A stretch of 64,000 bases of DNA, taken from Streptomyces sp. NBC_01788. GTDB lineage: Bacteria > Actinomycetota > Actinomycetes > Streptomycetales > Streptomycetaceae. Under the pieces are notes generated by a model. It ran no database searches. It was not told the origin of the DNA and saw nothing but the letters and a program-made list of their open reading frames with translations. This document shows, piece after piece, positions 1 to 64,000 of this stretch. The translations under genes were made by a program, and so were the position numbers. How positions within the stretch are numbered: position 1 is the stretch's first letter; every line of letters begins with the position of its first letter. The stretch lies in contig NZ_CP109090.1 in the NCBI RefSeq assembly GCF_035917575.1, forward strand, positions 5,952,001 to 6,016,000, given 5' to 3'.

Positions 1-432
1 AGATGAAGGGTGAGGACGGCCTGGACGAGGCTGGTGATCCGGGTGGTCGAGCACCGCAGTTTACGAAGGAGCCGCCAGGATTTGAGGGTGACGACGGCCT
101 GCTCGACCAGAGCTCGGATCTTTGCGTGGGACCGGTTCACCGCCTTCTGGCCTGCGGAGAGGGCTTCCCACCGTCCCCAGTACGGGATGCGGACCGTGCC
201 GCCGGCACCCCGGTAACCCTTGTCTCCCCAGCACTTGATGCCGGCCTGGGCGAGGGCGTCGACGATGCCGTGTTCGCGGGCCGCGCGGACGTCGTGCACG
301 GCGCCGGGCATGGCCCGTGAGGCCCACAGCAGCCGGCCGAAAGGGTCCGCGATGACCTGCACGTTCATCCCGTGCTTCTTGTGTTTGCCCGAGTAGAACG
401 GCCGGTCCGCGGCAATGCGGGCATTGGCTCGG
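1..432 (-). pseudogene. IS5-family transposase, 3' remnant running off the window
   Basis: Reverse-strand translation from about 432 down to base 1 gives a continuous IS5-type DDE transposase segment: RIAADRPFYSGKHKKHGMNV, then IADPFGRLLWAS, the GDKGYRGAGG motif around the second catalytic Asp, and NRSHAKIRALVEQAVVTLKSW with the third acidic residue. Upstream of RIAADRPF the reading frame (SARTFSDARAN) no longer matches the family, where a DGT motif should stand, so the 5' half is missing. The gene continues past the left edge. It is one of several IS5-type fragments in the first 17 kb and is likely inactive. Confidence 0.75.
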
Positions 433-465
433 GCGTCGGAGAACGTCCTGGCTGAGCAAAGTTGT

Positions 466-494
466 GGCCGACAGCTCGCGTAGGGCTGTCGGCC
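466..494. terminator. Hairpin, 10-bp perfect stem
   Basis: GGCCGACAGC (466-475) pairs with GCTGTCGGCC (485-494) around a 9-nt loop. It sits between the broken end of the IS5 remnant and the VOC gene at 594. There is no T-tract, which is usual for Streptomyces terminators. It could equally be a leftover of the insertion sequence. Confidence 0.4.
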
Positions 495-593
495 GCAGCA
501 CGTCTGGCAGTGTCCGACCAGCCACGGCGTATCAGCAGCCGTCTCTCCTCCGACTCAGCTGCGACTGTCAGAGGCGCGCACTACGGTCCTGCT

Positions 594-1028
594 ATGGCAG
601 CCAGAATCGATCTGACCCTTGATTGCGCAGACGCGAAGCTCCTCGCCGAGTTTTGGAAGACGGCCCTGGGGTACATGGACGAGCCGCCGCCCGCTCCCTT
701 CAGAACCCGCGAGGAGTGGCTCGCGCAGTTCGACCTTCCGGAGGACGACTCCGCGGACGACGGCGCGTGGCTTTGCGATCCTGACGGCGACGGCCCCCGG
801 CTCAGCATCCTCAAGGTCCCCGAGCCGAAGACCGCGAAGAACCGACTCCATATCGACGTCCGGGTGCCGGGACACGGCAGCCCCGATGAGAAGTGGGCGC
901 GGATCAGGGCGGAGTCCGAGCGGCTGGTCAAGGCGGGCGGGGTCGTCCTGGAGGAGTTTGAGGGGCATCACATGGTGATGGCCGACCCGGAGGGCAATGA
1001 GTTCTGCGTTGCCGCGGCCTCCGCTTGA
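594..1028 (+). CDS. VOC-fold (glyoxalase/bleomycin-resistance type) protein
   Basis: A 144-residue protein of the vicinal oxygen chelate superfamily. The start ATG gives the usual short N-terminus (MAARIDLTLDCADAKLLAEFWKT), and two beta-alpha-beta-beta-beta units are visible. The second ends in the hallmark MADPEGNEFCVA, whose Glu is normally a metal ligand; the first carries NRLHIDVRVPG, whose His is normally another. Members act on small molecules or bind drugs, and the substrate cannot be told. A related protein lies at 15433-15864, so the two bracket the IS-rich segment. The reading frame is open further upstream, but family alignment supports the ATG used here. Confidence 0.85.
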   Translation: MAARIDLTLDCADAKLLAEFWKTALGYMDEPPPAPFRTREEWLAQFDLPEDDSADDGAWLCDPDGDGPRLSILKVPEPKTAKNRLHIDVRVPGHGSPDEKWARIRAESERLVKAGGVVLEEFEGHHMVMADPEGNEFCVAAASA

Positions 1029-1277
1029 CGTTGACCGGGTGCGGGATCACCCCGCCGCCGACCGGCACGATCCGCTCGTCGCCCAGTAGCAGACTTGGCG
1101 GTCCACCGACGGCGGTGGGCGCCGGTCCTCGGGCAGAGCGGCCCGTCGTTGGGGCAGCGACAACGGTCTCCTCGGCCCAGGGCGGAGGATCGTCCTTCTC
1201 GTCCTCCGTGTTCGAACACATCCGCCGGGATGTGCGTCTTGATCCGTTGCTGTCGCAGCGGGCTCTGGCAAAGATCT

Positions 1278-1948
1278 TGGTCGACAACTTCCTCAGTGAG
1301 GTGCTGAATTCGTCTGGCCGGCAGCCGGAGCGTGTGGCGGGCCGCTGCTGCCGGAGCGATGACGTCGGTACTCTCCAGCTCAAGACACCGGCGGATGAGT
1401 TTGGGGTTGCTCAGCCCGGCGAGCGCCTCCCGCAAGAGCGGGTCTGCGGAGACCAGGACGGCCTTGAGCTGGTTGATCGCTTGCGAGCGTGACTTGGTCG
1501 CTGAGCTCCTGGCCATCTTGAACATCCGAATCACCTCCACCGGCCCGTCGCTGGTCTTGGCGGTGGCAGTGGCACGGCCGGATATCACGGCTTGAGCTGC
1601 GGCTGCCGCATCGATGGCGTCGGTCTTGCCGCGTCGGCGCCGTGTGGCTTTGTCGGGCTGGTTGACCTCGGTGACCGTGACGCCTTCGCTGTGCAGGTAG
1701 CGCGTCAGCGCCGCACCGTAGGAGCCGGTGCACTCGATGCCGGCTCGCCGCAGGCGGCCGAAGGACTGTGCCCAGGACAGCAGTTGCCGGTAGCCGTCGC
1801 CAGTCGTGGGAAAGCTCCGGGTGTCCAGCAGGGCTCCCATGGTGGTGATCACCGCGGCCACGTGGACATCCTTGTGGGTGTCCACTCCGAGTACGACGTC
1901 CTCGGACGCTGGAGCCGTCTGATGACGGGGACGGGTGGGGTGGGTCAT
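1278..1948 (-). pseudogene. IS110-family transposase, N-terminal part
   Basis: From the ATG (MTHPTRPRHQTAP) the protein shows the IS110 DEDD nuclease domain: DVVLGVDTHKDVHVAAVI, the GIECTGSYGAALTRYL block, EVNQPDKATRRRRGKTDAIDA and the later NQLKAVLVSADPLLREALAGL helix. After LPARRIQHLTEEV the frame continues without homology, so the C-terminal domain carrying the conserved Ser is gone. Bases 1029-1277 hold no recognisable gene. A separate IS110 C-terminal piece at 14489-14705 has the same orientation. It is probably inactive. Confidence 0.75.
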
Positions 1949-2114
1949 GCTGGGCACGGTCGCCTGTCTCCTGAAAGCCTCGGGAACAGCGGTGGCCGAC
2001 GCCGGGCCGGGTGTGGCGGTCAGGACTGTGACGGTGCCTGTTGCGAAGGCCCCTATCGGGACACGCCCACCGGTCCGGCGGCAGCGCGCACCGTCTCGGA
2101 CGGCAGTCGGCAGA

Positions 2115-3004
2115 TCAAGACCAAGGCACCAGGGCCAGTCGTATCGCGGGCCAGACCACCGCCCGGGGCGGCACCCGAACATCCTCACAGTCGTACCGGG
2201 TGGCGACGGCCCGGGAGTTCTTGAGCCTGTTGATGGTCCGCTCGACCTCGTTGCGGCGCTTGTAGATGTCGCGGTCGAAGCCAGTGGGTCTGTCGCCTGC
2301 GCTGCCTTTGCGTCGGCGGTTGGCCTGTTGGTCCTTCGGTTCCGGGATGGTGTGCTTGATGTCGCGTCGTCGCAGGTTGCGGCGGTTGCGGCGGGAGCTG
2401 TAGGCCTTGTCGCCGCTGACGTGGTCGGGCCGGGTCCGGGGCCGTCCGCCCAGCGGGCGGGGAACCCGGATCCGGTCCAGAACCTCGATCATTTGCGGGG
2501 CGTCGCCCCACTGGCCCGGCGTGAGCAGGAGTGCCAGGAGGCGGCAGCCGCCTTCGCCGGCGAGGTGGATCTTGCAGGTGAGGCCGCCCCGGGAGCGTCC
2601 GAGTCCCTCGTCGGGACGGTGGTGCCGGGGCGTCGTCCTTTTTTCGGGACCCGCGGTTCTGCCTTGCGGGCTCCGGCCGCGTGCTGGTGGGCCCTGCACG
2701 AGGTCGAGTCGACGGCGACCATGCTCCAGTCGATCCGTCCCGCAAGGTCGGCGTGAGCCTGGACCGCCTGCAGGATCCGGTCCCAGGTACCGTCGGCCGA
2801 CCAGCGGCGATGCCGCTCGTAGACGGTCTTCCAGGCGCCGTAGCGTTCCGGCAGGTCCCGCCACGGGACACCAGTGCGGATCCGGAACAGGATCCCGTTG
2901 AGCACCGTGCGGTGGTCGTTCCACCGGCCTCCCCGCCTGCCTGAAGACGGCAGGTGCGGCTCCAGCAGCGACCACTCGCGATTCGTCAGATCCCCCCGGC
3001 CCAT
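2115..3004 (-). CDS. IS5-family transposase made by frameshifting between two frames
   Basis: The first frame starts MGRGDLTNREWSLLEPHLP and carries the N-terminal domain and first catalytic Asp (IDWSMVAVDSTSCRAH). The second carries GGLTCKIHLA, the HVSGDKAYSSRRNRRNLRRR block with the second Asp, and FDRDIYKRRNEVERTINRLK with the Glu. The frames meet at six consecutive A (template T 2639-2644), where a -1 slip restores one product of about 296 residues. This layout is known for the IS427-like branch of IS5. The ATG lies immediately inside a copy of the ISAs1 3' tail (3005-3042). It is probably functional, but a decayed copy with a real frameshift is possible. Confidence 0.75.
2639..2644 (-). 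other. Probable programmed -1 frameshift site (A6)
   Basis: On the coding strand the run is CCG AAA AAA GGA in the first frame. Sliding back one base gives GAA AAA AGG, which enters the second transposase frame at about GPEKRTTP. Both frames stay open and family-like on their own sides of the run, which is what a programmed site would show. Confidence 0.55.
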
Positions 3005-3042
3005 CAGGGCTTCGGCGTAGTCAGCCCTGGTCCGGTTTGTGA
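3005..3042 (-). repeat. ISAs1 3'-tail fragment, copy 1
   Basis: Read on the minus strand, this carries TCACAAACCGGAC followed ten bases later by GACTACGCCGAAGCCCTG. Nearly the same string lies just after the stop of the intact ISAs1 transposase (4318-4356) and again at 4831-4868. The IS5-type element at 2115-3004 abuts this copy. Confidence 0.6.
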
Positions 3043-3135
3043 CGGTTCGTTGACCGGTGGGTGTCCCGGAGCAGGACAGGCACGGATTTCCAAGATCATG
3101 GAGTTCTCTACGCCCCGTGACCTGCCTGGAAGACC

Positions 3136-4317
3136 GTGCCTGCCGACGCATCATTGCCGATTCCGCCTGCCCTTGACCAGCTCCGCGAGCAGCCCGGCGT
3201 CGGGCCCGGGGAGGTGGCGGGCCTGCTGGAACGGCTGGCCGAGGTGCCGGACCCACGGGACCCTCGCGGTGTGCGGCACGCGTTGGCCGTTGTCCTCGCC
3301 CTGGCCGCGTGCGCGGTGCTGGCGGGGGCGACTTCGCTGCTGGCGGTCGGCGAGTGGATCGCGGACGCGCCGCCCCCGGTGCTGGAACGGCTCGGTGTGC
3401 GCCCCGATCCGGTGCTGCCCAGGCGGCTGGTGCCGGCCGAGACGACGGTGCGCCGCCTGCTCGCGCGCGTCGACGGCGACGCCCTGGACCGGGCGGTGGG
3501 CGGCTGGCTCGCCGACCGCTGCCCCGCCGGCTCCGGGTTGCGCGGACTGTCCGTGGACGGCAAGTCCCTGCGCGGCGCGGCCAGGGCGAGGGGACGGAAG
3601 ATCCACCTTCTTGCGGCGGTGGAGCACAACACCGGCCTGGTCCTGGCCCAGCTCGACGTCGGCGAGAAGACCGGCGAGACCACCTGCTTCCAGCCGCTGC
3701 TGGACACCGTCGTCGATCTGGCCGGGACGGTCGTCACCAGCGACGCACTGCATACCCAGCGCGAGCACGCCGGCTACCTTCTGGGCCGCCGGGCCCACTA
3801 CATCGCGATCGTCAAGGGCAATCAGAAGAAACTGCGCAAGCAGCTGAAGTCCCTCCCCTGGAAGGGCATCCCGCTCCAGGGCCGCACGCGCGGCAGCGGT
3901 CACGGCCGCGCGGAGATCCGCCGAATCAAGGTCGCCACCGTGAACAACCTGCTATTTCCCGGCGCCTGCCAGGCCGTCCAGATCAAGCGCCGCCGCACCG
4001 ACCGAAAGACCGGCAAGACCACCATCACCACCGTCTACGCGGTGACCAGCCTGACCGCCGAGCAGGCCGCCCCCGCCCGGCTCGCACAGCTGGTCCGGGA
4101 CCACTGGAAGATCGAGGCCCTGCACCACGTCCGCGACACCACCTTCGCCGAGGACGCCTCCCAACTGCGGACAGGCAATGCACCCCGGGCGATGGCGACC
4201 TGGCGCAATCTCGCCATCGGCGCCATGCGGCTGGGCGGCGTCAAGAACATGGCCGCCGGCCTCCGCCGCAAGGCACGCAACGCCTGCCGACCCCTCGCGT
4301 TCCTCGGCCTCGCATGA
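3136..4317 (+). CDS. ISAs1-family transposase, full length
   Basis: A 393-residue DDE transposase with no interruption, starting at GTG. The N-terminal domain carries the family block [21 protein letters not shown]. The catalytic positions appear as [11 protein letters not shown] (first Asp), [10 protein letters not shown] (second Asp) and the C-terminal [13 protein letters not shown]...[14 protein letters not shown] with the Glu region. The protein ends RPLAFLGLA. The sequence after the stop is repeated twice elsewhere (3005-3042 and 4831-4868), marking the 3' end of this element type. It is likely still active, although terminal inverted repeats were not delimited. Confidence 0.9.
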
Positions 4318-4356
4318 TCACAAACCGGACGTCATCCAGTCTTTGCCGAAGCCCTG
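4318..4356 (+). repeat. ISAs1 3' tail, copy 2 (attached to the intact element)
   Basis: TCACAAACCGGAC immediately follows the transposase stop and leads into GCCGAAGCCCTG. It is the reference copy for the fragments at 3005-3042 and 4831-4868. Confidence 0.6.
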
Positions 4357-4390
4357 GGTCTGACGGCTGAGGTTCATCTACTCTGTCGTC

Positions 4391-4567
4391 ATGGCATGCA
4401 GGGTATGTGGGCTCGGTGGGCACAACAACCGCACATGTCCGGGTGAACACTCCACGTGCCCGAACTGTGGTAAGCCGACAGCCAACATGAGCGACTACTC
4501 CGAGCGACACGACAGCGATTACTGCTCTCCGTTTACCTCCTCCGATTGCTGGGGTGACGCGCGGTGA
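4391..4567 (+). CDS. 58-residue protein with a CCHC zinc knuckle
   Basis: The ATG opens a 58-codon frame with CRVCGLGGHNNRTCP, an exact C-x2-C-x4-H-x4-C zinc knuckle (Cys3, Cys6, His11, Cys16), then CPNC (Cys23, Cys26) and two further Cys. No family is recognised. Zinc knuckles bind single-stranded nucleic acid in other systems, so such a role is only a guess. The stop overlaps the start of the next small gene by four bases, suggesting co-translation. The ribosome site is weak (GAGG about 17 bases upstream). Its lower GC and position between ISAs1 copies suggest acquired DNA, phage or element cargo. Confidence 0.6.
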   Translation: MACRVCGLGGHNNRTCPGEHSTCPNCGKPTANMSDYSERHDSDYCSPFTSSDCWGDAR

Positions 4568-4740
4568 CAGCGCTTGTCTGTACAGGGTGTGACGATCCCG
4601 TCGAGAACGCGACTGACTGGGACGACGAGTCTCAGATGTGCAGCGCTTGTTATGAAGTCAGCGGCGGCCCCACGTACTGCTGCGGCGTTATGTACGACGA
4701 TGGTGAAGATACCTGTAGGAGTTGCGGCGACCCGCTTTAA
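4564..4740 (+). CDS. 58-residue cysteine-rich protein, coupled to the zinc-knuckle gene
   Basis: A GTG start in a GTGA overlap with the upstream stop opens a frame of 58 codons. Three CxxC pairs are visible: CTGC (Cys6, Cys9), CSAC (Cys26, Cys29) and CRSC (Cys51, Cys54). A CC pair lies at 39-40, and many Asp and Glu residues stand between. The pattern looks like a small treble-clef or zinc-ribbon fold, but no family is recognised. The tight coupling with the upstream protein, equal length and shared metal-binding character suggest a functional pair. GC content is lower than in the chromosomal genes. Confidence 0.6.
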   Translation: MTALVCTGCDDPVENATDWDDESQMCSACYEVSGGPTYCCGVMYDDGEDTCRSCGDPL

Positions 4741-4770
4741 GAGACCGTTGCGCTCCAACGTTGCGTCGCG

Positions 4771-4870
4771 GGCCTGCGATGCAACGCCCGCGATCCCCGA
4801 TGGCCCCTCGCACTCCTCGGCCTCGGATGATCACAAACCGGACGCAACGCGACTACGCCGAGGCCCTGCC
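4771..4870 (+). mobile_element. ISAs1 3'-end remnant, copy 3
   Basis: Bases encoding CNARDP...PLALLGLG, followed by TCACAAACCGGAC and GACTACGCCGAGGCCCTG (4831-4868), align with the last codons and tail of the intact ISAs1 gene (4280-4356), with a small insertion. Nothing of the transposase body is left. Confidence 0.6.
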
Positions 4871-5109
4871 CGGCCCATGGCCGAACCGACGAGCGATCGG
4901 TCAGAAAGTCACATGATCCGCCGGACGGGGCCTAGCTAGACCCCCCCAGCGGCGGCGCGAGCTGCTACCCCGGTCGCAATCTCCCTGGCCAGCAGTCGCG
5001 AGCCCTGCCGGCCACCTCGGCCATCACCGCCCTGAAGGCCGCTGCCCTGGCCTGCGCGAGGGGGCAAAGATCAAGACTTACAACTGCCGTAACTGATCCG
5101 GCCTCATTT
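4871..5109. other. Spacer without a recognised gene
   Basis: Between the ISAs1 remnant and the VanZ gene end no open frame with family signature is seen. It contains a C7 run at 4942-4948 and probably further insertion-sequence debris. Confidence 0.4.
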
Positions 5110-6147
5110 CTACGAATCAGAAGGAAGCGCCTGGTCCATTACGGGGTCGGGCTGGACCTGTTCACCGGTGACCGCATCGATGCGGGGAGCTTCGCGTGCT
5201 TCGCCGTTCTCGCCGACGTTGACCAGCCAGAGAGGCCGCCACACTCCCTTGACTCTCTCAGCCAGAAGGAAGGGCTCACCCATGACCTTCAGCTTGGTCA
5301 GGTCTTCTGCCCGGCGCTGGACTTCCTTGCGGTCCAATACAGGCTTGGGCAGATCAGGGTCCTTCATGGACCTCACCGTGATCGCCATGATGCGACCCGA
5401 TGAAGTGACCGTGATGTCAAGCCGCATGGGCATCAGAACGCCATGGTGATAGCGGCGGTAGCTGAGCGAATAAGGCCCGTTTCCACCGCCCAACGGGTCC
5501 CAGGTGACTTCGCTGTCCTTTACCTCTTCTGCGAACCAACGGTTCGCGACACGCTCACCCGCCGCCTTTGCCTGCGCGGAGCTGAGCGTCCCACCATCGT
5601 CCTGTCGGTCGAAGGAGTCCACGGCAAGTATCTTGCGGGCTGCCCACGAAAGGTTCAGGAAACCTTCGTCAGTGGTTACATCGATCACGACGGGTTCGTC
5701 AGGGGTCGCCGGACGCAACTGAACCTGCGCAACCCGCGTGTGTTCTCCGAACACACCCACGGCGGCTTCGCGAGCCCAACGGTCCTGAGCAGGGGTGACG
5801 CCCAATGCCTCGGATGCTCCTTCGACGGGCGTGACAGCGCCCTGGAAGAGGGCCAGCATGACGAGCAGTGCTGATCCTGCCGCAACCCCGCCGAGGCGGA
5901 AGTCACGGTGAAAGAAGGGGGACCTCCGCGACTTGACCCACAACACGACCAGCCCCGCAGTGAAGCCGAGCGCGGCACCCAAGCAGTTCAGAGTGAGGTC
6001 AGAGTAGGTGCACGCCCGCCCCAATGGCAGAGCAGCCTGCGTGAGTTCAACGCCTGGAACAGTGACGCTGATGATCGCCAGAGATGCGAGCGGCCAGCGG
6101 GTGGAGACGACGAGGAAAAAGCACGCAGGGAGAAAGAGCAACACATT

Positions 6148-7132
6148 GACGTTTTCTCAGCGAAATGATCTACGCGAAGCGGCATGAACCACTCGATGCG
6201 TGAGCAGGCCGGACGAGTTGGGCCCGGCCGCGGACAGACGTAAAGCCCCTGGTAGGACAGGTCTCACCACAAGATCATGTCCGTAACCACCAGAGGCTTC
6301 ACGTTGGTCACCTATGTTGCCACGCTCGATGTCCCGCGCCACGTCGTGGACCACCTCTCGCGTCTGCTCGCTGCCCACCGCCGCCGAATCGGCACCCCGC
6401 GCGGCAGCCGCGCGCTCGGCCCGTTCCGCCAAGCCGTGCTGGTGCTGCGCTGGTTCCGCGAACGCGGATGCGTCCACTGCCTGGCCCGCGACGCCGGCAT
6501 CTCCCAGGCCACCGGCTACCGTTACCTGCACGAAGGCATCGACGTCCTCGCCGCCCAGGCCCCCGACCTGCACGAGGTCCTGGACCGCTGCCAACGCGAG
6601 GGCATGACCCACGTGATCCTCGACGGCACGCTGATCGCATCAGACCGCCTCGCCGGCGTCCGGGACAACGGCAACGGCCTGTGGTTCAGCCAGAAGCACA
6701 AGGCGTTCGGCGGCAACGTGCAGTTCCTGGCCGCTCCGGACGGCACCCCACTGTGGGTCTCCGACGTCGAGCCCGGCTCCACCCCCGACGTCACCGCCGC
6801 CCGCATCCACGCCCTGCCCGCCCTCTACAAGGCGGCGGCCGACGGGCTGCCCACCCTGGCCGACAAGGGCTACATCGGCGCCGGCATCGGCATCCGCGTC
6901 CCGGTCCGCCGCCCGAAAGGCCAGTCAGAACGGGCTCTGCACACCGACACGCGAACCACCAACAGCCCGATCAGAGGCATGCGAGCTCTCGGCGAACGCG
7001 CCGCAGCCGAACTCAAGCAGCGCTGGCGCACCCTGCAACACATCACCATCAGCCCCAGCCGGATTGGCGACATCGCTCGCGCCGCCCTCACCCTCAACAG
7101 AATCTGGAAGTGATCACCGCTGAGAAAACGTC
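6148..7132 (+). mobile_element. Complete IS5-family insertion sequence, 985 bp
   Basis: Perfect 15-bp terminal inverted repeats GACGTTTTCTCAGCG (6148-6162) and its complement (7118-7132) bound one transposase gene. The triplet ATT occurs directly outside both ends (6145-6147 and 7133-7135), consistent with a 3-bp target duplication. The target is the VanZ-family gene, which becomes contiguous once the element is removed. The perfect ends and unbroken target frame point to recent insertion. Confidence 0.9.
6277..7113 (+). CDS. IS5-family transposase
   Basis: A 278-residue DDE transposase, apparently intact. It has an N-terminal HTH-like region (CLARDAGISQATGYRYLHEG), first catalytic Asp in HVILDGTLIASDRL, second in LPTLADKGYIGAGIGI and Glu in ALGERAAAELKQRW. 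It is the only gene of the 985-bp element and ends 19 bases before the right terminal repeat. It differs clearly from the IS5-type proteins at 1-432 and 14722-15363. Confidence 0.9.
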   Translation: MSVTTRGFTLVTYVATLDVPRHVVDHLSRLLAAHRRRIGTPRGSRALGPFRQAVLVLRWFRERGCVHCLARDAGISQATGYRYLHEGIDVLAAQAPDLHEVLDRCQREGMTHVILDGTLIASDRLAGVRDNGNGLWFSQKHKAFGGNVQFLAAPDGTPLWVSDVEPGSTPDVTAARIHALPALYKAAADGLPTLADKGYIGAGIGIRVPVRRPKGQSERALHTDTRTTNSPIRGMRALGERAAAELKQRWRTLQHITISPSRIGDIARAALTLNRIWK

Positions 7133-7418
7133 ATTGAGTTGCCCCTGGGTGGTTTCCAGTGCCTCACGCAGAGGTGTTCCCGTTATACACTCCAGATGCG
7201 TAGCGGCGTCACCGACACTGCCTGGTGTCAATGTCACTGCGAAGGAACCCGCGAATGAGACTGCTGCTGCAGCACTCAGCACGACAGAGGCATTCTTCGC
7301 CCTCGCCAGGAATACAGCCGGCAACGCGAGCAGCACCGCGAGCACCAGGAAAACGGTCACGACACCCGAGAGTGCCCCGACGGAAGCGCTGATCAATGGA
7401 TTTCCTTATTCTGGCGAG

Positions 7419-7454
7419 AGGTGTCCGGCCCCGACGAATCGGGGCCGGACACCT
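7419..7454. terminator. 16-bp perfect hairpin terminator
   Basis: AGGTGTCCGGCCCCGA (7419-7434) pairs fully with TCGGGGCCGGACACCT (7439-7454) around a CGAA tetraloop. It lies just after the secreted-protein gene, which stops at 7465 on the minus strand, and before the VanZ start. Confidence 0.8.
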
Positions 7455-7464
7455 ATGTTTTATC

Positions 7465-7863
7465 TCAGCAGGGGTTGAGAGTCGGCGCCCAGAAAGTGCC
7501 CTGGCCCGACACGGACATGCCGCCGGTCGCACGGCAGCCCGAGGGAACCGGCAGACCGCCGAAGCTGTGTGTCTTCGTCTGCCCCGTCGAGAGACCGAAC
7601 GCCGGAGAGCTGTAAATCTTGCCGCTGGCGTCCATGGCGAACACAGCACTGATCGCGCTGCCGCCCGTCTTGGTGTACTTCGCCGACGAGTAGAACAGGC
7701 TGGAGTTTCCGGAGACGAGCCTGCCGTTCTCCACGGTCGAGTACAGCGTGCCGTTGCTCAGGCTCGTTGACGTGGTGCCCGCCCAGGCTGACGTGCCGGC
7801 CCCGAGTACACAGAGCGCTGCGGCCGCAACCATGCCGACCTTCTTGGTGATACCCGCACTCAT
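7465..7863 (-). CDS. Small secreted protein, family unknown
   Basis: A 132-residue protein with a clear Sec signal peptide: KK near the N-terminus, hydrophobic core VGMVAAAALCVLGAG and a likely cleavage at SAWA-G (about residue 28). The mature part is rich in Ser, Thr and Gly with two Cys, one in PSGCRAT and one at the very C-terminus (TLNPC), which could form a disulfide. No enzymatic motif is seen and no family is recognised. It is monocistronic, followed by a strong hairpin. Confidence 0.75.
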   Translation of the reverse strand: MSAGITKKVGMVAAAALCVLGAGTSAWAGTTSTSLSNGTLYSTVENGRLVSGNSSLFYSSAKYTKTGGSAISAVFAMDASGKIYSSPAFGLSTGQTKTHSFGGLPVPSGCRATGGMSVSGQGTFWAPTLNPC

Positions 7864-8649
7864 CTCCTATAGATAGATAAACCAGACAAGCCGGAACAGG
7901 CTGGTGCGCTGTTCCGCTCCAGCGGCGGGAACTCTAAACGATCTTGAACGCCGGCGCTAGAGTAGAGCGGTTGGTGAACTAGGTCTGCATTATCGCTTTA
8001 TGACGACACGTCATGTCAGATTGGCTGAGTCCGCGCTCGATCCGCGCGGCAGGCGGGGCTGGATCCATTCGCTGATCGCGATGCCGGTAGCGGCTGCGGC
8101 GGGCGTCCCGGTCCGCGGCTGCTCTCTGGCCGCACTGATCGGGTCCCCTCGCCGGCGAGGGGGGACAGGCTGATCGCCGGCCGGCGGAGGATCGCGGGCG
8201 GGCGGCGTTTCCGCCTGCCGTTACGAACCCGGCAGGAAGAGAATTCGAATGGCGCCGAGGAATCCCGTTCAGTTGGAGGCTGAAGAGCGCATCCGTGAAA
8301 TTCGATGGGCTCCGCTGTGGGTCTGTGAACCTGCCGCGCTTGGTCGGGGAGCGAAAGCCACCTCGAGCGGAAATGGATTCACTGAGCCTTTTCGGTGTGG
8401 CCACCGATCGGGTGTTCGCTGGTGCGCGTTGCAGGGGCGCACGTCGCCGGCCGGAGAGGCTTTGGGCAGTAGCTGCCACGGGGCGGGTGAACAGGGGCCT
8501 TACGCCGGCCCAGTGAATCGGGCAGGTACTGGACCTGCCCGAGGTTGTGCCCGATGAGCCCTCCGTTGGACGGCTCCCTTGTCGGGCGGATCAGGTTGGG
8601 CACGCGAGCGACGTCGCCTGGGAGTTGTGTGCGAGAGGAGGGGCGCAGG
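7864..8649. other. 786-bp stretch with no recognised gene
   Basis: Open frames exist on both strands, but none shows homology-like motifs or a convincing ribosome site with codon bias. Visible structure: the inverted repeat ATGACG-ACA-CGTCAT (8000-8014), and an 18-bp palindrome CCCCTCGCC/GGCGAGGGG (8145-8162). It may be degenerate DNA at the border of the insertion-rich area. Confidence 0.4.
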
Positions 8650-9540
8650 TCAGTTGCGTCCTGCCATGACGCCGCCGTCGATGTCCCAGACGGCGCCGGT
8701 GACCCAGTCGGTCCCGGTCGACAGGAGGAAGGCGACGGTGGCGGCGACGTCGTCGGGGGTGCCGGTACAGCCGAGGGGGTGGAAGGTGTTGAAGCCGTCG
8801 AGCGCGGCGTCGACGTCCGCCTTGGGGATGAACTCCTCGTAGATGGTGGTGCGCACGACGGCCGGGGCGACCGCGTTGACGCGGATGCCGTGCGGGGCAA
8901 GTTCCATCGCGAGGTGCCGGGTGAGGGAGTGCAACCCGGCCTTGGCCATCGAGTACGCCGACGAGGGCGTGGCCGCGACGGCCTGGTGCGCCCACATGGA
9001 GCCGATGTTGACGACGGCTCCCTTCGTGCCGCGGGCGATCATGTTTCCGGCGATGGTCTGGGTGAGGAAGAAGAAGGCCCGGTTGATGGCCTGGTAGCGG
9101 TCGTAGTCCTCGGACGTGTGCTCCAGGAAGGGCTTCGGCGCGAAGACGCCGGCCGCGTTGACGAGGAGGGTGGCGTCGGCGTGCTCCTCGGTGAGGATGA
9201 CGCACAGGCGGTCGACGGCCGCGGGGTCGGCCAGGTCGGCCGCCAGACCGACGGCCTTGCCGTGGGTGGACAGGGCAGCCGCCGCCTCGTCGGCGCTTGA
9301 CTGCGTGCGGCCGGTGACGACGGCGCTGCCGCCGGCATCGAGGACGTGGCGGGCGACGGCGCGGCCCATGCCGCTGGTGCCGCCGATGACGACGACCTTC
9401 TGGCCGGAGAAGTCGAGGGTGGTGCTGGAGGTGTGATATGCCATGGCGTAAGCGCGTGCGGCGGCACTGAAGGAGTTCGTCTCGGCGACCGCCTGCGCAT
9501 ACCGGAGCCCCTCGGGATTCAGGCGATCATTCATAGGCAT
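8650..9540 (-). CDS. Short-chain dehydrogenase with a LysR-type N-terminal scrap
   Basis: Residues from about 33 on form a classical [16 protein letters not shown] (NAD(P)-binding Gly motif), [15 protein letters not shown] (catalytic Ser) and YSMAKAG (Tyr-x3-Lys). It should oxidise or reduce an alcohol or ketone; substrate unknown. The normal start would be the ATG at 9444 ([16 protein letters not shown]). The frame extends upstream, however, with [27 protein letters not shown], the first two helices of a LysR-family HTH domain. A ribosome site (GGAG, about 9 bases before the ATG at 9540) suggests this hybrid N-terminus is translated. Confidence 0.85.
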
Positions 9541-9696
9541 TCGTTATCACTCCATTCATGGATGTCTCCTGCCGCGCCAGGTTTTCACTGCTTAGGGGGG
9601 GCTTCAGTCGACTCAGCATAACCATCGCCTATATGCGTCCCGTCGTATTCGGAAGGGAAAGGACCTCGTGCGTCTCCTCGCCCGCCGATCACCGGC

Positions 9697-9720
9697 TTGA
9701 CCTTGACATGGTGACAAGGT
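9697..9720 (+). promoter_or_regulatory. MerR-type promoter/operator candidate
   Basis: TTGACA (9703-9708) lies inside CCTTG...CAAGG (9701-9705 and 9715-9719), a symmetric element close behind a -35-like hexamer. That is the layout MerR-family regulators use. The regulator encoded by the second gene downstream (10428) would be the natural ligand. A clear -10 box is not seen. Confidence 0.4.
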
Positions 9721-9729
9721 GTCCCCTGG

Positions 9730-10434
9730 GTGCAGGAGGTGGTTTCGATCAACCCGACAAACGGAACCCCGCAGAACGCCCGCGTGGTCGCCGCCCTGAG
9801 CGCCGCGGACTCGTCGGTCCGGCTTCAGGCGGCCCTGGCGGTCGGCTCGAACCCCGACTCCGGCTTCCTGGAGACGCTCGTCGAGCGGTGTGCGGTCGAG
9901 CCGGACTTCTACGTGCGGGACATGCTGACCTGGGCGTTGACGCGCCTCCCGGCGGAGATCACCCTGCCGCGGATCCGCCAGGAGCTCGACTCCGAGCGCG
10001 CTCGGGCGCGCAGCCAGGCGTTGCACACCCTCTCCAAGATCGGCGACAGGAGCGCGTGGGCCTGGATCACGCGCGACATGCTGCGTGACGCCGACGACGA
10101 GGTCGCGCGGACCGCGTGGCGCGTCGCGGTCGTCCTCGTGCCCGAGGACGAGAAGAACGACCTGACCGACGAACTGGTCATGCAGCTCGGCCGAGGCGAC
10201 CGCAATGTGCAGCTGAGCCTCAGCCGGGCCCTCGTCGACCTCGGCGACGTGACCGGGCCCGCCCTGGAGAAGGCCGCGGCGAGCCCCGACCCGGCGGTGG
10301 CCGCGCACGCTGGTGCCACCGAGCTGCTCCGGCGGAATCCGGAGACCGGTTTCGACGCGGCCATCGACACGGCGAAGCGAGTAGTGAGCCTCGGCCCGGA
10401 ACGAGCCGCTGCCGTGGAGACCGCGGAATGCTGA
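9730..10434 (+). CDS. HEAT-repeat protein
   Basis: A 234-residue all-helical protein built from repeated helix pairs with the Asp/Arg spacing of HEAT repeats, e.g. LSAADSSVRLQAALAVG, DSERARARSQALHTLSKIGD, DDEVARTAWRVAVVLV and GDRNVQLSLSRALVDLGD. These usually form protein-binding scaffolds; no catalytic motif is seen. The GTG at 9730 is used here, but GTG at 9739 is in frame too. The stop overlaps the next gene, a MerR regulator with its own HEAT repeats, by seven bases. This argues for coupled translation and a joint job. Confidence 0.75.
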   Translation: MQEVVSINPTNGTPQNARVVAALSAADSSVRLQAALAVGSNPDSGFLETLVERCAVEPDFYVRDMLTWALTRLPAEITLPRIRQELDSERARARSQALHTLSKIGDRSAWAWITRDMLRDADDEVARTAWRVAVVLVPEDEKNDLTDELVMQLGRGDRNVQLSLSRALVDLGDVTGPALEKAAASPDPAVAAHAGATELLRRNPETGFDAAIDTAKRVVSLGPERAAAVETAEC

Positions 10435-11465
10435 TCGGTGATGTGGCTCGCCACTCGGGGGTGAGCCCCCGGATGCTCCGGCACTACGACGCCCTCGGGC
10501 TGGTGCGGCCGACGGGTCGCACCGTCGGCGGCTACCGTGAGTACTCCGCAGAGGACGTCCGCAGGATCTTCCACGTGGAGAGCCTGCGGTCCCTCGGGCT
10601 CTCCCTCAAGCAGATCGGGCGCGCGCTGGAGGACCCGGCCTTCACGCCGTCCGCCCTGGTCAGCGACCTCATCCGGTGGACGGAAGACCGCTTGGAGCGG
10701 GAACAGGAGCTGCTGGACCGGCTCCGCGCCGTCGACGCGTCGGCGCCCACCGGCTGGCAGGACGTCCTGCGCATCGTCGAACTCATGCAGGGGCTCAACT
10801 CGCCCAGTGCCGCGCGCAGGCAGCAGGCCGTCCTGGCCCGGCCGGAGTGTGTACCGGTTCCCGCCGAGCTGCTGGCCGAGGCGGTCCTCACCGAATCCGA
10901 CGCCAATGTCGCGGGCGCCCTGCGCTGGGCGCTCGCCCGATCGGGCGGCGACGGCGTGGCGGCACTGGCCGCCGGCGTGCACTCGGAGGACGTCGACATC
11001 CGGCGACGCGCGGTGCTGGCGATCGCCGAGATGGCAGAGGCCCCGGGCGCGACCGCGGTGCTCGCGGACGCGCTCGGGGACCCGGACACGAGGGTGCGCA
11101 GGTATGCCGCTCTGGCGCTGGGCAGGCGCGGCGTGACCGGGGCCGTGCCGACGCTCGTCGGCATGGTGGTCGAGGGCTCCAACGACGTCGAAGCGGCGGA
11201 GGTTCTGGGAACGCTGTCCCAGGACCCCGGGTGCGCGGACCGGATCATGACCTCGGTGGTCGACGAACTCGCCGCGCCCACCGCGGACTCCGCGACGCGG
11301 ATACGTCTGACCCAGGCGCTGGTCGAGCTGTCTGGGAGCTCTGTGAAGGAGGTCCTTCGCCAACTGGCCCACGACGACGACCGCGCTGTCGCCCGCGTTG
11401 CCGCGGCCTTGGTCACGGTGGTCGACGAGCGCTCTTCCGAAGACCGAGGCGACGAGGATTCCTGA
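10428..11465 (+). CDS. MerR-family regulator with C-terminal HEAT repeats
   Basis: A 345-residue protein. Residues 1-70 are a textbook MerR DNA-binding domain: LIGDVARHSGVSPRMLRHYDALGLVRPTGRTVGGYREYSAEDVRRI. A dimerisation coiled coil follows (LIRWTEDRLEREQELLDRL). Instead of a short ligand-binding tail, the rest is a HEAT array (ESDANVAGALRWALARSG, EDVDIRRRAVLAIAEMAE, DPDTRVRRYAALALGRRG). The ATG sits inside the upstream stop (ATGCTGA). It may control its own operon through the element at 9697-9720. A hairpin follows the stop. Confidence 0.9.
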   Translation: MLIGDVARHSGVSPRMLRHYDALGLVRPTGRTVGGYREYSAEDVRRIFHVESLRSLGLSLKQIGRALEDPAFTPSALVSDLIRWTEDRLEREQELLDRLRAVDASAPTGWQDVLRIVELMQGLNSPSAARRQQAVLARPECVPVPAELLAEAVLTESDANVAGALRWALARSGGDGVAALAAGVHSEDVDIRRRAVLAIAEMAEAPGATAVLADALGDPDTRVRRYAALALGRRGVTGAVPTLVGMVVEGSNDVEAAEVLGTLSQDPGCADRIMTSVVDELAAPTADSATRIRLTQALVELSGSSVKEVLRQLAHDDDRAVARVAAALVTVVDERSSEDRGDEDS

Positions 11466-11496
11466 AGGGGCCATCCGCTGAGAAAAGCCGGCCCCT
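11466..11496. terminator. Hairpin between convergent genes
   Basis: AGGGGCC (11466-11472) pairs with GGCCCCT (11490-11496) across a 17-nt loop, directly after the MerR stop and before the minus-strand gene ending at 11504. It is probably bidirectional. Confidence 0.5.
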
Positions 11497-11503
11497 GTCG
11501 GTG

Positions 11504-12589
11504 TCAGGTCGTCGTCGACGACTTCCCGGCCGACGGCTTCTCGCGGAGGGCGTCGACGACCGCGCGCTCCAGGACCGCCGACTTGTTGATCAGGGTGCCC
11601 TTCTTGCCCATGGAGGTGTCCCTGATGAGGTAGCTCCGTTCGCCGAGGTACTCCAGGGTGGCCGAGTTGAAGATCCAGGTGGTGCGGTCACCGGTGCGGG
11701 TGTTGTCGCGGGCCACGCCGATCCCGTGCCGGCCGGCCGCGTCCACCGCGTCGGAGTCCACGCTCACGCCGGGGATCTTCGCTGCGGCCTTGTAGAAGGC
11801 GGCCGCGGTCTTCGGCGGCATCACCGTCTCCCGCAGCAGCTCACCGATGGTGTCGAAGGTGTCCTGGGCCTGGTCCCGGTCCTTGGCCGGGGTGTCGCGC
11901 TGGTCCTGGTCCCGGGTGATCTCGGTGGTGAGCCGTTGGAGCAGGGCGTCGGGGTCGGTGGGCAGCGAGGCCAGCCATGTGTACGTCGGCCGGCTGAGGC
12001 CCGCCGGGTAGCCGACGGCGGGCTCGCCGTCCGGGACGCCGACCTCGATCGGGTAGTACGAGCCGTCCTCGTGGATCAGGCCGACATCGATCACCGGTCC
12101 TGCCTTCTGCGACATCCAGACCTCACGCTCGCGGGGCTCGGTCAGCTTCACCGGGCCACCGAAAGAGCCGTTGTTGTCGGTCTGCAGTGTCTTGACGTAC
12201 ACGAACTGGTTGTCGGTGACCTTCTGTTCGTCCTTCTTCGCGGCGACCGAGGCGATCCGGTCGAGCAGCACGGCCGCGCCACGCGGGGCCGTGGCCCGGG
12301 AACCCGTGCCCGCGGCGGACGGTGCCGGAGCGCCGTCCCGGCCGGTGGCGGCGAGCGTGGTCAGCAGCACCCCGCCCAAGGCCAGTCCGGCGGCGGGCAG
12401 CAGAACGGCGGCGCGCAGGAGACGGGGGCGGGTGGAGGTGCGGTCGCCGTCCTGGTCGATCAGACGCATCAGGGTTTCCTTGTGGTGGAGATGACGGCCA
12501 GGGGGCAGGTCCCGTTCGGCCGGGGCCGGCAGCAGCCGGGCCAGCTCCTCGCGTTCGGCCCGCTCGGGGCCGGAGTTACGGTCGTTCAT
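11504..12589 (-). CDS. CU044_5270-family protein, probable partner of the ECF sigma factor
   Basis: A 361-residue single-pass membrane protein. It has a cytoplasmic N-terminus of about 60 residues (MNDRNSGPERAEREELARLL), one transmembrane helix (RAAVLLPAAGLALGGVLLTTLAA) and a large extracytoplasmic domain (VYVKTLQTDN, REVWMSQKAG, GIGVARDNT). Such proteins are regularly encoded beside ECF sigma factors and are presumed sensors or anti-sigma partners. The start overlaps the sigma stop by one base (TGATG), so translation is coupled. A GAGGAAG ribosome site precedes the ATG. Confidence 0.85.
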   Translation of the reverse strand: MNDRNSGPERAEREELARLLPAPAERDLPPGRHLHHKETLMRLIDQDGDRTSTRPRLLRAAVLLPAAGLALGGVLLTTLAATGRDGAPAPSAAGTGSRATAPRGAAVLLDRIASVAAKKDEQKVTDNQFVYVKTLQTDNNGSFGGPVKLTEPREREVWMSQKAGPVIDVGLIHEDGSYYPIEVGVPDGEPAVGYPAGLSRPTYTWLASLPTDPDALLQRLTTEITRDQDQRDTPAKDRDQAQDTFDTIGELLRETVMPPKTAAAFYKAAAKIPGVSVDSDAVDAAGRHGIGVARDNTRTGDRTTWIFNSATLEYLGERSYLIRDTSMGKKGTLINKSAVLERAVVDALREKPSAGKSSTTT

Positions 12590-13254
12590 CAGGCTTCCTC
12601 CTGGATGGGCAGGGCCATGAACGCGGCCCTGCTCTCTACCTCTCCGCGGCCGGGGCGGGGTTCCCTTCCGGACCGGACCGGTCCTCCGGGGTGTGCTTTC
12701 CGCGCGGACCCGCCCGGCGTCCAGCCGAGTTCCTCGTCGGTGAGCCGGCGCAGCCGGGTACGGGCACGGGCCAGCCGCGACCGCACGGTGCCCACCGGGA
12801 CGCCCAGGGCCTCGGCTGCCTCGGCATAGTTCAGCCCGGACCAGACGCAGAGGGCCAGCGCCTCGCGTTCCTGGCGGCGGAGTCCGCCCAGCGCCTGCCG
12901 GACCGCGGCGAGCCGCCGTGCGTCGTCGACGCGTCCGACCGTGGCATCCGCGATGTCCGCCACCAGTTCCGGGGCGGGGCGGCGGGCCAGGAAGGCCAGG
13001 CGCCGCCCGATACCGCGGTTGGTGTTGCGTGCCTTGTTGGTGGCGATCCCGAGCAACCACGGCCGCAGCGAGTCGCCCTCCGGGTCGACGGTGTGACGGG
13101 TACGCCAGGCCGTCAGGAAGGTCTCGGACAACACCTCCTCGGCCGTCGACCAGTCGCCCGACAGCCGGTAGGCGTGGTTGTAGACCTCCCGCGCGTATTC
13201 CTCGTAGAGCGCGGTGAACGCCTCGTGGTCGCCCGCACTGATCCGTGCGCGCAT
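12589..13254 (-). CDS. ECF-type RNA polymerase sigma factor
   Basis: A 221-residue sigma-70 family protein. Region 2: AFTALYEEYAREVYNHAYRLSGDWSTAEEVLSETFLTAWR. Region 4: ALGGLRRQEREALALCVWSGLNYAEAAEALGVPVGTVRSRLARARTRLRRL. A proline- and arginine-rich tail follows (about 40 residues). The ATG at 13254 has AAGGAG upstream; an in-frame GTG at 13287 would add 11 residues. It is coupled to the membrane protein gene downstream, its likely regulator. The target promoter was not identified. Confidence 0.9.
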   Translation of the reverse strand: MRARISAGDHEAFTALYEEYAREVYNHAYRLSGDWSTAEEVLSETFLTAWRTRHTVDPEGDSLRPWLLGIATNKARNTNRGIGRRLAFLARRPAPELVADIADATVGRVDDARRLAAVRQALGGLRRQEREALALCVWSGLNYAEAAEALGVPVGTVRSRLARARTRLRRLTDEELGWTPGGSARKAHPGGPVRSGREPRPGRGEVESRAAFMALPIQEEA

Positions 13255-13599
13255 GCGCTCCCGATCTCCTTGCTCATCACATCTCACACCCTCTACCTCT
13301 CCGGCCGGACCGAGGAGTTCCAGTGACCCGCGCCACACCGTGGGGCCACTGATACCGGGGGGCCGGGTCCACAGACCACCGGTGAGACGCACCCCCTCCA
13401 TCCCGGTGCCGGCCGATCCGCCGGAGGCATCTTCCTTGACCGTGGCCGGGAAGCCCGCCCGGCGGAACGCAGCGCAGCAGGACGCTCGTACCTGCCCGAA
13501 CTGCCTGGCACGCTTGATCGTTGACGGGCAGTTTCCGTGTGTGTCCGGCAGTTCTGTAATCTTCGCGCTCTCAGCTCCCACGCCACCGAGGAAGTACAC
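13255..13599. other. Divergent intergenic region
   Basis: Between the sigma gene (minus strand) and the small membrane protein (plus strand) no coding signature was seen. Promoters for both must lie here, but no convincing -35/-10 pair could be assigned. Confidence 0.4.
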
Positions 13600-13884
13600 A
13601 TGGCCGAAACGCCCGCTCTCCGCCCAGGCAGCGCAAAAGAGAACCTGTTCACTCGAATCCGCAACCTTCCCCGCTGGCAAGGCATACTCGCGGCCCTCCC
13701 CCTGGGGCTGCTCCTCATCGGTGGATTGATCGGCGGCCTCATCGGCGTGCTCGGCGCGGTCATCAACCTTAAAATCGCCCGCACCGCTCTGGCCCCCGCA
13801 GGGAAAGCCCTCTCCATGACGGGCGTCATCTTCGGGGCCGTGATTGCTTTCCTCTTGATCGCTGCTGTACTTGCGGGGTTCTAG
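13600..13884 (+). CDS. Small two-helix membrane protein
   Basis: 94 residues from an ATG with a GAGGAAG ribosome site seven bases upstream. A polar N-terminus (MAETPALRPGSAKENLFTRIRNLPRWQ) leads to two hydrophobic helices, ILAALPLGLLLIGGLIGGLIGVLGAVI and MTGVIFGAVIAFLLIAAVLAGF, joined by a short basic turn (NLKIARTALAPAGKAL). The glycine-rich first helix suggests helix packing or oligomerisation. No family is recognised and it has no partner gene. Confidence 0.7.
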   Translation: MAETPALRPGSAKENLFTRIRNLPRWQGILAALPLGLLLIGGLIGGLIGVLGAVINLKIARTALAPAGKALSMTGVIFGAVIAFLLIAAVLAGF

Positions 13885-14054
13885 GAAGCGCGGTTGCCGC
13901 TGTCCCGCGCACGGTCGTGAAAAACGTGAGGACGTGAACGTGTCCACGTGGGGTCGGATCCCACCCCTTGGTACTGCAGCCGCAGTTATGGGGGGTCCAC
14001 TCCTATGTCTTTGGTCAAGCTGGTCGGGTGCGAGTTCGGGGCGTCTGGAACGAT

Positions 14055-14492
14055 GTGTCCGTGCATGCTGATGATCAGGTTGGCGAGGGTGTCCCCGCCG
14101 AGCTCGCGGCGTTCCTGCGGGGGGCGGTCGACGGCCGCCCGGTGAAGATTGCTCGTTCCGTCTGCGAGGGATGCGGTGGTCGGGTGTTCTTCGCGCTGGT
14201 CAACGCGTCCGGAGCGGAGCGGGAGTGTTCGGGCTGTGCGAGCCGTGCGTTCATCGCGGACAGCAGCGAGTACTGGAATGAGGAGTCCTGGGAGGACGAC
14301 GAGCCCGGTGCGGCCGGCTGCCCTTGCGGGAGCGAGGAGTTCGAGGCCGCAGTCGCGTTCTCGCTCGGCGGCGACCGTTCGGTCCGCTGGGTAACCGTGG
14401 GCTTGCGGTGCATCAAGGACGGATTCTGCGGGATCTATGCCGACTGGAAGATCGACTACAGCCCCACGGATCACCTTCTGACCATGGTCTAG
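14055..14492 (+). CDS. Conserved unknown protein with paired cysteines
   Basis: About 145 residues. Metal-site-like cysteine pairs occur at CEGCGG, CSGC and CPCG. The C-terminus ends VSVGL-like RWVTVGLRCIKDGFCGIYADWKIDYSPTDHLL, a pattern I associate with an uncharacterised Streptomyces family. An acidic segment (SSEYWNEESWEDDEPG) separates the halves. No function is assigned. The start is uncertain: GTG 14055 is chosen because upstream residues look non-coding, but the frame is open to 13968. The stop abuts an IS110 fragment. Confidence 0.6.
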   Translation: MSVHADDQVGEGVPAELAAFLRGAVDGRPVKIARSVCEGCGGRVFFALVNASGAERECSGCASRAFIADSSEYWNEESWEDDEPGAAGCPCGSEEFEAAVAFSLGGDRSVRWVTVGLRCIKDGFCGIYADWKIDYSPTDHLLTMV

Positions 14493-14705
14493 GTCTGCCG
14501 GACGACGGCCCGGACGGGCTGGGGTTCGTAGAAGGTTCCGTCGCGGAGCATGGCGAAGAGGACGTCGGCGCGGCGCCGGGCGAGGCAGAGCAGGGCCTGG
14601 GTGTGGTGTTTTCCCTGGGCGATTTTCTTGTCGTAGTAGGCCCGGGATGCCGGGTCGCCCAGGGCGGCGAAGGCGGAGAGGAAGAAGGCGCCGCGAGGGT
14701 GGCGA
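14489..14705 (-). pseudogene. IS110-family transposase, C-terminal remnant
   Basis: Minus-strand translation gives RGAFFLSAFAALGDPASRAY, then YDKKIAQGKHHTQALLCLARRRADVLFAMLRDG and a stop at 14489-14491. This is the typical C-terminal end of IS110 transposases. It is joined directly to an oppositely oriented IS5-type fragment near 14715, so one element was cut by the other or by a deletion. Confidence 0.75.
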
Positions 14706-14721
14706 CGCTCCTGGTCGGGGC

Positions 14722-15363
14722 CGGCCGTGGAAGCTGTCGCTGGAGGACCGGGTCCTCTTGGTCGCCGCGTACTGGCGGACCAACCTGAAGATGCGTCAAC
14801 TAACTTGGCTGTTCGGGGTGTCGAAGCCCGCCGCCGACCGGGTCATCGACCACCTCGGACCGCTCCTGGCGCTCTGGCCCCGCCAGCGGTTCGCCAAGGA
14901 CGCCGTGCTCATCGTGGACGGCACTCTGGTGCCCACCCGCGACCACAAGGTGGCCGAACAGTCCAAGAACTACCGCTACTCCACCACCCACCAGGTCGTC
15001 ATCGACGCCGACAGCCGCCTGGTCGTCGCGGTTGGCCGACCGCTGCCGGGCAACCGGCACGACAGCCGGGCCTGGGCCGAGTCCGGCGCCAAGGCCGCCG
15101 TCGGCAACACCACCACGATCGCCGACGGCGGCTACCCGGGCACCGGTCTGGTGATGGCGCACCGCCGCCGCCCGGGCAAGGAGCCGCCCGACTGGAAGCA
15201 GGCCCACAACAAATCGCACAAGCAAGTCCGCGCCCGCGTCGAGCACTGCTTCGCCCGCATGAAGACGTGGAAGATCCTCCGTGACTGCCGCCTGCGCGGC
15301 GACGGCGTCCACCACGCCATGCGCGGCATCGCCCGCCTGCACAACCTTGCTCTCACGGGATAG
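14722..15363 (+). pseudogene. IS5-type transposase lacking its N-terminus
   Basis: From RPWKLSLEDRVLLVAAYWRTNLKMRQL the frame is a good DDE transposase: HTH (LTWLFGVSKPAADRVIDHL), first Asp in AVLIVDGTLVPTRD, second in TTIADGGYPGTG, and Glu in VRARVEHCFARMKTWKIL. The first tens of residues are replaced by IS110 sequence, and no native start is present. About 213 codons remain. It is probably inactive. Confidence 0.75.
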
Positions 15364-15432
15364 CTCCTGCCGCATGCGGGACCTGAGAGGTCCACGGGAG
15401 ACGGCTCCCCACCTCGCAGTCTTGGAGGAGGT

Positions 15433-15864
15433 TCAGGCGAGGCAGAACTCGTTGCCCTCGATGTCCTGCATCGTGATGCACGACTCGTTGACGCCATCGG
15501 CGCGCTGCGTCAGCACGTGTTTCGCGCCGAGAGCCATCAGCCGTGCGCATTCGGCCTCGAGTGTGGCCAGGCGCTCGTCACCCACGAGCCCGGCGCCGGC
15601 CCGCACACAGAGATGCACCCGGTTCTTGACGACCTTGCCTTCGGGAACTCGCTGGAAGAGCAGGCGTGGACCCACACCGGAGGGATCAGTGCACGCGAAG
15701 TAGATCTCATCCTCAGGCGGCAGCGAGCGGTGGTACTCCTCCCACGTGGCAAAGCCCTCCGGGACCGTCGGTACGACGTACCCCAGCACCTCGCACCAGA
15801 AAGCGGCGAGGTGCGCAGGTTCCGCGCAGTCGAAGGTCACTTGGAACTGTTTGATCGTTGACAT
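15433..15864 (-). CDS. VOC-fold (glyoxalase/bleomycin-resistance type) protein
   Basis: A 143-residue protein beginning MSTIKQFQVTFDCAEPAHLAAFW. It has the two-module VOC layout, KNRVHLCVRAG in the middle and MQDIEGNEFCLA at the end, where the conserved Glu normally binds metal. It belongs to the same subfamily as the protein at 594-1028. Substrate unknown. It stands alone between IS5-type and IS630-type remnants. Confidence 0.85.
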   Translation of the reverse strand: MSTIKQFQVTFDCAEPAHLAAFWCEVLGYVVPTVPEGFATWEEYHRSLPPEDEIYFACTDPSGVGPRLLFQRVPEGKVVKNRVHLCVRAGAGLVGDERLATLEAECARLMALGAKHVLTQRADGVNESCITMQDIEGNEFCLA

Positions 15865-15998
15865 CGGCGCACGATAACAGGGGTCCTGCTCATCTCCCTG
15901 GGTGGGTAGGTCCATACGTTGTCGGGAGGAGGGCCCTGCTGTCCGCTGCTGTGTCGTGCGGTCCCAGGGGTGAACCGAGGCCGGTTGCGTCCAGGGAA

Positions 15999-16225
15999 GT
16001 GGTCTACTTCCACGGCTGCTACTCCGTGGGCGACGACCGCCTCCGGGGCGTCAACCGCCGTCTCAACGGCCCCGCCAACACCCTGGCGGCGCTCAAGTCG
16101 ATCTGCGCCGCACGACCCGACGGCGCCCCGATCTACATCATCCTGGACAACCTCTCCGCCCACACCGGCGCGGACATCCGCCGTTGGGCGAAGAAGAACA
16201 AGGTCGAGCTGCGCTCACCCCGACC
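15999..16225 (+). pseudogene. IS630-family transposase fragment
   Basis: The stretch YFHGCYSVGDDRLRGVNRRL, then APIYIILDNLSAHTGADIRRWAKKNKVEL, is the second-Asp region of IS630/Tc1-type transposases (LDNxSxH). Both ends are missing: the frame upstream lacks the HTH part, and downstream it runs straight into IS701-type sequence. Confidence 0.65.
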
Positions 16226-16239
16226 CACGCCTCCTGTAG

Positions 16240-16806
16240 GCGCGTTCACCGTCGGCCAGGGACCGACGGATGAGCAGTGCGTCCTCGAAGCCGCCCTTGC
16301 CCTGGCCGGGCAGCGGGACCAGGGCCCAGGCGTATTCGCGCGGCGCGCAGGTCGTGGGCGCCGTCGCCGGCCGAGCGGATCTCCCAGGCATCCTCGGGCA
16401 GGATGGCGGAGACGGTGCGGGCGTTCTGCCCGCGCGGCCCGCACCGGTGCTTGCAGCCGATCGCCAGTACGTAGCCGAGCCGCCTCCGGGCGAGCCAGCC
16501 GCGCAGCACCGGGTCCTGGCCGTAGACCTCGTCGCCGGTCACCCACCGAAACGGCACGCCGGCGTCCACCGCCCTTGCCGACATCGCCCGAGCCAGGGCC
16601 GGCTTGGTGGCGAAGGCGACCTTGTCGCCGATGCGCGCGTTCGCCGGCGGGCCGGATCCGCAATCCAGCAGGTGGGCAGGTACAGCTCCCGGTCGATCAA
16701 CGCCCGCCCCCGGACGGAGGCGTAGGCGAGGAACACCCAGCCGGAGTATTGCCTCAGGGTCTGGACGCTCTGTGCGTTGGCGTATCCGGCTTGGAAGGTC
16801 GTCATC
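16240..16806 (-). pseudogene. IS701-family transposase remnant with frameshift
   Basis: Minus-strand frames show [26 protein letters not shown], then in another frame [52 protein letters not shown]. These match the central region of IS701-like DDE transposases. At least one frameshift separates them and both termini are absent. Confidence 0.65.
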
Positions 16807-16839
16807 ACAGGTCAGCGTGCCTGCCGCAACGCAGAAGCG

Positions 16840-16880
16840 GATGGTCTTGAAAACCGTCGGGACAGCGATGTCACCGTGGT
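16840..16880 (+). other. tRNA-Ser(UGA)-like anticodon and variable arm fragment
   Basis: GATGGT (16840-16845) pairs with ACCGTC (16853-16858), with one wobble, around the 7-nt loop CTTGAAA, which has U33 and anticodon TGA in the right places. GACA-GCGA-TGTC (16861-16872) follows and resembles a class II variable arm. No T-arm consensus or acceptor stem is seen, so at best this is a broken tRNA gene. Confidence 0.3.
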
Positions 16881-16933
16881 TTCTTGCCAGAGCTGGTCAA
16901 CGCCCTGGCCTCACCCAGAGGCATCATGGGGGC

Positions 16934-17272
16934 GTGGACATCGAACTTCTGTACTTCGCCGGCTGCCCGAACTGGACCGTCGCCCAGGAACACCTCACCG
17001 AGGCGCTCGCCGCAGCGGACCTCTCCGGCCTGGGTGTGAAACTCCGCGCCGTCGAAACGGATGAAGAAGCCCGGGCACTGCACTTCCCCGGCTCTCCCAC
17101 GATTCGCATCGACGGCCAGGATCCGTTCCCCGCCGCCACTGAGACATACGGCCTGACCTGCCGCGTCTACTCGACGCCCGGCGGCCTCGCAGGCGCGCCC
17201 ACCGTCGAGCAGCTCGTCCAGGCCCTCACCCGGCTGCTTTCCCCTGAGCGGACTTCGCCAGCTCCGCGTTGA
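16934..17272 (+). CDS. Thioredoxin-like protein with a single active-site Cys
   Basis: 112 residues from GTG. It starts DIELLYFAGCPNWTVAQEHL, the beta-alpha opening of a thioredoxin fold, with CPNW in place of CxxC. FPGSPTIRIDGQDPFP follows, carrying the cis-Pro turn, and GLTCRVYSTPGGLAGAPTVEQL. Members are often found in mercury or stress contexts; a redox or thiol-carrier role is likely but unproven. Its 3' end overlaps the convergent YihY-type gene by 47 bases. Confidence 0.75.
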   Translation: MDIELLYFAGCPNWTVAQEHLTEALAAADLSGLGVKLRAVETDEEARALHFPGSPTIRIDGQDPFPAATETYGLTCRVYSTPGGLAGAPTVEQLVQALTRLLSPERTSPAPR

Positions 17273-18086
17273 ACTGAGCACCGACCAGAAGGGCCAGGTT
17301 GGCCAGCCACAGCCAGACCAGGAAGACCACGACGCCCGCCAGTGAGCCGTACAGACGGTGATAGGTACTGGCGTGGGAGGTGTAGACGCCGAAGCCGAGC
17401 GAGACGGCCAACAGGAGCCCTACCGCCAAGGTGCCACCGGGGGCCATCTTCCGCACGGGGCGGGAAGGCGCGGGGCCCGAACGGTACAGCACGAGCACCA
17501 GGGCGACGGCGACCGCAGCCAGGACCGGCCACCGCAGCGCGCCCCAGACGGCCTGCGGCCCGGTACCCAGGTCCAGCGCCCGGCTCAGACGCCGGGTCAG
17601 GTTGCCGGTGAGAAACAACGCCAGGATGGTCGTGAGAAGCAGCGAGATCAGGACGAGGGCCGTGGCGATGATGCGCGGAGCGGTGCGCCAGACCGGCCGA
17701 TGCGCGCTGACGCCGTGCATGGCGTGCAACGCCCGGCGGAAGACGCTCAGATAGCTGGATCCCGACCACAGGCCTCCCGCTCCGCCGAGAAAGACCAGCG
17801 TCCATGCCGCTGACGACTGTTCGGACATCTGCCGCAGGGTGCTGCGCAGCAGAGCGCGGGACTCCACCGGGGCGGCCTGCGACAAGCGGTCGATGACCTC
17901 CGGTCTGGCCGTCGGGATGGTCAGTCCCACAATCGAGAGGATCACCAGCAGCACCGGAAACAGGGCCAGGACCGCGTAGTACGTCAAAGCGGCGGCCCAG
18001 TCCGTGACGTCGTCGTCCCAGACCGCCACCGGCGTTCGGCGCAACGCCGCCGACCACCGGCCCACGCGGCCGTCTGCATTGGTCAT
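17226..18086 (-). CDS. YihY/BrkB-family inner membrane protein
   Basis: A 286-residue polytopic protein with about six hydrophobic helices. Family landmarks are DWAAALTYYAVLALFPVLLVILS near the N-terminus, GGAGGLWSGSSYLSVFRRALHAMHGV, and GSLAGVVVFLVWLWLANLALLVGAQFNAEL at the end. Older literature wrongly called this family RNase BN; its real function is unsettled. The ATG at 18086 is supported by GGGGAGAG upstream. It overlaps the convergent thioredoxin-like gene by 47 bases. Confidence 0.85.
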   Translation of the reverse strand: MTNADGRVGRWSAALRRTPVAVWDDDVTDWAAALTYYAVLALFPVLLVILSIVGLTIPTARPEVIDRLSQAAPVESRALLRSTLRQMSEQSSAAWTLVFLGGAGGLWSGSSYLSVFRRALHAMHGVSAHRPVWRTAPRIIATALVLISLLLTTILALFLTGNLTRRLSRALDLGTGPQAVWGALRWPVLAAVAVALVLVLYRSGPAPSRPVRKMAPGGTLAVGLLLAVSLGFGVYTSHASTYHRLYGSLAGVVVFLVWLWLANLALLVGAQFNAELAKSAQGKAAG

Positions 18087-18340
18087 GAGGCGAATTCTCT
18101 CCCCCTGTTCTCGGCCGCTGCCATAGGAGAGGAGCCGAAGGGGCCTTCCCGGATCACACCCGGCAAGGCCCACCCTTTCGAATTCTCTTTACCTTTTCCT
18201 CGGCCCTCAGCGCCCCTCGCGACTTCTGTCCCGCTGTGGCGATAACCGGCTCGTGCCCCGGTTTTCCCTTCATAAACAAGGCACCGTTGCGGCATGTCGG
18301 TGACATTGCGGGGCACACGGTGGACAGGAGGTTGATAAAT

Positions 18341-18511
18341 ATGGGTCCCCTGCTGCTCGTTCTGCTTCTTGCCCTGATTCTCTTCGGTGTCGGCTTCGCC
18401 ATCAAGATTCTTTGGTGGGTCGCCATTGCCGTCCTGGTGCTGTGGCTTCTCGGCTTCGTCATGCGCTCCACCACCGCCGGCGGTGGCCGAGGCCGTTGGT
18501 ATCGATGGTGA
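18341..18511 (+). CDS. Small hydrophobic protein
   Basis: A 56-residue peptide, MGPLLLVLLLALILFGVGFA, continuing through a second hydrophobic stretch (WWVAIAVLVLWLLGFVM) to a basic tail (GGGRGRWYRW). It is a two-helix membrane miniprotein widespread in actinomycetes. Excellent ribosome site (AGGAGG, 9 bases before the ATG). Function unknown, often thought stress related. A strong hairpin (18537-18570) follows. Confidence 0.8.
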   Translation: MGPLLLVLLLALILFGVGFAIKILWWVAIAVLVLWLLGFVMRSTTAGGGRGRWYRW

Positions 18512-18536
18512 CCTGACTCGCATGTGCGCGTGCTTC

Positions 18537-18570
18537 GCAGGGCTCGGCCGATGTGACGGCCGGGCCCTGC
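18537..18570. terminator. Bidirectional hairpin terminator
   Basis: GCAGGGCTCGGCCG (18537-18550) pairs with CGGCCGGGCCCTGC (18557-18570) with one mismatch and a 6-nt loop. It sits between the convergent small hydrophobic gene and the DUF397 gene. Confidence 0.75.
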
Positions 18571-18605
18571 GCGTAGGCACCGGACAAGAAGGCCTGACCG
18601 GAAGC

Positions 18606-18797
18606 TCACAGGCGCGCGTCGGCCGCCAGTGCGGTGAACGCCGACCAGGCGCCGGGGGAGACGGCCAGCGCCTGCCTGTCCGTGTCCTTCGAGTCCCGGA
18701 CGAGAACGGCGCCGGGGCGCAGGGCGACCTCGATACAGTTGTCGCCGCCGCCGCCGCTGTAGCTGCTCTTGAACCAGGCCAGCTCGCTGGTGCTCAT
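18606..18797 (-). CDS. DUF397 protein
   Basis: 63 residues with the family signature LAWFKSSYSGGGGDNCIEVA, VLVRDSKD and SPGAWSAFTAL. DUF397 proteins are encoded next to XRE/DUF5753 regulators in Streptomyces, several of which (whiJ, abaA types) affect development and antibiotic production. The start overlaps the stop of the XRE gene by four bases, so it is co-translated with that regulator. Confidence 0.9.
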   Translation of the reverse strand: MSTSELAWFKSSYSGGGGDNCIEVALRPGAVLVRDSKDTDRQALAVSPGAWSAFTALAADARL

Positions 18798-19642
18798 AGC
18801 GCTCCTCGCATCTGATCCAGCAGGCTCGCGGTGGCTTGGTGGCTCAGAGCCTGCGAGCGCATCTTGCCATAGCGCTGGAGCATCTGACTTACAGCTTTCG
18901 GGTCACTGACGAGCATGCTGGTGCCGTGGCCTTCGACGTAACCGGCCCAGCGGTGTTCGGCTGTCTCGGCAAGGTACATCTCGCCTTCGAAGCCGGAGTG
19001 TTCCTCCCGCAGCGGCACGACCTGGAGTTCCACGTTGCGGTACCGGCCGACTGTGATGAGGTGGTCGAGGAGGACTTTCGTGACGGCCGTACCTCCCATG
19101 CGGCGCTCCAGGAGTGCTTGCTCGACGACGAAGCTGAACGTCGTGTTGGGGCGTTCGACGAGAAGCTGCTGCCTGGCCAGTCGTGCTGTCACCTGCCGTT
19201 CGCACTGTTCCTCCGTGAGCGGAGGCAGGTGCCGGTCGAAGATCGCGCGAATGTATGGCTCAGGTTGCAACAGGCCTGGGAGGACCCGGCTTTCATACGC
19301 GTACAGCGAGATCGCCTCCTCCTCGACCCCCGCCCACTGCCGGAACCACGACGCCAGTCCCGCCTTCCGCGTCAGGCTCTTCGCCGCAGCCTCCAGCACG
19401 CGCGCCGCGACCGCGCCCAGGACCTCGTCCGACCGCTTCGGCAGTTCCCTCGGCGGGAAACGCTTCCCCTGCTCGATCTTGGCGACGTACGCGGGCGAAT
19501 AGCGCACCAGCGGGGCGAACTGCTCCTGGGTCAGGCCGGCTTCCTCCCGCAGTGCCTTGAGGACCGCGCCGAAGGTCTTCAGGCTGTCGGAGAGCTCCGG
19601 CTCGCAGCCCCCGCCCGCCCCGCCACCGTTGTCCGTCGTCAT
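18794..19642 (-). CDS. XRE-family regulator with DUF5753 domain
   Basis: 282 residues. HTH at about 20-75 (FGAVLKALREEAGLTQEQFAPLVRYSPAYVAKIEQGKRFPPREL), then the DUF5753 domain (WFRQWAGVEEEAISLYAYESRVLPGLLQPEPYIRAIF, ARLARQQLL, ELQVVPLREEHSGFEGEMYLAE). It pairs with the DUF397 gene below and the divergent HATPase gene above, the usual developmental-regulator trio. The target sites were not identified. Confidence 0.9.
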   Translation of the reverse strand: MTTDNGGGAGGGCEPELSDSLKTFGAVLKALREEAGLTQEQFAPLVRYSPAYVAKIEQGKRFPPRELPKRSDEVLGAVAARVLEAAAKSLTRKAGLASWFRQWAGVEEEAISLYAYESRVLPGLLQPEPYIRAIFDRHLPPLTEEQCERQVTARLARQQLLVERPNTTFSFVVEQALLERRMGGTAVTKVLLDHLITVGRYRNVELQVVPLREEHSGFEGEMYLAETAEHRWAGYVEGHGTSMLVSDPKAVSQMLQRYGKMRSQALSHQATASLLDQMRGAL

Positions 19643-19833
19643 CGCAGCCGCCTTCCCCTGTGCCACCGGGCCGTACCCGTGCCGTACCGTTCGTCGTCCG
19701 GGCTGCGCCACGCCAGACCGATCAATGCTCACGCACAGCGACCGGCCCAGTCCAGTGCGTGAACCAGTACAACGTGATCTGTATCAGCGGCGGACCTGCC
19801 GACGGGCCGCCAACTGGCAGCAATCTGGCCCAC

Positions 19834-20262
19834 ATGCCAGCCCTGAACCACGAATCCGCCACCCCCACGCTCACGTTCACGCAGCGTTTCTCCGCCACCC
19901 GGCGCGGTGCCCGTCTCGCCCGGCTGCTCGCCGCGCACCAGCTCACCGAGTGGGGGCATCCCAGTGGGACCGAAGCGCATGACACCGTCGTGCTCGTCGT
20001 CGCGGAGCTCGCGGCGAACGCCGTTCTCCATGGCCGTGTACCCGGGCGGGACTTCGCCCTCGCGCTGTTCTTCGAGGCGGGCCGGGATGCCGTCCGGATC
20101 GAGGTGACCGACACCCATCCCGCCCGGCCGGCACGCATGGCTCCCGGCCCGGACCAGGACGGGGGTCGTGGCCTGGTCCTCGTCGACGCGCTCGCCGCCG
20201 ACTGGGGCGTACGCGACCGCCTCGGCCCCGGCAAGACGGTCTGGGCCGAGTGCGCGCTGTGA
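19834..20262 (+). CDS. Anti-sigma-like ATP-binding protein (HATPase fold)
   Basis: 142 residues with the GHKL ATPase N-box DTVVLVVAELAANAVLHGRVPG and G-box GGRGLVLVDALAADWGV, and no histidine-kinase phospho-acceptor domain. Such RsbW-like proteins may bind or phosphorylate anti-sigma antagonists. It is divergent from the XRE/DUF397 pair, as is common for this trio. Confidence 0.85.
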   Translation: MPALNHESATPTLTFTQRFSATRRGARLARLLAAHQLTEWGHPSGTEAHDTVVLVVAELAANAVLHGRVPGRDFALALFFEAGRDAVRIEVTDTHPARPARMAPGPDQDGGRGLVLVDALAADWGVRDRLGPGKTVWAECAL

Positions 20263-20303
20263 GGAGGGCCTACGGGGTCAACTTCAAGGGATCGGCGGAG
20301 GGT

Positions 20304-21416
20304 TCAGTTGCCCAGGGACGACAGCGCGGCCGCGACCCGTTCGGCTGCCTCCGGTGGGGTCGAGGCGTGCGGGGAGAGTCTGAGGGAGTCGGTGCGCACG
20401 GTCGCGGTGACACCTTCCGCGTGCAGCGCCTTGGCGACGAGGGCCGGATCGTGGTCCGGCAGGGTGAAGGAGAGAATGCCCGCGCGCCGCGCCGGGTCGG
20501 CGGGGGAGAGGACGCGGCCGCCGTACGCCTCGACTGTCTCGGTGAGTTCGGCGATCCGGACGGCGATCGAGACTTCGATCGCGGGGACGGTGTGCCGCTC
20601 GACGAGGTCCAGCGCGGCCGCGAACGCGGCGGCCGTCACCGGGCTCAGGTTGGTGATCGACCACCGTCGGGCGTCCGGGGCGGGCGGGTGCTCGGCTCCG
20701 TCGAAGAGGCCGACGTCCTCCACGCCCGTCCAGCCGGTGAGGACCGGCTCAAGGGACTCCAGGGCGCGGTCGGACAGGGTGGCGAAGCCGGTCGACCATC
20801 CGGCGCGCAGCCACTTCTGGCCGCCCGCGACCACCACGTCGGCGGCGTCCCAGGGCAGGGAGGCGACACCGAACGCCTGGATGGCGTCCACGATCAGCAG
20901 CCGGTCGGGGCCGATCGCCTCGCGCAGCGCCGCCAGGTCGGCGCGGAAGCCGGTGCGGAAGTCCACGGCGCTGACCGACACGGCCACGACGTCGTCGGTC
21001 AGCGCGGCGCGGACCAGGTCGGGGGTGACTCCGGAACCGGGCGCGGGGTCGAGCCAGCGCGGCGTGGCCCGGCCCAGGTCCGCGCTGCGCCGCCACGGGT
21101 AGTGGTTGGCGGGGAAGTCGGTGCGCGGTGCGAGGACCACGCCCTCCCGTACGCCGAGCGCGGCGTGGAACAGACCGGTCGACGCGTTCGGGAGCAGCAC
21201 GGTGTGCCGGGCGTCGGTGCCTGCGAGGCGGGCGGCCGTGTCCCGCGCGGTCTCCTCCGCGCGCATCAGCGTGTCCACGGTGGTGTGGTCGGCGCGGGCG
21301 GAGGCGTCCAGGGCCTGTGCGGTGGCGGTGACGGCGTCCCGGGACGGCGGCCCGAAGCGAGCGAAGTCCAGGTACCCGGCGGGTGTGTCGAAGTGGCTGG
21401 CGTACGACGTGAGCAC
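20304..21416 (-). CDS. Class V aminotransferase (PLP-dependent)
   Basis: A 370-residue fold-type I enzyme. The PLP-phosphate and ring contacts are HTVLLPNASTGLFHAALG, VVAVSVSAVDFRTGFRADL and LLIVDAIQAFGVASLPW (Asp to the pyridine N). The Schiff-base Lys is in DVVVAGGQKWLRAGWSTGFATLS. It resembles the cysteine desulfurase/kynureninase-like branch; the substrate is not predictable. It starts at GTG with AGGGA upstream. It stands alone, with the cobalamin riboswitch of cbtBA divergently upstream. Confidence 0.85.
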   Translation of the reverse strand: MLTSYASHFDTPAGYLDFARFGPPSRDAVTATAQALDASARADHTTVDTLMRAEETARDTAARLAGTDARHTVLLPNASTGLFHAALGVREGVVLAPRTDFPANHYPWRRSADLGRATPRWLDPAPGSGVTPDLVRAALTDDVVAVSVSAVDFRTGFRADLAALREAIGPDRLLIVDAIQAFGVASLPWDAADVVVAGGQKWLRAGWSTGFATLSDRALESLEPVLTGWTGVEDVGLFDGAEHPPAPDARRWSITNLSPVTAAAFAAALDLVERHTVPAIEVSIAVRIAELTETVEAYGGRVLSPADPARRAGILSFTLPDHDPALVAKALHAEGVTATVRTDSLRLSPHASTPPEAAERVAAALSSLGN

Positions 21417-21604
21417 GGGGCTCGTCCCTCCGGGGTGGTGCGGGCGGATCGGGTGGTGCGGCGGGCGGTGGAGCGGAGTCCGGTGGCGCCCCGGAGCCCG
21501 CCCGCGCATCCTGCCACAGCGCTTCGGATGCTCCAGATGGTGAGATGCCCGTGCGCGAGTCGAAACCTCTCGGTGGAGAAGATCACGTCCGCGATCGCGG
21601 TCTT

Positions 21605-21745
21605 GGCCGGGCGGTCGGCACGCGATACGGTCTGTCCGATATCGACGACAGCGAGACGGAAGCCGGTGGGAATCCGGCACGGTCGCGCCACTGTATGTGA
21701 ACGCCCCCCGGGCGTTCGTGAGTCAGACCCGTGGCTGTCGTCCTG
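21605..21745 (+). ncRNA. Cobalamin riboswitch
   Basis: The conserved core is plain: GGAAGCCGGTGGGAATCCGGC, then CGGTCGCGCCACTGT with the B12 box GCCACTG (about 21687-21693), a variable GC hairpin (CGCCCCCCGGGCG), and GAGTCAGACCC near the 3' end. It leads cbtB with about 45 bases left to the start, so it probably represses translation or elongation of the cobalt transporter when B12 is plentiful. The outer limits are approximate. Confidence 0.9.
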
Positions 21746-21789
21746 TGTACCACCGAGATGGGACGCGAACTCCCAGAGGAGGTTCTGCC

Positions 21790-22005
21790 ATGGCGCAGAC
21801 CGTCGCCCAGCCGACTGCCACCGCCGCACCCGCCCCGCTGCCGCTGAAGGCGATAGCTCCCTGGGCGGTCTTCTTCGGCGTTCTCATGCTGGTCCTGCTG
21901 TACTTCGTCGGCGCCGAGCAGGGCGCCACCTCCGTGTTCAGCGGCACGGACGTCCACGAGTGGGTGCACGACGCCCGCCACCTGCTCGGCTTCCCCTGCC
22001 ACTGA
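21790..22005 (+). CDS. cbtB: Cobalt transporter subunit CbtB
   Basis: 71 residues: one transmembrane helix (AIAPWAVFFGVLMLVLLYFVG) followed by the family's C-terminal metal-binding tail VHEWVHDARHLLGFPCH with four His and a Cys. It has a GAGGAGG ribosome site. CbtA and CbtB are a predicted B12-regulated cobalt uptake system, and the riboswitch directly upstream agrees with this. Confidence 0.92.
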   Translation: MAQTVAQPTATAAPAPLPLKAIAPWAVFFGVLMLVLLYFVGAEQGATSVFSGTDVHEWVHDARHLLGFPCH

Positions 22006-22026
22006 GCCGAGGGACGCCGCACGCTC

Positions 22027-22794
22027 ATGAACTCCGCAACGGTAAGAAACCTCCTCGTGCGGGGCATGCTCGCCGGCCTCGCCGCCGGCGTGCTCGCCCT
22101 CGTCGTCGCCTACTTCCTGGGGGAGCCGTTCGTCGACAAGGCGATCGGCTTCGAGGAGGCGCACTCCCACGGGCACTCCCACTCCCATGACGAGGTCGAA
22201 GTCGTCTCCCGTTCCCTCCAGTCCACCGCTGGTCTCGCCACCGGCGTCCTCGTCTACGGGGTCGCCTTCGGCGGCATCGCCGCCCTCGCCTTCTGCTTCG
22301 CGCTGGGCCGCGTGGGCCGCTTCTCCCCGCGGGCGACCGCGCTGCTGCTGTCCGGCTGCGCGCTGCTCGCCGTGTACGTCGTGCCGTTCCTGAAGTACCC
22401 GGCCAACCCGCCCGCGGTCGGTGAGGGAGACACCATCGGCAAGCGCACGACCCTGTACTTCCTGATGATGCTGCTCAGCATCCTCCTCGCGATCGCCGCC
22501 ACCATGCTCGGCAAGCGCCTCGCGCCCGCGCTGGGCACGTGGTACGCGACGGTGGCCGCGGTGGCCGCCTTCGCCGTGGTGATCGGGCTGGCGTTCGCCT
22601 TCCTGCCCGCCGTCAACGAGGTGCCGTCGCACTTCCCGGCCACCGTGCTGTGGCGGTTCCGTCTCTCCGCGCTGGCCATCCAGGCCGTCCTGTGGGGCGG
22701 GTTCGGGCTGGTCTTCGGCGAGTTGGCCGAGCGGCTGCTGAACCCCCGGCCCGCGACCGCCGCGTCCGTACAGGCGGTACCGGCCGCGCACTGA
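22027..22794 (+). CDS. cbtA: Cobalt transporter subunit CbtA
   Basis: 255 residues with about six transmembrane helices. After the first helix comes the His-rich loop EEAHSHGHSHSHDEVE, typical of cobalt/nickel carriers, and later FLKYPANPPAVG, a CbtA signature. It sits 21 bases after cbtB in the same riboswitch-controlled transcript. A hairpin at 22831-22867 closes the unit. Confidence 0.92.
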   Translation: MNSATVRNLLVRGMLAGLAAGVLALVVAYFLGEPFVDKAIGFEEAHSHGHSHSHDEVEVVSRSLQSTAGLATGVLVYGVAFGGIAALAFCFALGRVGRFSPRATALLLSGCALLAVYVVPFLKYPANPPAVGEGDTIGKRTTLYFLMMLLSILLAIAATMLGKRLAPALGTWYATVAAVAAFAVVIGLAFAFLPAVNEVPSHFPATVLWRFRLSALAIQAVLWGGFGLVFGELAERLLNPRPATAASVQAVPAAH

Positions 22795-22830
22795 ACCCCT
22801 TCAGCCCGCACGAGCACCCTTCAGCGCGCA

Positions 22831-22867
22831 CGACAGGGCCTCTCGGAATCGTCCGGGGGCCCTGTCG
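22831..22867. terminator. Hairpin between cbtA and the phosphatase gene
   Basis: CGACAGGGCC (22831-22840) pairs perfectly with GGCCCTGTCG (22858-22867). It lies between convergent genes and is likely used from both sides. Confidence 0.7.
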
Positions 22868-22874
22868 CGTTCGG

Positions 22875-23453
22875 TCAGGGCGCCGCCAACGGCTGTCCGA
22901 GTCGCAGATTCCAGCGGCCGGCCCGTCCGCTGAGTTCCGTGGCCGTCAGCGGCGGTACGTCCAGCCGCCAGAAGCCGGCCAGGGGCAGGTCCAGTGCGTG
23001 GACGATCGCGGCCCGTACGACCTCCGGCTCGACCACGGCGAGCGTACGGCCGTCGGTGTCCCGCGCGGTGTCCAGCCGGCGGCCGACCCGCTCGCACACG
23101 TCCCGCACCGACTCGCCGCCGTGCGGCGAGCAGTCGGGGTCGGCGAGCCAGCGGCCCACTGCCTCCGGCTCGGTGGCCATCACCTTCTCCAGGGTCCGGC
23201 CCCGCCAGCGGCCCGCGTCCAGGCCCGCCAACTCGGCCTCCGCCACGCCGTCGAGACCGAGCGCCGAGGCCGTCTCCCGGCAGCGCACGCTCGGGGACAG
23301 AAGCACCCGGGCGGCCGCGGGCAGCGATCCTGCCGCCGAACGGGCCTTGGCCGCACCGCCGTTGTCGAGCGAGTCGCCGTCGTCGAACCGGGCCTGCCGC
23401 AGCGACGGGCTCGTCGCGGGCGAGATGAGCGTGATACGGCTGGTCAACGTCAC
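22875..23453 (-). CDS. Histidine phosphatase-family protein
   Basis: 192 residues related to the phosphoglycerate mutase superfamily: VLLSPSVRCRETASALG (S/P-x-x-R-x-x-x-T-A), the ELAGLDAGRWRGR core with Asp, and LAVVEPEVVRAAIVHALDLPL in the second catalytic region. The usual N-terminal RHG motif is replaced by LISPATSPS, so the phospho-acceptor His seems lost. It lies beside cbtBA as in many actinomycetes, hinting at a link with cobalamin nucleotide-loop assembly. It starts three bases after the DeoR stop. Confidence 0.8.
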   Translation of the reverse strand: MTLTSRITLISPATSPSLRQARFDDGDSLDNGGAAKARSAAGSLPAAARVLLSPSVRCRETASALGLDGVAEAELAGLDAGRWRGRTLEKVMATEPEAVGRWLADPDCSPHGGESVRDVCERVGRRLDTARDTDGRTLAVVEPEVVRAAIVHALDLPLAGFWRLDVPPLTATELSGRAGRWNLRLGQPLAAP

Positions 23454-23455
23454 TC

Positions 23456-24220
23456 CTACCGCGCGGTGTTGACGGCGGTGCCGGCGGCGCGCAACGCCTC
23501 GACCTCGTCGGGTGGCGCGGACTCGTCGGTGACGAGGGTGTGCAGCCGCGCGACCGGTGCGACGAAGGCGTGTGCCGTGCGGGAGAGTTTGCTGCCGTCG
23601 GCCACGGCGAGCACGCGCCGGGCCGATTCGATCGCCGCCCGCTTCACCGCCGCGTCGTCCAAGTCGTAGGCGGTCAGGCCTTGTTGCGCATTGAGCCCGC
23701 AGCAGCCGACGACGGCGGTGTCGAAGCGCAGGGCCGCCAGCGAGGACAGGGTCAGGGGGCCGGTGAGGGCTCCCTCGCCCGGTCGGGGCCGCCCGCCGGG
23801 CACGAGGAGGGTGGTCTGCCCGGGGTTGTCGGCGAACACGTTGACGGCCTGGAGTGACAGTGGCATCACGGTCACCCGGCGGCCGCGCAGTGCCCTGGCG
23901 ACCTCCAGGCACGTGGTGCCGCTGTCGAGGACGACCGTCTCCCCGTCGGTGATCAGCGCGGCCACCTCCGCGCCGATGCGCTCCTTGGCCCGTGTGCCCT
24001 CCTGCGCGCGCAGGGTGAAGGGGGGCTCCTCGCCGCGCAGCAGCAGGGTCCGGGCGCCGCCCCGGAAGCGCTCCAGCACGCCTTGGGCCGCCAGGGTCTC
24101 CAGATCGCGGCGGACGGTCATCTCCGAGGCCCCGGTCAGTTCGGCCAACTGGCCGACGCCGAGGCTGCCCGCCTCCCGCACCGCGTCCGTGATCTGCCTC
24201 AGGCGGTCCATGTTCCCCAT
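23456..24220 (-). CDS. DeoR/GlpR-family transcriptional regulator
   Basis: 254 residues. N-terminal winged HTH (RLRQITDAVREAGSLGVGQLAELTGASEMTVRRDLETLAAQGVLERFRGGA). The DeoR sensor domain follows with VVLDSGTTCLEVARALRG (sugar-phosphate pocket), VGCCGLNAQQGLTAYDLDDAAVKRAAI and VLAVADGSKLSRTA. Such proteins respond to phosphorylated sugars. The gene is divergent from the MFS permease at 24312, and the palindrome just before that gene (24297-24310) is a likely operator. ATG at 24211 is an alternative start. Confidence 0.9.
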   Translation of the reverse strand: MGNMDRLRQITDAVREAGSLGVGQLAELTGASEMTVRRDLETLAAQGVLERFRGGARTLLLRGEEPPFTLRAQEGTRAKERIGAEVAALITDGETVVLDSGTTCLEVARALRGRRVTVMPLSLQAVNVFADNPGQTTLLVPGGRPRPGEGALTGPLTLSSLAALRFDTAVVGCCGLNAQQGLTAYDLDDAAVKRAAIESARRVLAVADGSKLSRTAHAFVAPVARLHTLVTDESAPPDEVEALRAAGTAVNTAR

Positions 24221-24296
24221 GGCCGTGATTGAACACCATGCGCCGACAAACAGGAATGCTGTGAGAACGGGCGCTTTTCAAACAAGTGGAATGTTC

Positions 24297-24310
24297 GATA
24301 CGTTCGTATC
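24297..24310. promoter_or_regulatory. Perfect palindrome GATACG-TT-CGTATC
   Basis: It ends two bases before the MFS start codon, inside the divergent interval with the DeoR gene. It is suited to block transcription or initiation of the permease, with DeoR as the probable binder. Confidence 0.5.
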
Positions 24311-24311
24311 C

Positions 24312-25601
24312 ATGGAGCGATCCCTTCGTGTCGCGCGTCTGGCGACCTTCGCGTACTTCATCCTCAACGGGACCCTGCTGGGGATGTGGATCGTGCAGAT
24401 CCCGGCCATCGAGCACCGCGTCGGCGTCAGTCACGCCGTCCTGGGCGGCTTCCTGCTCCTGCTCGGGGCGGGCGCCTTCGTGGGGATGCAGCTGGCCGGC
24501 CCGGTCGCCGACCGCCTCGGCACCCGGATCGTCGTGCCCGCCTCGGGTGTGCTGTGCAGCGCCGCCCTGGTGCTGCCCGGACTGGCCTCCCGGCCGTGGA
24601 TGCTCGCCGCCGCCCTGATCGTGCTCGGGTTCGGCAACGGCTGCCTGGACGTGAGTATGAACGCCCACGCCGTCCAGGTCGAGAAGATGTACGGACGCCC
24701 GGTGATGTCCGCGTTCCACGCCACGTTCTCCGTCGGCGGCGTGGTGGCCGCCCTCGCGGGTGCCGCCGTCGCGAGCGCGGGCTGGACCCCGGCGGCGACG
24801 CTCGGCACGGCCGCCGCACTGGGAGTGGTGGCCTCCGTGTGCGTCGCCCCCGGTCTGCTGCCCTCCGCCGCGTCCACCGTCGCGGGACCGGACGCGGATG
24901 CCGGGGGCGAGTCCGGGGCCGGGTCCGGCGGACCGGCCGAGCAGGCGGACCGGGCGCGCACCCGTATCTGGATCCTGGCCGTCCTCGCGCTGATGGTCAT
25001 GCTGTGCGAGGGGGTCGCCAACGACTGGAGCGTGCTGCACCTGCGGACCGTCCTCGGCGCCTCCGAAAGCACCGCGGCCTTCGCCTACGGCGCGTTCGCC
25101 GCGACGATGACCGTCGGCCGACTGCTCGCCGACCGCATCTCGGCCCGCTTCGGCCCCGCCGCGATCCTGCGGTACGGAGCGTCGGTCGCCGCCGTCGGCA
25201 TGGCGGCGGCCGCCCTGTCGCCGTGGACGTCGCTCGCCCTGGCCGGCTGGGGGCTGTTCGGCGCCGGGCTCTCCGGCTGCGTTCCCCAGCTCTTCAGCGC
25301 CGCCGGACACGCCGACGCCGACGCCGCCGGCGCCAACGTCTCCAAGGTCGCCGGACTCGGCTACCTGGGCATGCTCGCGGGACCGGCCGTCATCGGCTGG
25401 CTCACCCGCCTGGTCCCGCTGAACCTGACCTTCTTCCTCCCCGTGGCCTGCTGCGTCGTCGCGGCGGCGACGGCGGGGGTGCTGCGGTCGCGGGGGACCA
25501 CGGTCGCGGGCCGCGGGCCCGTCCCCGAGGTGGGGCCCCGGACCGTGTCACCCCTCCGGGGTGAGCAGGGTGCCGCCGAGGGTCGAGGCGCGGGCCACTA
25601 G
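24312..25601 (+). CDS. MFS transporter (fucose-permease-like layout)
   Basis: A 429-residue permease with twelve predicted helices. Key sites: [14 protein letters not shown] (MFS loop 2-3 motif), GFGNGCLDVSMNAHAVQVE and FHATFSVGG, typical of the sugar-type FucP/YbjJ-like branch, and VGRLLADRISARFGP in the second half. It is divergent from a DeoR regulator, so a sugar substrate is plausible. The 3' end overlaps the convergent LacI gene by 54 bases. Confidence 0.85.
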   Translation: MERSLRVARLATFAYFILNGTLLGMWIVQIPAIEHRVGVSHAVLGGFLLLLGAGAFVGMQLAGPVADRLGTRIVVPASGVLCSAALVLPGLASRPWMLAAALIVLGFGNGCLDVSMNAHAVQVEKMYGRPVMSAFHATFSVGGVVAALAGAAVASAGWTPAATLGTAAALGVVASVCVAPGLLPSAASTVAGPDADAGGESGAGSGGPAEQADRARTRIWILAVLALMVMLCEGVANDWSVLHLRTVLGASESTAAFAYGAFAATMTVGRLLADRISARFGPAAILRYGASVAAVGMAAAALSPWTSLALAGWGLFGAGLSGCVPQLFSAAGHADADAAGANVSKVAGLGYLGMLAGPAVIGWLTRLVPLNLTFFLPVACCVVAAATAGVLRSRGTTVAGRGPVPEVGPRTVSPLRGEQGAAEGRGAGH

Positions 25602-26618
25602 CGCGGGGCGCAGCCGCCGGGAGCGGCCCTGCTTGCCGTTCAGCATGGCGACCAGGGTCGTCGCCGCCACCTCGCCCATCCGGTACATCGGGGAGCTCAC
25701 GGAGGTCAGGGACACCGGGAGGGCCGCCGCCAGGGGGACGTCGTTGTAGCCGACGATCGCCACGTCCCGGCCGACCGTGAGGCCCGCGTCCCGGACCGCC
25801 GCCATCACGCCGATCGCCGCGAAGTCGTTGACCGCGAAGACGGCGGTGGGCCGCGGCCGCAGGGCCAGCAGCCGCTCGGCCGCCGCCCGGCCGCCGGGCA
25901 CGTCGAAACGGGACGGCACGACGTGGCTCCCGGGCACGGGCAGGCCCGCCTCGGCGAAGGCGTCGAGGAAGCCCTGGGTGCGCTCCGTGCCGGTACTGGC
26001 GTAGGGCTCGCCGGCCACCACCGCGACCCTCCGGTGGCCGAGTTCCAGCAGGTGCTCCGCGGCCAGTCGCCCGCCGAGGACGTCGTCGGTGGTCACCGAG
26101 ATCCGTCCCGGCAGCCGGCGCGACGTCAGCACCAGGGGGACGTGCCGGCGGGCCAGTTCGGCGACGAGGTCGGTGTCGGAGCGGGCGTCGCCGAGCACCA
26201 GGCCGTCGACGCGCCGGGCGAGCAGGGCGTCGGCCCGCCGCCGTTGCAGCTCCGGGTCGTCGGCGGTGTTGGCGACCACGGTGTGGTAGCCGGCGGCCGC
26301 CGCGGCCGCGTCGATGCCCTCGTAGATGGTGGCGAGCACGATGTCGGTCAGCCTCGGGACGAGCACGCCCAGCATCCTGGAGCGGCCGGTGCGCAGCGCC
26401 GCCCCGGCCGGGTCCCGCTGGTAGCCGAGTTCCTCGGCGAGCGCCCGGATCACCGTGGCGGTGTCGGAGGCCACCCCGCTCCGTACGCTCTCGTCCGGGC
26501 TCAGTGCCCGTGACACCGTGGAGACGTGGACCCCCGCCTGCCGGGCTATCCGGGCCAGTGTGACCGGGGCGCGACCGGTCTGTGCACCGGCCCCCGCCCG
26601 CGCTCCCTGCCGATCCAC
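25548..26618 (-). CDS. LacI-family transcriptional repressor
   Basis: 356 residues from GTG. HTH and hinge: VTLARIARQAGVHVSTVSRALSPDESVRSGVASDTATVIRALAEELGYQRDPAGAALRTGRS. The periplasmic-binding-type sensor domain follows (MLGVLVPRLTDIVLATIYEGIDAAA, VDGLVLGDARSD, AVFAVNDFAAIGVMAAVRDAGLTVGRDVAIVGYND). The divergent operon starting at 26840 has two CGCAATCG-type sites, one a perfect palindrome, which fits LacI-family operators. The inducer is presumably the substrate of that operon. Confidence 0.92.
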   Translation of the reverse strand: MDRQGARAGAGAQTGRAPVTLARIARQAGVHVSTVSRALSPDESVRSGVASDTATVIRALAEELGYQRDPAGAALRTGRSRMLGVLVPRLTDIVLATIYEGIDAAAAAAGYHTVVANTADDPELQRRRADALLARRVDGLVLGDARSDTDLVAELARRHVPLVLTSRRLPGRISVTTDDVLGGRLAAEHLLELGHRRVAVVAGEPYASTGTERTQGFLDAFAEAGLPVPGSHVVPSRFDVPGGRAAAERLLALRPRPTAVFAVNDFAAIGVMAAVRDAGLTVGRDVAIVGYNDVPLAAALPVSLTSVSSPMYRMGEVAATTLVAMLNGKQGRSRRLRPALVARASTLGGTLLTPEG

Positions 26619-26781
26619 GCTGGCTGTCCCTCTTCTCGTTTCGTCCGGGTTCTTCTCGGTGTCTCTCGACGGTTCCCGGGTTTCGCCGGGCTCCTGCCGG
26701 AACCCGCGGGTGCCCCCGCGTCGCGCCCTTGAGCTTCGCACATCCCCGAACCGTCCGGCCAGACAAGTGTGAGGCAACCCA

Positions 26782-26827
26782 TTGACCCGCCGCAATCGTT
26801 TGCATAGCCTCTGCGCAATCGATTGCG
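26782..26827 (+). promoter_or_regulatory. Promoter with two LacI-type operators
   Basis: TTGACC (26782-26787), 17-bp spacer, TAGCCT (26805-26810). The perfect palindrome CGCAATC/GATTGCG (26814-26827) covers the expected start point. A second, diverged copy CGCAATCGTTTGCA (26791-26804) fills the spacer. The arrangement suggests strong repression of the asparaginase operon by the adjacent LacI protein. Confidence 0.65.
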
Positions 26828-26839
26828 GAGAGAGGGTCC

Positions 26840-27841
26840 ATGCGTCGTATCCAGGTCGTGGCAACCGGCGGCACCATCGCGAGCCGTTCCGGGGCGGAGG
26901 GCCGTCGGGCGACCGTGCTCGCGGAAGAACTGGTCGCGTCGGTCGGCCCGCTGCCGGAGGGCGCGGAGGTGAGCACACGCGACGTGGTCACCCGGGGCAG
27001 CTACGCCTTCGACACCGCCGACCTGCTGGCGCTGGCCCGCGAGGTGCGCGGCACGCTGCGCGACGGGGCCGACGGGGTGGTGATGACGCACGGCACCGAC
27101 ACCATGGAGGAGACCGCCTTCCTGCTCGACCTGGCGTTCGACGACCCGCGGCCGATCGTGCTGACCGGAGCGCAGCGCCCGTTCGACGACCGTGCCGCCG
27201 ACGGTCCGGGCAACCTGGGTGACGCCCTCGCCGTGGCCGCCGACGACGCCGCCCGCGGGCACGGCACGCTGCTGGTCTTCGACGGCTTCGCCTTCCCCGC
27301 CCGCGGGGTGCGCAAGAGCGACACCATGTCGGCGCACGCCTTCACGGCGCCCGGCCGCGGTCCCGCGCTGCGCGTGGCGGGCCGGCGGGTGGTCCCGCTG
27401 TGGCAGCCCGCGCCCAGCCCGCGGCTGCCCCTCGACCTCGACCTGCCCCGGCTGCCCCGGGTGGACGTGGTGCCGGCCTACCCCGGGGCGGACGGGCTGT
27501 TCGTCCGGGCGAGCCTGGCCGCGGGCGCGGCGGGCGTCGTGGTGGCGGCAGTCGGCGCGGGCAACGCCGGACCGGAGCTGGTGGAGGCGGTCGCCGAGGC
27601 CGTGGCGGCGGGCCACCCGGTGCTCATCTGCTCACGGGTGCACTCGGGCCCGGTCGAACCCCTCTACGCGGGCGGCGGAGCCGAACTGCAACGGGTCGGC
27701 GCGATCTTCGCCGGTGATCTCAGCCCCTGGCAGGCCCGGCTGTTGCTGGCCGCCGCGAGCACGGTACCCGGAAGGTCGCCGGCCGCGGTCGTCCGCGCCT
27801 GGCTCGCCGGACGGGACCCGTCGTCCGACACCGGCTCCTGA
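26840..27841 (+). CDS. Asparaginase-family amidohydrolase
   Basis: 333 residues. Both catalytic threonine regions are visible: VVATGGTIASRSG (Thr12) and GVVMTHGTDTMEETAFLLDL (Thr-Asp). PIVLTGAQRPFDDRAADGPGNLGDAL and VFDGFAFPARGVRKSDTM follow. It hydrolyses Asn or a related amide to acid and ammonia. No signal peptide, so cytoplasmic. First gene of the LacI-controlled operon; a deacetylase-fold hydrolase, an importer and dehydrogenases follow. The true substrate may be another amide made by the neighbouring enzymes. Confidence 0.9.
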   Translation: MRRIQVVATGGTIASRSGAEGRRATVLAEELVASVGPLPEGAEVSTRDVVTRGSYAFDTADLLALAREVRGTLRDGADGVVMTHGTDTMEETAFLLDLAFDDPRPIVLTGAQRPFDDRAADGPGNLGDALAVAADDAARGHGTLLVFDGFAFPARGVRKSDTMSAHAFTAPGRGPALRVAGRRVVPLWQPAPSPRLPLDLDLPRLPRVDVVPAYPGADGLFVRASLAAGAAGVVVAAVGAGNAGPELVEAVAEAVAAGHPVLICSRVHSGPVEPLYAGGGAELQRVGAIFAGDLSPWQARLLLAAASTVPGRSPAAVVRAWLAGRDPSSDTGS

Positions 27842-27899
27842 CCGCTTCCCGACCGCCTGACTTCCCGGCTCCGCGACCCGTCCCGACTTCCTGACCCAT

Positions 27900-28020
27900 C
27901 CCCGACCCCAACCCGCCCCCGTCCCTGACCCGCCCACTTCCCGTCCCCGACCCCAACCCGCCCCCGTCCCTGACCCGCCCACTTCCCGTCCCCGACCCGC
28001 CCCCGTCCCCGACCCCTTCC
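27900..28020 (+). repeat. 45-bp pyrimidine-rich tandem repeat
   Basis: Two exact 45-bp units (27900-27944 and 27945-27989) starting CCCCGACCCCAACCCG, then a shortened third to about 28020. Nearly all bases on this strand are C or T with scattered GA. It fills the gap between the asparaginase and the deacetylase-fold gene. It has no open frame of interest, and the unit number is likely variable between strains. Confidence 0.8.
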
Positions 28021-28067
28021 GATCCCCCCACGCAGCAACCAACCCCAGCAAGAGCAAGGAGATTTCG

Positions 28068-28961
28068 ATGACCAAGGAAATCCTCGTCGGCTTCGGTGTG
28101 GACGTAGACGCCGTCGGCGGATGGCTCGGCTCGTACGGGGGCGAGGACTCGCCCGACGACATCTCCCGCGGGCTGTTCGCGGGCGAGGTCGGCGTGCCGC
28201 GCCTGCTGGAGCTGTTCCGGCGCCGCGGCCTGACCCAGACGTTCTTCTGGCCCGGCCACTCCGTCGAGACCTTCCCGGAGGAGTTCGACGCCTGTGTCGC
28301 CGCCGGTCACGAGATCGGCGTGCACGGCTACAGCCACGAGAACCCGATCGCCATGAGCCGCGAGCAGGAGGCCGCGGTCCTGGACCGCTGCATCGAGCTG
28401 ATCGAGACCCGTTCAGGGCGCCGCCCGACCGGCTACGTGGCCCCCTGGTGGGAGTTCAGCCCGGTCACCAACGAACTGCTCCTCGAACGCGGCATCAAGT
28501 ACGACCACTCGCTGATGCACCGGGACTTCGAGCCGTACTACGTGCGGGTCGGCGACTCCTGGACGAAGATCGACTACAGCCGGCCGGCCGAGGACTGGAT
28601 GAAGCCGCTGGTGCGCGGCCGGGAGACGGACCTCATCGAGATCCCGGCGAACTGGTACCTCGACGACCTGCCTCCGATGATGTTCATCAAGGCCAGCCCG
28701 AACAGCCACGGCTTCGTCAACCCCCGTGACATCGAGCAGATGTGGCGCGACCAGTTCGACTGGGTGCACCGGGAGATGGACCACGCCGCCTTCACCATGA
28801 CCATCCACCCCGACGTGGCCGGCCGCCCGCAGGTGCTGCTGATGCTGGAGCGGCTGATCGACCACATCAACTCCCACGAAGGCGTCCGCTGGGTGACCTT
28901 CGACCAGATCGCGGACGACTTCGCCGCCCGCAACCCGCGCCAGAAGGGTGACAGCAGATGA
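28068..28961 (+). CDS. Polysaccharide-deacetylase-fold hydrolase, PuuE-like
   Basis: 297 residues. The NodB-type metal site appears in the variant form [12 protein letters not shown] instead of TFDDG, with the His pair in [14 protein letters not shown] and later [10 protein letters not shown]. The segment [35 protein letters not shown] is characteristic of the PuuE/cytoplasmic imidase-like branch. No signal peptide, so secretion as a glycan deacetylase is unlikely. In this operon it could open a cyclic imide or amide whose product is taken on by the asparaginase. It has an AAGGAGA ribosome site, and its stop overlaps the MFS start (ATGA). Confidence 0.85.
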
Positions 28962-30355
28962 CCACCGCACAGGAACAGCAGACCGTCCACGAGAGAGACT
29001 GGCCGCGCGGCGGCGCACCCTCGGACGAGGTCCTCTTCAAGGGCCCCCCGACCCTCAGCCGGCGCACCATCACGACCACCACCGTGGTGTGCTTCCTGGC
29101 CTGGGTCTTCTCGGTCTACGACTTCGTGCTCTTCGGCACCCTGCTGCCGAAGATATCCGAGACGTTCGGCTGGACCACCGGACAGGCCACGGCCATCGCG
29201 ACGGGGGTGACGGTCGGCACCTTCGTCGTCTCGCTGCTGGTCGGGCCGATGCTGGACCGCTGGGGCCGCAAGCCCAGCCTGATCGTCACCACCGCGGGCG
29301 CGGCGCTCTCCTCCGGCTTCACCGCCCTGGTCGGCGGCGCCGCCTCCCTCATCGGTGTCCGGGCCATCTCCGGCCTCGGCTACTCCGAGGAGGTCGTCAA
29401 CAGCGTCTACCTCAACGAGATGTACGGCAAGAGCCGGCGCCGCGGCTTCATGTTCAGCCTGGTGCAGAGCGGCTGGCCGGTCGGCGCACTGCTCGCGTCG
29501 GCGTTCGCCGCCGTGCTGCTGCCGGTGATGAGCTGGCGCTGGATCTTCCTCCTCGCCACCTTCCCGGTGGTGGTCATCCTCGTCGCCGGGTCCAGGCTTC
29601 GTGAGTCGCCCTCCTTCGTCGCCCTGAAGCGGACGCGGGAGCTGCGCAAGGACGGGCGCGAGGCCGACGCGGCCCGGCTGGCGGAGCTCTACAGCCTCGA
29701 CATCACCCGGGACGACGAGTCCGGTCTGCGGCAGCTCTTCGCCCCGGACCTGCGCCGCCACACCCTGTGCCTGTCCGGAGCGTGGCTGTTCAACTGGATG
29801 GGCATCCAGATCTTCTCGGTGCTGGGCACCACGATCCTCACCGACGGCAAGGGCGTCTCGTTCTCCAGCGCGCTGGTCGTGCTGATCCTGGCCAACCTGG
29901 CCGGTTTCCTCGGCTACCTCTTCCACGGGTATCTCGGTGACCGGATCGGCCGGCGGACGACCATCATCGTCGGCTGGAGCATCGGCGGTATCGTGATGAC
30001 GGCGATGCTCTTCGGGCCGAACAGCAGCGCGTACGTCATCCCGATGTACGCCCTGGGGCTCTTCTTCCTCCTCGGCCCGTACTCCGCCATGGTGTTCTAC
30101 ATGGGCGAGTCGTTCCCGGCCCGGGTCCGGGGCATCGGCTCCAACACCGCCCACGTGATGGGCCCGGTGGGCGCGATCGTCGGCTCGGCGCTGCTCAGCG
30201 CCCTCATCGGGATCGGTGCGAGCGCCACCATGGCCGCGTTCCTCGCGGGCGCCCTGGGGATGTTCATCTCCGGCGTCCTGATGCTCGGCGCCCGCAACGT
30301 CAGCCAGGACGCGGACGAGGAGTCCGCCCCCGAGGCCGCGGCGCCCGCCGCCTGA
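28958..30355 (+). CDS. MFS transporter, metabolite:H+ symporter type
   Basis: 465 residues with twelve helices. Loop 2-3 motif [53 protein letters not shown] segment is typical of the aromatic acid/sialate-like branch, and a second signature is [20 protein letters not shown]. It presumably imports the operon's substrate. It is coupled to the deacetylase-fold gene by a 4-base overlap. Confidence 0.9.
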
Positions 30356-30382
30356 GCAGCCCCTCCTCCCGTCCCCTCCCTC

Positions 30383-30421
30383 TTCCGGTGCGTGGCGGCC
30401 CACACCCGCCACGCACCGGAA
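30383..30421 (+). terminator. 16-bp hairpin inside the operon
   Basis: TTCCGGTGCGTGGCGG (30383-30398) pairs perfectly with CCGCCACGCACCGGAA (30406-30421), loop of 7. It lies between the MFS and first SDR genes, which otherwise look co-transcribed. It could end some transcripts or protect the upstream mRNA from 3' decay. Confidence 0.65.
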
Positions 30422-30440
30422 ACCCCACGAAAGGCAGGAC

Positions 30441-31244
30441 ATGCCCTCCAGCGAACACACCGCACCGGTCCGCGACGACGGGCTGGCCGGCAAGGTGGCC
30501 GTCATCACCGGCGGCGCGAGCGGCATCGGCCGCGCCCTGGCCGTGGCGTACGCGCGCGCCGGGGCCGACAGCGTCGTCGGCTTCTACCCCAAGGACCCGC
30601 ACAGCGCGGAGGAGACCATACGGCTGGTCGAGGCCGCCGGCGGCCGGTGCACCGCGGTCGCGGTCGACGTCCGGGACAGCGAGCAGGTCGACGCCCTGGC
30701 GCGGTCCGCCGTGGAGACGTACGGGCGGCTGGACATCGCCGTAGCCGGAGCCGGAGTGCTGCGCCGGGCCGCCCTGGCCGAACTCGACGACGACGCCTGG
30801 AACGACATGCTCTCGGTCGACCTGACCGGGGTGCTGCGCACCTTCCGCTCCGCCGCCGCGGTGATGACCGGCCCCGGTGCCATGGTGGCGGTCTCCTCCA
30901 TCGCCGGCGGGGTCTACGGCTGGGACGATCACGCCCACTACGCCGCCGCCAAGAGCGGGGTACTGGGCCTGTGCCGGTCGCTGGCGACCGAACTCGCCCC
31001 GCGCGGCATCCGTGTCAACACCGTCATCCCCGGGCTGATCGAGACCCCGCAGTCGCTCGACGAGGCCAACTCGCTGGGCCGCGCGGGGCTGGAGCGGGCC
31101 GGCCGGAGCATCCCGGCGGGCCGGGTGGGCCACGCCGACGAGGTCGCCCGCGCGATCCGCTTCCTCACCGGCGACGACGCCGCGTACATCACCGGCCAGG
31201 AACTGGTCGTGGACGGCGGTCTGACGGTCCGGTGGCCGGAGTGA
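30441..31244 (+). CDS. Short-chain dehydrogenase/reductase
   Basis: 267 residues with the full classical SDR set: VAVITGGASGIGRALA, VAVDVRDSEQ, VAGAGVLRRAAL (NAG variant), MVAVSSIAGG (Ser), HYAAAKSGVLGL (Tyr-x3-Lys) and a C-terminal YITGQELVVDGG. It should oxidise a hydroxy intermediate with NAD(P). Together with the SDR at 31292 it may act on the products of the hydrolases earlier in the operon. The specific substrate is unknown. Confidence 0.88.
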   Translation: MPSSEHTAPVRDDGLAGKVAVITGGASGIGRALAVAYARAGADSVVGFYPKDPHSAEETIRLVEAAGGRCTAVAVDVRDSEQVDALARSAVETYGRLDIAVAGAGVLRRAALAELDDDAWNDMLSVDLTGVLRTFRSAAAVMTGPGAMVAVSSIAGGVYGWDDHAHYAAAKSGVLGLCRSLATELAPRGIRVNTVIPGLIETPQSLDEANSLGRAGLERAGRSIPAGRVGHADEVARAIRFLTGDDAAYITGQELVVDGGLTVRWPE

Positions 31245-31291
31245 CGGCGCGGCGGCGGCAGGACACGGAACAGCGCGGAAAGGTGAACGGC

Positions 31292-32041
31292 ATGGGAGTC
31301 CTCCAGGATCAGGTCGCCCTGGTGACCGGCGCGGCGAGCGGCATCGGCACGGCGATCGCCGACGCCTACGCGGCCGAGGGCGCGCGGCTCTTCCTGGCCG
31401 ACCGCGACGCCGACCGGCTGACCGCGCTGGCCGAGCGTTACGCGGCGCAGGGGACGGAGACGGCCACCGCGGTCGTCGACGTGGCCGACGCGGAGCAGAC
31501 CCGGCACATGGTGGAGAGCTGTGTGGCCGAACTGGGCGCGCCCGACGTCCTGGTCAACTCGGCGGGGATCCTCACCGAGGTCCCGCTGGTCGAGATGGAC
31601 GTCGAGACCTGGGACGAGATGATCGCGATCGACCTGCGCAGCGTCTTCCTGTGCTGCCGGTGGACGGTGCCGCACATGGTCGCCCGCGGCAGCGGCCGGG
31701 TCATCAACATCGCCAGCCAGCTGGGCATCAAGGGGGGCGAGGGCCTCGTGCACTACTCGGCCGCCAAGGCCGGCGTCATCGGGCTGACCAAGGCCCTCGC
31801 CCGTGAGGTCGCCCCGCACGGGGTGCTGGTCAACGCGATCGCTCCGGGCCCGGTGTTCACCCCGCTGGTGGAGGGGATCAGCGAGGACTGGAAGCAGGCC
31901 AAGCAGGCCGAGCTGCCCCTCGGCCGGTTCGGGGTCCCGGCGGAGGTCGCCCCCACCGCCGTGCTGCTGGCCAGTGATCCGGGCGGCAACCTCTACGTGG
32001 GGCAGACCCTCGGACCCAACAGCGGCGACATCATGCCCTGA
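31292..32041 (+). CDS. Short-chain dehydrogenase/reductase, FabG-like
   Basis: 249 residues: VALVTGAASGIGTAIA, VLVNSAGILTEVP, VINIASQLGIKGG, HYSAAKAGVIGLTKALAREVAPHGVLVNAIAPGPVFTPL. The end YVGQTLGPNSGDIMP differs from the usual VDGG, so the C-terminal substrate lid is modified. It lies 47 bases after the first SDR in the same orientation. Physiological substrate unknown. Confidence 0.88.
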   Translation: MGVLQDQVALVTGAASGIGTAIADAYAAEGARLFLADRDADRLTALAERYAAQGTETATAVVDVADAEQTRHMVESCVAELGAPDVLVNSAGILTEVPLVEMDVETWDEMIAIDLRSVFLCCRWTVPHMVARGSGRVINIASQLGIKGGEGLVHYSAAKAGVIGLTKALAREVAPHGVLVNAIAPGPVFTPLVEGISEDWKQAKQAELPLGRFGVPAEVAPTAVLLASDPGGNLYVGQTLGPNSGDIMP

Positions 32042-32064
32042 AGCCCCGACAGGAGGGAGCCACG

Positions 32065-32643
32065 ATGTGCGGAGCCTGCGGCGCGGGCCGTTCCGTACCG
32101 CGCTGGGAGGACGTCCTCGCCCCGCCCGGCCGTTCGGTGCTGGCCGCCCGCGCGGCGCGGACCGAACGACTCCTGGGGCCCGGATCGGGACTGCGGGTCC
32201 GGGCCTGGCTGTCCGCGGGATACCTGCTCGCCGACCGGGTCGGCCGTACCGTGCACGCGGCGGACCTGGACACGCTGTGGCGTGCGGCCGCCGAACGCGG
32301 CGCACGGCCGGCGGGCTGGCGGCCGCTGCGGGGCCCGGCCGCCACCCTGCCCGTCGAGGTGCCCGGCGGCTGGGACCCGGCCACGGTCGCGGTGTGGTGC
32401 GCCGCCGTGGCCCGGACCGAACCGGACGCCTCGCTGGAGGTCACCCTCCCCGACTCCGGCGGGGCGCGCACCGTACTGGTGGAGATCGGGGCGGGTGCCG
32501 TACGGGCCACGGTCCTGGAGGCCGGCCCGGCCGGCCCGGAGCGCGGGGGCGCGATCCTGGTCGGCGGAGTCGGCGCGGCCGGTGCGGCCCGGCATCTGAT
32601 GGACTGCCATCAGGTGGTGCGTACGCCCGCGGACGGGCTGTAG
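32065..32643 (+). CDS. Unknown protein at the end of the catabolic operon
   Basis: 192 residues, start ATG with AGGAGGG upstream. It begins MCGACGAGRSVPRWEDVLAPP, with two close Cys, and is followed by Arg/Ala-rich helices and VRTPADGL at the end. No catalytic motif or family is recognised. The tight position, 23 bases after the second SDR, suggests a role in the same pathway, for example as an assembly or electron-transfer helper, but nothing proves it. Confidence 0.65.
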   Translation: MCGACGAGRSVPRWEDVLAPPGRSVLAARAARTERLLGPGSGLRVRAWLSAGYLLADRVGRTVHAADLDTLWRAAAERGARPAGWRPLRGPAATLPVEVPGGWDPATVAVWCAAVARTEPDASLEVTLPDSGGARTVLVEIGAGAVRATVLEAGPAGPERGGAILVGGVGAAGAARHLMDCHQVVRTPADGL

Positions 32644-32661
32644 CGGGCTGGGCCGACGCCG

Positions 32662-32850
32662 TCGAAACTTTCGAAGGTGTCGGCCTTCCAGTTGATCTAG
32701 TGCCTGGAGGCCTCGTCGGGCTCGCCCGGAAGGATCAGGCCTCTATGGCTCTGAGCAGGAAAAACATGCTTCCTTTGGGCTTCGAGGTCGAGCGAACGTT
32801 TCGAAATTCCGACCGAAACTGTTGACACCCGTCGGACCCGGCTCAACACT
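32662..32850 (+). promoter_or_regulatory. Xylanase promoter with CGAAA-n-TTTCG operators
   Basis: TCGAAA-C-TTTCGA (32662-32674) is a perfect palindrome. CGAACGTTTCG (32793-32803) is a near copy and CGAAAC (32814-32819) a half site directly before TTGACA (32822-32827). AACACT (32845-32850) is a possible -10 after 17 bases. CGAAAnTTTCG-type boxes are known ahead of Streptomyces xylanase genes. A repressor relieved by xylo-oligosaccharides is expected. Confidence 0.6.
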
Positions 32851-32945
32851 TCACACCGCTGCGTCACCTCCTGGCAGCCGGCTGTTCCGCGAGGTCCTGT
32901 CGTGCTGCCCGCCCCCCACCACCTTCACGAGGAGGAAGCACGGAC

Positions 32946-33962
32946 ATGAACACGCTCGTCCGGACGACCGGCCGCAGACGCGGTCGCTTCACGTGGTTCA
33001 TCAGGAGCCTCTGTGCCGCCGCCATGGTTGTCATGGCCGCGATGACCTTGCCGGGCACCGCCAGCGCCGACACGGTCATCACCTCGAACCAGACCGGCAC
33101 CAACAACGGCTACTACTACTCGTTCTGGACCGACGGCGGCGGCTCGGTCTCCATGAACCTCGGCTCCGGCGGCGGCTACAGCACCCAGTGGAGCAACGTC
33201 GGCAACTTCGTGGCCGGCAAGGGCTGGGCCACCGGCGGCCGCAAGGCGGTCAACTACTCGGGCAGCTTCAACCCGTCCGGCAACGCCTACCTGGCCCTCT
33301 ACGGGTGGACGACCAACCCGCTCGTGGAGTACTACGTCGTCGACAACTGGGGCACCTACCGGCCCACCGGAACGTTCATGGGCACCGTCACCAGCGACGG
33401 CGGCACGTACGACATCTACAAGACGACGCGGGTCAACGCCCCCTCCATCGAGGGCACTCGGACCTTCGACCAGTACTGGAGCGTCCGTCAGTCGAAGAAG
33501 ACCGGTGGAACCATCACCACCGGAAACCACTTCGACGCCTGGGCGAGCAAGGGAATGAAGCTCGGCAGCTTCAACTACATGATCCTCGCGACCGAGGGCT
33601 ACCAGAGCAGCGGCAACTCCAACGTCACCGTGAGCGACGGCGGTTCCGGCGGCGGCGGCACCGGCGGCGGTGGTGGCGGTGGTGGTGGTGGCACCGGTGG
33701 GTGCACCGCGACGCTGTCGGCGGGTCAGCAGTGGAGCGACCGGTACAACCTGAACGTGTCGGTGAGCGGTTCGAGCAACTGGACGGTGACGATGAACGTT
33801 CCGTCGCCGGAGAAGATCATCGCGACCTGGAACATCAGCGCGAGTTACCCGAGTTCGCAGGTGCTGGTGGCCAAACCCAACGGCAACGGCAACAACTGGG
33901 GAGTGACCGTCCAGACCAACGGCGCCTGGACCTGGCCCACGGTCTCCTGCAGTGCGAGCTGA
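32946..33962 (+). CDS. xlnB: Secreted GH11 endo-1,4-beta-xylanase with CBM2 module
   Basis: 338 residues. A Tat-like signal ([13 protein letters not shown], hydrophobic core, cleavage near TASA-D, about residue 42). GH11 domain with [20 protein letters not shown], the catalytic nucleophile Glu in [13 protein letters not shown] and the acid/base Glu in [13 protein letters not shown] Gly-rich linker (GGGGTGGGGGGG) leads to a family 2 cellulose/xylan-binding module [19 protein letters not shown] ending in SCSAS. It cleaves xylan outside the cell. It is followed by the CE4 esterase gene, an arrangement like xlnB-axeA of S. lividans. Confidence 0.93.
33677..33958 (+). repeat. CBM2 DNA repeat, copy 1 (xylanase)
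   Basis: About 282 bases covering linker and CBM2 match 34722-35003 at a fixed offset of 1045 with only a handful of differences. Such near identity between two genes points to recent duplication or ongoing gene conversion. Confidence 0.85.
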
Positions 33963-34005
33963 CCCGGCCGACACCGAAGACCTCTCCAGAAAGGTCCCAA
34001 GCCGC

Positions 34006-35007
34006 ATGAGTACCAGACCACTTGCGTCACTCCGGTCCCTGGTCGCGGGACTGGCCGTCGCGGCGCTCGCCGTGGCCGGCTCCCTCACCGTCGAAGCCGC
34101 TCCGTCGTACGCCGCCACCTGCAACGGCTACGTCGGGCTCACCTTCGACGACGGGCCGTCCAACGACCACACCCCGGCCCTGCTCAACGCGCTGAAGCAG
34201 AACGGGCTGCGGGCCACGATGTTCAACGAGGGTCAGTTCGCGGCCTCCTACCCGGCCCAGGTACGGGCCCAGGTGGACGCCGGCATGTGGGTCGGCAACC
34301 ACAGCTACACCCACCCGCACCTGATCCAGCAGAGCCAGTCGCAGATCGACTCGGAACTCTCCCGGACCCAGCAGGCCATCGCCGCCGCGGGCGGTGGTAC
34401 GCCGAAGCTGTTCCGGCCGCCCTACGGCGAGACCAACTCCACGCTGAAGTCGGTCGAGGCCAAGTACGGCCTGACCGAGATCATCTGGGACGTCGACTCG
34501 CAGGACTGGAACAACGCGAGCACCGACGCGATCGTGCAGGCCGTCTCCCGGCTGGGCAACGGCCAGATCATCCTCATGCACGAGTGGCCCGCCAACACGC
34601 TCGCGGCGATCCCGCGGATCGCTCAGACACTGGCCTCCAAGAGCCTGTGCTCCGGCATGATCTCCCCGCAGACGGGCCGCGCCGTGGCCCCCGACGGAGG
34701 CGGCTCCGGCGGTGGCGGCGGCGGTGGTGGTGGTGGCACCGGTGGGTGCACCGCGACGCTGTCGGCGGGTCAGCAGTGGAGCGACCGGTACAACCTGAAC
34801 GTGTCGGTGAGCGGTTCGAGCAACTGGACGGTGACGATGAACGTTCCGTCGCCGGAGAAGATCATCGCGACCTGGAACATCAGCGCGAGTTACCCGAGTT
34901 CGCAGGTGCTGGTGGCGAAGCCCAACGGCAACGGCAACAACTGGGGTGTGACCGTTCAGACCAACGGCGCCTGGACCTGGCCCACGGTCTCCTGCAGTAC
35001 CAGTTAG
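34006..35007 (+). CDS. axeA: Secreted CE4 acetylxylan esterase with CBM2 module
   Basis: 333 residues. Signal peptide with cleavage near SYAA (about residue 41), then a NodB-type domain: [19 protein letters not shown] (metal Asp), [11 protein letters not shown] (His-x3-His), [11 protein letters not shown] and IILMHEW. These are the standard CE4 motifs. A Gly-rich linker and CBM2 nearly identical to those of the xylanase follow. It removes acetyl groups from xylan and helps the upstream GH11 enzyme. The gap of 43 bases implies one transcript. Confidence 0.93.
34722..35003 (+). repeat. CBM2 DNA repeat, copy 2 (esterase)
   Basis: Partner of 33677-33958. The copies differ at a few third positions (e.g. 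GCCAAA versus GCGAAG) and in the last codons (SAS versus TS). Confidence 0.85.
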
Positions 35008-35011
35008 TCGT

Positions 35012-35099
35012 CCGGTGGCGCGGCGGACCACGGCCGCCGCGCCACCGGCGGTTCGCGGTTGGCGCGCGCGGGGGCCACCGGAAGCGGGCCCCCGCGCGC
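35012..35099. terminator. Two strong hairpins between convergent genes
   Basis: CCGGTGGCGCGGCGG (35012-35026) pairs with 35034-35048, a 15-bp perfect stem. GCGCGCGGGGGCC (35064-35076) pairs with 35087-35099, a 13-bp stem. One probably serves the xylan operon and the other the minus-strand gene ending at 35100. Confidence 0.8.
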
Positions 35100-36875
35100 T
35101 CAACCCTTCTTCGGCGCGCTCGGCTTCGGTGCGGTCGGCTTCGGCGCCGTCGGTTTCGGTGCCGTCAGCGAGATGTCCTGGCTCGACAGCGTCTGCGGGG
35201 TGGCCGTGAACGCGCGCAGGCGGATGCGGACACCGCGCCGGGGGACGGTGTACCTGCCGCCGGGGGGCCGCAGTTCGAGGCGGGCGGTGGAGTGGCCGGG
35301 GATCGTGGCCGGACCCTTCGCCAGGGACCAGAACCTGCCCGAGCCCTGGCTCGTGGTGAGCATGAAGTGGGGCGTGAGCCGGTCGCCGCCGGTGTTGGTG
35401 ACCTGGAGGCTCAGCAGGGAGACGTGCCGGGCGGAGGACCGCTGCACCCCCGTGACCCGCATGGCCAGCGGCGGCCTGCCCGTCACCGCCAAGGCCGCGC
35501 TGAGCAGCGCGGGTACGACCAGGAGCCCGGCCGCCGCGATCCGGGCCGGGCGCCGGTGAGGTCCCGACAGCGGGCGCGGCCGGGGCTGCCAGGCCCGCGT
35601 GAACTCCGTGGACGGCGCCGTGACCACGGCCGCGAGCCACAGCGGGGTCATCATCAGGTAGTAGCCGTCCTGGGAGCGGGTCGCCAGGAAGAAGGCGCAC
35701 CAGGGCAGCACGGTCGCCGCCGGGCCGAGCCGCCGTACGAAGAGCACGAACAGGGCCAGCAGGCCCGCGGCGAGGAGCACACTCGCACGCGAGTACCAGT
35801 CCAGGCGGTCGCTGCCGTCGGTGAAGTACAGGGAGACGTCCATCAGGCCCTGTCCGTGCAGCACCGCGCCCTGGGTCAGCGGCAACGCGACGCCGCGCAG
35901 CCAGTCGCCCGGCTCGTGCACGATGAAGTACGCGTTGATCAGCAGCCATACGGTGACGGCGGTCCCGAGCACCCGGAGCAGCACCGACAGGGCCTGCCGG
36001 TGGCCGAGTTCGCCGCGGCGCACCGCGTAGATCCCGGCGAGCAGGAACGGGGTCACGAACCAGGGGAGTTGCTGCGTCGCGCACGCCGCTCCCAGGCACG
36101 CGGCGCGGGCCAGGCCGGCCGCGCCGAGCCGCCCGCCCTGACCGATCCGGGGCCAGCGCACCACCACCGGGATCAGCAGCGCCAGGGCGAGGATCGCCGG
36201 ATAGCCGAGGCGCCCGTAGGTCGGCAGGAAGCCGAAGCCCAGGCAGACCATGGTGGCCGCCGGGCGCCACCGGGGCGGCAGCATCCGCCACAGGAGGACC
36301 GTGCCGACGATCAGTGCGCCCGTGCTCACCGCCGTCGCGGGGGCGCCGCCGTGCCCGAGCCACAGCAGGGGCGCGGTCAGCAGCACCGCCAGCGGGGGGT
36401 AGCCGTAGGTGTAGTCGTAGCCGCCGTACACGGTGGGGGTGAGCGCCACGTGGCCGTGGAAGAGCCAGGGCCAGGGCTGCCCGTACACCGGGTGCCCCGC
36501 GACCAGTTCCCTCGCCGCCTGCGAGGTGAGGACGGCCTCGTCGCCGCCCGCGTGGTTCAGGACCCAGGTGCACAGGGCGAACGTCACCGCGGTCAGCAGC
36601 ACGCACAGGTCCACGCGGGCCAGGGACCGCGTCCGGCGGACCACCAGGGCCAGCACCCCGCAGACCAGGATCGAGGCGTAGCACAGCGAGATGACGCCGG
36701 CGACGGGGAGCAGCCGGGACGCGGCCTGTGTCCACGCCGTCCGGGTGCCGATGAAGAGACTGACGACGGCCAGCAGTGTCAGGACGCGATGCCACTGAGC
36801 CGGCGGTTCCGGGGCGGACACCGCCGACAGTGTCCGCCGACCGGGTGCCACCAGCTGTTGTTCTGCCAAGTGCAC
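35100..36875 (-). CDS. Polytopic membrane glycosyltransferase-like protein
   Basis: About 591 residues with roughly ten or more transmembrane helices. The first large loop is typical of GT-C enzymes: CTWVLNHAGGDEAVLTSQAARELVAGHPVYGQPW (early acidic motif), then GGYDYTYGYPPLAVLL. A soluble C-terminal beta domain (MRVTGVQRSSARHVSLLSLQVTN, RYTVPRRGVRIRLRAF) ends in APKP repeats. Enzymes of this type use polyprenyl-phosphate sugars outside the membrane. The start is taken at GTG 36875; no good ribosome site is seen, so the N-terminus is uncertain. Confidence 0.75.
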   Translation of the reverse strand: MHLAEQQLVAPGRRTLSAVSAPEPPAQWHRVLTLLAVVSLFIGTRTAWTQAASRLLPVAGVISLCYASILVCGVLALVVRRTRSLARVDLCVLLTAVTFALCTWVLNHAGGDEAVLTSQAARELVAGHPVYGQPWPWLFHGHVALTPTVYGGYDYTYGYPPLAVLLTAPLLWLGHGGAPATAVSTGALIVGTVLLWRMLPPRWRPAATMVCLGFGFLPTYGRLGYPAILALALLIPVVVRWPRIGQGGRLGAAGLARAACLGAACATQQLPWFVTPFLLAGIYAVRRGELGHRQALSVLLRVLGTAVTVWLLINAYFIVHEPGDWLRGVALPLTQGAVLHGQGLMDVSLYFTDGSDRLDWYSRASVLLAAGLLALFVLFVRRLGPAATVLPWCAFFLATRSQDGYYLMMTPLWLAAVVTAPSTEFTRAWQPRPRPLSGPHRRPARIAAAGLLVVPALLSAALAVTGRPPLAMRVTGVQRSSARHVSLLSLQVTNTGGDRLTPHFMLTTSQGSGRFWSLAKGPATIPGHSTARLELRPPGGRYTVPRRGVRIRLRAFTATPQTLSSQDISLTAPKPTAPKPTAPKPSAPKKG

Positions 36876-37137
36876 GACATGCGAAGGTAATCGGATCCGG
36901 TGAGCGGCGTGTGGCGAGGGGTGAAGAGTCCGGTGTGAACGCGGTAAGAAGCCCCTTTCCGGCAGGAAACGGTCAAGCTGCGTGTCGCTGGCGATCCATA
37001 TGGGTTGAGAAGATGCCTCTTTCGGACACTCTCGAGACCTCTTGTCGCGCACCGTGTCGCTGTTGGGCCGAAAGGGTGACTTGGCGTAAGAATTGAGTGG
37101 TGCAGGTGAGGCAAGCGAGTCAGGGCAGGGGGCGCCG
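36876..37137. promoter_or_regulatory. Divergent promoter region of the sepF-like gene
   Basis: A possible promoter for the plus strand is TTGGGC (37063-37068), 18-bp spacer, TAAGAA (37087-37092). Nothing else was recognised. Confidence 0.3.
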
Positions 37138-37527
37138 ATGAACAGGCGCGACGTCACCGATGAGCAGTGGGAGGGGCTCGCCCAGGTCGTCCCGCTGCGC
37201 GGCCGCGACGCCTGGCCGTCCGCGGTGGACCACCGGGTGCCTCCGGAGGCGACGACGGAGGCGCGCCGTCGCTTCGTCGTTCTGCGGGTCAATGTGTTCG
37301 CGGACGCCCGTGACGTCGCCGAGACCCTGATGGCGGGCGTCCCGGTACTTCTCGACCTCACCAGCGCCGAGGGTGAGGTCGCCAAGCGGGTCCTGGACTT
37401 CAGCACCGGCGTCGTCTTCGGGCTGAGCAGCGGGATGCACCGCGTCGACCGCAATGTCTTCCTGCTCACGCCGCCCGGCACCGAGGTGAGCGGACTCATG
37501 CCGGGCGCGGCGGTTCCGGGCCGGTGA
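37138..37527 (+). CDS. SepF-like cell-division protein
   Basis: 129 residues. The SepF core is clear: RFVVLRVNVFADARDVAETLMAGVPVLLDLTSAEGEVAKRVLDFSTGVVFGLSSGMHRVDRNVFLLTPPGTEVSG. SepF anchors FtsZ rings. Streptomyces carry several SepF paralogues, and this one lies outside the main division cluster. The N-terminus (MNRRDVTDEQWEGLAQVVPL) lacks a strong amphipathic membrane helix, so it may be an accessory paralogue. Confidence 0.88.
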   Translation: MNRRDVTDEQWEGLAQVVPLRGRDAWPSAVDHRVPPEATTEARRRFVVLRVNVFADARDVAETLMAGVPVLLDLTSAEGEVAKRVLDFSTGVVFGLSSGMHRVDRNVFLLTPPGTEVSGLMPGAAVPGR

Positions 37528-37561
37528 GTGCCGGTTCCGCGCCAGTGGTAGACCTGGTGCC

Positions 37562-37957
37562 GTGACTGAGGAATCCGAAGGTCCGGATCTGGCCGGGTTG
37601 CAGCGGCGGCTGGCGGAGTTCGCCGCGGCGCGCGAATGGCAGCCGTACCACACACCGAAGAACCTGGTCGCCGCCCTCAGCGTGGAGGCGTCCGAACTGG
37701 TCGAGATCTTCCAGTGGATGACGCCGCAGGAGTCGGCCGGCGTCATGGCCGACCCGGAGGCGGCGCACCGCGTCCGCGACGAGGTCGCGGACGTCCTCGC
37801 GTACCTGCTGCAACTGTGCGAGGTGCTCGGGGTCGATCCGTTGGCGGCACTGGCGGCGAAGATCGACCGGAACGAGCGGCGGTTCCCGGTGCCGGGCAAG
37901 CCGGGGGAATCGGAGGAATCGCGGGGATCTGGGGGATCGGAAGGCTCGGCTGAGTGA
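37562..37957 (+). CDS. MazG-like nucleotide pyrophosphohydrolase
   Basis: 131 residues from GTG. The MazG fold appears as LQRRLAEFAAAREWQPYHTPKNLVAALSVEASELVEIFQW (first E-x-x-E) and VRDEVADVLAYLLQLCEVLGVD (E-x-x-D). These acidic pairs bind Mg2+. It hydrolyses non-canonical or excess NTPs or dNTPs to monophosphates. The tail is Gly/Ser/Glu-rich and looks disordered. It follows the SepF-like gene closely. Confidence 0.88.
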   Translation: MTEESEGPDLAGLQRRLAEFAAAREWQPYHTPKNLVAALSVEASELVEIFQWMTPQESAGVMADPEAAHRVRDEVADVLAYLLQLCEVLGVDPLAALAAKIDRNERRFPVPGKPGESEESRGSGGSEGSAE

Positions 37958-38142
37958 AGAGGGGAGGAAGCCCACTCTCCGTTGTCACTCTCCGAATTCG
38001 TTCATCCGGCCGAAACCGTTTTGTTGTCCGCAGATTTCCGCCTTCCTCTGGCCTTTCGCCCCAAGCGCCTTCACTCTGGGTAGTGAACAAGGGTGTTCGG
38101 GCGGACGTGCGAACAGCACGTCGGGACAGACGGGGGCAGCGC

Positions 38143-38649
38143 ATGGACGCGGTGCGGCTCATCCTGGCGAGCAGGCGTGCCCTGGCGGGCAGCGACGAGA
38201 TCCCCGCCATCGTGACCGAGGTGTGGCAGGCGCAGGCCCTGGCGCAGGCGATCGGCAGCCGCCTCGCCGTCTCGGGACCGCCCGAACTGCGGGGCGAGGC
38301 ACTGGGGTTGACCGAACTGGCGGGCCGCGGCTGCGGCGTACTCGGCGCGCCGGACCTCGATCCGGCGGACCTGCGGGCGGCCCGGCTCACCGAACTCGAC
38401 GACGCCCGGCAGGTGTTGCTGAACCTGGACGTCCTGCTCGGCGAGGCCGGCATCGCGCTCGTCGGCGTCGCCAGCTCGGCCGCCGACGAGGCCATGTACT
38501 GGCAGTGCATGGAGGCGATCGACGCGGCGGACGAGTCCCGGGACCGGGTCCGCGAGATGGTGCGGAAACTGGCCGCACGGGAGGCGGTGCCGCCGGAGAA
38601 GGAGGCGATTTCACCCGACCGGGGGCGGGAGGGCCGCGGGCCCCGGTGA
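38143..38649 (+). CDS. Conserved Streptomyces protein of unknown function (DUF6099-like)
   Basis: 168 residues, mostly helical: MDAVRLILASRRALAGSDEI, then EVWQAQALAQAIGSRLAVSGPPELRGEALGLTELAGRGCG and ARQVLLNLDVLLGEAGIALVGVA. The opening and the SGPPELRGEALGL block remind me of a Streptomyces-specific unknown family, but this is from memory. No catalytic residues or membrane helices. Confidence 0.7.
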   Translation: MDAVRLILASRRALAGSDEIPAIVTEVWQAQALAQAIGSRLAVSGPPELRGEALGLTELAGRGCGVLGAPDLDPADLRAARLTELDDARQVLLNLDVLLGEAGIALVGVASSAADEAMYWQCMEAIDAADESRDRVREMVRKLAAREAVPPEKEAISPDRGREGRGPR

Positions 38650-38691
38650 GGCCCCCGCGCCGGCCGGCCGGCCGGCGTGCAGGATGGGGGT

Positions 38692-39615
38692 ATGGATCTC
38701 CGCATCTTCACCGAGCCCCAGCAGGGGGCGACCTACGACACCTTGCTCACCGTGGCGAAGGCCACGGAGGACCTGGGGTTCGACGCCTTCTTCCGCTCCG
38801 ACCACTTCCTGCACATGGGCGACGTGGACGGCCTGCCCGGACCCACCGACGCCTGGATCACCCTCGCCGGACTCGCCCGCGAGACCAAGCGCATCCGGCT
38901 CGGCACCCTGATGACGGCCGCCACCTTCCGGCTGCCCGGCGTCCTCGCCGTCCAGGTCGCCCAGGTGGACCGGATGTCCGGCGGCCGGGTCGAACTGGGC
39001 CTGGGCGCGGGCTGGTTCGAGGAGGAGCACAAGGCGTACGGGATCCCCTTCCCGAAGGAGAAGTTCGGCCGCCTGGAGGAGCAACTGGCCATCGTCACCG
39101 GGATGTGGGCGACGGAGGCCGGCAAGACCTTCGACTTCCGCGGGACGTACTACGAGCTCACCGGGTCGCCCGCGCTGCCGAAGCCCGCGCAGGCGAAGGT
39201 CCCGGTGCTCGTCGGCGGCCTCGGAGCGACCCGCACGCCGCGGCTCGCCGCCCAGTACGCCGACGAGTTCAACGTGCCGTTCGCCTCTGTCGAGGACAGC
39301 GAGCGGCAGTTCGGCAGGGTCCGGGCAGCCGCCGAGGCGGCCGGCCGCGGCGCCGACGACCTGACGTACTCCAACGCGCTCGTCGTCTGCGTCGGCCGGG
39401 ACGACCAGGAGGTCGCCCGCCGTGCCGCCGCGATCGGCCGTGAGGTCGACGAACTGAAGGCCAACGGACTGGCCGGCTCCCCGGCCGAGGTCGTCGACAG
39501 GATCGGCCACTACGCCGCGATCGGCGCCGGCAGGATCTACCTCCAGATCCTCGACCTGGCCGACCTGGACCACCTGGAACTGATCTCCAGTCAGGTGCAG
39601 TCGCAGCTGTCCTAG
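38692..39615 (+). CDS. LLM-class F420-dependent oxidoreductase
   Basis: 307 residues forming a luciferase-like TIM barrel: MDLRIFTEPQQGATYDTLLTVAKATEDLGFDAFFRSDHFL, RIRLGTLMTAATFRLPGVLAVQVAQVDRMSGGRVELGLGAGWFEEEHKAYGI and VPVLVGGLG. These motifs fit F420-binding members of the family common in actinobacteria. Substrate unknown. It stands alone before the convergent NUDIX gene. Confidence 0.88.
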   Translation: MDLRIFTEPQQGATYDTLLTVAKATEDLGFDAFFRSDHFLHMGDVDGLPGPTDAWITLAGLARETKRIRLGTLMTAATFRLPGVLAVQVAQVDRMSGGRVELGLGAGWFEEEHKAYGIPFPKEKFGRLEEQLAIVTGMWATEAGKTFDFRGTYYELTGSPALPKPAQAKVPVLVGGLGATRTPRLAAQYADEFNVPFASVEDSERQFGRVRAAAEAAGRGADDLTYSNALVVCVGRDDQEVARRAAAIGREVDELKANGLAGSPAEVVDRIGHYAAIGAGRIYLQILDLADLDHLELISSQVQSQLS

Positions 39616-39643
39616 AGTCCCTCGCGGTCAGGGCGGCCCTGGG

Positions 39644-40144
39644 TCACGCCCACGGGCTGCCCTCCCGCAGGCACACCGCCGAGGCGCTCAGCGCCGCCTC
39701 GTGCAGCGCGGTGAGGGTCTGGACACCGGCGACGAGCCGTGCGCCGGGCAGATCGGCCGGAGCGAACCAGCCGTGCCGGTCGTGCTCGGCGCTGAGCCGC
39801 ACGGCCGTGTCCGCGCCGTCGGGCAGCGTCCCGCCGTAGAAGAAGCAGTCCAGGACCGGGCCTGTGCCCAGCACGTCCACGCGGTGGTCCACGCCGATCA
39901 GCCTTGGCACCGGCCCGAGTTCGAGGCCCGTCTCCTCGCGCATCTCCCGCCGGGCCGCGGTCCAGGGGTCCTCGCCGTGGTCCAGCATCCCGCCGGGCAG
40001 CCACCAACTGCCCGCCCCGGGCTGACCGGAGCCGTAGCGCAGGAGCAGGACGCGGCCGTCGCCGTCCAGCACCACCACACACGCGGCGAGGAGCGCCTGC
40101 GGCTGCGTCCTCACCCATTCCTCCCGCGGCATCCACTCCACCAC
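39644..40144 (-). CDS. NUDIX hydrolase
   Basis: 166 residues from GTG 40144, with GGAGG eight bases upstream (GTG 40141 also possible). The Nudix box is GGMLDHGEDPWTAARREMREETGLELG, matching Gx5Ex7REUxEExGU. VVVLDGDGRVLLLRYGSGQPGAGSWWLPGG precedes it. It hydrolyses a nucleoside diphosphate linked to some moiety; the substrate is not predictable. Confidence 0.9.
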   Translation of the reverse strand: MVEWMPREEWVRTQPQALLAACVVVLDGDGRVLLLRYGSGQPGAGSWWLPGGMLDHGEDPWTAARREMREETGLELGPVPRLIGVDHRVDVLGTGPVLDCFFYGGTLPDGADTAVRLSAEHDRHGWFAPADLPGARLVAGVQTLTALHEAALSASAVCLREGSPWA

Positions 40145-40405
40145 TGATCGCCTCCCGGACGCTCTCGGCCGGCACCCCCGCGGCCGCGGTCTCGGCCCGG
40201 CCGCGCCGGTACCGGCTGTTTCTCCTGCCCCCTGACAACGACGCCGCGGCCAGGGGGAAGTGGGCGGCGAATATTGGAAGGCACAGGTCCGGCCCCCTGT
40301 GCGAAGGTGAGGACGTCGTCCTGCCGAGCCCCCGGGATCACGGTCCTCGGGGGCTCCGGCGTACCCGGCACCGCAGCCGTCCATCCAGCCGGAGAGGCCC
40401 TCCGC

Positions 40406-41890
40406 ATGTTCCTGACCATCTCCACCACCGGCACGCCCGAACACCCGGCGACCGACCTCGGTTTCCTGCTGCACAAGCACCCGGGCAAGGCGCAGGCGTT
40501 CTCCACCTCCTACGGCACCGCGCACGTCCTCTACCCCGAGGCGGACGATCAGCAGTGCACGGCGGCGCTGCTCCTGGAGGTCGACACGGTGGCCCTGGTC
40601 CGACGCGGCAAGGCCAAGGGACGCGGCGGCGCCCCCGACGCGACGCTCGCGCAGTACGTCAACGACCGCCCCTACGCCGCCTCTTCGCTGCTGGCGGTCG
40701 CGCTGAGCGCCGTCTTCTCCAGCGCCCTGCGCGGGGTGTGCCGGGCGCGCCCCGAACTCCCGGACCGGCCCCGCCCGTTGCGCATCGAGGTCCCCGCGCT
40801 CCCCGCCCGCGGCGGCCCCGCCCTCGTGCACCGCCTGTTCGCGCCGCTCGGCTGGACGGTCTCCGCCGAACCGGTCGCGCTGGACCCGGAGTTCCCCGAG
40901 TGGGGCGACTCGCGGTACGTGCGGCTCGTGCTGGAGTCGGAGGCGGTCACCCTCGCCCAGGCGCTGCGCCACCTCTACGTCCTGCTCCCCGTCCTCGACG
41001 ACGCCAAGCACTACTGGGTCGCCCCCGACGAGGTCGACAAGCTGCTCCGGGCAGGCGAGGGCTGGCTGCCCGCGCACCCGGAGCAGAAGCTCATCACCAG
41101 CCGCTACCTCTCACGCCGCTGGTCGCTCACCCGGGAGGCGATGGAGCGCCTGGAGCTGCTGCGGCTGGCCGAGGCCGACGACAGCGGGGTCGAGGAGCTC
41201 GACAACGCCGTGGCGGCGGAGACCGAGACCGAGGAGAAGCCGACGCCGCTGGCCGTGCGGCGACGGGACGCGATCGTCGCCGCGCTGCACGAGCACGGGG
41301 CCGCCCGGGTCCTCGACCTCGGCTGCGGACAGGGCCAGTTGGTGCAGGCGCTGCTGCGTGACGCGCGGTTCACCGAGATCGTCGGCGTCGACGTGTCGGT
41401 ACGGGCCCTCACCATCGCCGCCCGGCGGCTCAAGCTGGACCGGATGGGGGAGCGGCAGGCCGCCCGCGTCACGCTCCGGCAGGGCTCGCTCGTCTACACC
41501 GACAAGCAGCTCAAGAGCTACGACGCCGCCGTGCTCAGCGAGGTGATCGAGCACCTCGACCTGCCCCGGCTGCCCGCCCTGGAGTACGCGGTGTTCGGCG
41601 CCGCCCGCCCCCGTACCGTCCTCGTGACCACTCCGAACGTCGAGTACAACGTCCGCTGGGAGAGCCTCCCCGCAGGGCACGCCCGGCACGGCGACCACCG
41701 CTTCGAGTGGACCCGTGAGCAGTTCGGCCAGTGGGCGCGCGCGGTGGCCGAACGCCATGGCTACGACGTCGGGTTCCGCCCCGTGGGCCCCGACGACCCC
41801 GAGGTCGGACCGCCCACCCAGATGGCCGTGTTCACCCTCGGCACCACCAACGACAGCAGAGACAGCGAGAAGGAGGCGAAGGCGGCATGA
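40406..41890 (+). CDS. hen1: 3'-terminal RNA ribose 2'-O-methyltransferase Hen1
   Basis: 494 residues. The N-terminal half (about 1-270) is the bacterial Hen1 N-domain (MFLTISTTGTPEHPATDLGFLLHKHPGKAQAFSTSYG). The C-terminal methyltransferase has VLDLGCGQGQLVQALL (SAM site), VGVDVSVRALTIAARRL, AVLSEVIEHLDLPRLPALE (metal-binding Glu/His cluster) and VTTPNVEYN. It methylates the 2'-OH at a cleavage site while Pnkp repairs the break, protecting the RNA from renewed cutting. Its stop overlaps the pnkp start (ATGA). Confidence 0.93.
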   Translation: MFLTISTTGTPEHPATDLGFLLHKHPGKAQAFSTSYGTAHVLYPEADDQQCTAALLLEVDTVALVRRGKAKGRGGAPDATLAQYVNDRPYAASSLLAVALSAVFSSALRGVCRARPELPDRPRPLRIEVPALPARGGPALVHRLFAPLGWTVSAEPVALDPEFPEWGDSRYVRLVLESEAVTLAQALRHLYVLLPVLDDAKHYWVAPDEVDKLLRAGEGWLPAHPEQKLITSRYLSRRWSLTREAMERLELLRLAEADDSGVEELDNAVAAETETEEKPTPLAVRRRDAIVAALHEHGAARVLDLGCGQGQLVQALLRDARFTEIVGVDVSVRALTIAARRLKLDRMGERQAARVTLRQGSLVYTDKQLKSYDAAVLSEVIEHLDLPRLPALEYAVFGAARPRTVLVTTPNVEYNVRWESLPAGHARHGDHRFEWTREQFGQWARAVAERHGYDVGFRPVGPDDPEVGPPTQMAVFTLGTTNDSRDSEKEAKAA

Positions 41891-44439
41891 CCGAGACGCA
41901 GACCCCCGCACGAGGAGGACGCGTGCTGCCCGTGACCGACCTCTCCCTGGTCGTCCTCGTCGGCGCCTCCGGCTCGGGCAAGTCCACGTTCGCCCGGCGC
42001 CACTTCAAGCCCACCGAGATCATCTCCTCGGACTTCTGCCGCGGACTGGTCTCCGACGACGAGAACGACCAGAGCGCCACCCGCGACGCCTTCGACGTGC
42101 TGCACTACATCGCCGGCAAGCGCCTGGCGGCCGGCCGCCGTACCGTCGTCGACGCCACCAGCGTGCAGCAGGACGCCCGGCGTCAGTTGATCGACCTCGC
42201 GAAGAGCCACGACGTGCTGCCCATCGCCATCGTGCTCGACGTGCCGGAGGAGGTCTGCGCCGAGCGCAACGCGGCCCGCGCCGACCGGGCCGACATGCCG
42301 CGCCGGGTGATCCGGCGGCACACCCGCGAACTGCGGCGCTCCCTGCGGCACCTGGAGCGCGAGGGCTTCCGCAAGGTGCACGTGCTGCGCGGGGCCGAGG
42401 AGGTCGAGAACGCGTCGGTCGTCACCGAGAAGCGCTTCAACGACCTCACCCACCTCACCGGCCCGTTCGACATCATCGGCGACATCCACGGCTGCTCCGC
42501 CGAACTAGAGGCTCTGCTCGCCAAGTTGGGCTACGCCGACGGAACGCACCCCGAGGGCCGTACCGCCGTGTTCGTCGGCGACCTGGTCGACCGCGGCCCG
42601 GACAGTCCGGGTGTGCTGCGCCGGGTGATGTCCATGGCCGAGTCCGGTGACGCGCTGTGCGTGCCGGGCAACCACGAGAACAAGTACGGGCGCCACCTCA
42701 AGGGCCGCAAGGTCCAGCACACCCACGGACTCGCCGAGACGATCGCGCAGATGGAGGGGGAGAGCGAGGAGTTCAAGGCACGGGTACGGGAGTTCATCGA
42801 CGGTCTGGTCAGCCACTACGTCCTCGACGGCGGGCGGCTGGTGGTCAGCCACGCGGGTCTGCCGGAGAAGTACCACGGCCGCACCTCGGGCCGGGTGCGC
42901 TCGCACGCGCTCTACGGCGACACCACCGGGGAGACGGACGAGTTCGGCCTGCCGGTGCGCTACCCGTGGGCGGAGGACTACCGCGGGCAGGCGGCCGTGG
43001 TCTACGGCCACACCCCGGTCCCGGAGGCCACATGGCTCAACAACACGATCTGCCTGGACACCGGCGCGGTGTTCGGCGGCAGGCTGACCGCGCTGCGCTG
43101 GCCGGAGCGGGAACTGGTCGACGTACCGGCCGAGCGCGTCTGGTACGAGCCGGCCAGGCCGCTGCGCATCGAGGCACCCGGCGGGCACGACGGTCGTCCG
43201 CTGGACCTCGGTGACGTGCACGGTCGCCGGGGCGTCGAGACCCGGCACGCCGGACGGGTGGCGGTGCGCGAGGAGAACGCGGCGGCGGCCCTGGAGGTCA
43301 TGAGCCGCTTCGCGGTCGACCCGCGGCTGCTGCCGTACCTGCCGCCCACCATGGCGCCGACGGCGACGTCGAAGGTGGAAGGCTACCTGGAGCACCCGGA
43401 GGAGGCGTTCGCCCAGTACCGGGAGGACAGGGTGGCCCGGGTCGTGTGCGAGGAGAAGCACATGGGCTCGCGGGCGGTGGCCCTGGTCTGCCGGGACGCG
43501 GAGGCGGCGCGCCGCCGGTTCGGAGTGGAGGGCCCGACCGGTTCGCTGTACACCCGCACCGGACGTCCCTTCTTCGACGACCCGTCGGTCACCGAGGAGA
43601 TACTCGGGCGGCTGCGCGCGGCGGCCACCGAGGCGGGCCTGTGGGCGGAGCTCGACACCGACTGGCTGCTGCTCGACGCCGAGTTGATGCCGTGGTCGCT
43701 GAAGGCCTCCGGGCTGCTGCGCTCGCAGTACGCGGCGGTCGGTGCGGCCTCCGGAGCGGTGTTCCCGGACGCCCTGGCCGCCCTCGGGGGAGCCGCGGCG
43801 CGCGATGTCGACGTGACGGGCCTGCTGGGCCGGCAGCGCGAACGGGCCGCCGACGCGGCCGCGTTCACGGATGCCTACCGCCGCTACTGCTGGCCCACCG
43901 AAGGCCTGGACGGAGTCCGCCTGGCGCCGTTCCAGATCCTGGCCGTGCGGGGCCGCAGCCTGGCCGGACTGCCGCACGACGGGCAACTGGCGCTGATCGA
44001 CCGGCTCGTGGAGCACGACACGACCGGCCTGCTGCAGACCACCCGCCGTCTGTACGTCGACGTGGCCGACCCGGAGTCGGTGCGGGCGGGCGTCGACTGG
44101 TGGCTGGAGATGACCGGACGGGGCGGCGAGGGCATGGTCGTCAAGCCGCTGGGCGCGCTGGTGCGCGGCGAGACGGGCCGGCTGGTGCAGCCCGGCATCA
44201 AGTGCCGCGGCCGCGAGTACCTGCGGATCATCTACGGTCCCGAGTACACCCGCCCGGACAACCTCGCCCGGCTGCGTCACCGCTCCCTCCACCACAAGCG
44301 CTCCCTGGCCGTCCGCGAGTACGCCCTCGGTCTGGAGGCCCTGGACCGGCTGGCCGACGGCGAACCGCTGTGGCGGGTGCACGAGGCGGTGTTCGGTGTG
44401 CTCGCGCTGGAGTCGGAGCCGGTGGACCCCCGTCTGTGA
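41887..44439 (+). CDS. pnkp: Polynucleotide kinase-phosphatase/adenylyltransferase Pnkp
   Basis: 850 residues, close to the typical length. Kinase domain with P-loop GASGSGKST (about 26-34). Metallophosphatase with GDIHG (about 198), GDLVDRGPDS (about 231), GNHE (about 260) and YGHTPV. Ligase-type adenylyltransferase with nucleotidyl-Lys motif CEEKHMGSRAV (about 523) and GGEGMVVKPLG later. It heals 5' and 3' ends of cleaved RNA and, with Hen1, seals them. The genes are translationally coupled and form the known two-gene RNA repair operon. Confidence 0.95.
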   Translation: MTETQTPARGGRVLPVTDLSLVVLVGASGSGKSTFARRHFKPTEIISSDFCRGLVSDDENDQSATRDAFDVLHYIAGKRLAAGRRTVVDATSVQQDARRQLIDLAKSHDVLPIAIVLDVPEEVCAERNAARADRADMPRRVIRRHTRELRRSLRHLEREGFRKVHVLRGAEEVENASVVTEKRFNDLTHLTGPFDIIGDIHGCSAELEALLAKLGYADGTHPEGRTAVFVGDLVDRGPDSPGVLRRVMSMAESGDALCVPGNHENKYGRHLKGRKVQHTHGLAETIAQMEGESEEFKARVREFIDGLVSHYVLDGGRLVVSHAGLPEKYHGRTSGRVRSHALYGDTTGETDEFGLPVRYPWAEDYRGQAAVVYGHTPVPEATWLNNTICLDTGAVFGGRLTALRWPERELVDVPAERVWYEPARPLRIEAPGGHDGRPLDLGDVHGRRGVETRHAGRVAVREENAAAALEVMSRFAVDPRLLPYLPPTMAPTATSKVEGYLEHPEEAFAQYREDRVARVVCEEKHMGSRAVALVCRDAEAARRRFGVEGPTGSLYTRTGRPFFDDPSVTEEILGRLRAAATEAGLWAELDTDWLLLDAELMPWSLKASGLLRSQYAAVGAASGAVFPDALAALGGAAARDVDVTGLLGRQRERAADAAAFTDAYRRYCWPTEGLDGVRLAPFQILAVRGRSLAGLPHDGQLALIDRLVEHDTTGLLQTTRRLYVDVADPESVRAGVDWWLEMTGRGGEGMVVKPLGALVRGETGRLVQPGIKCRGREYLRIIYGPEYTRPDNLARLRHRSLHHKRSLAVREYALGLEALDRLADGEPLWRVHEAVFGVLALESEPVDPRL

Positions 44440-44548
44440 CGGGATGTCCCGCCGCTTCCGGCGACTCTCGTCAGGGTGACGAAAAAAGGAGGCCGTGGAA
44501 ACAGGTGCGCGGAGGGTGAAACCGGCCGCCGTTGGCCAGGATGGAGGC

Positions 44549-45778
44549 ATGGGATTCCATGTCGACTCCGAGGCCGGGCGGCTGCGCCGGGTCATCCTTC
44601 ACCGGCCCGATCTCGAGCTCAAGAGGCTCACCCCCAGCAACAAGGACGCTCTCCTCTTCGACGACGTCCTGTGGGTGCGCCGGGCGCGTGCCGAGCACGA
44701 CGGGTTCGCCGACGTGCTGCGCGACCGAGGGGTCGCCGTGCACCTCTTCGGCGATCTGCTGACCGAGGCGATGGAGATCCCGTCGGCCCGCTCGCTCGTC
44801 CTGGACCGCGTCTTCGACGAGAAGGAGTACGGGCCGCTCGCCACCGATCACCTGCGGGCCGCCTTCGAGAGCCTGTCCGCCGCCGAACTGGTCGAGGCCC
44901 TCGTCGGCGGCATGACCAAGCGGGAGTTCCTGGACGCCCACGAGGAGCCGACGTCCGTGCGCTTCCACGCCATGGAACTGGACGACTTCCTGCTCCGCCC
45001 GCTGCCCAACCACCTCTTCACCCGCGACACCTCCGCCTGGATCTACGACGGCGTGTCCATCAACGCCATGCGCTGGCCCGCCCGGCAGCGCGAGACCGTC
45101 CACTTCGAGGCGATCTACCGCCACCACCCCCTCTTCCGGGACGAGTCGTTCCACCTGTGGTCCGAGGGGCAGGCCGACTACCCGTCCACCATCGAGGGCG
45201 GCGACGTGCTCGTGATCGGCAACGGCGCCGTGCTCATCGGCATGAGCGAGCGGACCACGCCCCAGGCCGTCGAGATGCTCGCGCACAAGCTGTTCGCCGC
45301 CGGCTCGGCCCGGACGATCGTCGCGCTCGACATGCCCAAGCGGCGGGCCGTGATGCACCTCGACACCGTGATGACCATGATCGACGGCGACACCTTCACG
45401 CAGTACGCCGGGCTCGGCATGCTCCGCTCGTACACCATCGAACCGGGCTCCGAGGACAAGGAGTTGAAGGTCACCGACCATCCGGCGGAGCACATGCACC
45501 GGGCGATCGCGGCCGCGCTGGGGCTCAGTGAGATCCGGGTCCTCACCGCCACCCAGGACGTGCACGCGGCCGAGCGCGAGCAGTGGGACGACGGCTGCAA
45601 CGTCCTCGCCGTCGAACCCGGCGTCGTCGTCGCCTACGAGCGCAACGCCACCACCAACACCCACCTGCGCAAGCAGGGCATCGAGGTCATCGAGATCCCC
45701 GGCAGCGAACTGGGCCGGGGCAGGGGCGGCCCGCGCTGCATGAGCTGCCCGGTCGACCGGGAGGCGGTGTCGGGTTAG
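44549..45778 (+). CDS. arcA: Arginine deiminase
   Basis: 409 residues. Substrate and catalytic motifs: [61 protein letters not shown] (His) and [14 protein letters not shown] with the nucleophile Cys at about 397. It converts arginine to citrulline and ammonia. The ATG at 44549 matches the family N-terminus ([20 protein letters not shown]), but GTG 44495, with AAGGAGG just before it, could add 18 residues. The partner arcB is 14.5 kb away at 60342. Confidence 0.93.
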
Positions 45779-45868
45779 CCGTGTACCCGGGGGATCACGT
45801 TCCGGTGACGGCGGGAAGAGGGTCTTGTATCGCAGATCACGTCGGCGTACGGTCCGTATCACCCCGGC

Positions 45869-45908
45869 GAACAAAGTGTTCGCTCAAGAAGTATCAGGTG
45901 TTCGCTCA
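45869..45908 (+). promoter_or_regulatory. Repeated operator overlapping the start of the XRE-cupin gene
   Basis: GTGTTCGCTCA occurs twice (45876-45886 and 45898-45908), 22 bases apart, i.e. two helical turns. The first also forms the inverted repeat GAACA-AAG-TGTTC (45869-45881). The second copy runs into the start codon. Autoregulation by the XRE protein is likely. Confidence 0.5.
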
Positions 45909-46510
45909 TGACTGATCGTTCGTTGCCGGGACCCTCCGGTGGTGACACCGACAGTGCCGCCGACGCGGCGCTGGGGGGCCGCATCCGGGCGTACCGGATG
46001 ATGCGGCGGATGTCGCTGCGGGCCCTGGGGGAGGCGGCGCAGGCCAGCCCCGGGTTCCTCAGTCAACTGGAACGCGGGCAGGTGAACTGCTCCATCGGCA
46101 TGCTGCGGCGGATCGCCGACTCGCTCGGTCTGACCGTGGCCGACCTGTTCGACCAGGACGGCCGGCCCGGTCCGAGGGTGGTGCGCAGGGCCGACCGGCC
46201 GATGCTGCACACCGCTCCAGGAAGTCGCAAATTACTCATCTCGCAGCGCCCGCTCAGCCATCTGGAGGTCTACGCGGGCGAGTTCGACCCCGGGGCCTCC
46301 ACCGGTGACGACGCCTACACCCATGGCGACTCCCAGGAGATCCTCCTGGTGATCAGCGGCGCCGTACGGGTCGAGCTCGACGGCCGGGCCCATGACCTGG
46401 AGGCCGGCGACAGCATCGAGTACCGCTCCTCGGTGCCGCACCGCGTGGTCAACCACCACGAAGACCCCGCGGAGATCCTCTGGATCATCAGCCCGCCGAC
46501 CCCGGACTGA
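45908..46510 (+). CDS. XRE-cupin transcriptional regulator
   Basis: 200 residues. HTH (GGRIRAYRMMRRMSLRALGEAAQASPGFLSQLERGQVNCSIGMLRRIADSLGLTVADLF), then a cupin sensor (YTHGDSQEILLVISGAVRVELDGRAHDLEAGDSIEYRSSVPHRVVNHHEDPAEILWIISPP). PuuR-type regulators have this layout and govern polyamine or amino-acid use. It precedes a polyamine-type importer and an amine oxidase, so it likely controls them. Confidence 0.9.
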   Translation: MTDRSLPGPSGGDTDSAADAALGGRIRAYRMMRRMSLRALGEAAQASPGFLSQLERGQVNCSIGMLRRIADSLGLTVADLFDQDGRPGPRVVRRADRPMLHTAPGSRKLLISQRPLSHLEVYAGEFDPGASTGDDAYTHGDSQEILLVISGAVRVELDGRAHDLEAGDSIEYRSSVPHRVVNHHEDPAEILWIISPPTPD

Positions 46511-46684
46511 CTCCCCCGCTCCCCTCTCCTTCCCGCACCGCACCCGACTCCCGAGCCCCGTACGCCGCACCCCTCCTCGCCGCGCCCTTCCCGCGCGGTG
46601 CCCCGCCGCGCCCCGCCGCCGTGCGCCCGCGCGCCGTGCCCTCTCGGTCCCCTTGCGTCTTCGCCGTCCTCCTTGGAGACAGTC

Positions 46685-47806
46685 ATGCCCGGAATATCAC
46701 GCAAAATCATGGGGTGTGCCGCTGCCGCCGGCGCCCTGCTGCTGACCATCACCGGCTGCGCCGGCACCGGCCCGGCCGCCGCTGACGTCGACCTCGGCCC
46801 AGGACCGGCCGTGGCCGGCCAGGTGAAGAAGGGCGCGCTCGACGGCGTCACCCTCACCTTCACCTCCTACGGCGGCATCTACCAGGACGGCCAGGAGGCC
46901 GCCGCTGTCAAGCCGTTCGCCTCCGAGTCGGGGGCGAAGGTCCTCTCCGACGGGCCCACCGACTACACCAAGGTCAAGGCCCAGGTCGACGCCAAGAACG
47001 TCACCTGGGACGTGGTGGACGCCGACACCCTCTGGGCCAAGCGCCAGTGCGGCAAGATGTTCATGCCGCTGGACAAGGACATCGTCGACACCTCCAAGCT
47101 GCCCAAGGGCACGGAGGACAAGTGCTCCGTGCCGGCCATGAGTTACGGCGTCGTCCTGATGTACGACAAGAAGAAGTTCGGCGACAACCCGCCGAAGGAC
47201 TGGGCGGACTTCCTCGACACCAAGAAGTACCCCGGCAAGCGCGCGATCCCCGGCTTCGCGTCGGACGCGGCCCCGGGAGCGCTGGAGGCGGCGCTGATCT
47301 CCGACGGGGTCGCTCCCGACAAGCTGTACCCGCTGGACGTCGACCGGGCCCTGAAGAAGCTGACGAGCGTCCGCTCCTCGCTGGTCTTCTGGGACACCGG
47401 CGCCCGGTCCCAGCAACTGCTGGAGTCCGGTGAGGTCTCCATGGCGATGGTGTGGTCCGGCCGCGCCTACTCGGCGGTCAAGAACGGCGCCCACTTCGCC
47501 CCGCAGTGGAACCAGTTCCTGCCGGTCTCCGACTCCCTCGCCGTCCCCGTCGGTGCCAGGAACCCCAAGGCCGCCATGGCGCTGATCAACTACTACCTGG
47601 GCGCCGCCCAGCAGACCAAGCTCACCGAGCTGACCTCCTACTCGCCGATCAACACCGACGCCAAGCCCAAGCTCGACACGCTCGCCACGCAGTACCTGAC
47701 CACCACCCCCGAGCGGCAGGCGCAGGCGCTCCAGGTCGACAACGACTGGTGGGCGAAGAACCAGGAGCAGGTCATCCAGAAGTGGTCCGACTGGCTGGCG
47801 CGGTAA
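46685..47806 (+). CDS. ABC importer substrate-binding lipoprotein (polyamine type)
   Basis: 373 residues. Lipoprotein signal with lipobox LLLTITGC. The PotD/PotF-like fold is seen in LTFTSYGGIYQDGQEAAAVKPFASESGAKV, WDVVDADTLWAKRQCGKMF, YGVVLMYDKKKFGDNPPKDWADFLD and SMAMVWSGRAYSAVK. It binds the substrate outside the membrane and delivers it to the two permeases that follow. Spermidine, putrescine or another cationic amine would fit the family; the actual ligand is unproven. Confidence 0.88.
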   Translation: MPGISRKIMGCAAAAGALLLTITGCAGTGPAAADVDLGPGPAVAGQVKKGALDGVTLTFTSYGGIYQDGQEAAAVKPFASESGAKVLSDGPTDYTKVKAQVDAKNVTWDVVDADTLWAKRQCGKMFMPLDKDIVDTSKLPKGTEDKCSVPAMSYGVVLMYDKKKFGDNPPKDWADFLDTKKYPGKRAIPGFASDAAPGALEAALISDGVAPDKLYPLDVDRALKKLTSVRSSLVFWDTGARSQQLLESGEVSMAMVWSGRAYSAVKNGAHFAPQWNQFLPVSDSLAVPVGARNPKAAMALINYYLGAAQQTKLTELTSYSPINTDAKPKLDTLATQYLTTTPERQAQALQVDNDWWAKNQEQVIQKWSDWLAR

Positions 47807-47809
47807 CCC

Positions 47810-48688
47810 ATGACAGCCCTGATCGAGATCGCCTCCCCGGCCACCGGCGGCCGGCCCCGCAAGGGCGCCGGCGGCCGGTGGGGATGGCTGCTGCTCCCCT
47901 CGCTGGTCCTGCTGGCCGTGCTCTTCCTGGTGCCGCTCGGCCTCATGGTCTGGCGCAGCGTCAGCGAACCCACGCCCGGTGCGGCCAACTACTCCTGGTT
48001 CTTCACCAGCGACGTCGCCCTCGCCACACTGGTCCGCACCCTGACCGTCGGCGCCGTCGTCACCCTGGTGACCCTCGTGCTCTCCTACCCGTACGCCTAC
48101 CTGATGACCGTCGTCGGCGCGCGGGCGCGGATCTGGCTCACGCTGCTGGTGCTGCTGCCGTTCTGGACCAGCCTGATGGTGCGCACCTTCGCCTGGGTGG
48201 TGCTGCTCCAGGACAGCGGCGTGGTCAACCAGATCCTCGGCACCGTGGGTCTCGGCCCGCTCCAGCTGATCCGCACCCCCACCGGCGTGGTGATCGGCAT
48301 GTCGCAGGTTCTGATGCCGTTCATGGTGCTGCCGCTGTACGCCGTGATGAGCGGCATCGACCGCCGGCTCCTGGACGCCGCGCAGGGCATGGGCGCGCGC
48401 CCCGCGATCGCGTTCCTGCGGGTGTTCGTGCCGCTGTCGCTGCCCGGGGTGGGCGCCGGCGCGCTGACCGTGTTCATCACCTCGCTCGGCTTCTACGTCA
48501 CCCCGGCGCTCCTCGGCTCGCCCGACCAGGCGCTGATCTCGCAGCAGATCTTCACCCAGGTCAACGGCCTGCTCGCCTGGGGCCGCGGCGGAGCGATGGG
48601 CGTGGTGCTGCTGGCGGTGACACTGGTCCTGCTGGGACTGGTCGGCGTCGTCCTGCGCCTCACCCGCGGCCGGGGAGGTGCCCGATGA
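47810..48688 (+). CDS. ABC permease subunit (PotB-like)
   Basis: 292 residues, six helices. Start three bases after the binding-protein stop. The cytoplasmic loop motif contacting the ATPase, DRRLLDAAQGMGARPAIAFLRVFVPLSLPGV, is the EAA-type signature. Its stop overlaps the next permease start (ATGA). Confidence 0.9.
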   Translation: MTALIEIASPATGGRPRKGAGGRWGWLLLPSLVLLAVLFLVPLGLMVWRSVSEPTPGAANYSWFFTSDVALATLVRTLTVGAVVTLVTLVLSYPYAYLMTVVGARARIWLTLLVLLPFWTSLMVRTFAWVVLLQDSGVVNQILGTVGLGPLQLIRTPTGVVIGMSQVLMPFMVLPLYAVMSGIDRRLLDAAQGMGARPAIAFLRVFVPLSLPGVGAGALTVFITSLGFYVTPALLGSPDQALISQQIFTQVNGLLAWGRGGAMGVVLLAVTLVLLGLVGVVLRLTRGRGGAR

Positions 48689-49476
48689 GGACCGCACCCG
48701 CGCGGATCGCGCTGTGGGCGTTCAGCGTGCTGGTGGGCCTGTGGCTCATCGCGCCGACGCTCGTGGTGATCCCGCTGAGCTTCACCGACAAGGCGTCCCT
48801 GGTGTTCCCGCCGAGCGGCTGGTCCACCCACTGGTACACCAACTTCTTCACCGACCCCCGGTGGACCGAGGCGCTGTTCTCCTCGCTCCAGGTCGGCGCC
48901 CTGGTCGCGGTGGTGGCCACCGCCCTGGGCACCGCCGCCGCGATCGCGCTCACCCGGTCCGGCTCACGCTGGGTCAAGGCGTCGTACGGGCTGCTGCTGG
49001 CCCCCATGATCGTGCCGACCGTGGTCGTCGCCATCGGTGTGTACGCGCTCTTCCTCCAGTACAACCTGCTGGGCACCCTGCTCGGCTTCGTCACCGCCCA
49101 CACCGTGCTGGCCCTGCCGTTCGTGATCATCCCGGTGACGGCGAGCCTGCGCGGCTTCGACCGGCGCCTGGAGGACGCCGCACTGATCTGCGGCGCCACC
49201 CGGTGGGGCGCCATCCGGCAGGTGACCCTGCCGCTGATCGCCCCGGGCGTCGTCTCCGGTGCCCTGTTCGCCTTCGTCACCAGCTTCGACGAGGTCGTGG
49301 TCTCGCTGTTCATCCAGAGCCCCTACCTGCAGACCCTGCCGGTCAGGATGTTCGCCAGCGTGACCCGGGACACCGACCCCACCATCGCCGCGGCCGCCAC
49401 CCTGATCATCGTCTTCACCACGGTGCTCGTACTGGCCGCCACCTTCGCCACCGCCAGGAGGAACCGTGTCCGCTGA
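48685..49476 (+). CDS. ABC permease subunit (PotC-like)
   Basis: 263 residues with six helices and the EAA loop FDRRLEDAALICGATRWGAIRQVTLPLIAPGVVSG. SFDEVVVSLFIQSPYLQTLPVRMFASV is typical of the PotC branch. It pairs with the upstream permease. It overlaps the ATPase gene by 11 bases, so the whole importer is translationally coupled. Confidence 0.9.
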   Translation: MRTAPARIALWAFSVLVGLWLIAPTLVVIPLSFTDKASLVFPPSGWSTHWYTNFFTDPRWTEALFSSLQVGALVAVVATALGTAAAIALTRSGSRWVKASYGLLLAPMIVPTVVVAIGVYALFLQYNLLGTLLGFVTAHTVLALPFVIIPVTASLRGFDRRLEDAALICGATRWGAIRQVTLPLIAPGVVSGALFAFVTSFDEVVVSLFIQSPYLQTLPVRMFASVTRDTDPTIAAAATLIIVFTTVLVLAATFATARRNRVR

Positions 49477-50638
49477 GACCAGCCTCATCAAGGCGCGCGG
49501 AGCCCGTATCGAACTGGCGCAGGTGCGCAAGGAGTACGCGGACTCCGTCGCCGTCGACGACGTCTCCCTGGTGATCGAACCGGGCGAGTTCATGACCCTG
49601 CTGGGCCCCAGCGGCTCCGGCAAGACCACCACCCTCAACATCATCGCCGGGTTCACCGCCGCCACCTCCGGCACGCTGACCATCGGCGGCAAGCAGATGC
49701 AGGACCTGCCGCCGCACCGGCGCGACATCGGCATGGTCTTCCAGCACTACGCGCTCTTCCCGCACATGACCGTCGCGGAGAACGTCGCCTTCCCGCTCAA
49801 GCAGCGCAAGGTGCCGAAGGCCCGCCGCGCCGCGATGGTCGAGGCGGCCCTGGAGACCGTACGGCTCGGCGGCTACGGCCACCGCAGGCCGCGCGAACTG
49901 TCCGGCGGGCAGCAGCAGCGCGTCGCCCTGGCCCGCGCCGTGGTGTACGAGCCGAGCGTGCTGCTGATGGACGAGCCGCTCGGCGCGCTCGACAAGAAGC
50001 TGCGCGAATCCCTCCAGCTGGAGATCAAGCGGGTGCACCAGGAGGTCGGCTCCACCTTCGTCTTCGTCACCCACGACCAGGAGGAGGCACTCGTCCTGTC
50101 GGACCGCATCGCCGTCTTCGACGACGGGGGCATCCAGCAGGTCGGCACCGCGAGCGAACTCTACGAACGGCCCCGCAGCCTCTTCGTGGCCGAGTTCCTC
50201 GGCGAGTCCTCCACCGTCCGGGGACGCGTCGAGGCGGACGGCGACGACTCCCGCGTGCGGGTCGGCGACCGCACCGTACGCGTCGCCGGCCGGCTGCCCG
50301 GCGGCGGCGCGGCCGCCGTCGTGGTCCGGCCCGAGCACCTGCGGGTGCAGCCCGCCGCCGAGCCCGTCGCCCCCGGCGTCAACGCGCTGCCTGCCCGAGT
50401 CACCCAGGAGATATACCTGGGCTCCGGCCGCAAGCTCGAACTCGCCCTGCCCGACGGCACCGTGCTGCTCGCCCGCGAGCAGGCCGACCGGCTCTCCGGC
50501 GTCCGCCACGGCGACGAGGTCACCGTGGTCTGGGACGTCGAACGAGGCGTCCTGCTCGACGACCCCTCCGGCACCACCCACCCATCCACTTCGGGCGACC
50601 GGATCCCGGTCGCCGCCGCGGAAGAGAGCGGACGATGA
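49466..50638 (+). CDS. ABC importer ATPase (PotA-like)
   Basis: 390 residues from GTG. Walker A LLGPSGSGKTTT, Q-loop MVFQHYALFPH, signature LSGGQQQRVALARA, Walker B VLLMDEPLGALD, His switch VTHDQEE. The C-terminal TOBE domain (ARVTQEIYLGSGRKLELALPDGTVLLAREQADR) is typical of polyamine/Fe-type ATPases. It overlaps the FAD oxidase gene by four bases. Confidence 0.93.
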   Translation: MSAETSLIKARGARIELAQVRKEYADSVAVDDVSLVIEPGEFMTLLGPSGSGKTTTLNIIAGFTAATSGTLTIGGKQMQDLPPHRRDIGMVFQHYALFPHMTVAENVAFPLKQRKVPKARRAAMVEAALETVRLGGYGHRRPRELSGGQQQRVALARAVVYEPSVLLMDEPLGALDKKLRESLQLEIKRVHQEVGSTFVFVTHDQEEALVLSDRIAVFDDGGIQQVGTASELYERPRSLFVAEFLGESSTVRGRVEADGDDSRVRVGDRTVRVAGRLPGGGAAAVVVRPEHLRVQPAAEPVAPGVNALPARVTQEIYLGSGRKLELALPDGTVLLAREQADRLSGVRHGDEVTVVWDVERGVLLDDPSGTTHPSTSGDRIPVAAAEESGR

Positions 50639-52038
50639 GCACCACTCCCGCCACCAGCCCCACCTTCGTCAACGGCGACGTCTCCTTCTGGTTCCGGGAG
50701 AGTGGCCTCCCCGCCCGCCGTCCCGCCCTGCCGGGCGACCTGGACGTCGACGTCGCACTCGTCGGCGGCGGCTACACCTCCCTGTGGACCGCCTACTACC
50801 TCAAGAAGGCCCAGCCCGACCTCAGGATCGCCGTCCTGGAGAAGGAGTTCGCCGGCTTCGGCGCCTCCGGCCGCAACGGCGGCTGGCTCAGCGCCGAACC
50901 GCCCGGCCAGATGCGCCGCTACGCCAAGTCCCACGGGCGCGAGCCGGCCGTCGCCCTGCAGCGGGAGATGTTCTCCTCCGTCGACGAGGTCGTCCGGGTC
51001 GCCGCCGAGGAGGGCATCGACGCCGACATCCAGAAGGACGGCCTGCTGCACGTCGCCACCAACGCCGCCCAGGAGCGGCGGCTGCGCGAAGGGCTGCCCA
51101 CGCTCCGCGCCGAGGGCTGGGGCGAGGACGACCTGGTCGAACTCGACGCGGAGCAGCTCGCCCGGCGGGTCCGCGTGGCCGGCGCCCGCTACGCCCAGTG
51201 GAGCCCGCACTGCGCCCGCATCCAGCCCGCCAAGCTGGTCCGGGGCCTGGCCGACGTGGTGGAGCGGATGGGCGTCGCCATCTACGAGGGCACCGAGGTC
51301 ACCGAGATCCGCCCGCGCGAGGCGGTCACCACCCACGGCACCGTCCGGGCGTCGCACGTCATCCGGGCGCTGGAGGGGTTCACCGCCGAGCTGCGCGGCC
51401 ACCGCCGCGTCTGGCTGCCGATGAACAGCAGCATGATCGTCACCGAGCCGCTGCCCGCCTCCGTGTGGGAGGAGATCGGCTGGCGTGGCGCCGAACTGAT
51501 CGGGGACGAGGCCAACTCGTACTGCTACATCCAGCGCACCACCGACGGCCGCATCGCCATCGGCGGGCGAGGCATCCCGTACAAGTTCGGCTCCCACGTC
51601 GACCAGCGCGGCGAGACCCGCGACGCCACCCAGACGCAGCTGCTGGCCATCCTCCGGCAGCACTTCCCGGCCACCGAGGGCGTCGCGATCGACCACACCT
51701 GGTCCGGAGTGCTGGGCGTGCCGCGCGACTGGTGCGCCACCGTCCACCTGGACCGGGAGACCGGCATCGGCTGGGCCGGCGGCTACGTCGGGCACGGCGT
51801 GACCACCACCAACCTCGCCGGACGCACCCTGCGCGACCTGATCCTCGGCCGGCAGACCGACCTCACCCGGCTGCCGTGGGTGGGCCGCAAGGTGCGCGGC
51901 TGGGAGCCGGAGCCGCTGCGCTGGCTCGGCGTGCGCAGCCTCTACGTCGCCTACCGCGCCGCCGACCGGCACGAGAACTCCGGTCTTGAGCGCACCTCCG
52001 TCATCGCACGCGTCGCCAACGTCATCAGCGGACGCTGA
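50635..52038 (+). CDS. FAD-dependent amine oxidase (PuuB-like)
   Basis: 467 residues of the DAO fold. Dinucleotide motif VDVALVGGGYTSLWTAYYLKKAQPDLRIAVLEKEFAGFGASGRNGGWLS, in which the GASGRNGG segment is typical of gamma-glutamylputrescine oxidase-like enzymes. Further on: WSGVLGVPRDW and GWAGGYVGHGVTTTNLAGRTL, the second FAD contact. It probably oxidises the amine brought in by the upstream importer, releasing aldehyde and ammonia or H2O2. Confidence 0.88.
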   Translation: MSTTPATSPTFVNGDVSFWFRESGLPARRPALPGDLDVDVALVGGGYTSLWTAYYLKKAQPDLRIAVLEKEFAGFGASGRNGGWLSAEPPGQMRRYAKSHGREPAVALQREMFSSVDEVVRVAAEEGIDADIQKDGLLHVATNAAQERRLREGLPTLRAEGWGEDDLVELDAEQLARRVRVAGARYAQWSPHCARIQPAKLVRGLADVVERMGVAIYEGTEVTEIRPREAVTTHGTVRASHVIRALEGFTAELRGHRRVWLPMNSSMIVTEPLPASVWEEIGWRGAELIGDEANSYCYIQRTTDGRIAIGGRGIPYKFGSHVDQRGETRDATQTQLLAILRQHFPATEGVAIDHTWSGVLGVPRDWCATVHLDRETGIGWAGGYVGHGVTTTNLAGRTLRDLILGRQTDLTRLPWVGRKVRGWEPEPLRWLGVRSLYVAYRAADRHENSGLERTSVIARVANVISGR

Positions 52039-52054
52039 AAGGAGCGGTAAGCCC

Positions 52055-52441
52055 ATGGACACCGACACCACCGCACTCGCCCCCGTCGTCGCCTTCCTCG
52101 CCGACCCGGCCAGCGCCGACCTGCCCCCCATGGCGCCCAAGCCCACCAGCACCACCGGCCAGCGGGAGACCACGCTCACCCTGTGGCAGTCGCCCGACGG
52201 GGTGGCCGAGGTCGGGGTCTGGGAGTGCGACCCCGGCCACTTCACCGCCACCCGCGAGGGCTACGACGAGGTCTGCCAGGTGCTGACCGGATCCGCCACC
52301 GTCCGCACCGAGGGCGGTGAGGACGTCGAGCTGCGTCCCGGCGCCACCCTCGCGATGCCGGCCGGCTGGCGCGGCACCTGGCAGGTCCACGAGACCCTGC
52401 GCAAGGTGTACGTGCTGCGCACCCACGGGGCCGGCGCATGA
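52055..52441 (+). CDS. Cupin protein (EutQ/DUF861-like)
   Basis: 128 residues with one small barrel: VGVWECDPGHFTATREGYDEVCQVLTGSATVRTEGGEDVELRPGATLAMPAGWRGTWQVHETLRKVYVLRT. This is the (S)-ureidoglycine aminohydrolase-like/DUF861 pattern frequently found next to DAO-type oxidases. Function is likely accessory. AAGGAG ribosome site; its stop overlaps the amidohydrolase start. Confidence 0.8.
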   Translation: MDTDTTALAPVVAFLADPASADLPPMAPKPTSTTGQRETTLTLWQSPDGVAEVGVWECDPGHFTATREGYDEVCQVLTGSATVRTEGGEDVELRPGATLAMPAGWRGTWQVHETLRKVYVLRTHGAGA

Positions 52442-54084
52442 CCCTCGTCCTGCACGGCGGCCGGGTGTGGACCGGCGACCCGCGGCGCCCGAACGCCACG
52501 TCCGTCGCCGTGTCCGGCGGCCGGATCACGGCCGTCGGCACCGACGCCGAGGTGCGCCGGGCCGCCGGCCGCCCGGCCGAGACGTTCGACCTGGCCGGCC
52601 GGACCGTGGTGCCCGGCCTCCAGGACGCGCACATCCACCCGGTCTGGGGCGCCCTCGAGGCGCTGCGCTGCGACCTCACCCGGGCCACCGACGCCGAGGG
52701 CTGCCTCACGGCCGTCCGGGAGTACGCGGCCGCCCACCCCGGCCGGCCGTGGATCCTCGGCGGCGGCTGGGGCATGGACTGCTTCCCCGGCGGCTGGCCC
52801 ACCCGCGAGCCCCTGGACGCCGTCGTACCGGACCGGCCGGTGTTCCTGCCCAACGCCGACCACCACTCCGCGTGGGTCAACTCGGCGGCACTGGCGCGCG
52901 CCGGGATCGACGCGGCCACCCCGGACCCGCCGGCCGGGCGGATCGAGCGCGACGCGGCCGGCCGGCCCACCGGAGTGCTGCACGAGAGCGCCATGGACCT
53001 GGTGGCCCGGCTGCTCCCGCCGGACACCGCCGAGGACCAGCTTGCCGCGCTGAGCCACGCGCAGACCCATCTCTTCCGGTACGGCATCACCGGCTGGCAG
53101 GACGCCATCGTCGGCGCCTACGGCGGGGCCGGCGACACGCTCGCCGCCTACCGGCGGGCCGACGAGGAGGGGCTGCTGAAGGCCCGTGTCACCGGCGCCC
53201 TGTGGTGGGACCGCGACCGCGGCCTGGAGCAGCTCGACGACCTGGTGGCGCGGCGCGGGGAGCCCGGCCGCCGCTTCCGGGCCGGCGCCGTGAAGGTGAT
53301 GCAGGACGGCGTGCTGGAGAACGGCACCGGCGCCCTGCTGGAGCCGTACCTGGACTCCTGCGGGTGCGCCACCGGCAACGCCGGCCACTCCAACGTGCCC
53401 GCCGCGCTGCTCGCCGACGCGGTGACCCTCCTGGACGCCGCCGGATTCCAGGTGCACTTCCACGCGATCGGCGACCGGGCGGTGCGCGAGTGCCTGGACG
53501 CGGTCGAGGCCGCGGCCGCTGCCAACGGGGCCCGCGAGCGGCGCCACCACATCGCCCATGTGCAGCTGGTCGACGACGTGGACATCGCCCGCTTCGCCGC
53601 GCTCGGGGTGACGGCCAACGTCCAGTCGCTGTGGGCGACCCACCACCAGCAGACCGACGAGCTGACCAACCCGCTGCTGGGCGAGGCGCGGGCCGGCCGG
53701 CAGTACCCCTTCCGCCGGCTGCTGGACAGCGGCGCCCGGCTCGCCGGAGGGAGCGACTGGCCGGTCACCACGGCCGACCCGTGGCAGGCCATGCACGTCG
53801 CCGTGCACCGCACCGAACCGCCCGGTTCGGCGCACACCGGATGGCCGGGCGCCGACCGCCCGTTCGTGCCGCACGAACGGCTGGAGCTGACCGACATCCT
53901 GCGCGCGTACACGGCCGGTTCGGCCTGGGTGAACGGCAACGACGACGAAGTCGGCCTGCTGCGCGAGGGCATGGCGGCCGACCTCGCCGTGCTCGACCGG
54001 GATCTCTTCGCCCCGGACACCGGCGTGGCCGGCACCCGGGCTGTGCTCACCCTGGTCGCGGGGGAGGCGGTCCACACCGCGTGA
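52438..54084 (+). CDS. Amidohydrolase, YtcJ-like
   Basis: 548 residues. Metal-dependent hydrolase with VVPGLQDAHIHPVWG (HxH), the long insertion WILGGGWGMDCFPGGWPTREPLDAVVPDRPVFL, HFHAIGDRAV, HHIAHVQLV and LAGGSDWPV with the final Asp. These are YtcJ-like exo-amidase marks. It ends the importer operon; hydrolysing an amide or carbamoyl form of the imported amine is a reasonable guess. It is convergent with the P450 gene, nine bases apart. Confidence 0.88.
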   Translation: MTLVLHGGRVWTGDPRRPNATSVAVSGGRITAVGTDAEVRRAAGRPAETFDLAGRTVVPGLQDAHIHPVWGALEALRCDLTRATDAEGCLTAVREYAAAHPGRPWILGGGWGMDCFPGGWPTREPLDAVVPDRPVFLPNADHHSAWVNSAALARAGIDAATPDPPAGRIERDAAGRPTGVLHESAMDLVARLLPPDTAEDQLAALSHAQTHLFRYGITGWQDAIVGAYGGAGDTLAAYRRADEEGLLKARVTGALWWDRDRGLEQLDDLVARRGEPGRRFRAGAVKVMQDGVLENGTGALLEPYLDSCGCATGNAGHSNVPAALLADAVTLLDAAGFQVHFHAIGDRAVRECLDAVEAAAAANGARERRHHIAHVQLVDDVDIARFAALGVTANVQSLWATHHQQTDELTNPLLGEARAGRQYPFRRLLDSGARLAGGSDWPVTTADPWQAMHVAVHRTEPPGSAHTGWPGADRPFVPHERLELTDILRAYTAGSAWVNGNDDEVGLLREGMAADLAVLDRDLFAPDTGVAGTRAVLTLVAGEAVHTA

Positions 54085-54093
54085 GCGGCCGGC

Positions 54094-55314
54094 TCACCAG
54101 TTGACGGGGAGGGTGAGCGGCGACTTGCTCGGCGACTCGTCCTCCCAGATGGGGCGGTGGCCCTCGGCCAGGCGCAGGTCCGGGAGCCGGTCGAACAGCG
54201 CCTCCAGGCACACGGTCATCTGCGCCCGGGCCAGATGGGAGCCGATGCAGTTGTGCGCCCCGCGGCCGAAGGTGAGATGGGGGTTGTCCGCGCGGCACAG
54301 GTCGAGCCCGTCGGGGTCGGTGAACACGCTCTCGTCGCGGTTGGCCGCCGCGAGCACGGGCAGCACGGCGTCGCCCGCGCGGATCGTCCGGCCGTGCAAC
54401 TCGATGTCCTCGACGGTCTGGAGGACGACGACGCCGTTCATCACCGGCACATAGCGCAGGAGTTCCTCCACCGCGTCCGGCAGCAGGGCGCGGTGGTCGC
54501 GCAGACGCGCGTACGCGCCGGGCACGCTCAGCAGGGTCAGCACCGCGTCGGCCAGGAACATGGTGCTCGTGCGGTAGCCGGCGACCAGCATGGACAGCCC
54601 GAAGTTCACCGCGCTCTCGTGGTCCAGAGCGCCGCGATCGCACTCCCCGACCAGCCGGGTGAGCATGTCGTCGCCGGGCTCGCGCCGCTTCCGGTCGAGC
54701 AACGAGGTGATGTACTTGCGCAGTTGCGAGGTGGCCTCCCGGCCCTCCTCCAGGGTGAGGATGGCGCCGAGCGCCGCGTCCGCCCTGGGCAGGAAGTAGT
54801 CGCTGTCCTCGTAGGGGATGCCGACGAGATCGCACATCACCATGACGGGGAAGGGCTCGATGAACCGGACGACCAGGTCGCCGGGCTGGTCGCCGGCGAC
54901 GAACGGGTCGAGCAGCCGGTCGGCCGACCGCCGGATGCGCGGCGTCCCGCTCCGCACGGACCGGACGCTGAACGGCTCGCTCAGGGCGCGGCGCAGCGCG
55001 GCGTGCCGGGGGCCCTCCAGCTCCATCATCGTGACCAGGCCCGGCTCGTCCCCGGGGGCATGGCCGGGGCGGGGCGGCCAGTCGGTGATGCTCGGCCTGA
55101 TCAGCCGGGCGTCGGCGACGAGTTCCTTGACGTCGTCGTAGCGGGTGGCGTACCAGGCGGTGGCGCCGATCGGCAGCCTGACCCTGGCCAGCGGGCACTC
55201 CTGGCGCAGCCGTTGGTACTCCTCGGGCGGGCCCATGGTGCCCGGCGGCGGCAGGGGCAGCTCGATGACGGGCACGACGGGCACGTCGACGGCGGGTTCC
55301 GGCGTGGTGTTCAC
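54094..55314 (-). CDS. Cytochrome P450 (second of a tandem pair)
   Basis: 406 residues. Heme motif FGRGAHNCIGSHLAR with thiolate Cys356; EELLR (ExxR). The I-helix reads AGYRTST (245-251) where AGxDTT/AGxETT is usual: the acidic residue is Arg, although Thr is kept. Such changes are known in P450s doing unusual chemistry. It is clearly homologous to the P450 at 55348-56571, 33 bases upstream, and lies in the operon with the adenylation-reductase enzyme. Redox partners are not encoded nearby. Confidence 0.93.
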   Translation of the reverse strand: MNTTPEPAVDVPVVPVIELPLPPPGTMGPPEEYQRLRQECPLARVRLPIGATAWYATRYDDVKELVADARLIRPSITDWPPRPGHAPGDEPGLVTMMELEGPRHAALRRALSEPFSVRSVRSGTPRIRRSADRLLDPFVAGDQPGDLVVRFIEPFPVMVMCDLVGIPYEDSDYFLPRADAALGAILTLEEGREATSQLRKYITSLLDRKRREPGDDMLTRLVGECDRGALDHESAVNFGLSMLVAGYRTSTMFLADAVLTLLSVPGAYARLRDHRALLPDAVEELLRYVPVMNGVVVLQTVEDIELHGRTIRAGDAVLPVLAAANRDESVFTDPDGLDLCRADNPHLTFGRGAHNCIGSHLARAQMTVCLEALFDRLPDLRLAEGHRPIWEDESPSKSPLTLPVNW

Positions 55315-55347
55315 GGGTGGACCTCCCCTGGTGCCTGCGGATGGGGC

Positions 55348-56571
55348 TCACCAGCCGACCGGGAGGGTCAGCGGTGACTTGGTGACGGACTGGTCGTCCC
55401 AGAAGGGCTGTTGACCCCGGGCCGGACGCAGACCCGGGAAGCGGTCGAGCAACGCCTCGATTCCCACCGTCAGTTCGGCGCGCGCCAGGTGCGCGCCCAC
55501 GCAGTTGTGGGTTCCCCGGCCGAAGGCGAGGTGGGGATTGTCCGCGCGGCACAGGTCGAGCCGGCCGGCGTCGGCGAACGCGCTCTCGTCGCGGTTGGCG
55601 GAGGCCAGCACGGGGATGACTGCGTCGCCCGCGCGGACGGTCTGCCCGCCCACCTCGACGTCCTCGGTGGCGAGCAGCAGCACGGTGCCGTTCATCACCG
55701 GCATGTACCGCAGGAGTTCCTCCACCGCGCCGGGCATGAGGTCGCGGTGGTCGCGCAGGCGGGCCCACTGGTCCGGCCGGCGCAGCAGGGTGTGCACCGA
55801 GCCGGCCAGGAAGAAGCCGCTGATGCCGAAGCCGACGGTGAGCATGGACAGCCCGAACGCCGTGACCTCGTCGTCGGTCAGCGTCCCGTCCTCGGTCTCG
55901 CGGACCAGCAGGGTCAGGACGTCGTCGCCGGGCCGGCTCCGCTTCCGCGCGATCAGCTCGGCCACGTACGCGTGCAGCAGGTCGGTGACCCTGCGTCCCT
56001 CCTCGGCGGTCACCATGCCGCCGAGGGCGGCGTCCAGGACCGGCAGGAACCAGTCCCGGTCCTGCCAGGGGATGCCCACCAGGTCGCACAGCACGAGCAG
56101 CGGGAACGGCTCGGTGAAAGCGGCCACCAGGTCGCCGGGAGGGCCGCCCGCCGCGAACTCTTCCAGCAGCCGGTCGGCGAGCGCGCGGATGCGGGGCAGC
56201 CGGTCCCGGACGGCCCCCGCGCTGAACGCCGGGGCCACGGACCTGCGCAGGGCCAGGTGCCGGGGGCCGTCCAGCTCCGCCATGGTGACCAGGCCCGGCC
56301 CGTCGTCGGCGGCCGGTCCGGGACGCGGCGGCCAGTCGTTGATGGTCGGCCTGATCAGCCGGGGGTCGGCGAGCAGCGCCCGGACGTCCTCGTACCGGGT
56401 GACGTACCAGGCGGTCGCGTCCATCAGCAGCCCGACCCGGGTCACGGGACGGCTCTCGCGCAGCCGCGCGCACGTCTCGGGCGGCCCCATGGTGCCGGGC
56501 GGCGGCAGCGGGAAGTCCAGGACGTCCGCCTCTGGGCCCGGCGCCGGCGCGCCGGGTGAGTGTGGGGTCAT
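55348..56571 (-). CDS. Cytochrome P450 (first of a tandem pair)
   Basis: 407 residues with heme motif FGRGTHNCVGAHLAR (Cys357) and EELLR. The I-helix is TVGFGISG (245-252), so both the acid and the following Thr of the proton-relay pair are missing. The N-terminal LPPPGTMGPPE block is shared with the downstream P450, showing duplication. It probably modifies the aldehyde, amine or condensed product of the reductase enzyme encoded 47 bases upstream. Confidence 0.93.
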   Translation of the reverse strand: MTPHSPGAPAPGPEADVLDFPLPPPGTMGPPETCARLRESRPVTRVGLLMDATAWYVTRYEDVRALLADPRLIRPTINDWPPRPGPAADDGPGLVTMAELDGPRHLALRRSVAPAFSAGAVRDRLPRIRALADRLLEEFAAGGPPGDLVAAFTEPFPLLVLCDLVGIPWQDRDWFLPVLDAALGGMVTAEEGRRVTDLLHAYVAELIARKRSRPGDDVLTLLVRETEDGTLTDDEVTAFGLSMLTVGFGISGFFLAGSVHTLLRRPDQWARLRDHRDLMPGAVEELLRYMPVMNGTVLLLATEDVEVGGQTVRAGDAVIPVLASANRDESAFADAGRLDLCRADNPHLAFGRGTHNCVGAHLARAELTVGIEALLDRFPGLRPARGQQPFWDDQSVTKSPLTLPVGW

Positions 56572-56618
56572 GCTGGCTCCTTCGGCGTGGGCTGAGGGAG
56601 TCCGGCCACCGGCGCCGG

Positions 56619-59600
56619 CTACGGGCGCTCGATGTAGCCGGTGGCGTAGAAGTACTCCAGGTAGCGGTCCAGCAGATCCGCGTCGACGGGCGGGCAGCTC
56701 AGGCCCGTACCGGCCAGGCCGCGTTCGACGTTGTCCCGCCCCACGGACGGGAAGGTGCCCTCGAAGTACATCTCCTTGACGGACATGTCCGCCTGCTTGC
56801 AGCGGTCCACGCACAGGGAGACGAACGGGGCGGTGGGACTCGTGGGGTGCCGCGCGACATGGCGGACGAGGTCGTCCACCCACTCCTCGTAGGGAAGCCG
56901 CCGGATCCGGTGGCCGCTCGCGTCCATCCGGTCCAGCATGTCGCGCAGGCTCGCCGGGCGGGGGTTGGTCATGTGGTAGGTCCGGTGGGTGGTGCGGTGC
57001 CCGGTGGCGATGTGCACCACCGCCTCGGTGAGGAAGTCCACCGGGACGAAGTCCAGCGGTAGCGGGATGTCGGGGGCAAGCCCGGTCTCGGTGATCGTCT
57101 TGAACAGCGAGCAGATCGCGGTGTCGGTGTTGCACGCGCCGGTGCGCCGGTCGCCGGTGATCTCGTACGGCCGGTGGACCGCCACCGGCAGGCCTTGGCC
57201 GGCGGCGTCCCGCAGCACCTCCTCGGCCACCCACTTGCTCTCGGCGTAGCCCATGGTGAGCCGGTCGGCGTGGTCGAGCGGCAGGTCCTCGTCCACGTGC
57301 CGCACGCCCGCGGTGCCGAAGCCGGCGAGCACCGCGATGGTGGAGAAGAAGTGCACGGGCACGGCCCGTTCGGCCGCCAGTCGTACGAGCTGCCGGGTGC
57401 CCTCCACGTTGGCGCGGCGCAACGCCTCGTACGGGTAGAGGAAGTTGACCTGTGCGGCGGCGTGCAGCATCAGGTCGAGGGTGCCGGCCAGCTCCTCGGC
57501 GCGGCCCGGTTCCATACCGAGGCCGGGCTCGGCGAGGTCGGCGGGGAAGCACACGACGCGGTCGGCCGCCTCCGCGCCGGCGAGGCCGAAGCGGGCCAGG
57601 TTCCGCATCACCTTCTGCCGCGCGTGCGCGGCGTCGCGGGCGCGCACCGGGCAGTGCACCCGGGCGCCGGTGCGTCGCAGCAGCCGGTCAAGCAGGAAGG
57701 CGCCGACGAAACCGGAGGCCCCGGTCAGCAGTACCTCCCCGGGGTGCCGCCAGTCCGGTTCGGGACCGCGCGGCGACGGCAGGGCGAAGCCGAGCCGCGA
57801 CTCGGCGCGGAAGTCCACGGCGTGGGCCTCGGGGGCCGCCCGGGCCCGCCGGCCCTCGACGGAGGTGAGGGTGGCGACGGCGGCGGTGAAGTCCTCCAGG
57901 GTGGGGGAGCGCAGCAGGCTGTGGACCAGGGTGCGGCCGTACCGGGCGTCGAGGCCGAAGGCCGCCAGGGTGCGGGTGACGACCTCGGCCGCCAGCAGGG
58001 AGTCGCCGCCGATGTCGAAGAAGCCGTCCCCGGGCGCCGGGCGCACGCCCAGCACCACCTGCCACACCCGCGCCGCCGACTCCTGCGGGCCCGGAACCGG
58101 ACCCGGGCGCTGCCCGTTCGCCGGGGCGGCGGGCCTGCCCGGCGCCGCGTTCGGGGCCGTGTCCGCGGCCGCCAGCAGGCGCAGCCGGCGCCGGTCCACC
58201 TTGCCGCCCGCGGTCACCGGGAACCGCCCCACCTCCACCAGCCGCGCGGGCACCGCCGCCGCGGGCAGCCAGGCCGTGAGGCCGCCGCGGATGCGGTCCA
58301 GCGGCAGCGCCATGCCGGGCCGGGCCGGTGTCACGTACCCGATCAGGCTGTCGCCCTCCAGTTCCACGACGGCCTCGCCCACCGTGTCGTCCGCGCGCAG
58401 CCGCGCCTCTATCTCGTCCGGCTCGATGCGGTGCCCGCGCAGTTTGATCTGCCGGTCGACCCGCGCCCGGTACTCCAGTACGCCGTCCGCGCGCCGCACC
58501 ACCCGGTCGCCGGTGCGGTAGAGCCGCGTACCGGGCTCGAAGCGGTTGTCGACGAAGCGCTCGGCGGTCAGCTCGGGGTCGCCGAGGTATCCCAGCGCGA
58601 GCCCGTCCCCGCCGACGAGGAGTTCGCCCTCCTCACCGGCGTCCGCGAGCGTGCCGTCCGCCCGCACCACGTAGCAGGTGGAGTTCTCCAGCGGCCGCCC
58701 GATCGGCACCGCCGTCGCCTCGGGCGGCAGGTCGTCCACCAGGTGCGCGGTGGAGACCACGCTGTTCTCGGTCGGACCGTAGAAGTTGACCACGGTGGTG
58801 TCGGGGCAGGCCGCCAGGATCGCGCGGGCCAGCTCCGGGTCCATCGCCTCGCCGCCGGCCGAGGCGAACCGCAGCGACCGCAGCGCCGACGGCCTGGTGC
58901 GCCCGATGTGGTGGAACACCCCGGTGGTCAGGTAGGCGACGCTGACCCGCTCGGACAGCAGCCGGGACTCCAGGGCGGCCGGGGACAGCAGCTCCTCCTG
59001 GTCGGCGATCACCACGCAGGCCCCGGCGAGCAGCGGGGACCAGATCTCGATCGTGGAGGCGTCCGAGGAGAGGCCGTAGGCGTGCAGCACCCGCTCACCG
59101 GGCCGCGGCCGCTGCCACACCAGATCGGAGGCGGCCAGCCGGACCACGCCGCAGTGCGGGACCGCCACGGGTTTGGGACGGCCGGTCGAGCCGGAGGTGA
59201 ACATCACATAGGCGCAGTCCCCGGAACGTGCCCCGGTCCGGGGGAGCGCGACCGGGGCGCTCGGCGTCGACCCGTTCAGCGCGATGCGGGTACGCACCCG
59301 CCGGATCCGGCAGACACTGCCGGGCAGCGTCACCACGGTGTGTATGCCAGCGTCCTCCGCCATCGCCTGGAGCCGTCCGGGCGGGGAGGCGTCGTCGAGC
59401 GGGACGTAGGCCGCACCGGCCTTGAGGATGCCGAGAAAGGCGACCAGCGCCTCCAGGGACCGGCCCCCGCACACGCCGACCCCGTCGCCGCGCCGCACCC
59501 CGGAGCCGAGCAGCCGGGCGGCCAGCGCGTCGGAGCGGTCCTTCAGCTCGCCGTAGCTCATACTGCGGCCGTGCTGGACGGAGGCGGTCGCCCGTGGGCG

Positions 59601-59711
59601 CAGCGCGGCCCGGGCGTCGAACAGCTCATGCAGACAGCGATCGCGCGGGTACCACGCCGTTCCCGCGTTCCACGCCGGTGCCACCGGAAGCGTCCTGCTG
59701 TCAGTGACCAT
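56619..59711 (-). CDS. Single-module NRPS-like enzyme: adenylation, carrier, thioester reductase
   Basis: 1030 residues. Adenylation domain 1-515: VMFTSGSTGRPKP (A3), SSDASTIEIW (A4), NFYGPTENSV (A5), YRTGDRV (A7), RVDRQIKLRGHRIEPDEIE (A8) and FPVTAGGKVDRR with Lys504 (A10). Carrier domain about 540-610 with phosphopantetheine Ser571 in FFDIGGDSLL. Reductase domain about 655-1030: LLTGASGFVGAFLLDRLLRR (NADPH), HFFSTIAVLAG (Ser/Thr) and GYAESKWVAEE (Tyr-x3-Lys). No condensation or thioesterase domain. It should activate one acid and release it as aldehyde or alcohol. The substrate code was not deduced. ATG 59711 chosen over upstream in-frame starts. Confidence 0.92.
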   Translation of the reverse strand: MVTDSRTLPVAPAWNAGTAWYPRDRCLHELFDARAALRPRATASVQHGRSMSYGELKDRSDALAARLLGSGVRRGDGVGVCGGRSLEALVAFLGILKAGAAYVPLDDASPPGRLQAMAEDAGIHTVVTLPGSVCRIRRVRTRIALNGSTPSAPVALPRTGARSGDCAYVMFTSGSTGRPKPVAVPHCGVVRLAASDLVWQRPRPGERVLHAYGLSSDASTIEIWSPLLAGACVVIADQEELLSPAALESRLLSERVSVAYLTTGVFHHIGRTRPSALRSLRFASAGGEAMDPELARAILAACPDTTVVNFYGPTENSVVSTAHLVDDLPPEATAVPIGRPLENSTCYVVRADGTLADAGEEGELLVGGDGLALGYLGDPELTAERFVDNRFEPGTRLYRTGDRVVRRADGVLEYRARVDRQIKLRGHRIEPDEIEARLRADDTVGEAVVELEGDSLIGYVTPARPGMALPLDRIRGGLTAWLPAAAVPARLVEVGRFPVTAGGKVDRRRLRLLAAADTAPNAAPGRPAAPANGQRPGPVPGPQESAARVWQVVLGVRPAPGDGFFDIGGDSLLAAEVVTRTLAAFGLDARYGRTLVHSLLRSPTLEDFTAAVATLTSVEGRRARAAPEAHAVDFRAESRLGFALPSPRGPEPDWRHPGEVLLTGASGFVGAFLLDRLLRRTGARVHCPVRARDAAHARQKVMRNLARFGLAGAEAADRVVCFPADLAEPGLGMEPGRAEELAGTLDLMLHAAAQVNFLYPYEALRRANVEGTRQLVRLAAERAVPVHFFSTIAVLAGFGTAGVRHVDEDLPLDHADRLTMGYAESKWVAEEVLRDAAGQGLPVAVHRPYEITGDRRTGACNTDTAICSLFKTITETGLAPDIPLPLDFVPVDFLTEAVVHIATGHRTTHRTYHMTNPRPASLRDMLDRMDASGHRIRRLPYEEWVDDLVRHVARHPTSPTAPFVSLCVDRCKQADMSVKEMYFEGTFPSVGRDNVERGLAGTGLSCPPVDADLLDRYLEYFYATGYIERP

Positions 59712-59759
59712 CGGGATGTCCCGTCTGTGCTGCACGTGAACCGCCCGCCGCACGGAGAA

Positions 59760-60215
59760 CTACGACTCGAACTCCGTGGCGAAGGCGGAGAAGTCGGCCG
59801 TTCTCCATCTCTCGGGCCGCATGCGGATGAGGATGTCGTCGACCAGCTGCTCCTGGTTGGCCGCCAGGTAGGCCGCCGCCGTCTCCGCGTCCAGGTACCG
59901 GTGGGCCAGCGCCTCCTGCTCGGCCGCGGGCAGCGGATCCTCGACGCCCACGACCGGCCCCTCCACGCTCACATACCGATACGGGGCCGACTCGTCCTGC
60001 GCGCAGAGGCTGAACCTCCCGGCGTCACGGATGAGGCGGGCCTTCAGCGACTGCCGCCCGGTCGCGATCGTCACCGGACCGCCGGGACGGTAGGAGTACC
60101 AGAGCGGGACCAGCAGCGGGCCGGCGCCGTCACGAGGATCGTCGACCCCCAGGATTCCCACGTGGAGGCCGGCGAGGAACTCTTCCCGGTCTTCGACCGA
60201 CATCCTGAGATCCAT
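59760..60215 (-). CDS. Pyridoxamine-phosphate-oxidase-fold flavoprotein
   Basis: 151 residues of the split-barrel PPOX family: FLAGLHVGILGVDDPRDGAGPLLVPLWYSYRPGGPVTIATGRQSLKARLIRDAGRFSLCAQDE. FMN or F420 binding is expected, and SVEGPVVGV forms the barrel end. It is the first gene of the minus-strand biosynthetic operon, 48 bases before the adenylation-reductase gene. A role in oxidising or reducing a pathway intermediate is likely. Confidence 0.88.
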   Translation of the reverse strand: MDLRMSVEDREEFLAGLHVGILGVDDPRDGAGPLLVPLWYSYRPGGPVTIATGRQSLKARLIRDAGRFSLCAQDESAPYRYVSVEGPVVGVEDPLPAAEQEALAHRYLDAETAAAYLAANQEQLVDDILIRMRPERWRTADFSAFATEFES

Positions 60216-60278
60216 GACTCCCAGAGTTCAACAGACCCGGGCGCTTCGCATCCCGGACCCCGGCACTCTGTATAGAAA

Positions 60279-60304
60279 TGTGGAACATCGTATAGACTTC
60301 CACA
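60279..60304. promoter_or_regulatory. Inverted repeat between the biosynthetic operon and arcB
   Basis: TGTGGAA (60279-60285) and TTCCACA (60298-60304), 12 bases apart. GTATAGA occurs twice across it (60269-60275 and 60289-60295), one of which could be a -10 box. It is the only visible control element in the 126-bp divergent gap and could serve both directions. Confidence 0.45.
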
Positions 60305-60341
60305 GTCCGCACTCCGCCCGCCGTCCCCAGGAGACTCCCCG

Positions 60342-61349
60342 ATGGTGCACGTCCCGACCGGTCTCACCGGCCGCCACTTCCTCAAGGAGCTGGACTTCAC
60401 CGAGGAGGAGTTCCGCGGCCTGGTCGGACTGGCCGCCGAGCTGAAGGCCGCCAAGCGGGCCGGGACCGAGACGCCGTACCTGCGGGGCCGCAACATCGCG
60501 CTGATCTTCGAGAAGACCTCGACGCGCACCCGCTGCGCCTTCGAGGTCGCCGCCGCCGACCAGGGCGCCTCGACGACGTATCTCGACCCGTCCGGATCCC
60601 AGATGGGGCACAAGGAGTCCGTCAGGGACACCGCCCGTGTCCTCGGCCGGATGTTCGACGCGATCGAGTACCGGGGCGACAGCCAGGACACCGTCGAGGA
60701 ACTCGCCGCACACGCCGGCGTCCCCGTCTACAACGGGCTCACCGACGACTGGCACCCCACCCAGATGCTCGCCGACGTGCTCACCATGACCGAGCACTGC
60801 GCCAAGCCGCCGCGCGAGACCGTCTTCGCCTACCTCGGCGACGCCCGCTTCAACATGGGCAACTCCTACCTGGTCACCGGCGCCCTGCTCGGCATGGACG
60901 TACGGCTCGTCGCCCCCAAGAGCTACTGGCCCGCCCAGACGGTCGTCGACCGCGCCCGCGAACTGGCCGCCTCCAGCGGCGCGCGCATCACCCTCACCGA
61001 GTCACTGGAGGAGGGCGTGCGCGGCGCCGACTTCGTCGCCACCGACGTCTGGGTCTCCATGGGGGAGCCCAAGGAGGCCTGGGACGAGCGGATCGAGGCC
61101 CTGGCCCCGTACGCCGTGACGATGGACGTGCTGCGCGCCACCGGTAACCCGGACGTGCGGTTCCTGCACTGCCTGCCCGCCTTCCACGACCTCGGCACCG
61201 AGGTCGGCCGCGAGATTTACGAGCGGCACGGCCGCACCTCGCTGGAGGTCACCGACGAGGTCTTCGAGTCGGCCCACTCGGTCGTCTTCGACGAGGCGGA
61301 GAACCGGCTGCACACCATCAAGGCGATCATGGTCGCCACCCTGGCCTGA
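60342..61349 (+). CDS. arcB: Ornithine carbamoyltransferase, catabolic type
   Basis: 335 residues. Carbamoyl-phosphate site [13 protein letters not shown], ornithine site region [38 protein letters not shown], and [14 protein letters not shown]. In the deiminase pathway it splits citrulline to ornithine and carbamoyl phosphate. The length and motif details fit ArcB rather than biosynthetic ArgF, and an amino-acid permease follows, but the separation from arcA is unusual. AGGAG ribosome site. Confidence 0.92.
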
Positions 61350-61474
61350 CCGGCCGTCCGTCAGACCCGCGGCCCGGAGCCACCCCTTCCGCCGCCGCCA
61401 CGCGACCTCCCCCCGCATAAACGGGGGACACCCCGAGGCCGCCCCGCACCATCAGAAACGAGCACCACCCCCGC

Positions 61475-62926
61475 ATGTCCGCTCCCCGCATCAAGTCCCC
61501 GGCCCTCCTCGTCGCCGAGTCAGGCGCCGACAGCGCGGGCCACGGCCTCAAGCGCACGATGGGCCTGTTCCAGCTCGTCTGCTTCGGCATCGGCGCGGTC
61601 GTCGGCACCGGCATCTTCGTCGGCCTGTCCGACTCGGTCGCCCAGGCCGGCCCCGCCGTCGTCGTCTCCTTCGTCCTGGCGGCGATCACCTGCGTGTTCA
61701 CCGCCTTCTCCTTCGCCGAGCTCGGCGGCGCGATCCCCGTCTCCGGATCCTCGTACTCCTTCGCCTACGCGGGCCTCGGCGAGACCACCGCCTTCCTGGT
61801 CGGCTGGTGCCTGCTGCTCGAGTACGGCATCTCCATCTCCGCGGTCGCCGTCGGCTGGAGCCAGTACGTCAACGAGCTGCTGCACAGCCTCACCGGATGG
61901 CAGCTGCCGGCCGCCCTCTCCGCCGGACCCGGCGACGGCGGGGCCGTCAACCTTCCGGCCGTCCTCGTCATCGCCATGGCCTGCCTGCTGCTGGTGCGCG
62001 GAGTGCGCGAGAGCGCCCGGGCGACCGCCGCGATGGCCGTGCTCAAGATCGTCATCCTGGTCGCCTTCTGCGCCATCGGGTTCTCCGCCTTCAAGCACGG
62101 CAACCTCACCCCGTTCTCGCCGGCCGGACTCGGCGGCATCGGCGCGGGCACCACGGCCGCGTTCTTCTCCTACATCGGCTTCGACGCGATCACCACCGCG
62201 GGCGAGGAGGCCAGGAACCCGCGCCGGGACATCCCGGTCGCCATCCTCGTCTGTATCGGCCTGGTCACCCTGCTGTACTGCGCGGTCGCGCTCGCCGCGA
62301 TCGGCGCCATCGGCGGCGACCAGGTCGGCGGCCGGCCCGCGGCACTGTCGTACGTCGTCAACACGGTCACCGGCTCCACGGTCGGCGGCGCCGTGATCGC
62401 CTTCGGCGCGGTCGTCGCCATCGCCTCCGTGGTGCTGACCGTGACGTACGCCCAGTCCCGCATCCTGATGTCGATGTCGCGTGACGGGCTCGTGCCGCCC
62501 GTCCTGCAGAAGGTCTCGCCGCGCACCTCGGTGCCCGTCGCCGGCACCCTGATCGTCGGCGTGGTCTTCGCGATCCCCGCGGCGTTCGCCTCGCTGGACG
62601 TCGTGGTCAACCTCTGCACCATTGGCACGCTCGCCATCATGGGCGTCGTCAACATCGCCGTGATCACGCTGCGCCGCCGCGAGCCGGGGCTCGCCCGCAC
62701 CTTCCGGGTGCCGCTGTACCCCGTGCTGCCGGTGCTCGGCGTCGGCTGCTCCCTGTACCTGATGTACGAGACCGGCTGGACCACCTGGCTCCAGTTCGCC
62801 GGCTTCCTCGTGGCCGGGCTGCTGGTGTACGCCGTCTACGGCCGCCGGCACTCCCGGCTGGCGGCGCGGGCCGGGGCCGCGGAGGTCACGCCGGGTGCAG
62901 CCGGGGCGGACCCGCGGACAACCTGA
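61475..62926 (+). CDS. Cationic amino-acid permease (APC family)
   Basis: 483 residues with about twelve helices. Start region LKRTMGLFQLVCFGIGAVVGTGIFVGLSDSVAQAGPAVVVSF carries the substrate-binding GxG loop of helix 1. FFSYIGFDAITTAGEEARNPRRDIPVAIL in helix 6 is typical of CAT-type carriers. It lies 125 bases after arcB and probably moves arginine or ornithine. The 3' end overlaps the convergent HATPase gene by 41 bases. Confidence 0.9.
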   Translation: MSAPRIKSPALLVAESGADSAGHGLKRTMGLFQLVCFGIGAVVGTGIFVGLSDSVAQAGPAVVVSFVLAAITCVFTAFSFAELGGAIPVSGSSYSFAYAGLGETTAFLVGWCLLLEYGISISAVAVGWSQYVNELLHSLTGWQLPAALSAGPGDGGAVNLPAVLVIAMACLLLVRGVRESARATAAMAVLKIVILVAFCAIGFSAFKHGNLTPFSPAGLGGIGAGTTAAFFSYIGFDAITTAGEEARNPRRDIPVAILVCIGLVTLLYCAVALAAIGAIGGDQVGGRPAALSYVVNTVTGSTVGGAVIAFGAVVAIASVVLTVTYAQSRILMSMSRDGLVPPVLQKVSPRTSVPVAGTLIVGVVFAIPAAFASLDVVVNLCTIGTLAIMGVVNIAVITLRRREPGLARTFRVPLYPVLPVLGVGCSLYLMYETGWTTWLQFAGFLVAGLLVYAVYGRRHSRLAARAGAAEVTPGAAGADPRTT

Positions 62927-63419
62927 ACCACACCGCCTTGCCCGAGGCGGTCACGCGGTGCCCGCAGGCGGAGCTGAGGGCGCGGATCAGCAGCAGGCCG
63001 CGCCCGTGCTCCTGCCAGGGGTCCGGGGCGGCGAGGCCCGGCCGGGTCAGGCCGCCGGGCGGGTCCGGGTCCGGGTCGTGCACCTCGACATGGCAGCCGG
63101 TCGGCAGCAGCTCCACCACCAGCTCTATCGGGCCCCGGCCCACGGCGTGCTCCACGGCGTTCGCGACCAGCTCCGCGGTCAGCAGCTCCGCGGTGTCGCA
63201 GTCGGCCGTGTGCTCCAGCTCCGTCAGCGCCGTCCGCACCAGGGCGCGCGCCACCGGCACGGCGGCCGCCGAGTGCGGCAGCGCGACGCGCCAGGACGGA
63301 GAGGACGGCACGAAGTGCCTCCGCGAGGGACGGTCGTCGGGTGACGGGTGGGCCGGGGCTGAAGGGTGCTCGGGCAAGGTGGGTCCGTTCGGGGCGGGGG
63401 GCGTCCCGGCGGCGGCCAC
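62886..63419 (-). CDS. Anti-sigma-like ATP-binding protein (HATPase fold)
   Basis: 177 residues. N-box ELLTAELVANAVEHAVGRGPIEL and G-box WQEHGRGLLLIRALSSACG, with a Pro-rich N-terminal stretch of about 40 residues (NGPTLPEHPSAPAHPSPDDRP). It belongs to the RsbW-like kinase family abundant in Streptomyces; the partner is not nearby. The start (GTG 63419) is uncertain because the N-terminus is low complexity. Confidence 0.8.
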   Translation of the reverse strand: MAAAGTPPAPNGPTLPEHPSAPAHPSPDDRPSRRHFVPSSPSWRVALPHSAAAVPVARALVRTALTELEHTADCDTAELLTAELVANAVEHAVGRGPIELVVELLPTGCHVEVHDPDPDPPGGLTRPGLAAPDPWQEHGRGLLLIRALSSACGHRVTASGKAVWFRLSAGPPRLHPA

Positions 63420-63526
63420 CAGGTTGTCCCGCTTTCAACGAGGGGAATGGTACGGGGGCCGTCCAGGCGATCTTGTGGCGGCCTCGGCTCCGGAGCCGGC
63501 GGCGCCCCGCACGCGTATCTATCGCG

Positions 63527-63554
63527 CACTCGTGACGACAGTCAGGAACGAGTG
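63527..63554. promoter_or_regulatory. Inverted repeat upstream of the enoyl-CoA hydratase gene
   Basis: CACTCGT (63527-63533) and ACGAGTG (63548-63554) are separated by 14 bases in the 250-bp divergent gap. It is the only obvious operator-like element there. Confidence 0.35.
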
Positions 63555-63669
63555 ATAACTTCGTGGGGAGAGTCCGGCGCGGCAGAGGCCCGGCGCTTCA
63601 TCGGCGCAGCGCGGCCCCGGCGCAGCGCGGCAGAGGTTTCGTGGCAGTCCCCCGAGGAGGCCCCACGTC

Positions 63670-64000
63670 ATGAGTCCCTTCACCGGCTCCACCGACCGCA
63701 CCCCCCACTGGCGCCATCTGCGCGTCGAGCGCGCCGACGGCGTCGCCACGGTCACCCTCGCCCGCCCCGACAAGCTCAACGCGCTCACCTTCGGCGCCTA
63801 CGCCGACCTGCGCGACCTGCTCGCCGAACTGTCCCGCGAACGTGCCGTGCGCGCCCTGGTGCTGGCCGGCGAGGGCCGCGGCTTCTGCTCCGGCGGCGAC
63901 GTGGACGAGATCATCGGTGCCACCCTGAGCATGAACACGTCCGAGCTGCTCGACTTCAACCGGATGACCGGACAGGTCGTGCGCGCCGTACGGGAGTGCC
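63670..64000 (+). CDS. Enoyl-CoA hydratase/isomerase family protein, 5' part
   Basis: The first 110 residues are present and the gene runs off the right edge. VERADGVATVTLARPDKLNALTFGAYADLRDLLAEL, then ALVLAGEGRGFCSGGDVDEI, the crotonase oxyanion-hole segment. AGGAGG precedes the ATG by about 10 bases. A role in CoA-ester metabolism is clear, but the specific reaction is not. Confidence 0.9.
   Translation, partial: MSPFTGSTDRTPHWRHLRVERADGVATVTLARPDKLNALTFGAYADLRDLLAELSRERAVRALVLAGEGRGFCSGGDVDEIIGATLSMNTSELLDFNRMTGQVVRAVREC

Follow-up and report, generated by a model that had tools for sequence, protein, structure and literature searches.

The closest described relatives of the locus studied here are the guanipiperazine clusters of Streptomyces. 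A review describes GupA, from Streptomyces chrestomyceticus, as an FDOR-B reductase that depends on F420H2 and whose dihydropyrazine substrate is formed from two L-tyrosines; it adds that homologues of parts of the gup cluster are widespread in Streptomyces. A genome paper on S. rimosus describes the rms cluster as 6,254 bp that encode two P450s, a PPOX-like reductase dependent on F420H2, and a noncanonical NRPS, and it reports that guanipiperazines A and B were isolated. In another paper, a cluster of Streptomonospora nanhaiensis 12A09 is termed guanipiperazine A/B-like, and one of the loci in our survey (L073), independently assigned to the gup type, falls inside the coordinates given for it. 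In fungi, the herquline pathway (HqlABC) is described as converting tyrosine to a dityrosine piperazine, on which a P450 then forms a strained cyclophane; HqlB is an SDR, and the reductases of other fungal piperazine clusters are NmrA-like and use NADPH. Piperazinomycin is described as an antifungal diaryl-ether diamine, and the papers found to name this compound are, judged by titles and passages, not about its genes.

The window analyzed here, a stretch of 64,000 nucleotides from Streptomyces sp. NBC_01788, contains a compact block on the minus strand that, read from 60215 to 54094, encodes a PPOX-fold protein, an A-T-R enzyme, and two P450s, here called P450a and P450b (Table 1). The four co-directional genes had been predicted to be separated by gaps of 33 to 48 bases and to include two paralogous P450s; their coordinates were confirmed, with gaps of 48, 47, and 33 bases for the chosen starts, and the P450s are 62% identical to each other over 390 residues. 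The A-T-R frame is open from 59753 to 56619, and the consensus start of its relatives favors the ATG at 59711. AMP-binding, PP-binding, thioester reductase, and p450 matches all lie above the Pfam or NCBIfam cut-offs, and a condensation domain is absent from the Pfam matches of the A-T-R protein, in agreement with the original prediction. A scan for sigma-70 promoters and terminators gave no match, a result that carries little weight in Streptomyces.

Table 1. Features of the block and its surroundings, in positions of the window
Feature	Coordinates	Strand	Remarks
GupA-like PPOX-fold (FDOR-B-like) reductase, putative F420H2-dependent dihydropyrazine reductase	59760..60215	-	151 aa; 62% to S. 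rimosus counterpart; AF2 model
A-T-R NRPS-like enzyme, inferred tyrosine activation and reduction	56619..59711	-	1030 aa; Pfam/NCBIfam; 63% to S. rimosus counterpart; code DAIYAAFVVK
Adenylation domain, residues 45-525 of longest A-T-R frame	58179..59621	-	Pfam/NCBIfam
Carrier (PP-binding) domain, attachment Ser585	57948..58070	-	Pfam; Ser in 44/44 gup-type and window-type loci
Thioester reductase domain, Thr805, Tyr836, Lys840	56631..57734	-	TIGR01746 above cut-off
P450a, divergent paralogue, altered I helix	55348..56571	-	ATG start, 407 aa
P450a I-helix segment T-V-G-F-G-I	55822..55839	-	faces AGxET/AGxES-type segments of solved P450s in alignments
P450b, I-helix segment V-A-G-Y-R-T, resembles first gup P450 (M-A-G-Y-K-T)	54094..55314	-	GTG start, 406 aa
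Island holding the block, about 14.5 kb, between arcA (44495-45778) and argF (60342-61349)	45780..60265		comparison with relatives

While the combination of these four genes had first been taken for an arrangement not seen before, the same gene kinds make up the rms and gup clusters, and guanipiperazines have been isolated from the rms system. The likeness consists of a compact block with a PPOX-fold reductase of putative F420 type, an A-T-R enzyme, and two P450s, together with a nearly identical adenylation code. The layout is thus already known, and the novel part is a duplicated and diverged P450 that replaces the second gup P450. As our S. rimosus reference we used a locus (L039) of strain NRRL WC-3904, distinct from the proven producer, whose block length is 6,196-6,397 bp depending on the choice among the first five start codons, near the published length with no exact match. 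Compared with this locus, the window proteins are 63% (A-T-R enzyme) and 62% (PPOX-fold protein, over 136 residues) identical. The fungal herquline route, compared by its pathway description, shares the order of a dityrosine piperazine followed by a P450, whereas the SDR HqlB and the NmrA-like reductases of fungal clusters differ from the PPOX fold of the window block.

The block is part of a genomic island: argF and the arginine deiminase gene arcA are direct neighbors in all 11 relatives compared (out of 24 genomes with a strong argF match, the window's own included) but lie 14.5 kb apart in the window. Similarity to the relatives ends at 45759-45773 and resumes at 60261-60318, and no shared word of at least 10 bases was found between the two ends of the island. 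The same island carries, at 46598-54084 on the plus strand, genes for a solute-binding protein, an ABC permease and ATPase, an oxidase of the DAO type (matched below cut-off by an aminophosphonate oxidoreductase family), and an amidohydrolase. All ten window open reading frames around the block recur at one related locus, that of Streptomyces sp. CB01373 (L009); at other loci, matches among these ten are confined to the ABC ATPase or the oxidase (12 loci, 29-33% identity where printed). At 41731-44439, the window encodes a large protein that combines kinase, phosphoesterase, and PNKP ligase domains, the domain set of bacterial Pnkp RNA repair.

The absence of a transporter, also part of the original prediction, holds for the immediate neighbors, argF and the amidohydrolase, but not for the cluster type as a whole. 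At 7 of the 11 window-type loci among the matches listed (L011, L012, L013, L014, L019, L065, and L071; L009, which shares the flanks of the window, was left out), an exporter ATPase of the DrrA type, scoring over the NCBIfam cut-off, is encoded upstream of the PPOX gene and on the opposite strand. The six other ATPases are 85-90% identical to the L019 copy, and at 5 of these 7 loci a permease gene was found as well. Neither exporter gene is present beside the block in the window, and the closest matches at other sites of the genome reach 73% (ATPase) and 67% (permease) identity; the exporter and its permease are likely further cluster members that are missing beside this copy. Somewhat further off, the window contains an amino acid permease (61475-62926) and the ABC transporter of the island (46598-50638).

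The A-T-R enzyme is present as a single copy in the genome, the next best match being 41% identical over the adenylation and carrier part only. Its ten code residues, positioned by hand on the GrsA pattern, read DAIYAAFVVK, as they do in 12 of 12 window-type loci among the matches listed. The 32 gup-type loci among the matches listed have DAIYVAFVVK (29 loci), DAIYAAFVVK (2 loci), or DAIYVALVVK (1 locus), and the window code thus equals the main gup-type code at 9 of 10 positions, with Ala in place of Val299. Because of this near identity, tyrosine is the best guess for the substrate, and the core product is, by the same comparison, most likely 2,5-bis(4-hydroxybenzyl)piperazine. A wider pocket could result from Ala at position 299, and the protein is only 63% identical to that of S. 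rimosus, as might be expected if the domain took another aromatic or a modified amino acid and the product were a different piperazine or a pyrazine; with nine code residues equal and the window code itself found at two gup-type loci, we regard such a substrate as improbable. Among the matches listed, every one of the 44 loci of the gup and window types retains the carrier Ser; Thr, Tyr, and Lys of the reductase domain are retained in 43 of 44 such rows, with a gap in the remaining one.

MxcG loads lysine, and the MxcG profile matches the A-T-R protein. A lysine-type substrate was dropped because the code fits the gup-type loci and its sole acidic residue is the first Asp, which is usual. Two A-T-R relatives (L040 and L050) have the codes DGHHAAFVVK and DGHHVAFVVK with a related exporter nearby (56-57% identity in the ATPase) and perhaps use another substrate.

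The profile matches of the PPOX-fold protein do not reach the curated cut-offs (for the Rv1155_F420 family, 54.8 bits against a required 79.05), and a family profile hits 1RFE (2.1e-4) and, weakly, 3F7E. Its AF2 model (pLDDT 93) has a split-barrel fold whose best solved match is the F420 reductase MSMEG_3380 (3F7E), with F420-bound Rv2074 and Rv1155 among the first ten. Since FMN- and heme-binding split barrels match the model as well and the profile score is below the cut-off, the fold is no proof of F420 use. FO synthase is needed for F420, and a gene for it, over the profile cut-off, is present in the genome. Matches to the PPOX protein with E below 1e-54 occur in at least 16 of 392 genomes of the genus, at least 4 of them (our own included) at 75% identity or more; the genomes were drawn evenly, and at most nine candidates were scored per genome. 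Because of the GupA-like PPOX protein, we discarded the formation of an unreduced pyrazine.

The first gup P450 reportedly performs an intramolecular C-O coupling that gives a strained product, and the second is said to catalyze an intermolecular coupling. The window has no close homologue of the second gup P450; it has instead two relatives of the first, one of them with an altered I helix. P450b and P450a are 43% and 44% identical, respectively, to the first gup P450 of the S. rimosus reference locus. In a tree of 113 P450s, built by a quick method with SH-aLRT support and no bootstrap, P450a and P450b each belong to a group of 14 rows (98 and 99); both groups are nested in one of 29 rows (97), where a single row from L022 is of unsettled placement. 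This larger group lies inside a 36-row clade (100) that joins the 32-row clade of the first gup P450 at an SH-aLRT of 99, and the second gup P450 (31 rows) is found elsewhere in the tree. Two other loci (L018 and L069) have two P450b-like genes each; the first copies of both loci sit together on a long branch (SH-aLRT 92) and may stem from a separate duplication.

Equal core gene kinds and an equal number of P450s would be expected if one of the paralogous P450s had taken over the second coupling and the block made guanipiperazines like the gup clusters. However, P450a is only 31% identical to the second gup P450 of the reference locus, its place in the tree is a different one, and the search for a second gup P450 found none in the block and, in the whole genome, a best-scoring match of 31% with no row above 34%; we see little chance of an identical product. 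As a modified duplicate of the first gup P450 stands in for the second, the product is probably different from guanipiperazine.

We compared the best 120 of at least 327 relatives of P450a with E <= 1e-60, 58 of which are nearer P450a and 62 nearer P450b, and among these two columns split the two sides at 95% or more, both in the I helix (Phe253 against Tyr and Gly254 against Arg); at 85% there are seven, namely, 250, 251, 253-255, 103, and 184. On the P450a side of the same sample, Gly replaces Arg at position 254 in 57 of 58 rows, and Thr at position 255 has become Ile in 51 of 58 (Thr is kept in 6 and is Pro in 1). By alignment, the altered positions face the E and the T (or S) of the AGxET-type segment of solved P450s, and they lie inside helix 233-263 of the P450a model (mean pLDDT 84.9). 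OleP and TleB, the closest folds among solved structures, are uninformative on coupling.

This loss of I-helix residues might mean that P450a is a partner protein or degenerate and that the product, for example, piperazinomycin or a close relative, comes from P450b alone. The dN/dS of P450a exceeds that of P450b in 5 of 6 comparisons, and a single P450b-like gene occurs at 4 of the 76 related loci (best 80 of 201 matches, merged), which would fit such a role. Nevertheless, the heme Cys and the ExxR motif are kept in 58 of 58 P450a-side rows (and in 62 of 62 P450b-side rows) of the best 120 of at least 327 relatives, the altered motif is itself conserved, and the dN/dS of P450a against six relatives is 0.23-0.50, within the range of 0.14-0.50 across all four genes; we therefore consider a degenerate or merely assisting P450a rather unlikely. 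Given the conserved heme Cys and ExxR, these dN/dS values, and the changed I helix, P450a is maintained but altered.

The survey of related loci (76, merged from the best 80 of 201 matches) places this cluster beside the gup type. The gup-type P450 pair was found at 32 of the 76 loci (at L048 the second P450 is cut by a contig end), the window-type pair at 12, and two other P450b-like copies at 3; 25 loci have no P450 of these types nearby, which is weak evidence of absence where loci are cut by contig ends, as some are. The four genes occur in the same order at 12 of the 76 loci, and their association is beyond chance because gene content and order are common to these loci. In a FastTree of A-T-R enzymes (74 rows; L081, L083, and L084 left out), window-type rows fall into a group of 22 (support 89) and gup-type rows into one of 42 (93). 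The P450 configuration largely tracks this tree, with 12 changes compared with 36.0 in shuffles; the exceptions among window-type A-T-R rows are L017, with a single P450, and L015, with none. From these comparisons, the window cluster would be a sister of the gup-type pathway, and its product is probably related but different. A search for the window-type cluster and its P450 names found no description or product in the literature covered, a scope that stopped short of the primary gup paper and most subscription papers. Other PPOX and A-T-R cores have no such P450 nearby (L015 and L026) or lie by a different P450 type (L031, L043, and L057), and they perhaps make other piperazines.

Our results lead us to propose a gup-like pathway, which we think reasonably likely as a whole and whose chemistry we infer throughout: a tyrosine piperazine core, a ring coupling by P450b, and a second oxidation or coupling by P450a. 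The A-T-R enzyme would activate L-tyrosine, load it onto the carrier, and release L-tyrosinal, two molecules of which would condense to a dihydropyrazine; this is consistent with the earlier expectation that the core releases an amino aldehyde and that a heterocycle is a likely product. The PPOX protein would then use F420H2 to reduce the dihydropyrazine to 2,5-bis(4-hydroxybenzyl)piperazine, and P450b would couple both phenol rings intramolecularly through a C-O bond, giving a strained, piperazinomycin-like diaryl ether. In its detailed structure, piperazinomycin is expected to resemble the product of such a coupling, and the link between the two is tentative. P450a, a duplicate with a rebuilt oxygen-activating helix, may finally carry out a second oxidation or coupling on the diaryl-ether scaffold, a step that would replace the intermolecular coupling by the distant second gup P450. 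Gene content, homology, the adenylation code, the paralogy of the P450s, the absence of a close homologue of the second gup P450, the split-barrel fold of the PPOX protein, and the FO synthase gene are directly established, and the identities of 63% (A-T-R enzyme) and 43-44% (P450s) leave room for another substrate or reaction.

Going one step further, we speculate that P450a is a second bond-forming enzyme that lacks the usual I-helix acid-alcohol pair and makes a new bond on the strained dityrosine piperazine, an idea that we hold tentatively and consider possible but doubtful. If it is true, the product of window-type clusters would be a caged or doubly bridged piperazine alkaloid not yet described, and P450a and P450b would illustrate how a phenol-coupling P450 acquires a new reaction.

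Our findings turn an apparently unrecognized cluster into a concrete prediction, namely, a tyrosine piperazine other than guanipiperazine. They point to a sister group in Streptomyces, Kitasatospora, and relatives in which the second P450 is a duplicate of the first and not a distant recruit. With consistent differences mostly in the oxygen-activating helix, P450a and P450b may offer a clean test case for a change of reaction in coupling P450s.
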